Assembly: GCA_947455935.1 (NCBI GenBank)
Contig: CANGPV010000012.1
Span: 1-37,143 of the forward strand
Direction: 5' to 3'
DNA length: 37,143 nt
Source of the DNA: Comamonadaceae bacterium
GTDB taxonomy: Bacteria; Pseudomonadota; Gammaproteobacteria; Burkholderiales; Burkholderiaceae_C
The first letter of the stretch is position 1, and each line of letters begins with the position of its first letter. Positions 1 to 37,143 of this stretch are shown in pieces. The notes under the pieces are model-generated. The model was not told the origin of the DNA. It searched no databases and saw only the letters and a list, made by a program, of their open reading frames with translations. A program made the position numbers and the translations under genes.

Positions 1-420
1 TGGGCCGACATCGTGCTGTGGAAACCGGCATTTTTTGGCGTGAAACCCTTCATCATCATGAAGGGCGGCTTCATCGCCATGGCCGCCATGGGCGACCCCA
101 ATGCGTCCATCCCCACGCCACAACCGGTGCACTACCGCCCCATGTTTGGCGCCTTTGGCGGGGCATTGCATCGGGGTTCACTCAGCTTTGTGTCGCAAGC
201 GGGATTGGCTGGCGGCATTGGTGAACGCTATGGCCTGCACAAAACCTTGAGCGCGGTGAAAAACATCCGCGGCATTGGTAAGCGCCACATGCTGCATAAC
301 GACTACGCGCCGCACATGGATGTGGACGCCCAAACCTATGCGGTGCGGGCCGATGGGCAACTCCTCACCTGCGAACCCGCCAGCGTGCTGCCCATGGCGC
401 AGCGCTATTTCTTGTTCTGA
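1..420 (+). CDS. ureC: Urease subunit alpha, C-terminal part (cut by window start)
   Basis: This is the last 139 residues of the urease catalytic subunit, which hydrolyses urea to ammonia and carbamate at a di-nickel site in the cytoplasm. The reading frame is open from base 1 (the ORF track starts at an internal ATG at 13) and shows the conserved tail [23 protein letters not shown] and [11 protein letters not shown]. Full UreC is about 570 residues, so roughly three quarters, including the nickel ligands and the carbamylated lysine, lie outside the window. The frame ends in a normal TGA, and accessory genes ureE, ureF and ureG follow on the same strand. Identification is firm; completeness of the gene cannot be judged. 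Confidence 0.95.
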
Positions 421-429
421 TTTTTATTT

Positions 430-448
430 GGGGTCAGATTCCAATTAA
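430..448 (+). repeat. Left arm of a perfect 19-bp inverted repeat flanking ureE
   Basis: The sequence GGGGTCAGATTCCAATTAA here is the exact reverse complement of bases 958-976. It occupies most of the 34-bp ureC-ureE gap, so ureE is left with no recognisable Shine-Dalgarno sequence. Similar GGGGTCAGA-type motifs are, from memory, scattered as REP-like elements in many proteobacterial genomes. That link is recall, not a search result. Confidence 0.85.
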
Positions 449-454
449 ATCAAC

Positions 455-961
455 ATGATCCATTTCTCCAAACTCATCCGACAAGGCCACGGCCTGGCCC
501 CTGCATTGCTCAAACGCGCAGCGTCCATCACCTTGGACTGGGATGTGCGACAAAAAAGCCGCTTTGAATCCACCGATAGCGCGGGTCGCCAAGTGGGTGT
601 GTTTTTGCAGCGCGGCCAAGTGGTGCGCGGTGGCGATGTACTGGTGGGTGAAGACGGCTCGCTGCTCATAGTACGGGCGGCAGACCAAGCCGTGTTGCGC
701 ATCACCCATTGCACAGCGCACGGCACGCCGTTTGACTTGACCCGCGCCGCCTACCACTTGGGCAACCGCCATGTGCCCATTGAGTTGCAAGCCGATCACT
801 TGAAAATCGAACCCGACCATGTGCTGGCCGACATGCTGCGCGCCATGCACCTCATCGTCAACGAGGTGAGTGAAAGTTTCGAGCCCGAAAACGGTGCTTA
901 TGGCGAGCATGGGGGTGGGCATCACCATGGCCAAGATCATGCGCACGACCACGGACATTAA
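455..961 (+). CDS. ureE: Urease accessory protein UreE (nickel metallochaperone)
   Basis: UreE binds nickel and delivers it to the UreDFG-apourease complex during active-site assembly. The 168-residue protein has the usual UreE N-terminal domain, with RFESTDSAGRQVGVFL and RGGDVLVGEDG, then a metal-binding domain with AYHLGNRH and a GHHHG-type tail. The last 22 residues hold eight histidines, the typical nickel-storage tail. The ATG at 455 has no good ribosome binding site because a repeat arm sits at 430-448. The TAA stop lies inside the second repeat arm and abuts the ureF start directly. The flanking inverted repeat is the odd feature; the protein itself looks normal. Confidence 0.95.
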   Translation: MIHFSKLIRQGHGLAPALLKRAASITLDWDVRQKSRFESTDSAGRQVGVFLQRGQVVRGGDVLVGEDGSLLIVRAADQAVLRITHCTAHGTPFDLTRAAYHLGNRHVPIELQADHLKIEPDHVLADMLRAMHLIVNEVSESFEPENGAYGEHGGGHHHGQDHAHDHGH

Positions 962-976
962 TTGGAATCTGACCCC
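958..976 (-). repeat. Right arm of a perfect 19-bp inverted repeat flanking ureE
   Basis: TTAATTGGAATCTGACCCC matches the reverse complement of 430-448 at all 19 bases. It spans the ureE stop codon and the TTG start of ureF, so the repeat encodes the first residues of UreF as annotated. Outside the 19 bp both sides are AT-rich but no longer complementary. Confidence 0.85.
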
Positions 977-1645
977 ATTTATTTATTGCGCTTGCTGCAA
1001 CTGGCGTCACCTGCTTTGCCGGTGGGTGGATTTTCATATTCCGAGGGCTTAGAGGCTGCTGTTGCGCACCAGTTGGTGCATGACGAAGCTTCAGCACAAG
1101 CATGGTTACTGGATCAACTGCATCTGGTGCAGGCTCGCAGCGAACTACCCATCGTGGCATTGGCCATCCCCGCGTGGCAAAACCATGACACGCAGCGTTT
1201 GAAACAACTTAACGATTGGGTGATGCAAACCCGCGAAACCTTCGAGATGCGTTTACAAACCGAGCAAATGGGCCGATCGCTGTTGATCTGGTTACGCAAC
1301 CAGGCTGGTGCAGACGCTGAACGTATGACCACCTGCGACAAGTTGCCCCCCACATGGCCCATGGTGTTTGCATTGGCCTTATCTACCCATGGCGTTCCCC
1401 TTCGAAGTGGCTTGATGACTGCAGCTTTTGGTTGGTCCGAGAATATGGTGCAAGCCGCCATCAAATCGGTACCCTTGGGGCAGCTGAGTGGTCAACGCTT
1501 ATTGGCAGCTCTAAGCGCTGACATTCCCCAAGCCGTCGATCACGCCATGCACTTACCTTTTGAACAATGCCAAGCATTTAGCCCGCGATTGGCGATACTG
1601 TCAGCGCGTCACGAAACCCAGTACTCCAGACTTTTCCGATCATGA
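962..1645 (+). CDS. ureF: Urease accessory protein UreF
   Basis: UreF works with UreD and UreG as the GTPase-regulating scaffold that inserts nickel into urease. The 227-residue product carries the family hallmark [21 protein letters not shown] near its N-terminus and the later stretch [14 protein letters not shown]. The only plausible start is TTG at 962, immediately after the ureE TAA; it gives the usual short lead before the LQLASPALP motif. No ATG or GTG is available in frame before that motif. The start lies within a 19-bp repeat arm, so initiation is probably coupled to ureE translation. The 3' end overlaps ureG by four bases (ATGA). Confidence 0.93.
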
Positions 1646-2301
1646 ACACACCTCTTCATCACATCGCTAACCGCAGCAAAAAACTCCCACCTCTTCGTGT
1701 TGGCATTGGCGGGCCTGTGGGTTCTGGCAAAACCACTTTGCTGGAAATGCTATGCAAAGCCATGCGTGATAACTATGACCTCATCGCCATCACCAACGAT
1801 ATTTACACCAAAGAAGATCAACGCTTGCTGACCATCAGCGGGGCTTTGCCTGCCGAGCGCATCATGGGCGTAGAAACTGGCGGGTGCCCGCACACGGCCA
1901 TACGCGAAGATGCCTCTATCAACTTAGAGGCTATTGACCGCATGTTAGAAAAATTCCCCAACGCCGACGTGGTGTTTGTGGAAAGCGGCGGAGATAACTT
2001 GGCTGCCACCTTCAGCCCCGAACTCAGCGACCTGACCATCTATGTGATCGATGTGGCGGCTGGCGAAAAAATTCCGCGCAAAGGAGGGCCAGGCATCACC
2101 AAAAGTGATTTGTTCATCATCAACAAAACCGATTTAGCCCCGCATGTTGGCGCTAACTTAGACATCATGCAATCGGACACCGAGCGTATGCGTGCCAGTC
2201 ACCAAGGTGTCAAACCTTATGTCATGACCAACCTTAAAACACAAATGGGCTTATCAGATGTGGTGAAATTCATCGAAACAAAAGGAATGTTGTTGTCATG
2301 A
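1642..2301 (+). CDS. ureG: Urease accessory GTPase UreG
   Basis: UreG is the SIMIBI-class GTPase whose GTP hydrolysis drives nickel transfer into urease. The 219-residue protein has a P-loop GPVGSGKT at residues 24-31, the metal-binding CPH motif in [15 protein letters not shown], the switch region [16 protein letters not shown] and the guanine-specificity motif NKTD. Length is normal for the family. Its ATG overlaps the end of ureF, and its stop overlaps the start of the next gene by four bases. That places a non-urease gene in apparent translational coupling with the urease operon. Confidence 0.97.
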
Positions 2302-3641
2302 AGTTTTTTCGTCTCTTGTTAGCGACCTATTTGCTGATATGTTCATTGGTCGCAACGGTTCAAGCTCAAAATTTAAAACTGCAATTGCTGGCCCAAGACC
2401 TCACTGCGCCTGTGCATCTGGAAGAGCTGCCCGATGGCAGCGGTCGCATGCTGGTGGTGCAGCAAGATGGCTTGGTCAAAGTCTTGATGCCAGATGGAAA
2501 CATACTGCCCGAACCTTTCTTAGATTTGCGCAGTCGCATGTTCTCTTTGCAAAATGATTTTGAAGAACGCGGCTTGTTGGGTTTTGCTTTGCACCCACAG
2601 TTTGTCCGTAACGGACGTTTCTTTGTGTCGTATTCAGCCCCGCTGCGAGACACTGCACCTCAAAATTGGAACCACACGCGCCGCGTGTCGGAATTCACCA
2701 CCAAGCCTCATAGCGTGGCGCCTGTCGATCTGGCCACTGAACGTGCGCTCATTGTTCAAGACTGGCCCAGTCGCAAACACAACGGCGGTGCCTTGGCATT
2801 TGGGCCAGATGGCATGTTGTTCATTGGTTTGGGCGACAGCGGGGCGTCCCATGGATTTGGCAAGTCTGTCATTTGGGAAGCCTTTAACGTACCTGCCGAA
2901 GGTTTGTTGTGGGACTTGATGGCGCAAGACAAGCACAGCTTGTACGGCAAAATTTTGCGTATCGATGTGGACCATGGTTATCCAGGCTATGCCATTCCCA
3001 ACGGCAACCCCTTGAATGCCTCACAAGGTCGACCTGAAATTTGGGCCTGGGGATTTCGTAATCCTTACCGCATGGCATTTGACCGAAATGGCAGCGGCGA
3101 CTTGTACGTCACAGCCATTGCCGAGACTTTGTGGGAGGCTGCTTACAAAGTGAAGCGTCCTGGTAATTTCGGCTGGCCTTTGATCGAAGCGTCGCATTGC
3201 GTGGATCGCCTGCAGCCGCGTAAACCACCTGCGCAGTGCCCTCGTCAAGGTGCAGGTGGCGAGCCTTTGGTCATGCCGGTTGTCGAGTACGCCAATATGC
3301 AAGTCAACCATCCCGACTCTTCTGCGCTCAATATCAAAGGCGTTGGAACCGCCGTGACGGGCGTGCGTATGTACCGCGGTGCAGCTATTCCCTTGTTGCA
3401 AGGAAAATTGGTGGTGGCAGATTGGAGCGCATCTTTCAAGCAAGCCTCAGGACAACTCTTTATCGCCACACCTCAATTGCAAAGCGACAAGCAATGGCCG
3501 CTTGAAAAACTCATGCAACTAGACAGTCGGGTGATCAGCTTGGCCGAAGACCGCAGCGGTGAAATTTATGTGTTAACCCATGAAGGTATGGGCCCCTTTG
3601 GTAATACCGGCAAAGTGTTTCGTTTGGTTTCTCAACCATGA
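2298..3641 (+). CDS. Secreted PQQ-dependent sugar dehydrogenase family protein
   Basis: This is a soluble glucose/sorbosone dehydrogenase-type beta-propeller, a family that oxidises sugars or related alcohols with PQQ; the true substrate cannot be read from sequence. Residues 1-23 form a Sec signal peptide ending VQA, so the protein should be periplasmic. Family motifs include [46 protein letters not shown] and GNFGWP. At 447 residues it is in the family range. The ATG at 2298 overlaps the ureG stop (ATGA) and its own stop overlaps the next gene (ATGA), so it is probably co-translated with urease genes. A functional tie to urea metabolism is not evident. Family confidence is high, substrate unknown. 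Confidence 0.85.
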
Positions 3642-4645
3642 TGAACACTCGCTCATGGCTTGCCCTGTTGGCATGTTCATGGGCGCTTCTGGGGCAAGCG
3701 CAAGAAGCCATCTATGGCGGCGAGCTTCAAGGGTTTGACTACCCCGCGCCCGTTCAACACTTTACTTTCACCTCGCAGCAACAAGCCATGCACATGGCTT
3801 ACTTGGATATACGTCCAGCCAAACCCAATGGCCATGTGGCTGTGTTGTTGCATGGCAAAAATTTTTGCGCCGCCACTTGGCAGTCCACTTACGAGGTGCT
3901 GCAGCAATATGGATTTCGGGTCATCGTTCCCGATCAAATTGGTTTTTGTAAATCCAGCAAACCTGCAGCCTACCAATACAGCTTTCAGCAACTGGCGCAC
4001 AACACCCATGCGTTGCTGGCCTCCTTAGGTATTTCACAAACCACTGTCATTGGCCATTCGACGGGTGGCATGTTGGCCACCCGATACGCCTTGATGTTTC
4101 CCGATGCGGTGAAACAATTGGTGATGGTCAACCCGATTGGCTTAGAGGATTGGAAAGCCATGGGTGTGCCCAGCTTAAGCGTTGACCAGTGGTACCAACG
4201 TGAATTGCAAGTGACCGATGAGCGCATACGCAACTATGAGCGAAGCACTTATTACGTCAACGAATGGAAGCCCGAATACGAACCTTGGGTTCAAATGATC
4301 GCAGGTATGTTTCGTGGGCCAGACAAACAAACAGTGGCTTGGCATTCAGCCCTGCTCTACGACATGATTGTCAATCAACCCGTGGTCTACGAATTTCCTT
4401 TGCTCAAAGTACCTACGCTGCTGTTGATAGGTGAAAAGGACAACACGGCCATTGGCAAAGACCTGGTCTCGCCCGAATTGAAAGCCCGCATGGGTTTGTA
4501 CCCCGAGTTGGCCAGACGCACGGCCAAGACCATACCCGGCGCTAGGCTGGTGCTGTTTCCCGATTTAGGCCATGCCCCTCAAATGCAAAACCCGCAACGC
4601 TTTCATACGGCCTTGGTGAACAACCTGATGGCGCTGCAAGATTGA
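3638..4645 (+). CDS. Secreted alpha/beta hydrolase
   Basis: A 335-residue alpha/beta hydrolase with an N-terminal signal peptide (about residues 1-21, ending GQA), so probably periplasmic. It has the oxyanion-hole region LLHGKNFCAATW, the nucleophile elbow GHSTGG with Ser141, a likely acid in LLIGEKDNT and the catalytic His in DLGHAPQMQNP. The chemistry would be ester, lactone or related hydrolysis; the substrate is unknown. ATG codons at 3638 and 3641 are both possible starts, and the first overlaps the stop of the sugar dehydrogenase gene. A sugar dehydrogenase followed by a hydrolase could make and open a lactone, but this is only inference from neighbourhood. It ends one base before the convergent SDR gene. 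Confidence 0.85.
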   Translation: MMNTRSWLALLACSWALLGQAQEAIYGGELQGFDYPAPVQHFTFTSQQQAMHMAYLDIRPAKPNGHVAVLLHGKNFCAATWQSTYEVLQQYGFRVIVPDQIGFCKSSKPAAYQYSFQQLAHNTHALLASLGISQTTVIGHSTGGMLATRYALMFPDAVKQLVMVNPIGLEDWKAMGVPSLSVDQWYQRELQVTDERIRNYERSTYYVNEWKPEYEPWVQMIAGMFRGPDKQTVAWHSALLYDMIVNQPVVYEFPLLKVPTLLLIGEKDNTAIGKDLVSPELKARMGLYPELARRTAKTIPGARLVLFPDLGHAPQMQNPQRFHTALVNNLMALQD

Positions 4646-4646
4646 T

Positions 4647-5327
4647 TCAGCGCTGTACCCAACCGCCACAGACGGGGAAGACTTGACCCACAAAACAATC
4701 TGCCTTGTCTGAGCATAAATACGCAGCGAACTCTGCATCCTCGTGGGCTTTCACCAACCGACCCAAGGGAACTTCACGTTGCAGTCGCTCTATAAAGCGA
4801 GGATTGACCTGAACCTCGGGCGGAAAATACGTGGGGTTCTCGACAAAGTTTTGCGCAATGGCGTTGACTTGAATGTTCAAAGGCGCCAACTCCACACCCA
4901 CGGCTTGCACCCAAGACAGTTGGGCTCCCCGTGCTGCGCTGTAGCTAGAAGCTCGCTTCATGCCTCGCAAGGCACTGGCACTGCCCATGACCAACAACTT
5001 GCCCTTGCCGCGAAGCTGCATCTGCGGCAACAGGGCTTTGAGCAGCCTGGGCAAGGGATGAACCATGATGTCAAACACCTCAGTCCATTCGGCATCTTTG
5101 ACTTCAGCAGCGGGGGTAGAAGGTGCAGACATGGCCAAGTTAGCGACCAAGACATCGATGTGTCCATGGCTTTGCACCAACTGTGCTGGGGCATCGGGCG
5201 CAATCAATGACCGGGTATCCGCCAACACTATTGCCCCATGTGCACGCAAAGCTTCACACAGCGCTGGGCCCATGAAGTCTTCGGCTTGGGTAACCACAAT
5301 TCGCAAACCTTGCAACATGCTAGTCAT
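4647..5327 (-). CDS. SDR protein with halohydrin dehalogenase fingerprint
   Basis: A 226-residue protein of the short-chain dehydrogenase fold that lacks the TGxxxGxG dinucleotide motif and has Arg in place of the catalytic Lys. The N-terminus reads VVTQAEDFMG, matching T-X4-F-X-G (T13, F18, G20). The active site is S116, Y129, R133, matching S-X12-Y-X3-R. These two patterns are the published fingerprint of halohydrin dehalogenases, which convert vicinal haloalcohols to epoxides and need no NAD(P). The stretch NFVENPTYFPPE followed by GQVFPVCGGW resembles HheC-type enzymes as I recall them. It is the last gene of a minus-strand operon, nine bases after the DUF6172 gene. It could instead be an unrelated degenerate SDR; enzyme activity is inferred. 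Confidence 0.75.
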   Translation of the reverse strand: MTSMLQGLRIVVTQAEDFMGPALCEALRAHGAIVLADTRSLIAPDAPAQLVQSHGHIDVLVANLAMSAPSTPAAEVKDAEWTEVFDIMVHPLPRLLKALLPQMQLRGKGKLLVMGSASALRGMKRASSYSAARGAQLSWVQAVGVELAPLNIQVNAIAQNFVENPTYFPPEVQVNPRFIERLQREVPLGRLVKAHEDAEFAAYLCSDKADCFVGQVFPVCGGWVQR

Positions 5328-5336
5328 CCTGTGGGC

Positions 5337-5666
5337 CTACTCGGGTAAATCATCCTCGGGGTGCGCAAGCAAAACCACTTCGGGCTTGGGCGAGCGCTTG
5401 CCATGCTTGGCCAATATTTCTACATACACAGACTTGGCCTCTGCTTTGGCTAAGGCATCGATAGCAGCTATCAAAGCAGCCACATGCACCACGTCGGCAT
5501 CACTGGCTTGCAAACCGCATTTGCAATCGAAGTCCCAAAAGTCCACGCCTTCGGGTAGATCGCGTCGACGTTCACGTTTGAGGTATTTACGTACCTCGTG
5601 TTTGACAGCATCCAGCACCCTATCCGGGTGACGTCCATCGATGTGCAAGGGGAAATTTTTTCGCAT
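5337..5666 (-). CDS. DUF6172 family protein
   Basis: A 109-residue soluble protein of unknown function. It matches my memory of the DUF6172 family: HPDRVLDAVKHEVRKYLKRERRRDLPEGVDFWDFDCKCG near the start, then VVHVAALIAAIDALAKAEAKSVYVEILAKHGKR. It holds two cysteines in DCKCG and a strongly basic helix. The gene starts eight bases after the stop of the methyltransferase gene and is followed nine bases later by the SDR gene, so the set is probably one transcript. No signal peptide or membrane segment is visible, and no function can be assigned. Confidence 0.8.
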   Translation of the reverse strand: MRKNFPLHIDGRHPDRVLDAVKHEVRKYLKRERRRDLPEGVDFWDFDCKCGLQASDADVVHVAALIAAIDALAKAEAKSVYVEILAKHGKRSPKPEVVLLAHPEDDLPE

Positions 5667-5673
5667 AGACCGA

Positions 5674-6792
5674 TTATGCGGCCCTCACACCCAAGCGCCA
5701 TAACGAGGTCAGCTCTTGAGACCGCGCTGTATGCAATGCGTCCGAACTGTCACTGACTTTAGGGTGGCGCGGACGAATGTCCAATCGTCCCAAGACCTGC
5801 AGTCCTGCATCCGCAATCCATTGCAACAATTCCTCGCGGGTGCGCAAATTGAAGTGTTCGGCCAGATCAGACAGCAGCAACCAAGCCTCACCCCCCGGGG
5901 ATAGATGGGTCGCTACACCAGAGAGGAAAGTACGCAACATGCGGCTTTGAGGGTCATAAATCGCCTGCTCCAACAAGGAGGTGGCTTTGCCAGGTAACCA
6001 GGGTGGGTTGCACACAATCAAGGGTGACTGACCCGCTGGAAACACATCATCTATCTGTACCTGCGCTCTGTCGGATAAACCTAAGCGCTGCAAGTTGTCA
6101 GACGCACAACGCACGGCACGTTCACTGCTGTCAGTCGCTATGACCCGCTTGACGCCTCGCATCAACAACAGCGCAGCAACCACACCCGACCCCGTGCCTA
6201 TATCCCATGCCAACTCATTGGATGGCAAGGGCGATTGCGCCAACACATCCAGATATTCGCTGCGCACAGGTGCAAATACGCCGTAGTGAGGATGGATAAA
6301 GAAACGGTCAAGTCCTTGCACCTCGATAGGTACACCTTTGCGCTGCCATTCGTAAGCACTGATGATGCCCAGCAACTCCCGCACAGCCACCACCCTCACC
6401 GCTGCCGTTGCGGGCCCCCAAGCACTTTGCAGAGCCTCTTTGACATCGGGCGCTCTGCGCAGCGCAATACGGTAATCAGCTTCGATGGTCAAGGTCACCA
6501 TCGATAGGATGCGTGCTCGCTGCGCTTGCGCCATGCGGTAAGCATGAAAGGCTTGCGGCATGGCGTTGGTCGAGGTCTGAGACCTTACGGGACGATGGAC
6601 ACGACGCGTCAGCGCTTGCAGCAATTGCTTGGCTTGCTGAAAGTCTCCCTGCCAAAGCACGGCTGTTCCTGCACATGCCAAGCGATAAGCTTTGTCTGCG
6701 TTACAACTGTCGTCCACCACCTCAAAACGCTGAGGTGCTGCAGCCGAACTGGCTGAATACCAATGGTTCTTCAGCGTACCTAGCTCAAGCAT
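5674..6792 (-). CDS. Class I SAM-dependent methyltransferase (HemK/RsmC-like)
   Basis: A 372-residue methyltransferase. The C-terminal half has motif [15 protein letters not shown] and motif [19 protein letters not shown] motifs mark enzymes that methylate amide or base nitrogens, such as HemK/PrmC and RsmC/RlmG. The N-terminal half (about 170 residues) is a less conserved substrate domain, ending in [14 protein letters not shown]. The ORF track begins at 6894, but that extension overlaps the upstream gene. The ATG at 6792 overlaps the upstream stop in ATGCTTGA, a typical coupled start, and is preferred. The target molecule is unknown. It sits between the hydantoinase/oxoprolinase gene and the DUF6172 gene. 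Confidence 0.85.
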
Positions 6793-9700
6793 CAAGGTAA
6801 GCACCGCCGCCTGGCGTATGGATCTCAAACACATCACCCACTTGCATTTGCACTTGGTCGATATGTCCCAAGATCTGCACCTCGCCATCGGCACGAACCA
6901 CCCGGTTGATACCTGGTTGCCCCGCCCCGCCCCCAGCTAAACCAAAAGCTGGGTACACACGCCCGTTGGAGAGAATGCCCGCTGTCATGGGCTCTAAAAA
7001 CTGAATACGCCTTTGGCCACCATCACCCCCTCCATACTTGCCTTGTCCACCTGAGCCATGGCGCAAACTGTAAGACAGCAATCGCACAGGAAAGCGAAAC
7101 TCCAAGACCTCGGGATCTGTCAAACGTGAATTCGTCATATGGGTTTGCACGACCGATGTGCCTGCAAAACCTCCACAGGCCATACCGCTCTCGTCAAACA
7201 CAGGACCAGCGCCGCTGCCCCCCGAAATGGTTTCGTAATACTGGTAGGTATCGTTGCCAAAGGTGAAATTGTTCATGGTGGGTTGGCTGCCCGCCATCAC
7301 ACCCAAAGCACCGTACAGCGCGTTGGTGATGCAGCTTGATGTCTCCACATTGCCCGCCACCACGGATGCAGGTGGCAAGGGGTTGAGCATGCAACCTTCA
7401 GGAATGATGACGTGAATGGGTTTTAAACAACCCGCATTCAATGGAATGTCGTCTTCCACCAAGGTACGAAACACATACAACACCGCTGCCATGCAGACAG
7501 CACGGGGCGCATTGAAGTTATTGGTTTGCTGGGGCGAGGTACCTGTGAAATCAATCACTGCGCTGCGTGCAGACGCATCGATATGCACCTGCACTTGTAT
7601 CAAAGCACCGTTGTCCAGTGGAAAGCTAAAGCTGCGACGCGTATCGTCGCCAAACCGCTTGGCCAAACGGGTGATGGCACGGCGCACGGCTTCTTCGGCG
7701 TTGTCTTGCACATGCTGCATATAAGCCTGCACCACGGGCAAGCTGTAATGCGCCACCATGCGACTTAACTCTTGCGCGCCTTTTTCGTTGGCGGCAATTT
7801 GCGCTTTTAAGTCAGCCATGTTTTGTGCAGGGTTGCGACTGGGATAGGCACCGCTTTGCAGCAAAGCCAACATGGCTGCTTCACGCAAGACACCTTTTTC
7901 CACCAATTTGAAGTTTTGGATTTGCACACCCTCTTCGTCAATGGTGGTGGAGAACGGGGGCATGGAACCCGGCGAAATGCCACCAATATCAGCATGGTGG
8001 CCACGCGAGCCCACATAAAACGAAGGTTGGTCTAAGCCATCTAGGTACACCGGCGTGATGACGGTCACATCGGGTAAATGGGTACCGCCGTGGTAGGGGT
8101 CGTTCAAGACATACACATCGCCTGCCTGCATACGTCCAGCGTTATCACGTATCACTGTTTTGATGCTCTCACCCATGGAGCCCAAATGCACAGGCATATG
8201 CGGCGCGTTGGCAATCAACTCACCTTGCTGATTGAAAAGAGCGCATGAAAAATCCAAACGCTCTTTGATGTTGACCGAGTGAGCCGTGTTTTGTAATTGC
8301 AAACCCATTTGCTCGGCAATGTTCATGAACAGGTTGTTAAACACCTCGAGTTGCACAGGGTCCACCGAGGTACCCGCAGCAAAGGCAGTTTGTCGCGGCG
8401 TGATGCGTTGCAACACCAGATGGTTCAGTGCCGTCAACTTGGCTTGCCAACCCATCTCGATGACGATGGTGGCATGACGTTCCACCACCAGCGCGGGACC
8501 CGTCAGCACATCGCCTGCTTGCATGTCCTCCCGTCGTACCAAGGCAGCTTCTTGCCACGCCCCGTTCAAGTACATACGCGTGGATGTATGCGCTGGTCTA
8601 CCACGTGAAGGAAGAAGGTCTTGCAGCTTCTCCGGCATAGGTTCACCCGCCAGCACGGCTTCAACCGATACAGCTTCCACCACCAAAGCTTTGTCAGACA
8701 TGATGAAAGCAAAGCGCCGCAGATAGGCTTCTTCAAATGCTTGCTTCACTTCTTGCAGACTTCCCATGGGCACCATCAAGGCTGAGTCGGTGCCTGCATA
8801 GCGAATATGCACCCTCTCCCGAGTGTGCAACTCGCCACCACCGATGATTTGATTTTGCAAAGCGGTTTGTGCTTGAACAGCCAACTCTGACAGGGTATTG
8901 CGCAACTCGGGCCACAGCGAGTCTTGCAAGGTTTTTTCCAGCGCTAGTTCTTTGATCAAACTTTGCGCTGCCAAGCCCATGCCATAGGCCGACAACACAC
9001 CAGCCATGGGGTGAATCAAAATCTTTGACATACCCAGTGCATCAGCCACTGCACAGGCGTGCTGTCCGCCTGCACCCCCAAAGCACTGCAAGGTGTAGGC
9101 GGTGACGTCATAGCCTCGAGCCACTGAAATTTTTTGAACAGCATGCGCCATTTGCTGAACCGCGATATGCACAAAACCTTCGGCAACTTCTTCGGGTGTT
9201 TTGCCTACCAGTTGCGACAGGTGAGCAAACCCTTGTGCAACCACTTGCGCATCCAAAGCTTGGTCACCTTGGGGGCCAAATACAGCAGGGAAGTAGGCAG
9301 GTTGCAGTTTGCCCAGTTGCACATTGGCGTCGGTCACGGTCAGCGGGCCGCCTTTGCGGTAACACGCGGGTCCTGGGTCTGCACCTGCGCTTTGAGGTCC
9401 CACCCGAAAACGTGATCCATCAAATTGCAACAGCGATCCGCCACCTGCCGCCACCGTGTGGATGTGCAACATGGGTGCACGCATTCGCACACCGGCAACT
9501 TGCGTATCAAACTCGCGTTCAAGCTCCCCCGCGTAATGGCTGACATCCGTCGAAGTGCCACCCATGTCAAAGCCAATGACTTGTGTAGCGCCCTCAAGCC
9601 CATCGCCATGTGCAAAGGCCATGTCAGCGGTTTTGGCCATGCCGACGATGCCGCCAGCGGGTCCCGACAAAATTGCATCTTTGCCTTGAAAGGCTTGTGC

Positions 9701-10453
9701 ATCCACCAAACCGCCTGACGACTGCATGAACAAGATGGGCACACCTGGCATCTGCTGCGCCAATTGATCGACATAGCGGCGCAAGATAGGTGACAAATAC
9801 GCATCGACCACGGTGGTGTCGCCGCGACTGACCATTTTCATCAAAGGGCTGGTTTGGTGCGAGGTGCTGATTTGGGTAAAACCCACGGTCTTAGCCAAGT
9901 CGGCGGCTTGCTGTTCATGCTCGGTGTAACGGTAGCCATGCAAAAACACAATCGCCACACTGCGCAAGCCTTTGTCAAAGGCTTGTTGCAAATCGGCTTG
10001 CAGCGTGTTGAGGTCTAAGGCTTGAATGCAATCCCCATGTGCGCCCATGCGCTCATGGGCTTCGATGACCTCGCTGTAGAGCATCTCTGGCAACACAATG
10101 TGTCTGTCAAATAAGCGAGGACGGTTTTGGTAAGCAATGCGCAGCACATCACGAAACCCATGTGTCGTGACCAGCAAGGTCGGCTCGCCCTTGCGTTCAA
10201 GCAAGGCATTGGTGGCCACAGTGGTGCCCATGCGAACACTGCTGATGAGGTGTGCTGGCACAGCTTCATGGGCATGCAGGCCTAATAACTCGCGGATGCC
10301 TTGAACCGCAGCATCGGCATACAACAGTGGGTTTTGGCTCAGTAATTTATGGGTATGCAATTGACCCCAAGGGTCACGGGCCACGATGTCCGTGAAGGTA
10401 CCTCCTCGGTCAATCCAAAATTGCCAGCGCTGATCATCTTGATTAACTTGCAT
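6785..10453 (-). CDS. Fused hydantoinase A/B, 5-oxoprolinase family
   Basis: A 1222-residue fusion of the HyuA-type ATPase half and the HyuB-type half, the architecture of ATP-dependent 5-oxoprolinase, which opens 5-oxo-L-proline to glutamate. The start shows [14 protein letters not shown], and the ATPase half contains [14 protein letters not shown] and [16 protein letters not shown]. The B half begins near [20 protein letters not shown] and contains [18 protein letters not shown] and [10 protein letters not shown]. The ORF track runs to 10636, but family members begin a few residues before DRGGTFTD, so ATG 10453 is chosen; this also leaves a 67-bp gap to divergent crcB. The substrate could be 5-oxoproline or another hydantoin-like ring. 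It is the first gene of a four-gene minus-strand operon. Confidence 0.92.
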
Positions 10454-10520
10454 ATGGAAAATTAAACCACGCTTTGCCAAGCACTGGATAATGGTGCATC
10501 CGTATGCCTCCCACACCACC

Positions 10521-10898
10521 ATGAGCGCAGTCATTGCTATTTGTATCGGTGCCTGTCTAGGCGCGTTGGCCCGTTGGCAACTGGGTCTGTTGTTCAACCT
10601 GGGCGGCACTCTGCCTTGGGGTACGTTGTATGCCAACCTGATTGGCGGCTACCTTATCGGTGTGTGTGTGGCGGTGTTTCAAGCCTTGCCCGACCTGGAC
10701 CCGGTATGGCGCTTGTTGTTGATCACAGGTTTTTTGGGAGCGCTCACTACTTTTTCTTCTTTCAGCGCAGAGGTTGTGGGCATGTTGATGCAATCGCGTT
10801 TTGCCTTAGCCGCCTTTACCGCGGGTTTACACTTAGTTGGCTCGTTGGTACTCACCATCGCCGGCATCAAAACTGTGGGTTTGCTATGGGCACGGTAA
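10521..10898 (+). CDS. crcB: Fluoride efflux channel CrcB/Fluc
   Basis: A 125-residue inner-membrane protein of the Fluc family, dual-topology dimers that export fluoride. Four hydrophobic segments are visible. Family motifs include [13 protein letters not shown], the pore Asn region [14 protein letters not shown] and the phenylalanine box region [15 protein letters not shown]. The ORF track extends to 10491, but ATG 10521 starts at the normal place just before the first membrane helix. It is divergent from the 5-oxoprolinase gene. I looked for a fluoride riboswitch in the 67-bp gap and did not find a convincing one. Confidence 0.93.
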
Positions 10899-10935
10899 GC
10901 CCGCTGTCAGTCGTGTGACACACAGTTCGACTCTG

Positions 10936-12033
10936 ATGAATACAGCAGTCAGCACTTCAGATCGACTCGGCCTTCTTGAGCAAGCACGGCATGCCGTGCT
11001 CTTTGAAGGTGAAGAATCCAGTCCTTTGTTACCCAACTGGATTGCGAACAGCTGGCGGCGTTGTTTGCATAACGGTTTGCATCCCGACTACAGCGTGGCT
11101 TTTGATGCCGTCTCTGCGGCGCACATCACACGCACCCTCGATCTTCAGCGTGACTTTGTACAAGCTGCCCAACCCGAAATTGAACGTCTGTGTCGCGCCA
11201 TTGCGGGCACCTCTTTTTTTGCGTTGCTCACCGATGCCCAAGGCGTGGTTCTGGATGTGGGCGGCAGTATCGATCGACATGACAAACGCGTCAATGCCAT
11301 TGCCCGCGTAGGTGTCGATTTATCAGAACAGTCGGTCGGCACCACCGCCATCAGCGCTGCACTTTCTGAACTCAAGCCCGTGTGGTTGCACCGAGGCGAA
11401 CATTTCTTCCGCGACACCTCGGTGTACAGCTGTGCGGGTGCGCCTATTTGGGGACCCCAAGGCGATTGCATTGGCATGCTTGACCTCACTGGCATCAACA
11501 CCACCGAGCGACCTGAACTGATGCACTTGGCGGCCTTGTCTGCCAGAACCATTGGCAATGCTTTGTTGCTGCGTCAAGCGCATGACCTGTTGTTACGCTT
11601 GAACTGGCCTGGCCGGTTGATGGGCGACGACAACGATGGTTTGGTTTTACTCAGCAGCGAAGGCGAGGTATTGGGCGCCAATATGCTGGCGCGTGAAATG
11701 CTGAACCTTTACCCCACCCCAGGAAAACCCTTGCATGCAAGCGATGTGTTCGCCCTGCCTTGGACGCTGTTGTTCGATGCGGCCATGACCGATCAATATG
11801 TGGATGTGCCTTTATGGAGTGGTTTGCATTTACAAGCTCGCCCCTGCATCCATCAGGCCTGCGAGCAAGTTCCTCAAATGAATGCCACCGGTCCCTTGCA
11901 GCAATTGCAATCAGCCATGATTAGAAAAGCCATTGATTTATCGCGCGGCAACGTGGCACAAGCGGCAAAAACCCTGGGCATCAGTCGCGCCACTTTGTAC
12001 CGCAAACTGTCACGTACGGGTCCCAAGCACTAG
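10936..12033 (+). CDS. GAF-domain, Fis-type HTH transcriptional regulator
   Basis: A 365-residue regulator resembling AcoR-type activators but lacking the central AAA+ sigma-54 ATPase domain. The N-terminal part (NWIANSWRRCLHNGLHPD) is typical of AcoR-like proteins. A GAF-like sensor region follows (FALLTDAQGVVLDVGG, VGVDLSEQSVGTTAISAAL, YSCAGAPIWGPQGDCIGMLDLTG), and the protein ends in a Fis-type helix-turn-helix, NVAQAAKTLGISRATLYRKL. The ORF track begins at 10837 inside crcB; ATG 10936 is the better start. It lies 43 bp upstream of the TRAP transporter genes on the same strand, so control of that transporter is the simplest guess. The effector is unknown. Confidence 0.85.
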   Translation: MNTAVSTSDRLGLLEQARHAVLFEGEESSPLLPNWIANSWRRCLHNGLHPDYSVAFDAVSAAHITRTLDLQRDFVQAAQPEIERLCRAIAGTSFFALLTDAQGVVLDVGGSIDRHDKRVNAIARVGVDLSEQSVGTTAISAALSELKPVWLHRGEHFFRDTSVYSCAGAPIWGPQGDCIGMLDLTGINTTERPELMHLAALSARTIGNALLLRQAHDLLLRLNWPGRLMGDDNDGLVLLSSEGEVLGANMLAREMLNLYPTPGKPLHASDVFALPWTLLFDAAMTDQYVDVPLWSGLHLQARPCIHQACEQVPQMNATGPLQQLQSAMIRKAIDLSRGNVAQAAKTLGISRATLYRKLSRTGPKH

Positions 12034-12076
12034 TCCTGCGCCTTTACAATCGCCCATTCATTTTCGGGAGACTGCC

Positions 12077-12679
12077 ATGGGCGCACTGATGGGTTTTTCA
12101 AGCGGCATAGACCGTCTTAATACCTGGCTTAGCAAATATGTGATTTGGTTGATTTTGGTGGCCACCTTGGTCAGCGCCATCAACGCCTTGGTTCGAAAAA
12201 TTTTCAACACCAGCTCCAATGCTTTTCTTGAAGTGCAGTGGTATTTTTTTGCTGCTTCGTTCTTGCTGGCCTCTGCCTACACCTTGCTCAACAATGAGCA
12301 CGTGAAAATTGACGTGGTGTATTCACGCTTTTCGCGTCGCACCCAAACGCAAATCGACATTTTTGGTTTTGCAGTATTTTTACTGCCCATGTGCTCTGCC
12401 ATTTTGTGGTTTGGCATTCCGTTCTTCATCAAGGGCTACATCAGCAATGAAATGTCATCCAACGCAGGTGGACTGATCCGCTGGCCGGTGTACGCCATGA
12501 TTCCTTTGGGATTTGGTTTGCTCTGGTTGCAAGGCATATCTGAATTGATCAAGCGCGTTGCATTTTTGCAAGGTCTGATCGAAGACCCCACTTTGAAGAA
12601 AGACGAAAAGAGCGCCGAAGAGTTGCTGGCCGAAGAAATTCGCAAACTGGCTGAAGCCAAAGCCCAACAACAGGCCTGA
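12077..12679 (+). CDS. TRAP transporter small permease subunit (DctQ type)
   Basis: A 200-residue membrane protein with four hydrophobic segments (for example YVIWLILVATLVSAINALV and FFAASFLLASAYTLL) followed by a charged C-terminal tail rich in Lys and Glu. This is the small membrane subunit of a tripartite ATP-independent periplasmic transporter. LEVQWYFFAASFLL and NNEHVKIDVVYSR match the DctQ family. The ORF track extends into the previous gene; ATG 12077, with GGGAG a few bases upstream, is the proper start. The large subunit follows 17 bp later. A matching binding protein is encoded convergently beyond the terminator at 14.5 kb. Confidence 0.9.
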   Translation: MGALMGFSSGIDRLNTWLSKYVIWLILVATLVSAINALVRKIFNTSSNAFLEVQWYFFAASFLLASAYTLLNNEHVKIDVVYSRFSRRTQTQIDIFGFAVFLLPMCSAILWFGIPFFIKGYISNEMSSNAGGLIRWPVYAMIPLGFGLLWLQGISELIKRVAFLQGLIEDPTLKKDEKSAEELLAEEIRKLAEAKAQQQA

Positions 12680-12696
12680 GACAGGAAAGTATCACC

Positions 12697-14460
12697 ATGG
12701 AACTATTTATTCACAACCTGGCTCCCATCATGTTTGTGGGCCTCATTGTCTTTTTGTTGATGGGTTTTCCTGTCGCCTTCAGCTTGGGCGCTTGCGGCTT
12801 GTTCTTTGGCTTCATCGGCGTGGAACTGGGTGTCTTGCCTGAAGCCTTGCTGCAAGCCTTGCCTTTGCGCATCTTTGGCATCATGCAAAACGACACCTTG
12901 CTGGCCATTCCTTTCTTTACTTTGATGGGACTGATTCTTGAGCGCAGCGGCATGGCAGAAGACTTGCTGGACACCATCGGCCAGCTGTTTGGACCGGTGC
13001 GTGGTGGTCTGGCATTTGCGGTCATTTTTGTGGGTGCTTTGTTGGCCGCTACCACCGGCGTGGTGGCTGCGTCTGTCATTTCTATGGGCTTGATTTCTTT
13101 ACCCATCATGCTGCGCTATGGCTACGACAGACGCTTGGCCTCAGGGGTGATTGCCGCTTCGGGAACCTTGGCACAAATCATTCCACCCTCATTGGTGCTG
13201 ATTATTTTGGCTGACCAACTCGGGCGCAGCGTGGGTGAGATGTACAAGGGTGCATTTGTGCCTGGCTTCATGCTCACCGCCATGTATGTGGGTTATGTGA
13301 TCTTGATCGCCATCTTCAAACCCAGCTGGGCACCCGCCCTTCCCTTGGAAGCCAGAACCATACGTGAAGACAATGGCAAATCAGGTTTGCTATCGCTGCT
13401 CTTTCTGACCATCGTCAGTGCAGGGTGCGCTATCACGTTGGCGCAGAACTACCCCGCTATCGTGTCGTATGTGAAAGGTGTTTCAGGCGTTAATCCCCCC
13501 ACAGACGAAACCATTGTGGTGGCATTGTGCGCAGGTGTGTTGCTGGCCTTTGTGTTGGCGGTGTTGAACAAAACCCTTCGTTTGAAACTGCTATCGAACA
13601 TCGCCGAGCGCGTCACCTTTGTGTTGATACCGCCTTTGTTGTTGATCTTCTTGGTGTTGGGAACCATTTTCTTGGGCATTGCCACCCCTACAGAGGGCGG
13701 CGCCATGGGCGCACTGGGGGCCATCATCATGGCCAGTGTGCGGGGCCGTTTAAGCATGAGTTTGCTCAAACAAGCCTTGACCAGCACCACCAAACTCGCC
13801 AGCTTTGTGGTGTTCATCTTGATTGGCTCCACCGTCTTTAGCTTGGTATTCCAAGGCGTAGATGGACCCAAGTGGGTTGAACATTTACTCAGCAGCTTGC
13901 CTGGCGGTCAATTGGGCTTTTTGATTGTGGTCAATATCTTGATCTTTTTCTTGGCCTTCTTCTTGGACTTCTTTGAGCTCTCATTCATTGTGGTACCCCT
14001 GATTGGCCCCGTGGCCGAAAAGCTGGGCATCGACTTGATTTGGTTTGGCGTGTTGTTGGGCGTGAATATGCAGACCTCGTTCATGCACCCCCCGTTTGGG
14101 TTCGCCCTGTTCTATTTGCGCAGCGTGGCCCCTATCAAAGCCTACTTTGACAAGACCACACAAAAGACGATTGAGCCAGTCACGACCGGACAAATTTATT
14201 GGGGTGCCGTGCCCTTTGTGATCATTCAAATCATCATGGTCGGACTCATCATTGCCTTCCCTGGCATCGTCTCCAGCGGCTTGGACAAAGAAGACACGCT
14301 GAACATGGATCAGGTGCAAACCGAGATGCTTAACGCCAGCCAAGGTGAAGATTCCAATGCGACCGCCACACCAGCGACCACCGGTAGCGAAGCACCCGCC
14401 GACGACCCCATGAAGTTGATGCAAGACGCCATGGACAAGGACGCAGCTAAGAAACCTTGA
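12697..14460 (+). CDS. TRAP transporter large permease subunit (DctM type)
   Basis: A 587-residue polytopic membrane protein, the transport-catalysing subunit of a sodium- or proton-coupled TRAP transporter. Motifs include FLLMGFPVAFSLGACGLFFG, AIPFFTLMGLILERSGMAEDLL, SGVIAASGTLAQIIPPSLVLIILADQLG and MQTSFMHPPFGFALFYLR. It is longer than the common 425-residue DctM. The extra length comes from a hydrophobic insertion around residues 220-330 and a soluble acidic/Ala-rich tail of about 55 residues, as in the TakM/mannitol-chloroaromatic subgroup. AGGAAAG upstream of the ATG is a good ribosome binding site. A strong terminator follows the stop. Confidence 0.92.
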   Translation: MELFIHNLAPIMFVGLIVFLLMGFPVAFSLGACGLFFGFIGVELGVLPEALLQALPLRIFGIMQNDTLLAIPFFTLMGLILERSGMAEDLLDTIGQLFGPVRGGLAFAVIFVGALLAATTGVVAASVISMGLISLPIMLRYGYDRRLASGVIAASGTLAQIIPPSLVLIILADQLGRSVGEMYKGAFVPGFMLTAMYVGYVILIAIFKPSWAPALPLEARTIREDNGKSGLLSLLFLTIVSAGCAITLAQNYPAIVSYVKGVSGVNPPTDETIVVALCAGVLLAFVLAVLNKTLRLKLLSNIAERVTFVLIPPLLLIFLVLGTIFLGIATPTEGGAMGALGAIIMASVRGRLSMSLLKQALTSTTKLASFVVFILIGSTVFSLVFQGVDGPKWVEHLLSSLPGGQLGFLIVVNILIFFLAFFLDFFELSFIVVPLIGPVAEKLGIDLIWFGVLLGVNMQTSFMHPPFGFALFYLRSVAPIKAYFDKTTQKTIEPVTTGQIYWGAVPFVIIQIIMVGLIIAFPGIVSSGLDKEDTLNMDQVQTEMLNASQGEDSNATATPATTGSEAPADDPMKLMQDAMDKDAAKKP

Positions 14461-14483
14461 CGCAGGAGTCATCCCTCGCCATG

Positions 14484-14510
14484 AAAAAAGCCCCTTGCGG
14501 GGCTTTTTTT
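14484..14510. terminator. Bidirectional Rho-independent terminator
   Basis: AAAAAAGCCCC, loop TTGC, then GGGGCTTTTTTT form a GC stem flanked by A and T runs, readable from both strands. It lies between the convergent TRAP large subunit gene and the DUF1993 gene; its last two bases overlap the end of the DUF1993 gene. Confidence 0.9.
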
Positions 14511-15015
14511 ACACCTTGCCTAAGTAGTCTCGTTTACCTATCTCAACCCCGTTGTGCCTGAGGATGGCGTACACGGTTGTGACGTGGAAATAAATATTGG
14601 GCATAGCGTGGTTGAGTAAAAACTGCATGCCTTTGTAGTGGGTTTCCACCTCACCACGTTTGGTCACAATGTCTTTGTCTTCACTGCCGTCGATGTGCGC
14701 TGCGCTGAAGCCATTCACAAATGCAAGGGTTTTAGCGATACGTTGCTTCAGGTCAGCAAAGCTCACTTCATTGTCTTCAAAAGCTGGTATCTCCACACCC
14801 GCCAATCTTGCCACCACGCCTTTGGCAGTGTCACAGGCAATTTGCACCTGCCGTGTCATGGGAAGCATATCGGGGTAAAGGCGAAATTGCGTTAATGCAG
14901 CTTCGTTCCATTTTTTGCTTTCAATATGTACCAAAGCCTTGTCCAGCAGATGGTCTAAGTTCGTCAACATATTGACGATGCGTGGCACGCTGGCCTGGTA
15001 CATAGAGAGAGACAT
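14509..15015 (-). CDS. DUF1993 family protein
   Basis: A 168-residue soluble protein of the DUF1993 family, a helical-bundle family of unknown function (possibly DinB-like; recall only). Typical stretches are MYQASVPRIVNMLTNLDHLLDKA, LYPDMLPMTRQVQIACDTAKG and FLLNHAMPNIYFHVTTVYAILRHNGVEIGKRDYLG. ATG 15015 has AAAGGA close upstream, overlapping the end of the TRAP binding-protein gene, so the two are likely one transcript. No signal peptide is seen and no role can be inferred beyond co-transcription. Confidence 0.88.
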   Translation of the reverse strand: MSLSMYQASVPRIVNMLTNLDHLLDKALVHIESKKWNEAALTQFRLYPDMLPMTRQVQIACDTAKGVVARLAGVEIPAFEDNEVSFADLKQRIAKTLAFVNGFSAAHIDGSEDKDIVTKRGEVETHYKGMQFLLNHAMPNIYFHVTTVYAILRHNGVEIGKRDYLGKV

Positions 15016-15024
15016 GGAATCCTT

Positions 15025-16104
15025 TTAGAGTTTGACACTTTGCATATAGCGATCAAACGAGGATTCTGCAAAGCGGAACCACAGGTTTTGTTCGCGACGG
15101 AAAGAGGAATAGTCTTCGTAGACTTTTTTCCAATTGGGGTTTTTAGCACTGAGTTCATCGTACAAAGCCATGGACTCCTTAAATGCCAAGTCCATCAAGT
15201 CTTTGGGGAAAGGCAGTACCTTGGTTTTGCTTGCTACCAATTGCTTAAGTGCGACAGGGTTGCGAGCATCGTATTTGGCCTGGCATTCCACGTGGGCGTA
15301 GGCCGCAGCGCATTCCACAATGGCTTTGTTTTCTGCCGACAAGCTGTTGTAGGCCTTGTCGTTGATGAAGATATCTAACTCGGGACCACCCTCCCACCAG
15401 CCAGGGTAGTAGTAAAACGGTGCCACTTTGTTGAAGCCCAGTTTTTGATCATCGTAAGGTCCGATCCACTCAGCGGCATCGATGGTGCCTTTTTCTAGGG
15501 CTTGGTAAATTTCACCGCCAGGGATATTTTGTGGCACACCGCCCATGCGCTCGATGACTCTGCCTGCAAACCCCCCCACGCGGAATTTCAATCCTTTGAT
15601 GTCAGCGACAGATTTGACTTCCTTGCGGTACCAACCACCCATTTGCACGCCGGTGTTACCGCCGGGGAAGTTGACGATGTTGTATTGCTTGTAAAACTCA
15701 CGCATGAGCTTCAAACCATTGCCTTGAAACATCCACGATGTCATTTGGCGACTGTTCAAGCCAAAAGGAATGGCGCAACCCAAAGCGAAAGTTTCGTCTT
15801 TGCCGAAAAAGTAATACGGTGCAGTGTGTGCCACTTCAACGGTGCCACTTTGAACACCATCAACCACGCCAAACGGAGGCATGAGTTCGCCTGCCGCATG
15901 GGATGAAATGACAAATTTACCGCCGCTGAGTTCGCCCACCTTTTTCACAAAGGTTTCGGCGGCACCGTAAATGGTGTCCAGTGACTTGGGGAAGCTAGAA
16001 GCTAAGCGCCAACGGATAGCAGCTTGCGCATGCACCGCGGGTGCGGTGCCAGCAGCCAGCACGCCTAAGATGCCAGCGTTTTTAAGAGCGGAACGACGGT
16101 CCAT
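15025..16104 (-). CDS. TRAP transporter substrate-binding protein, TakP-like
   Basis: A 359-residue periplasmic binding protein. The N-terminus MDRRSALKNAGILG...AVHA is a Tat-like or lipophilic export signal with cleavage near residue 26. The mature part reads RWRLASSFPKSLDTIYGAAE, GGNTGVQMGGWYRKE, FRVGGFAGRVIERMGGVPQNIPGGEIYQALEKGTIDAAEWIGPYDDQKLGF and YYYPGWWEGGP. As I recall, this is very like Rhodobacter TakP, which binds 2-oxo acids, so a keto-acid or related organic anion ligand is likely. The ORF track uses TTG 16116; ATG 16104 has GGAG at proper spacing and is preferred. It lies 40 bp after dxs and is separated from its probable membrane partners, which are encoded on the opposite strand. 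Confidence 0.9.
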   Translation of the reverse strand: MDRRSALKNAGILGVLAAGTAPAVHAQAAIRWRLASSFPKSLDTIYGAAETFVKKVGELSGGKFVISSHAAGELMPPFGVVDGVQSGTVEVAHTAPYYFFGKDETFALGCAIPFGLNSRQMTSWMFQGNGLKLMREFYKQYNIVNFPGGNTGVQMGGWYRKEVKSVADIKGLKFRVGGFAGRVIERMGGVPQNIPGGEIYQALEKGTIDAAEWIGPYDDQKLGFNKVAPFYYYPGWWEGGPELDIFINDKAYNSLSAENKAIVECAAAYAHVECQAKYDARNPVALKQLVASKTKVLPFPKDLMDLAFKESMALYDELSAKNPNWKKVYEDYSSFRREQNLWFRFAESSFDRYMQSVKL

Positions 16105-16144
16105 GCTTGTCTCCAAAGAGTAGTTAAATTGCGCAGGAAGTTTA

Positions 16145-18043
16145 TCAGCCTACGAGTTTTAAGTTGGCGCTGGCTGTCGCGTCGGTGGCTTTTATAAATT
16201 GGGCAAAACGCTGTTTAACTGAGGCTTCTATTCCCTGTGCATCCAAACCTAAAGCAGACAGAATTTTTTGCGGATCTCCATGTTCGGTGAACACATCAGG
16301 CACACCTAATCGCAACACTGGAATCGTGATTCCTGCGTCTTGCAAGGCTTCAAGCACAGCAGAACCTGCACCACCCATCAGAGCACCCTCTTCCACCGTG
16401 ACCACAGCCTCATGGCTGGCAGCGATGCGAAGCAGCAATTCGGTATCCAAAGGCTTGGCCCAGCGCATATTGGCCACGCTGGCATTGAGTTGCTCTGCTG
16501 CTTGCAGCGCGGGGTACAGCAGGGTGCCAAACGCCAAAATTGCCACACCTTTGCCTTGGCGACGCATTTCACCTTTGCCAAAGGGCAAAGTGGATAGGCC
16601 GGCGCTCATGGGCGTGCCCACACCTGCACCGCGAGGGTAGCGTACAGCCACGGTATGGTCTTGTGCATGGGCGGTGCTGAGCAACAGGCGGCATTCGTTT
16701 TCGTCTGCTGGGCAAGCGATGCTCACCTGGGGTATGCAACGCAGGAAAGGAATGTCGTACACACCCGCGTGGGTAGGACCGTCGGCGCCCACAATGCCTG
16801 CGCGGTCCAGCGCCAACACCATGGGCAGCTTTTGCAAAGCCACATCGTGGATGAGCTGGTCATACGCACGTTGCAAGAAGGTGGAGTAAATCGCCACCAC
16901 AGGCTTTAAGCCCTCACAGGCCAAACCCGCCGCAAAGGTCAGCGCATGTTGCTCGGCGATGCCTACATCGTGGTAACGGTCGGGAAAGCGATGGTGAAAC
17001 TCCACCATGCCCGAGCCTTCTCGCATGGCGGGTGTGATGGCTACCAATTTAGGGTCAACTGCGGCCATGTCACACAACCAGTTGCCAAATACTTGGCTGA
17101 AGGTTTGCTTAGGCGCAGTGGTTGGCGGGACCAAGCCTATTTGGGGGTCGAATTTGCCGGGGCCGTGGTAGGCGATAGGGTCGGCCTCTGCCAGCTTATA
17201 GCCTTGACCTTTGCGGGTGACCACGTGCAAGAACTGAGGTCCTTGCAAATGCTTGATGTTCTCGAGCGTAGGAATCAATGAATCCAGGTCGTGGCCGTCT
17301 ATGGGGCCGATGTAGTTGAAACCAAATTTTTCAAACAAGGTGGCCGGCACGACCATGCCTTTGGCTTGTTGCTCAAAGCGTCTTGCCAAGTCAAACAAAG
17401 GGGGCGCATTTTTCAAGACTTGCTTGCCCACTTCTTTGGCGGCCGAGTAAAAACGCCCGCTCATGAGTTGCGCCAAATAGCGGTTGAGCGCTCCGACAGG
17501 AGGGCTGATGGACATGTCGTTGTCGTTCAGGATAACCAACAAATTGGTATCAGACACACCCGCGTTGTTGAGGGCTTCAAACGCCATGCCAGCGGTCATG
17601 GAGCCATCGCCAATGATGGCCACGCAACGGCGTTGCTCGCCCTTTTGCTTGGCCGCCAAGGCCATGCCCAAAGCGGCTGAAATACTGGTGGAAGAGTGCG
17701 CGGTACCAAAAGCATCGAACTCGCTTTCGTCTCGCTTGGGAAAACCTGCCACGCCATTCAACTGGCGCAAGGTGTTCATTCGCTCACGGCGACCGGTGAG
17801 GATTTTGTGCGGATAGGTTTGATGACCCACGTCCCACACCAAACGATCGTGGGGGGTATTAAAAACGTAATGCAGTGCGACGGTTAATTCGACTGTGCCG
17901 AGGTTGGAACTGAGGTGGCCGCCTGTTTTAGCCACGCTTTCCAGCAAAAACGAACGCAACTCGTCCGCCAAGGGTCGCAGCTGCGCAGAGGACAAGCGTC
18001 GCAAATCTGAGGGGGACTGGATACTTTCTAACAATGAATTCAT
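16145..18043 (-). CDS. dxs: 1-deoxy-D-xylulose-5-phosphate synthase
   Basis: DXS condenses pyruvate with glyceraldehyde 3-phosphate, using thiamine diphosphate, as the first step of the MEP isoprenoid pathway that feeds carotenoids, quinones and the geranylgeranyl tail of bacteriochlorophyll. The 632-residue protein has [35 protein letters not shown], the ThDP motif GDGSMTAG (145 on) with NDND (173-176), and the transketolase Pyr-domain stretch [16 protein letters not shown]. Length is normal. The start ATG has AAGAGG upstream. About 60 bp upstream lies a PpsR-type operator, and a terminator insulates it from the preceding gene, so dxs seems to have its own light/redox-controlled promoter. 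Many bacteria have a second dxs elsewhere; this one may be the phototrophy copy. Confidence 0.96.
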
Positions 18044-18103
18044 TTGACTGCCTCTTTAGCCAACCGTGCGCTACCTTTAATGTAAGCCCAAGCCCCTGTT
18101 GTG

Positions 18104-18121
18104 TGTCAATTAAAGTTGACG
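18104..18121. promoter_or_regulatory. Candidate PpsR operator upstream of dxs
   Basis: TGTCAATTAAAGTTGACG fits TGT-N12-ACA with one mismatch in the last position. Its core GTCAATTAAAGTTGAC differs at only one or two positions from the cores before bchG and bchF in this window. It lies 61-78 bp upstream of the dxs start codon and downstream of the terminator at 18154-18185. The binding factor is inferred from ppsR at 30.4 kb. Confidence 0.75.
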
Positions 18122-18153
18122 CTTAAGGGTATTCACTAGGGTCTTGCACCATG

Positions 18154-18185
18154 AAAAAACCCCACAACGCTTTCGCATTGTGGGG
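18154..18185 (-). terminator. Rho-independent terminator after the SMP-30-like gene
   Basis: On the minus strand CCCCACAATGC, loop GAAA, GCGTTGTGGGG form an 11-bp stem (one T-G pair) followed by six T. It sits 25 bp after the stop of the SMP-30-like gene and before the dxs promoter region. Confidence 0.9.
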
Positions 18186-18210
18186 CCAGCATCGCCGGTT
18201 AAGGGTCAGT

Positions 18211-19338
18211 TTAGCTCAAGGCATGACCTTGTGCATTCACATACAAAGCGTAAATGGAGGTAGAACCGCACATGAACAAACGGTTGCGCTTGGTGCCGCC
18301 GAAGCACAGGTTGGCAATAACTTCAGGTGTATGCAAGAAAGCCAACAAAGTGCCATCGGGGTGATGGACACGAACGCCGTTGGTTTCCATACCGCCCCAA
18401 CCCCAGCCGCACCACACATTGCCATCGGTGTCACAACGGATACCGTCGGTGAAACCAGGTGCAAAGTCGGCGAACACTTTGGGGTTGCTGAGTTTTTGGT
18501 CTTTCACATCAAACACGATGATGTTGGCAGGGTTGCCAGGACCGTCGGTCGCGCCTGTGTCAACCACATAGCATTTCTTGAAATCAGGCGAGAAGCAAAT
18601 GCCGTTGGGACGACGCATGGGGCCTTCGGCTGCCACGGTGACTTTGCCATCGGGCGCGATGCGGTACACGCGTGTGGGCAATTCGAACTCAGCTTTGTGG
18701 CCTTCATAGGGGCCCATGATGCCGTAGCCAGGGTCGGTGAAGTAGATGGAACCATCAGGTGTGGTGGCTGCATCGTTGGGGGCATTGAGTTTCTTACCGC
18801 CGAAGCTGTCGCACAACGTTGTCCATGTGCCGTCGTATTCGCGACGACGGACACGGCGTGTGTCGTGTTCCATGGCGATCAAACGGCCGTGGATATCACG
18901 TGAGTGGCCGTTGGAGTAGCCGGAGTCACTCATGTAGGTGCTGACAGCGCCGTTTTCTTCGTTCCAACGCAACACGCGGTTGTTAGGAATGTCACTCCAC
19001 AGCAAATTACCCCAGTCACCCATCCACACGGGGCCTTCGCACCACAGTGCGGCGTCATGGCCTTGACCGTGCCAAATACGTTGCAAAGTGGCATTGCCTT
19101 GGCGACCAGTGAAGCGCTTGTCCAGCACTTCAAACGCAGGCTCAGGATAGGTGACAGGATGGTTACCCGTCCAATCACGGCCTTGCTGGAATTTGTCGTT
19201 GGCACTGGCAGTGACACTGGCCGTCGCGGCGGCTACACCAGCAGCGGCGCTGGCTAAGAAGCCACGGCGAGCAAGATTTTCAGGCTTGGCAGATGCTTCT
19301 GCGCTGGTTGTTACTGCATTGTCTGTGGGTTTTGTCAT
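18211..19338 (-). CDS. Tat-exported SMP-30/gluconolactonase-like protein
   Basis: A 375-residue six-bladed beta-propeller protein of the SMP-30/gluconolactonase/LRE family, whose members are calcium-dependent lactonases. A twin-arginine signal is visible (ARRGFLASAAAG, RR at 24-25), so it should be exported folded to the periplasm. Family stretches include CEGPVWMGDWGNLLWSDIPNNRVLRW, KKLNAPNDAATTPDGSIYFTDPGYG, RRPNGICFSPDFKKCYVVDTG and FTDGIRCDTDGNVWCGWGWGG, with the expected Glu, Asn and Asp metal ligands. GGAG precedes the ATG. It lies between dxs and the HiPIP gene on the same strand but has its own terminator, and the HiPIP terminator separates it from that gene. A role in phototrophy is not evident; it may be a sugar lactonase. 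Confidence 0.88.
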   Translation of the reverse strand: MTKPTDNAVTTSAEASAKPENLARRGFLASAAAGVAAATASVTASANDKFQQGRDWTGNHPVTYPEPAFEVLDKRFTGRQGNATLQRIWHGQGHDAALWCEGPVWMGDWGNLLWSDIPNNRVLRWNEENGAVSTYMSDSGYSNGHSRDIHGRLIAMEHDTRRVRRREYDGTWTTLCDSFGGKKLNAPNDAATTPDGSIYFTDPGYGIMGPYEGHKAEFELPTRVYRIAPDGKVTVAAEGPMRRPNGICFSPDFKKCYVVDTGATDGPGNPANIIVFDVKDQKLSNPKVFADFAPGFTDGIRCDTDGNVWCGWGWGGMETNGVRVHHPDGTLLAFLHTPEVIANLCFGGTKRNRLFMCGSTSIYALYVNAQGHALS

Positions 19339-19467
19339 GCTGTCTCCGAGTAGTGATGAAAAAAGGTGAGGCCTGATCCTCTGTCTTTAATTTCACTTAG
19401 ACAATAAGCGTAAACCCCTTAATTTTTGAAGTTTATTTATCAAAACCCTATTGCTGCTTTGCACAAG

Positions 19468-19499
19468 AAAAAACCCCTGGGCCCGAAGCCACAGGGGTT
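19468..19499 (-). terminator. Rho-independent terminator after the HiPIP gene
   Basis: On the minus strand AACCCCTG, a bulged T, GGC, a TTCGG loop, GCC and CAGGGGTT form a stem followed by a run of T. It lies about 40 bp after the HiPIP stop codon. The rest of the 200-bp gap (19339-19538) is AT-rich and should carry the promoter of the SMP-30-like gene; I see no clear motif there. Confidence 0.85.
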
Positions 19500-19538
19500 G
19501 TTGTTGAGGCTGAAAACAGCCCCAAGCCAATGAAAGGA

Positions 19539-19844
19539 TTAACCTTTTTTGGCGTAGGCGCTGCACCAACCAGCGGCGGACACTTGCTTGCCGGCAAACA
19601 AGGGACACATGCCAGCTTTCTCGCCAGCCTTGCCTTGGAACAAAGCGCAGTTGCCACAGTTTTGGGTGGCAGCATGGGTGGGGAATTTCTTAGCGTCGAC
19701 TTTGCTGGAATCAGCTTTGTAGCCCAAAGCGCCTGCTTGAGGGTCAGTTTCTGCAACCATGTCAGCAGCAAAGGCAACACGGCCTGCCAACAGTGCGGCG
19801 CTACCTGCGCTGATTTGAATAATGAATTCGCGACGACGGGTCAT
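19539..19844 (-). CDS. High-potential iron-sulfur protein (HiPIP)
   Basis: A 101-residue exported protein with a Tat signal (RRREFIIQISAGSAAL, cleavage near residue 26) and four cysteines at 63, 66, 80 and 94 in the pattern C-x2-C-x13-C-x13-C (QNCGNCALF, GMCPLF, GWCSAY). This is the ligand pattern of HiPIP, a small periplasmic [4Fe-4S] electron carrier. In purple bacteria such as Rubrivivax, HiPIP reduces the photo-oxidised reaction centre, so its place next to tspO and bchH fits a role in photosynthetic electron flow (inference). GGAG precedes the ATG and a terminator follows. The upstream region carries a CCCTAG box resembling that of bchG. Confidence 0.94.
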   Translation of the reverse strand: MTRRREFIIQISAGSAALLAGRVAFAADMVAETDPQAGALGYKADSSKVDAKKFPTHAATQNCGNCALFQGKAGEKAGMCPLFAGKQVSAAGWCSAYAKKG

Positions 19845-19937
19845 AAAAGTCTCCGATGAAAGTTACCCCTAAGGGCGAAATAAAGCTGCGTATTCTGACT
19901 CAGCTCTAGGGTTATACCAAAACGCCTCTTGCATACC

Positions 19938-20498
19938 CTAGGTTGACACTGGGATAAGTCGCCACAAAGCCTGAACAAATGGGCCATTCAAGAGGATGGT
20001 GTCGTGGTTGAGCACACCTGCCGCACTGACCCACAGCAGGTAGGGGACCACCAACACGGAGGCCCACCGCGACTCGCGCCACAGACCCTGTAGCAGCCAA
20101 GTGATGCTCAGCCATAAAAACAACCACTCCAGCATGGCCCAATCGGGGCGGTGCAAATGAAAATAGAGATAGCTCCAAGCAATATTTAATGAGCCATTCA
20201 ACAGGTAAAGGGCCCACACTTTGGCACGACGTGCAGGCGTGGGGGCCGCGTGCCACGCCAGCCAAGCGCTCACGGCGCACAGGCTGAAGATGAGCGTCCA
20301 AATGGCCCCGAATGCTGCGTCGGGTGGCTTCCATGGCGGATGCTTGAGTTGCAAATACCAAGGACCGAGGTCGGTGAGCAGGTTTCCAACACCCGCAATG
20401 CCAAAACTGATGGCGAAACACAGGGCCAAAGTTCGCCAATGTGGCGGTGATGTCAGCCCAGCAGGCGATGGGGATAGGGGTTGGTTCATGTTATTCAT
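19938..20498 (-). CDS. tspO: TspO/MBR tryptophan-rich sensory protein
   Basis: A 186-residue membrane protein of the TspO family with five hydrophobic segments. Typical motifs are GPWYLQLKHPPWKPPDAAFGAIWTLIF and YLLWVSAAGVLNHDTILLNG. TspO binds porphyrins; in Rhodobacter sphaeroides it lowers expression of photosynthesis genes when oxygen is high, perhaps by exporting or degrading tetrapyrrole intermediates. An N-terminal extension of about 20 polar residues precedes the first helix. ATG codons at 20498 and 20489 are both possible. The gene is divergent from bchH, and two PpsR-type sites lie in the shared 150-bp gap, so it may be co-regulated with the pigment genes. Confidence 0.93.
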   Translation of the reverse strand: MNNMNQPLSPSPAGLTSPPHWRTLALCFAISFGIAGVGNLLTDLGPWYLQLKHPPWKPPDAAFGAIWTLIFSLCAVSAWLAWHAAPTPARRAKVWALYLLNGSLNIAWSYLYFHLHRPDWAMLEWLFLWLSITWLLQGLWRESRWASVLVVPYLLWVSAAGVLNHDTILLNGPFVQALWRLIPVST

Positions 20499-20579
20499 GA
20501 TGAAAAACCGTGTCTGAATTACAAAAATTAGGCATACACAGGGTTTTCCCGAGTGTTTACCCGCTCAAAAGCCACATAA

Positions 20580-20597
20580 TGTCAACATGGATTGACA
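20580..20597. promoter_or_regulatory. PpsR operator upstream of bchH
   Basis: TGTCAACATGGATTGACA is an exact TGT-N12-ACA palindrome, the known PpsR/CrtJ operator. It lies 52-69 bp before the bchH start in the 150-bp gap shared with divergent tspO. Its right end contains a -35-like TTGACA facing bchH. Confidence 0.85.
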
Positions 20598-20604
20598 CTA
20601 TGAA

Positions 20605-20622
20605 CGTCAATTGTTCTTAACG
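20605..20622. promoter_or_regulatory. Weak second PpsR-like site upstream of bchH
   Basis: CGTCAATTGTTCTTAACG is a degenerate match (CGT-N12-ACG) seven bases after the perfect site, 25 bp centre to centre. PpsR binds tandem sites cooperatively in Rhodobacter with a similar gap, which is the only reason to list it. Confidence 0.4.
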
Positions 20623-20648
20623 CCGACCTTTCTCATCGAGCACACTGC

Positions 20649-23600
20649 ATGACGGTTAACCGCAAGCAAGGCACATCGCAAGACGCCAGCACCCGCGTGG
20701 TGATTGTCACCATGGATACCCACCTCAACAGTGCGGTGGACAGAGCGCGTGAGGGTTTGAAGCGCTTGTTGCCTGACCTGAGCTTAACCATCCACTCGGC
20801 CTCCGAGTTTTCTGCCAACCCTGCACACTTGGCGCAATGCCGTCACGACATTGCCCACGGCGACGTGATTATCGTCACCATGCTGTTCATGGAAGACCAC
20901 TTCCTCCCCATCTTGGCCGATCTGCAAGCCAGGCGCGACCACTGCAGCGCCATGGTGTGTGCCATGTCGGCGGGCGAAGTGGTCAAACTCACCCGCTTGG
21001 GCAAGCTCGATATGTCCAAGCCCGCCAGCGGGCCCATGGCGTTTTTGAAAAAAATGCGCGGCAACCCCAAGGACGACAGCGAAAAAGCCGCCGCAGGTGC
21101 CAAGCAAATGAAAATGCTTCGCCGCATTCCGCAAATGCTGCGCTTCATTCCCGGCACAGCCCAAGACTTGCGAGCTTATTTCCTGACGCTGCAATATTGG
21201 TTGGGCGGCTCGCAAGAAAACATCCAAGGCATGGTGCATTACTTGGTAGACCGCTATGCGTCGGCCAAGGTCACCTCCAAAGCCAAGGTTTTGCCCCCTG
21301 TGGAGTACCCGGAAGTCGGTATTTACCACCCGCGCATGAAAACGCGGTTGACCGACCAACTGAGCGAGTTGCCCACGGTGGTTTCGCCCGACAAAGCACG
21401 TGGACGGGTAGGTCTGATTCTTCTTCGCTCTTATTTGATAGCAGGTAACGCTCAGCACTATGACGCGGTCATCGCCGCCATGGAAGTGCAAGGCCTCAAT
21501 GTGGTGCCGGTGTTCGCCTCGGGGTTGGATTCACGCCCTGCCATTGATGCGTATTTTTTGAACAACGGCCAGACCACGGTGGATGCGGTGGTGTCGTTGA
21601 CGGGCTTCTCGCTCGTCGGTGGTCCCGCCTACAACGACGCCCATGCCGCCGAAGAAATTTTGGCCAAGCTCGATGTGCCTTACATCGCAGCCCACCCCGT
21701 GGAATTCCAAACCCTAGACCAATGGGGCGGCTCTGACCGTGGCTTGTTGCCTGTGGAGTCCACCATCATGATCGCCATCCCCGAATTGGATGGCTCCACC
21801 GTGCCCATGGTGTATGGCGGTCGGCCCGGTGCCGACGGCGTGACTTGCACCGGTTGCCAACAGCGCTGCACCTTCACCCAGCAGCACAAACAACAAGACA
21901 TGTTCACCTGCACCGAGCGTACCGCCATGTTGTCTGCGCGGGTGGGCAAATTGGTCGATTTACGCCGCTCTGAACGTGCCCAGCGTAAGGTGGCCATGGT
22001 CATCTTTAACTTCCCGCCCAACTCGGGCAACACCGGCACCGCCGCTTATTTGGCGGTGTTCGAGTCGCTGTTCAACACCATGGTGGCGATGAAGGCACAG
22101 GGCTACAGCGTGGACCTGCCCGAGAGCGTGGACGCGTTGCGCGATGGCATTTTGTACGGCAACGCCAAACAGTATGGTGCCGACGCCAATGTGCACACCC
22201 TCATTCCCGCCGAGCAACACATCCGCCGCGAAAAGTGGCTGACCGAAATTGAAGCACAGTGGGGCCCTGCGCCCGGCAAACAGCTGACCAACGGCCAATC
22301 CATCTTCATCATGGGCCACCAATACGGCAACCTCTTGGTAGCCGTGCAACCCTCCTTCGGCTACGAAGGCGACCCCATGCGTTTGCTGTTTGAAAAAGGG
22401 TTTGCGCCCACCCATGCGTTTTCGGCTTTCTACCGCTACCTGAAGGAAGACTTCAACGCCAACGCCGTGTTGCACTTTGGTACCCATGGCGCATTGGAGT
22501 TCATGCCCGGCAAGCAAAACGGCATGTCGGCCTTGTGCTGGCCCGACCGCATGATTGGCGAGTTGCCCAATTTCTACCTCTACGCTTCCAACAACCCCTC
22601 CGAAGGCGCCATCGCCAAGCGCCGCGCCGCAGCCACCTTGGTGAGCTACCTCACGCCGCCTGTGGCTGAGTCGGGCTTGTATGCCGGATTAGCAGACCTC
22701 AAAGCCTCGGTCGACCGCTGGCGCAGCCTGGACCTTGAGCAAGAACACGAACGCGCCGAGCTGATGGCCTTGGTGCAAGCCCAAGCCGCTGAGCTGGATT
22801 TGGCCAGCCTAGAACCTGCTTGGCAGCTACAAAGCGACAGCCCCGATTTGAACGCTGCCAAACGCATCCAAAAGCTGGGCGAGCAGATGCTAGAGCTGGA
22901 ATACACCTTGATCCCCCACGGCTTGCATGTGGTGGGCAAAGCGCCAACGGACAGCGAGCGGGTGGACATGCTCATGGCCATGGCAGAAGCCAGCTACGAA
23001 GCCAAACCGGCTCGCAGCGCTGTTGAGGCCTTGGTGGCGGGTAGCTCACCTGCCAAAGCACTGGCAAAAAGTGGTCTGGCACATCAAGAGGCCCATGCGA
23101 CTTTGTTTGACAAACTGGCGGATGCCAACCGCATGATGCTGATGGACAGCGAGGTCAACGGCTTGATCGCCGCCTTGGATGCTCGCTATATACGTCCCGC
23201 GCCGGGCGGCGACATCATGCGCACGCCCGAGGTCTTGCCCACGGGGCGCAATTTGCACGGTTTTGACCCTTTCCGCATTCCCAGCGCATACGCGGTGAAA
23301 GACGGAGCAACACAAGCCGACAAACTCATTGCCCGCTACCAACAAGACGGCAACCCCCTGCCCGAATCGGTGGCCATGGTGCTGTGGGGCAGCGACAACC
23401 TCAAAACCGAGGGCAGCCAAATCGCCCAAGTCTTGCGACTGTACGGCGCCAAGCCCCGCTTTGACAGCTATGGCCGCTTGGTGGGTGCCAGCCTGATTCC
23501 GCTGGCCGAGTTGGGCCGCCCCCGCATCGACGTGGTGGTGACTTTGTCGGGCATCTTCCGCGACCTCATGCCCTTGCAGATCAAACTCATCGCCGAAGCT

Positions 23601-24440
23601 GCCTTGCTGGCCGCCCAGGCCGACGAATCGCCCGAAGACAATTTTGTGCGTAAACACGCTTTGGCCTACCAAGCCGAACACGGCTGCGATCTAGAAACCG
23701 CAGCGCTGCGGGTGTTTGGCAACGCCGACGGCGCTTACGGTTCCAATGTGAATAACTTGGTGGAAAACGGCGGCTGGGAAGACGAGGACGAACTCGCCAA
23801 AACCTACAGCCAACGCAAGGGCTTTGCCTATGGCGTGAGCGGCAAACCCACGCAGCACAACGGCTTGCTCAAAAGCGCCTTGGCCGATGTGCAACTGACC
23901 TACCAAAACCTCGATTCGGTGGAGTTGGGTGTGACCACCGTGGATAACTATTTCGACACCTTGGGTGGCATCACCCGCGCGGTGCGTCAAGCCAAGGGCG
24001 GCGTGGACACGCCGGTCTACATTGGCGACCAAACACGGGGCGATGGCTTGGTGCGCAGTTTGTCCGAACAAGTGTCTTTGGAAACACGTACCCGCATGCT
24101 CAACCCCAAGTGGTACGAAGGCATGTTGGCGCATGGCTACGAGGGCGTGCGGCAAATCGAGGTGCACATCACCAACACCATGGGATGGTCGGCCACCACA
24201 GGACAGGTGCAACCTTGGGTGTACAAACAGCTCACCGAAACCTTTGTGCTCAACCCCGAGATGCGTGACCGCCTCGCCAAACTCAACCCCACCGCTTCGG
24301 CACGCTTGGCCAACCGCTTGATCGAAGCCTCGGACCGCGCCTATTGGCAACCCGACGCCGACATGATGGACCGCTTGCGCCAAGCCAGCGAAGAGCTGGA
24401 AGACCGCCTGGAAGGCGTTTTTGAAGGCAGCACGAACTAA
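20649..24440 (+). CDS. bchH: Magnesium chelatase subunit H (protoporphyrin-binding)
   Basis: BchH is the large porphyrin-binding subunit of Mg chelatase, which inserts Mg2+ into protoporphyrin IX with BchI and BchD at the branch point to bacteriochlorophyll. The 1263-residue protein is collinear with the CobN/BchH family throughout: MLFMEDHFLPILADLQARRD and MRGNPKDD near the N-terminus, GGRPGADGVTCTGC and FNFPPNSGNTGTAAYLAVFESL in the middle, GTHGALEFMPGKQ, and IDVVVTLSGIFRDLMPLQIKL, NVNNLVENGGWEDEDELA toward the end. The start codon has only a weak upstream purine stretch. It heads a plus-strand block bchH-I-D-O and is preceded by PpsR operators. In many purple bacteria bchH instead sits between bchB and bchL. 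Confidence 0.97.
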   Translation: MTVNRKQGTSQDASTRVVIVTMDTHLNSAVDRAREGLKRLLPDLSLTIHSASEFSANPAHLAQCRHDIAHGDVIIVTMLFMEDHFLPILADLQARRDHCSAMVCAMSAGEVVKLTRLGKLDMSKPASGPMAFLKKMRGNPKDDSEKAAAGAKQMKMLRRIPQMLRFIPGTAQDLRAYFLTLQYWLGGSQENIQGMVHYLVDRYASAKVTSKAKVLPPVEYPEVGIYHPRMKTRLTDQLSELPTVVSPDKARGRVGLILLRSYLIAGNAQHYDAVIAAMEVQGLNVVPVFASGLDSRPAIDAYFLNNGQTTVDAVVSLTGFSLVGGPAYNDAHAAEEILAKLDVPYIAAHPVEFQTLDQWGGSDRGLLPVESTIMIAIPELDGSTVPMVYGGRPGADGVTCTGCQQRCTFTQQHKQQDMFTCTERTAMLSARVGKLVDLRRSERAQRKVAMVIFNFPPNSGNTGTAAYLAVFESLFNTMVAMKAQGYSVDLPESVDALRDGILYGNAKQYGADANVHTLIPAEQHIRREKWLTEIEAQWGPAPGKQLTNGQSIFIMGHQYGNLLVAVQPSFGYEGDPMRLLFEKGFAPTHAFSAFYRYLKEDFNANAVLHFGTHGALEFMPGKQNGMSALCWPDRMIGELPNFYLYASNNPSEGAIAKRRAAATLVSYLTPPVAESGLYAGLADLKASVDRWRSLDLEQEHERAELMALVQAQAAELDLASLEPAWQLQSDSPDLNAAKRIQKLGEQMLELEYTLIPHGLHVVGKAPTDSERVDMLMAMAEASYEAKPARSAVEALVAGSSPAKALAKSGLAHQEAHATLFDKLADANRMMLMDSEVNGLIAALDARYIRPAPGGDIMRTPEVLPTGRNLHGFDPFRIPSAYAVKDGATQADKLIARYQQDGNPLPESVAMVLWGSDNLKTEGSQIAQVLRLYGAKPRFDSYGRLVGASLIPLAELGRPRIDVVVTLSGIFRDLMPLQIKLIAEAALLAAQADESPEDNFVRKHALAYQAEHGCDLETAALRVFGNADGAYGSNVNNLVENGGWEDEDELAKTYSQRKGFAYGVSGKPTQHNGLLKSALADVQLTYQNLDSVELGVTTVDNYFDTLGGITRAVRQAKGGVDTPVYIGDQTRGDGLVRSLSEQVSLETRTRMLNPKWYEGMLAHGYEGVRQIEVHITNTMGWSATTGQVQPWVYKQLTETFVLNPEMRDRLAKLNPTASARLANRLIEASDRAYWQPDADMMDRLRQASEELEDRLEGVFEGSTN

Positions 24441-24492
24441 AGCCAGCCCGCTTTCACCACGCCGACCTCGGCGCATTGCTTAAGATCACGCC

Positions 24493-25521
24493 ATGGCTAC
24501 TCCCTTCCCCTTCTCCGCCATCGTCGGCCAAGACGAGATGAAACTCGCTATCCAAATTGTCGCCATCGACCCCAAGGTCGGCGGCATCTTGGCACTGGGT
24601 GACCGAGGTACGGGCAAATCCACCGCGGTGCGGGCTTTGGCCGATTTACTCCCCCCTTTGCAAGTGGTGGTGGGATGCCGCTATGGCTGCGACCCCGCCA
24701 GCAACAGCGCCACCTGCAGCGACTGCGCCAGCCTGAAAGTGGCTGGCAAACGCCCCAAAACCGACACCCGCCCGGTTCCTGTGGTCGACTTGCCGCTGGG
24801 CGCCAGCGAAGACCGCGTGGTCGGCGCACTTGATTTAGAAAAAGCTTTAAGCCAAGGCGTGAAAGCGTTTTCACCTGGCTTGTTGGCACAGGCCAACCGA
24901 GGCTTTTTGTACATCGACGAAGTGAATTTGCTGGAAGACCATTTGGTCGATTTGCTGATCGATGTGGCGGCCTCGGGCGAAAACGTGGTCGAGCGTGAAG
25001 GCCTGTCGGTGCGCCACCCCGCCCGCTTTGTGTTGGTGGGCAGCGGCAACCCCGAAGAAGGCGAACTGCGTCCCCAGCTGTTGGACCGGTTTGGTTTGTC
25101 GGTGGAGGTACGCACACCGCAAGACTTAGACCAACGCATCGCCGTCATCAAACGCCGCGACGCCTTCGAGCGTGACCCCCAAGGCTTTCGCGAGGAATGG
25201 GCCGCCGAGAACGAGCGTTTGCGCGATCACATCGTCAAGGCCCGCAAGCTGCTCGACAAAGTCAAGGTAGGCGACGACTTGCTGCGCTTGTGCGCACAGT
25301 TGTGCCAATCGCTGGGCACCGATGGCTTACGTGCCGAACTCACCCTCATGCGGGCCTGCCGCTCGCTGGCGGCGATGCAAGGCTACAAAGCCGCCACATC
25401 AGCGCATTTACGCACGGTGGCCCCCATGGCCTTGCGCCACCGCTTGCGCCGCAATCCCTTGGACGACACCGGTTCGGGCACCCGTGTGGAACGCGCCTTG
25501 AACGAGGTGCTGGGCACGTGA
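24493..25521 (+). CDS. bchI: Magnesium chelatase ATPase subunit I
   Basis: BchI is the AAA+ ATPase that forms rings with BchD and powers Mg insertion. The 342-residue protein has FPFSAIVGQDEMKLAI at the start, Walker A GDRGTGKST (residues 36-44), Walker B FLYIDEVNLLEDHLVD, sensor region LVGSGNPEEGELRPQLLDRFGL and the C-terminal helical domain with ALRHRLRRNPLDDTGSG. Length is normal. It begins 52 bp after bchH, and its TGA overlaps the GTG start of bchD (GTGA), which suggests translational coupling and matched stoichiometry. Confidence 0.98.
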   Translation: MATPFPFSAIVGQDEMKLAIQIVAIDPKVGGILALGDRGTGKSTAVRALADLLPPLQVVVGCRYGCDPASNSATCSDCASLKVAGKRPKTDTRPVPVVDLPLGASEDRVVGALDLEKALSQGVKAFSPGLLAQANRGFLYIDEVNLLEDHLVDLLIDVAASGENVVEREGLSVRHPARFVLVGSGNPEEGELRPQLLDRFGLSVEVRTPQDLDQRIAVIKRRDAFERDPQGFREEWAAENERLRDHIVKARKLLDKVKVGDDLLRLCAQLCQSLGTDGLRAELTLMRACRSLAAMQGYKAATSAHLRTVAPMALRHRLRRNPLDDTGSGTRVERALNEVLGT

Positions 25522-27344
25522 ACTTGGCTTGGGACGACGCGCTGTGGGCGCTGGCGGCCCTGCATATCGACCCCGTGGGTTTGCGTGGCATTTGGCTGCG
25601 AGCCCCCCATGGTCCGGTGCGCGACGAATGGCTGGCCATGCTGCAGCACCTGCGCCCCGAAGTCAGGCGGCTGCCTAACAACATCGACAGCGAACGCCTT
25701 TTAGGGGGCTTGGATTTAAGCGCCACCTTGAACGGTGGCAGACCCATCACCCAAGCGGGTTTGCTGGCGCAATCGGACCAGTCTCTTTTGCTGGCCCCCA
25801 TGGCCGAGCGCATGGCCCATGAAGCGGCGGCCATTGTGGCGCAGGTGCTCGACAACGGCCGCGTCACGCCCCACGGCGGTGGCGACACCCAAGACGCAAG
25901 GCTGGGGCTGATCGCTTTGGACGAGGCTTTGGAGGACGAACCGCCCATGGCCGAAGCCTTGCAAGAACGTCTGGGTATTTGGCTGGACTTGCGCCACCTT
26001 GGGCGGCCAGAAGAAGCCAGCGACGAGGTCTTGGGGCTGCTGGGTGTGCTGTGCAGCCCCGACGGCGAGGCCGAAGAAGAGCGCCAAGCGGTGTTGCAAC
26101 GTTTTCGCACACTGCGCTTGAATGATCAGCAAATACAGGCCATCACCCAGATGGCACAGGCCATGGGCATCGCCAGTTTGCGGGGTCCCTTGGCCTGTGT
26201 GCGCTTGGCCTGTGTGCTGGCGGCGTTGCGTGACAGCGATGCGGTTGAAGACCACGACTTAGGGCGTGCAGCCCGTTTGTGCCTGACACCACGTGCCACC
26301 CACATGCCCGCCCCACCCGAGCAAGAGGCGCCACCTGAGCCTCCCCCCGAACCGCCTGACGAAGCCCCGCCAGAAGACGACCCAGCCCCCGAGCCGCCGC
26401 CCGCTGAACCCGAGCCGCCCGAGAACCCACCCGATACACCTGAAGCAGAAACACCGCCGCAAGACATGGGCGAGTTGCTGCTGGAAGCCGCCTTGGCCAG
26501 CCTGCCCCCCGATGTCTTGGCGCGGTTGGCGCAGTCGCCCAAAAGCCACATCAAAGGGGGCGGCCAAAGCCGAAGCGGCGCGATTCGGCACAGTCGCAGC
26601 CGTGGCTCGCCCCTGCCGCCCCGCCCGGGCTTGCCGCGCCAAGGCGCACGCTTGCACGTGCTGGCCACCTTGGGACACGCCGCCCCTCGGCAAAAATTGC
26701 GTAGCCCTGCGCCATCCGCCCAAGGTGCGGCAAGCCGTTTAGCCATTCGTGCCGAAGACTTTCATATCCACCGCTTTGCCGAGCGAACCCAAACCTGTTT
26801 GATCTTCGCCATCGATGCCTCGGGTTCGGCGGCGCTGCACCGCTTGGCCGAGGCCAAGGGTGCGGTGGAGTTGCTGTTGGCGCAGTCGTATGCACGGCGC
26901 GATCAGGTCTGTGTGCTGGGGTTTCGCGGCACCCATGCCGAGGTGTTGCTACCCCCCACCAAATCGCTGGTGCGAGCCAAACGCAGCTTGGCGGGCTTGC
27001 CCGGTGGCGGCGGCACACCCCTGCCCCATGCGCTGCAACTGGCCTTGGAACTGGCTTTGCAGCAACGCCGCTTGGGCGTCACCCCCAGCTTGGTGATGTT
27101 GTGCGATGGACGTGCCAATGTGAGTTTGCAAGGTGTGGGCGGCAGGGCACAGGCCTTGCAAGAATCGTTGTCCTTGGCGCAAGCGTGGCGCTCTTACGGA
27201 TTGCAAAGCATTTGGATAGACACCTCGGCCCGCCCCGAGCCGCAAGCCGAGCAAATTGCACTGGCCATGGGTGCGCACTATGTGCCCCTGCCTCAAGCCA
27301 ATAGCCAGCGCATGGCCCAAGTGGTGCTAGCCGCCCAAAGCTGA
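25518..27344 (+). CDS. bchD: Magnesium chelatase subunit D
   Basis: BchD bridges the BchI ring to BchH. The GTG at 25518 overlaps the bchI stop and gives a 608-residue protein (the ORF track runs on into bchI in another frame). The N-terminal half is a degenerate AAA+ module without a good P-loop. Then comes a Pro/Glu-rich linker at about residues 263-317 (PPEPPPEPPDEAPPEDD). The C-terminal half is a von Willebrand A domain with the MIDAS motif DASGS (from residue 433) and GGGGTPLPHAL, which binds Mg and contacts BchI. The order AAA, acidic-proline linker, VWA is standard; this copy is somewhat longer than Rhodobacter BchD. One base separates it from bchO. Confidence 0.96.
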   Translation: MNLAWDDALWALAALHIDPVGLRGIWLRAPHGPVRDEWLAMLQHLRPEVRRLPNNIDSERLLGGLDLSATLNGGRPITQAGLLAQSDQSLLLAPMAERMAHEAAAIVAQVLDNGRVTPHGGGDTQDARLGLIALDEALEDEPPMAEALQERLGIWLDLRHLGRPEEASDEVLGLLGVLCSPDGEAEEERQAVLQRFRTLRLNDQQIQAITQMAQAMGIASLRGPLACVRLACVLAALRDSDAVEDHDLGRAARLCLTPRATHMPAPPEQEAPPEPPPEPPDEAPPEDDPAPEPPPAEPEPPENPPDTPEAETPPQDMGELLLEAALASLPPDVLARLAQSPKSHIKGGGQSRSGAIRHSRSRGSPLPPRPGLPRQGARLHVLATLGHAAPRQKLRSPAPSAQGAASRLAIRAEDFHIHRFAERTQTCLIFAIDASGSAALHRLAEAKGAVELLLAQSYARRDQVCVLGFRGTHAEVLLPPTKSLVRAKRSLAGLPGGGGTPLPHALQLALELALQQRRLGVTPSLVMLCDGRANVSLQGVGGRAQALQESLSLAQAWRSYGLQSIWIDTSARPEPQAEQIALAMGAHYVPLPQANSQRMAQVVLAAQS

Positions 27345-27345
27345 C

Positions 27346-28215
27346 ATGGACTGGCAAGCGCATCGCCATGATTGGCCCCACGCCGAACTCAGCCGATTTG
27401 TAGAAGCTGGCGGTGTGCGCTGGCATGTGCAGCAAGCCGGTGATCGAGGACCACAGGTCTTGCTCATCCACGGCACGGGGGCCTCGGGCCACACATGGCG
27501 GGACTTGTTCTTGCCGCTGGCGGCACACGCCAGGGTGTTGTCGATCGATTTGCCCGGCCATGGCTTCAGCTCACTGGCTGCCGGTGACGGTATGTCGCTG
27601 CCGGGTATGGCGAGCAGTTTGCATGCGCTTACCCAAGCGCTGGCGTTTGCGGTGGATGTGTTCATCGGCCACTCGGCGGGTGCGGCGATTGCGGCGAATA
27701 TGGTGGTCACCCAGCAACTCACGCCCCAAGCCTTGGTGGGCATCAACCCCGCGTGGCTGCCGCTTCCCGGTTTGGCAGGGCTGCTGTTTCCGCCAGCTGC
27801 CAAATTGCTGGCCCTTACCCCCTGGGTACCGCAATGGTTTGCCAAACAAGCCAGCAGTCCTGGCATGTTGGACAAATTACTAGACAGTACGGGCTCGGTG
27901 CTGGACGACAGGGGTAAAGCGCTTTATGCAAGGCTGGTGGCCAACCCCGAGCACGCCCAAGGCGCTTTGAACATGATGGCGGCATGGGATTTATCGTCAG
28001 GCCCGTCTGTGCTGCGGCAATTGCGCTGCCCTGTGCATATCTTGGTTGGCGACAACGACCGCACCGTGCCACCCATGCAAGCCCAGCAAGCGCTGGCCTT
28101 GCTGTCAAACGGCCACTTCAAGCGCTGGGCGGGGTATGGGCATTTGGTTCATGAGGAGGTTCCCTTGGAAATGGGGGAATATCTGAAAGAGATTGCTTCG
28201 CAAGGCTCGCAATAA
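27346..28215 (+). CDS. bchO: Alpha/beta hydrolase BchO
   Basis: BchO is an alpha/beta hydrolase linked to the Mg chelatase genes in purple bacteria. Its precise role is not settled; a chaperone or lipase-like part in Mg-protoporphyrin synthesis has been proposed. The 289-residue protein has the oxyanion loop LLIHGTGASGHTWRDL, DLPGHGFSS, nucleophile elbow GHSAGAA with Ser110, a likely acid in VGDNDRTVPP and His in GYGHLVHEE. The ATG is one base after the bchD stop, so it is the last gene of bchH-I-D-O. It ends five bases from convergent bchP. Confidence 0.92.
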   Translation: MDWQAHRHDWPHAELSRFVEAGGVRWHVQQAGDRGPQVLLIHGTGASGHTWRDLFLPLAAHARVLSIDLPGHGFSSLAAGDGMSLPGMASSLHALTQALAFAVDVFIGHSAGAAIAANMVVTQQLTPQALVGINPAWLPLPGLAGLLFPPAAKLLALTPWVPQWFAKQASSPGMLDKLLDSTGSVLDDRGKALYARLVANPEHAQGALNMMAAWDLSSGPSVLRQLRCPVHILVGDNDRTVPPMQAQQALALLSNGHFKRWAGYGHLVHEEVPLEMGEYLKEIASQGSQ

Positions 28216-28220
28216 CGAGT

Positions 28221-29420
28221 TCAAGTCTTGGCCATGCCCATCAAATGCGCCATGTCCTTGAAGAAAATCTTCACATGCGCCATGGGTTTTTTGCGCTCTA
28301 GCTTTTTGTTCATGTACGAGTCAAAGGTGAGTTTTTGCACGTCTTTGTCTTCGCACATCTTCACAAAACTTTCGCGGCGCTTGTCGGTGCTGTACCAAAA
28401 ATACTGCATGATGCCCAGCACCCAAAACACCGTGCCATGGTCTTTCATGAAGCGCTTGCGGGCCAGCTTTAAAGCTGCTGGGTTGCGTTGCACCAAGCAT
28501 TCGTGGGCTGCGTCTGCGGCCAATCGACCACCCAACATGGCGTAGTAAATGCCCTCGCCTGACGCGGGGGCGACCACACCTGCAGCGTCACCGGCCAACA
28601 CCACATCACGCCCGTTGTCCCAGCGAGGCAAGGGCTTCATGGGCAGGGGTGCACCTTCGCGGCGCAACACGGTGGCGTGCTGCAAACCGGCGGCGTCACG
28701 CAAACGACCGACGGCACTGCGCAGCGAAAAGCCTTTGTCGGCGCTGCCCGTACCCACGCTCATGGTGTCGCCATGGGGGAAGACCCAGCCATAAAAATCG
28801 GGTGACAAACTGCCGCGGTAATACACATCGCAACGTGAGGGATCGGACTCGGTTTGCACCATGTCTTCGGGAGTTTTGACAATCTCGTGGTACGCAAACA
28901 CATACTTGGTTTTTTCCGCACCAGGCACGGCTTGGCGAGCCACCTCGGAGCGAGCACCATCGGCGCCAATGATGCAGCGTCCCCGCACACTGGCTGGTTT
29001 TTCCATGCCATCGTCGGTGCGAATGGTGAAGTGAACACGGCTGACACCATCGTCGTCACGGCTGAGTTTGTCAAACACGCCACGCTGACGTACCGCACCA
29101 TGGTTTTCAGCCCGTACACGCAACCATTCGTCAAACTGGTCACGGTTGACCATGCCCACAAAGCCTCCCTCGATAGGAATATCCACCTTGTTATCTTTGG
29201 GCGAGACCATGCGAGCCGCTCTGGCTTTGGCCACCAAGAGTTCATCGGGGATCTCAAAGTCTTTGATCAAGCGGGGGGGGATCGCACCGCCGCATGGCTT
29301 GATGCGTCCTTGCCTGTCGAGCAACAGCACATGGCGGCCCAGTCGTGCCAAATCATCGGCAGCGGTGGCACCTGCTGGCCCTCCGCCCACTACCACCACG
29401 TCATAAGTTAAGTGTTGCAT
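28221..29420 (-). CDS. bchP: Geranylgeranyl diphosphate/bacteriochlorophyll reductase
   Basis: BchP reduces the geranylgeranyl tail of bacteriochlorophyll to phytyl in three NADPH-dependent steps. The 399-residue flavoprotein has an N-terminal FAD motif VVVVGGGPAGATAADDLARLG, KPCGGAIPPRLI, GRCIIGADGARSEVARQ, and the second FAD motif LAGDAAGVVAPASGEGIYYAMLGGRLAAD. Length is normal. The ATG overlaps the end of bchG by 13 bases (ATGCAACACTTAA), so the two late pigment enzymes are translationally coupled. It converges on bchO with a five-base gap, with no terminator visible between them. Confidence 0.96.
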   Translation of the reverse strand: MQHLTYDVVVVGGGPAGATAADDLARLGRHVLLLDRQGRIKPCGGAIPPRLIKDFEIPDELLVAKARAARMVSPKDNKVDIPIEGGFVGMVNRDQFDEWLRVRAENHGAVRQRGVFDKLSRDDDGVSRVHFTIRTDDGMEKPASVRGRCIIGADGARSEVARQAVPGAEKTKYVFAYHEIVKTPEDMVQTESDPSRCDVYYRGSLSPDFYGWVFPHGDTMSVGTGSADKGFSLRSAVGRLRDAAGLQHATVLRREGAPLPMKPLPRWDNGRDVVLAGDAAGVVAPASGEGIYYAMLGGRLAADAAHECLVQRNPAALKLARKRFMKDHGTVFWVLGIMQYFWYSTDKRRESFVKMCEDKDVQKLTFDSYMNKKLERKKPMAHVKIFFKDMAHLMGMAKT

Positions 29421-30370
29421 GCGAGTGCTCCTGAAGATTGGGCCAGAGAAAAAGAAAAGGGTTGGGTTTCAAAACTAAGCAGATGCTGCGGCGCATTGCG
29501 CCACGCAAAGGCGCTGACCATCATGCCGGCCACCAACAGGGGAACGCCAAAAGCACTCAAGCTCAGGGCTCGGCCCACGGGGTCACGCATGAAGCGCATC
29601 ATCAAGGGGGTTTGGGCGTATATCAGCAGCAAGACCGCCACGGCGTAGGGCAACAAGCCCCAAGCCAGCAGCAAAGCCACCACCACCAACTGGGGCAGCA
29701 ACATCACCCAACAGGCGGTACCCGCAGCGCCTTTGACGCCCAATTGCACGGGCAGCGACCACACACCCATTTGCTTGTCGCCTTCGATGGACTTGAAATC
29801 ATTCAAGGTCATGATGCCGTGCGCCGCCAAGCTGTAGAGCATCGCCAAAGTGATGATGTGGGCGTCGGGCATGGCGCCGCCCAGCATGACCGCTGCGCCG
29901 GTGATCCATGCCAAGCCTTCGTAGCTGAGCGCACACGCAGCGTTGCCAATCCAGCCGTCTTTTTTGAAACGAAAAGGCGGTGCGCTGTAAGCCCATGCCA
30001 GCGCCAGCGCCAGCAAGGTGGCGCGAAATGCCCAGGCGCCCAACTGCCACGCCCACAACGCTGACAGCAGGGTCCATGCGATGGCGATGTACAGACCCCA
30101 ACGCCCGGGGATACGACCCGAAGGAATGGGCCTTTGGGGTTCATTGATGGCATCCACATGGCGATCAAACCAGTCGTTCACCGCTTGGCTGCAAGCGCAG
30201 ACCATGGGTCCCGCCAGCACAATGCCACTGACAAGCAAGCCCACACGTTCGCCCAAAGGTTGACCCGAAGACACGGCGCCGCAAGCGAATGCCCACATGG
30301 GTGGAAACCAAGTGACGGGCTTGAGAAGTTGTAAAACAGCGGAGGGTTGGGGAAGCGCCATGCTTCCCAT
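29408..30370 (-). CDS. bchG: Bacteriochlorophyll synthase (prenyltransferase)
   Basis: BchG attaches geranylgeranyl or phytyl diphosphate to bacteriochlorophyllide in the membrane. The 320-residue UbiA-family protein has LLKPVTWFPPMWAFACG, the first prenyl-diphosphate Asp motif NDWFDRHVDAINEPQRPIPSG, the second motif NDFKSIEGDKQMGVWSLPVQLG and about eight hydrophobic segments. ATG codons at 30370 and 30361 are both possible; neither has a good ribosome binding site, and the second gives MALPQPSAV, closer to family N-termini. A PpsR-type operator ends 22 bp upstream and ppsR lies just beyond it on the same strand. It is followed by overlapping bchP. Confidence 0.95.
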   Translation of the reverse strand: MGSMALPQPSAVLQLLKPVTWFPPMWAFACGAVSSGQPLGERVGLLVSGIVLAGPMVCACSQAVNDWFDRHVDAINEPQRPIPSGRIPGRWGLYIAIAWTLLSALWAWQLGAWAFRATLLALALAWAYSAPPFRFKKDGWIGNAACALSYEGLAWITGAAVMLGGAMPDAHIITLAMLYSLAAHGIMTLNDFKSIEGDKQMGVWSLPVQLGVKGAAGTACWVMLLPQLVVVALLLAWGLLPYAVAVLLLIYAQTPLMMRFMRDPVGRALSLSAFGVPLLVAGMMVSAFAWRNAPQHLLSFETQPFSFSLAQSSGALACNT

Positions 30371-30391
30371 TTTTCATTTGACGGCGCCAAA

Positions 30392-30409
30392 TGTCAATCT
30401 AAGTTGACG
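30392..30409. promoter_or_regulatory. Candidate PpsR operator upstream of bchG
   Basis: TGTCAATCTAAGTTGACG matches TGT-N12-ACA except for the last base, and its core is one base off the site before bchF. It sits between ppsR and bchG, so PpsR may limit bchGP without blocking its own gene. Read toward bchG it ends in TTGACA, followed after 17 bp by AAAAAT. Confidence 0.78.
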
Positions 30410-30430
30410 CTTTTTGGCTCAGTCTAGGGT

Positions 30431-31822
30431 TTACTCTGACTCGCCCTCGGCCACCATGCCATAGCGGTGTAACTTGACATACAAGCTTTGGCGGGACAAA
30501 CCCAGCATCTCGGCGGCCGAGGCGCGGTTGTTTTGGGTTAAGGCCAGCGCCGCTTGAATACACATGCGCTCGATCATGGTGCTGGTTTCACCCACAATTT
30601 CTTTCATGGGCATGCGCCCCACGAGTTGCGACAACTGCGCCACCGAATCGGCCATGCCGCCGCTGCTCGCAGGGGTTGCCTCGCGGCTGCGAGCGCCAGC
30701 GATTTCATGGAAGAAGAAACCATAAGTCGGGTCTTCACCATTCAAAGTTACCGCGGTGATATCTACGGGAATAAGCACGCCCACCATGCTGCGTAAATCG
30801 GTCGCAAAACTGCGCAAGGTCCGTGACTGGCGCAAATTGGTCAGCAACACGCCCAAATCGACGCCGCCACGGGCCAACCACTCTTCCAAACTTTTGTTGA
30901 CCAACATGGCGTGAGAAGACACACCGACCATGCTGCAAAACTCGGGGTTGCTGGCCAGCACCGTGCCCAAACGATCGGCCACCACAAAACCCACGGGCGC
31001 TTGGTCCAAGGCATGGTGAAACCAATCAATCACGGGTGCTTCCGTGTGACTGGTTTGCTGCGCACTCAGCGCTTGCAAGCGCAGCAAAAACTGCGGGCCA
31101 CCCTCTTGCACAAACACCGACACGTGCAAATTGCAATCGCGCTCGGCCTTGAGGTAGCGCACCCGCCCTGACTCCATGCGTCCCGAGGTTTGTGCTTGAA
31201 CCAGCAACTGCTCCAAGGCTTCGCGCTTGGCGGGGTCAAAGAGTTGGACCACATCGACACCGGGCAATTTGCGGTTGATGTCTTTGAATACCAACTGTGC
31301 GGCGTTATTCGCCTCCATCACGCGACGCTGCGCCACATCGACCACCATCATCGGGTCAGCGACTGACTCGAACAACAGGCGGTAACGCGCTTCCATATGA
31401 CGCAAACGCAGAAAGTCGCGCTCCATGGATTGATGCGCTTCCACCAAGCGGCTTTGCATTTGTGACACGCCACTTAAATCGCGTCCAAATAACCATACGG
31501 TGCCGTCTTTGCCTTGCGACAACAAACTGACTTGCAAAGGCAGGTCTTGGCCAGGGGCAGGTGAAAAGTTCAGATGCCGCCACAACGGTGCATCGGCTTT
31601 GCCAAGGGAAGCCATGACCATGGCGAATTTTTCTTGGCTGTCGTGGCTGACGATATCTTTGATGGAACGGCCCTTGAGGCCGCTTAAATTCAGACGCTGT
31701 AAATCTTTGCCAAAAACGGTTACCTCTAGCACTGTCGAATGCTTGTCTAGCACTAACACGATGTCAACCAAAGCTGGCAACAACTGCTGTAAATGCACGG
31801 AGCTTAAGTCGGGTGTAATCAA
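30431..31822 (-). CDS. ppsR: Photosynthesis gene regulator PpsR/CrtJ
   Basis: PpsR (CrtJ) represses, and in Rubrivivax can also activate, bacteriochlorophyll, carotenoid and light-harvesting genes according to oxygen and light. The 463-residue protein has an N-terminal PAS-like region (LPALVDIVLVLDKHSTVLEV), two further PAS domains (YRLLFESVADPMMVVDVAQRRV; LDQAPVGFVVADRLGTVLASNPEFCSMVG) and a Fis-type HTH, NRASAAEMLGLSRQSLYVKLHRYG. Cys421 in ERMCIQAAL corresponds to the redox-sensitive HTH cysteine of Rhodobacter CrtJ/PpsR (about 420-424). The partner near residue 250 is not obvious; the other cysteines are 230 and 296. The start must be TTG 31822, because an in-frame TAG lies five codons upstream and no ATG or GTG is available. 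Confidence 0.93.
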   Translation of the reverse strand: MITPDLSSVHLQQLLPALVDIVLVLDKHSTVLEVTVFGKDLQRLNLSGLKGRSIKDIVSHDSQEKFAMVMASLGKADAPLWRHLNFSPAPGQDLPLQVSLLSQGKDGTVWLFGRDLSGVSQMQSRLVEAHQSMERDFLRLRHMEARYRLLFESVADPMMVVDVAQRRVMEANNAAQLVFKDINRKLPGVDVVQLFDPAKREALEQLLVQAQTSGRMESGRVRYLKAERDCNLHVSVFVQEGGPQFLLRLQALSAQQTSHTEAPVIDWFHHALDQAPVGFVVADRLGTVLASNPEFCSMVGVSSHAMLVNKSLEEWLARGGVDLGVLLTNLRQSRTLRSFATDLRSMVGVLIPVDITAVTLNGEDPTYGFFFHEIAGARSREATPASSGGMADSVAQLSQLVGRMPMKEIVGETSTMIERMCIQAALALTQNNRASAAEMLGLSRQSLYVKLHRYGMVAEGESE

Positions 31823-31952
31823 AATCTCGAATGTCTAAAAGTGGTTAAGCAGGGAAACGATGACTTTGGCCAAGGCTTTTGGCGCACACGCGCACACGAA
31901 GCAATGAATGTGAAAGATATTCTATGCCTTGTTTGTCCAACTAATCTTAAAA
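31823..31952 (-). other. 130-bp gap between ppaA and ppsR
   Basis: No gene and no TGT-N12-ACA site is visible here. A -10-like TAGAAT (minus strand, 31924-31919) is present without a good -35 hexamer. A separate ppsR promoter is possible, but co-transcription with ppaA is equally plausible. Confidence 0.35.
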
Positions 31953-32762
31953 TCACGATACAGCGAAATCGGAGGTTTTACCCACCTGCTGGCGCACCCG
32001 CTCAAGCCGCTGCAAGGCCATGAGTTGCGCTTGGTCAGCATGTGCGCTTGCAAAATCGGCCCCCAGCCACTCGGCCAAATGGCCATGTTTGGCAAGCATG
32101 GGACCACCCACCATCACCAGCATGTTGGGGTTGACAGATTTTTTCCTCAGCGTGGCAATCAACTGTTTGAGGTAAGCAAATTGGCGCTCATCAGATACCG
32201 ACACACCCACCACATCGATTGCACACGACTGCACCGTGGTGACCATATCGGGCTCGCGCCAAGTGCTGGCACCCAAGACGGTCCAGCCGTAACGCTTGAA
32301 ATATTGAGAGAGGATGAGCAAGCCCAGCGAATGCTGTGAATTGGGCGTGTTCACCAGCAAAGCGGTGTGGCTAACCACGCGCTGCGACTTAGGCCCTGAG
32401 AGCACAAACTCCGCGCTCAGGCTGTAGACCAATTCTTGTAAACGGTAGCTGGCTTGGGTGACGGCGATAAAGTCGATGGTGTCGTTCGCCCACCAGTCAT
32501 GAAAGAGCCTCGCCGCGTTAGGGATGGTTTGCAAGAACAGGGTTTCTAAGCCCCAGCCTTGTCTAAGCATGTTCAAGACACAAGCCTTGATTTCATGCGA
32601 TTGACTCGATAAACAGGCCATAGCCAACAGCTGACTTTGCCTTAAAACCAAGCTGCTGTCGGCAGGCTCAAGCGCTGAGTGGTGCAGTAATTGCGGAATG
32701 ACAAGCTCTTTCAATGCCAAGCTCAAAGGCTCGGTCATGGCTTGCTTTTCTTGGGCATTCAT
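31953..32762 (-). CDS. ppaA: PpaA/AerR cobalamin-binding photoreceptor antirepressor
   Basis: PpaA/AerR binds adenosyl- or hydroxocobalamin and modulates PpsR/CrtJ in response to light. The 269-residue protein has a helical linker region (RLFHDWWANDTIDFIAVTQASYRLQELVYSL) followed by a B12-binding Rossmann-type domain. In NTPNSQHSLGLLILSQYF, His144 occupies the place of the cobalamin ligand His145 described for Rhodobacter capsulatus AerR. DVVGVSVSDERQFAYLKQLIATLRKKS and MLVMVGGPMLAKHG follow. It lacks the AppA-type BLUF flavin domain. It lies upstream of ppsR on the same strand and is divergent from bchF, sharing a 179-bp gap that holds two PpsR-type sites. The start could also be ATG at residue 9. 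Confidence 0.88.
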   Translation of the reverse strand: MNAQEKQAMTEPLSLALKELVIPQLLHHSALEPADSSLVLRQSQLLAMACLSSQSHEIKACVLNMLRQGWGLETLFLQTIPNAARLFHDWWANDTIDFIAVTQASYRLQELVYSLSAEFVLSGPKSQRVVSHTALLVNTPNSQHSLGLLILSQYFKRYGWTVLGASTWREPDMVTTVQSCAIDVVGVSVSDERQFAYLKQLIATLRKKSVNPNMLVMVGGPMLAKHGHLAEWLGADFASAHADQAQLMALQRLERVRQQVGKTSDFAVS

Positions 32763-32812
32763 AGGGAAATTTCTCAGTCCGGCGTGATCACAGAATTCAA
32801 GAGTTGCTCAAG

Positions 32813-32830
32813 TGTCATATTTTTTTGACA
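32813..32830. promoter_or_regulatory. PpsR operator on the ppaA side of the ppaA-bchF gap
   Basis: TGTCATATTTTTTTGACA is an exact TGT-N12-ACA palindrome, 51-68 bp upstream of the ppaA start. Its T-rich centre differs from the other operators. It is 61 bp centre to centre from the bchF-side site. Confidence 0.75.
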
Positions 32831-32873
32831 CATTGAACCTAGGGAAAACCCCGCTATTGTCATTATTAAATAA

Positions 32874-32891
32874 CGTCAATTTAAGTTGACA
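32874..32891. promoter_or_regulatory. PpsR operator upstream of bchF
   Basis: CGTCAATTTAAGTTGACA has the TGT-N12-ACA form with one mismatch at the first base and shares the GTCAAT-N2-AAGTTGAC core with the bchG and dxs sites. It overlaps the -35 element of the predicted bchF promoter. Confidence 0.82.
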
Positions 32892-32914
32892 CTTTACCTC
32901 CAGCCCTCTAAAGT
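32886..32914 (+). promoter_or_regulatory. Predicted sigma-70 promoter of bchFNBL
   Basis: TTGACA (32886-32891), a 17-bp spacer and TAAAGT (32909-32914) form a good promoter with an untranslated leader of about 20-25 bases before bchF. The -35 lies inside the PpsR operator, which explains repression by simple occlusion. Confidence 0.65.
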
Positions 32915-32941
32915 AAGTCGACTCTGAAAAAAATGTAACCC

Positions 32942-34737
<1,796 letters not shown>

Positions 34738-34746
34738 GGACAGACC

Positions 34747-36363
34747 ATGCAACTCACGCTCTGGACTTACGAAGGCCCCCCGCACATCGGTGCCATGCGT
34801 GTGGCCACGGCCATGACCGATGTGCATTACGTGTTGCACGCGCCGCAGGGCGACACCTACGCCGATTTGCTGTTCACCATGATCGAGCGCTTACCGCGCC
34901 GTCCACCCGTCACCTACACCACGTTCCAAGCCCGTGACCTAGGGGGCGACACCGCTGAGTTGTTCAAAACCGCAGCGCGTGAGGCCTACGAGCGCTTCAA
35001 GCCCAACGCCATGCTGGTAGGTGCGTCATGCACCGCCGAATTGATCCAAGACGACCCCGGTGGCTTGGCCTTGGCGTTGAACCTACCCATTCCTGTGGTG
35101 CCCTTGGAATTACCGGCTTACCAGCGCAAAGAAAACTGGGGTGCCTCGGAAACCTTCTACCACTTGGTGCGTAACTTGGTGCCCACGGGTCACAGTCGCA
35201 CGCCTTTGCAAGACCGCACAGCGAGTTGCAATATTTTGGGTCCTACCGCCTTGGGTTTCAGGCACCGCGACGATGTCAAAGAAATTCGCGCCTTGCTGCA
35301 AGAGTTGGGCGTACACGTGAATGTCGTTGCCCCTTTGAATGCCAGTGTGGCCGATGTGCGCCGCTTGGCCGAGGCAGACTTCAATGTGGTGCTCTACCCC
35401 GAACTCGGCCGAACCGCCGCCCAATGGCTGCAACGCAACTGCGAACAACCTTTTACGCAATGCGTTCCCTACGGTGTCAACGGCACTTTGGATTTCATCC
35501 GTGAAGTACGTGATTTAGCGGGCATCACCGACAGCGGCAAAAGCTTGGCTGACTACAGCCAAGACTCCCGCGCCAAGTGGTATGCCAAGTCGGTGGATTC
35601 GACCTACCTCACTGGCAAGCGCGTGTTTGTGTTTGGCGACGCCACCCATGCCATTGCTGCCGCAAGGGTGGCGCACCAAGAGATGGGGTTCGAGGTGGTG
35701 GGTTTAGGCACTTACAGCCGCGAATTCGCCCGCGAGGTGCGCGACGCAGCCAAGCTTTATGGCATTGAAGCGCTGATCACTGACGACTATTTGGAGGTCG
35801 AAGACGCTGTCAAAGCCATGCACCCCGAGTTGCTTTTGGGCACGCAAATGGAACGCCACATTGCCAAGCGCTTGGGCGTGCCTTGCGCCGTCATTTCGGC
35901 CCCCATGCATGTGCAAGATTTCCCTGCCCGCTATGCGCCGCAAATGGGCTTTGAAGGTGCCAATGTCTTGTTTGATACCTGGGTACACCCTTTGATGATG
36001 GGCTTGGAAGAGCATTTGCTGGGCATGTTCCGCGAAGACTTTGAGTTCCACGATGGCGCGGCACCTTCGCACCTTGGCTCAGGTCATGGCATGCCTGCCA
36101 AGCCTGCCGGTCCAGTGGCAGCAGAACCCTTCAAACCCTCTGCCAACAACATCGAGTTGCCCTCGCCCGCCAGTGTGGGCGCAGAAACAGTCGCCAGCAA
36201 CGAAAGCAGCTGGGCACCCGAAGCTGAAAAAGAATTGAAAAAAATCCCGTTTTTTGTCCGTGGCAAAGCGCGACGCAACACCGAGTTATTTGCCCGTGAG
36301 CGCGGAGTGTCACGCATCACGGTGGAAACCATGTACGAAGCCAAGGCTCATTTCAGCCGCTGA
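34747..36363 (+). CDS. bchB: Dark-operative protochlorophyllide reductase subunit B
   Basis: The 538-residue BchB pairs with BchN to reduce the C17=C18 double bond of protochlorophyllide. The N-terminus [23 protein letters not shown] and Asp36 in [19 protein letters not shown] match the family; Asp36 is the unusual fourth ligand of the NB cluster. [45 protein letters not shown], and the C-terminal small domain [23 protein letters not shown] are also typical. Between the core and that domain is a low-complexity Ala/Pro/Ser linker of about 50 residues, also common in the family. AAGGA precedes the ATG, nine bases after the bchN stop. Confidence 0.97.

Positions 36364-37143
<780 letters not shown>

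Follow-up and report, generated by a model that had tools for sequence, protein, structure and literature searches.

The window, as we call the whole stretch of 37,143 nucleotides analysed here, carries ureF, ureG, a GSDH gene, an alpha/beta hydrolase gene, a convergent hheD-like gene, a DUF6172 gene, a methyltransferase gene and hydantoinase/oxoprolinase-type genes, in this order. The nearest relatives keep the order, except that some have no GSDH gene. The features at and around hheD are:

4647..5327, minus strand: hheD-like gene, 226 amino acids (open frame 5327..4647), 66% identity to HheD2 (7b73) over 222 residues
5268..5291, minus strand: motif 1, T-Q-A-E-D-F-M-G, codons 13-20, predicted nucleophile pocket loop replacing TGxxxGxG
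4929..4982, minus strand: motif 2, S-X12-Y-X3-R, codons 116-133, with predicted catalytic Ser116, Tyr129 and Arg133
4815..4853, minus strand: QNFVENPTYFPPE segment, codons 159-171, replacing the SDR P-G cofactor loop in the alignment
5337..5666, minus strand: DUF6172 gene (PF19669), 9 nt upstream of hheD
5674..6894, minus strand: MTS-type methyltransferase-like gene upstream of DUF6172, start uncertain, conserved in the nearest relatives
3638..4645, plus strand: convergent alpha/beta hydrolase gene with an N-terminal hydrophobic segment and a Ser nucleophile (GHSTGG), given as context

DUF6172 and hheD are probably co-transcribed. Translation of hheD may start at Met4 (5318; a 223-residue form) rather than at Met1: an AGG lies 9 nt before the second ATG, whereas it is immediately adjacent to the first. 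Behind ureG, positions 2298-4645 hold the GSDH-type (glucose/sorbosone dehydrogenase-like) and alpha/beta hydrolase genes; the GSDH gene is missing in loci L091 and L094, the hydrolase gene in L098 and L110.

Halohydrin dehalogenases (HHDHs) are marked by the fingerprints T-X4-F/Y-X-G and S-X12-Y-X3-R, SDRs by T-G/A-X3-G/A-X-G and S-X10-14-Y-X3-K (PMC4989007, PMC11976700). Inspection of the hheD-like protein revealed T13, F18 and G20 as the first HHDH fingerprint and S116, Y129 and R133 as the second. An earlier note had placed both patterns at these residues, leaving the strand unstated, and the 226-residue minus-strand frame bears this out. The length and the two segments named there were found as well, NPTYFPPE at residues 164-171 and the C-terminal GQVF..GGW as GQVFPVCGGW at residues 214-223. 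The classical NAD(P)-dependent combination of a Gly-rich T-G-X3-G-X-G with Ser-Tyr-Lys was not found in the protein. In the alignment with SDRs the Gly-rich motif, the NNAG motif (VANLA here), the catalytic Lys and the P-G loop were all replaced, which argues against a chance resemblance to HHDHs in what would be a classical NAD(P)-dependent SDR oxidoreductase. Pfam and NCBIfam do return generic SDR families alone, every NCBIfam score being far under its cut-off, as such an enzyme would lead one to expect. Yet the nearest relatives are HHDHs, by a margin of 30-40 identity points, and we regard a classical SDR as highly improbable.

Both HHDH motifs were present in 81 of 81 sequences, i.e. the hheD-like protein and its best 80 relatives found across 84,980 genomes, and the six motif residues were invariant in an alignment of 39 sequences with 61-85% identity to the hheD-like protein. 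None of the seven SDR paralogues examined from the same genome had the HHDH motifs; all seven had the NAD(P) Gly-rich motif and the catalytic lysine. The motifs were also seen in all seven HHDH reference sequences and were absent from FabG. The letters of the HheA2, HheC and HheG references were checked against PDB chains; the motif comparison with FabG used its putative sequence. The pN/pS of hheD against its five nearest relatives was about 0.13-0.15 with synonymous sites near saturation, and hheD is evidently under purifying selection. Because the motif residues are invariant, both motifs occur throughout the 81 sequences and pN/pS is low, the motif match is not due to chance. The motif pair as such is reliable, since 19 enzymes selected by motif were confirmed to be active (PMC4989007). 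The same data bear on whether hheD is a decayed or non-functional remnant. Its patchy distribution and its absence from the near relative G362 (see below) would fit a remnant; with the frame intact, all motif residues present and pN/pS this low, we consider it very hard to uphold.

The best PDB sequence matches were 7b73 (E 2.4e-92), 8xxb (HheD8; 1.3e-84) and HheB (6.7e-49), followed by matches of 1.9e-34 and weaker. The entry 7b73 is HheD2 (PMC9629495). In the alignment the hheD-like protein was 65.8% identical to HheD2, 60.8% to HheD8, 42.5% to HheB and 35% to the dehalogenase 6a41, followed by HheA2 (30%), FabG (27%), HheC (26%) and HheG (25%); HHDHs beyond the D and B types and ordinary SDRs lie at approximately 22-35%. 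For the D-type, HheD19 to HheD38 are 57-95% identical to verified HheDs, with less than 30% between subtypes (PMC4989007, a 2016 review). At 66% to HheD2 and 61% to HheD8 the hheD-like protein falls within the D-type range, and its identity to HheB exceeds the 30% quoted between subtypes.

HheD2 shares with the hheD-like protein both motifs and the RGMKRAS and NPTYFP segments, and differs in about one third of the residues. HheD8, solved as a triple mutant with chloride, has the segment ENPTYFPPEVQ in common with it. It is nearly identical to a gene of Thauera aminoaromatica S2 (locus L088), where the wild type reads MALRSSY inside motif 2 versus MKRASSY in the hheD-like protein. HheB (4zd6) has both motifs and a similar length, but belongs to another subtype, its loop being AQHWTQNKEYFWPE as compared with AQNFVENPTYFPPE. 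HheC (1pwx), HheA2 (1zmo) and HheG (5o30) likewise have both motifs and the SDR fold, yet are other subtypes with 25-30% identity; the corresponding segment of HheA2 is NNPTYFP, while the ENPTYFPPE of HheD8 is identical to that of the hheD-like protein. FabG and the classical SDRs share the Rossmann fold, but their NAD(P) site and their catalytic Lys are absent from the hheD-like protein.

A tree placed the hheD-like protein in a clade of D- and B-type enzymes with a support of 100/96, away from the NAD(P)-dependent SDRs. Types A and C grouped with 6a41 (99/98), and types A, B, C and D were separate from the SDRs (97/86). HheG formed a very long branch of unsure position, and the subtype comparison and tree covered types A, B, C, D and G. 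The AlphaFold2 model of the monomer had a mean pLDDT of 84.7, with low confidence for the C-terminal residues 220-226 and the loop 118-124. Its best fold matches in the PDB were HheD2 (TM 0.90), HheB (0.89) and HheD8 with chloride (0.88), all ahead of any NAD(P) enzyme, and the top ten chains were those of HheD2, HheD8, HheB and 6a41. General SDR folds also reach a TM of approximately 0.8; therefore the fold alone is not decisive and the sequence decides. Taken together, the gene very probably encodes a D-type halohydrin dehalogenase (HheD subfamily), an SDR-fold enzyme that would need no cofactor, with its chemistry assigned by homology. Both the phylogeny and the structure model, proposed in the earlier note as checks, thus point to the HHDHs. 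Of the 'possible new halohydrin dehalogenase' announced there, the assignment stands on sequence, motifs, tree and model, but the novelty does not: the HheD subtype has been described since 2014, and the gene is new solely as another HheD sequence, one more for a biocatalytically useful subtype.

The chemistry of the gene product, which we infer from that of the family, would follow HheC, where F12 contacts the halide and the roles of Ser, Tyr and Arg are established (PMC4989007, PMC11976700). F18 of the hheD-like protein aligns with this F12. By homology Ser116 would hold the vicinal haloalcohol, and Tyr129, its pKa lowered by Arg133, would take up the hydroxyl proton. Ring closure of the alkoxide would give the epoxide, and the leaving halide would enter a pocket whose lining is made up of the T13-F18-G20 loop and the segment QNFVENPTYF. 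In the reverse reaction small anions (halide, azide, cyanide, nitrite) could open epoxides. In fresh water the enzyme may serve to remove small halohydrins or epoxides that the cell encounters. Against the dehalogenase reading, no gene for an epoxide hydrolase adjoins hheD, and a search of the genome, which is 85% complete, gave none of the EHN type. The neighbouring alpha/beta hydrolase was considered for this function and rejected: such enzymes have an Asp nucleophile and HGxP, whereas its nucleophile is Ser (GHSTGG) and it reads HGKN, and the loci L098 and L110 have hheD but not the hydrolase gene.

At E <= 1e-60 hheD matches were found in 39 of 301 sampled genomes of the taxonomic family, spread over 32 of 141 genera. 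A sample of the order, requested at a completeness of at least 90%, had hheD in 21 of 399 genomes including the present one. On these counts the HHDH family is not small but patchy, and the statement in the earlier note that it is small is out of date. The HheD subtype is widespread in Betaproteobacteria and their neighbours. A search for a mobile origin of hheD gave no viral match and, among plasmids, one distant relative at 45%. D-type HHDHs are thus common in freshwater and soil Proteobacteria without evident halocarbon catabolism nearby; such wide occurrence makes the question of HHDH function in nature more acute, and the interest of the gene lies in its natural role, not in its identity.

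Within the genus hheD was present in 22 of 84 genomes, a patchy occurrence that marks it as dispensable. In 20 of these 22 it lies directly downstream of a DUF6172 gene on the same strand, with distances between match ends from a one-base overlap to about 50 bases (stop codon included). DUF6172 itself was seen in 66 of the 84 genomes, with or without hheD, and hheD gives the impression of an accessory gene attached to it. The 99% complete genome G362 has an otherwise matching locus that lacks hheD alone (L106, 1440-1560); the hydrolase match ends about 10 bases before DUF6172 there. The hheD locus and G362 thus form a natural with/without pair for testing the role of hheD. Outside the genus no neighbours common to hheD loci were found once shadow ORFs overlapping hheD had been removed, and for this reason the gene neighbourhood was dismissed as a pointer to function.

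The natural role of most HHDHs is uncertain, and the 2016 review leaves room for other physiological functions (PMC4989007). The protein might belong to the HheD family as an SDR without cofactor and yet have a natural reaction other than dehalogenation, halohydrin activity being a side activity; an example would be epoxide opening or closing on a halogen-free metabolite, perhaps linked to the DUF6172 gene. Such a role would fit the finding that hheD occurs in ordinary bacteria of fresh water and soil, where no catabolic genes are conserved beside it, and its position directly after DUF6172 in 20 of the 22 copies of the genus. On the other hand, verified HheD enzymes do dehalogenate (PMC4989007) and the HheD8 structure was solved with chloride. 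The DUF6172 link is absent outside the genus and therefore says little about chemistry. We regard a role other than dehalogenation as possible but rather unlikely; it bears on the natural role and leaves membership of the HheD subfamily untouched. Less probable still, and quite speculative, is that HheD is a kept operon partner of DUF6172 in a small-genome phototrophic freshwater clade, where it would handle a natural halohydrin or epoxide. If so, the hheD locus could reveal what D-type HHDHs do in the cell.

Reaction-centre genes were present in 20 of the 22 genomes with hheD and in 35 of the remaining 62 of the genus (Fisher p 0.004). We rejected this link to phototrophy as functional evidence: 20 of the 22 genomes with hheD have the same locus, so that the association probably reflects common ancestry. 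The host had been called phototrophic in the earlier note, in agreement with two Photo_RC genes (pufL/pufM-type) in its genome, located on a contig (C36) other than that of hheD, and with a bacteriochlorophyll/photosynthesis-type cluster in the window. This cluster, at positions 16145-34737, comprises dxs, CobN/Mg-chelatase H, ChlI- and VWA-type chelatase subunits, a UbiA-type synthase, an FAD reductase and a nitrogenase-like oxidoreductase.
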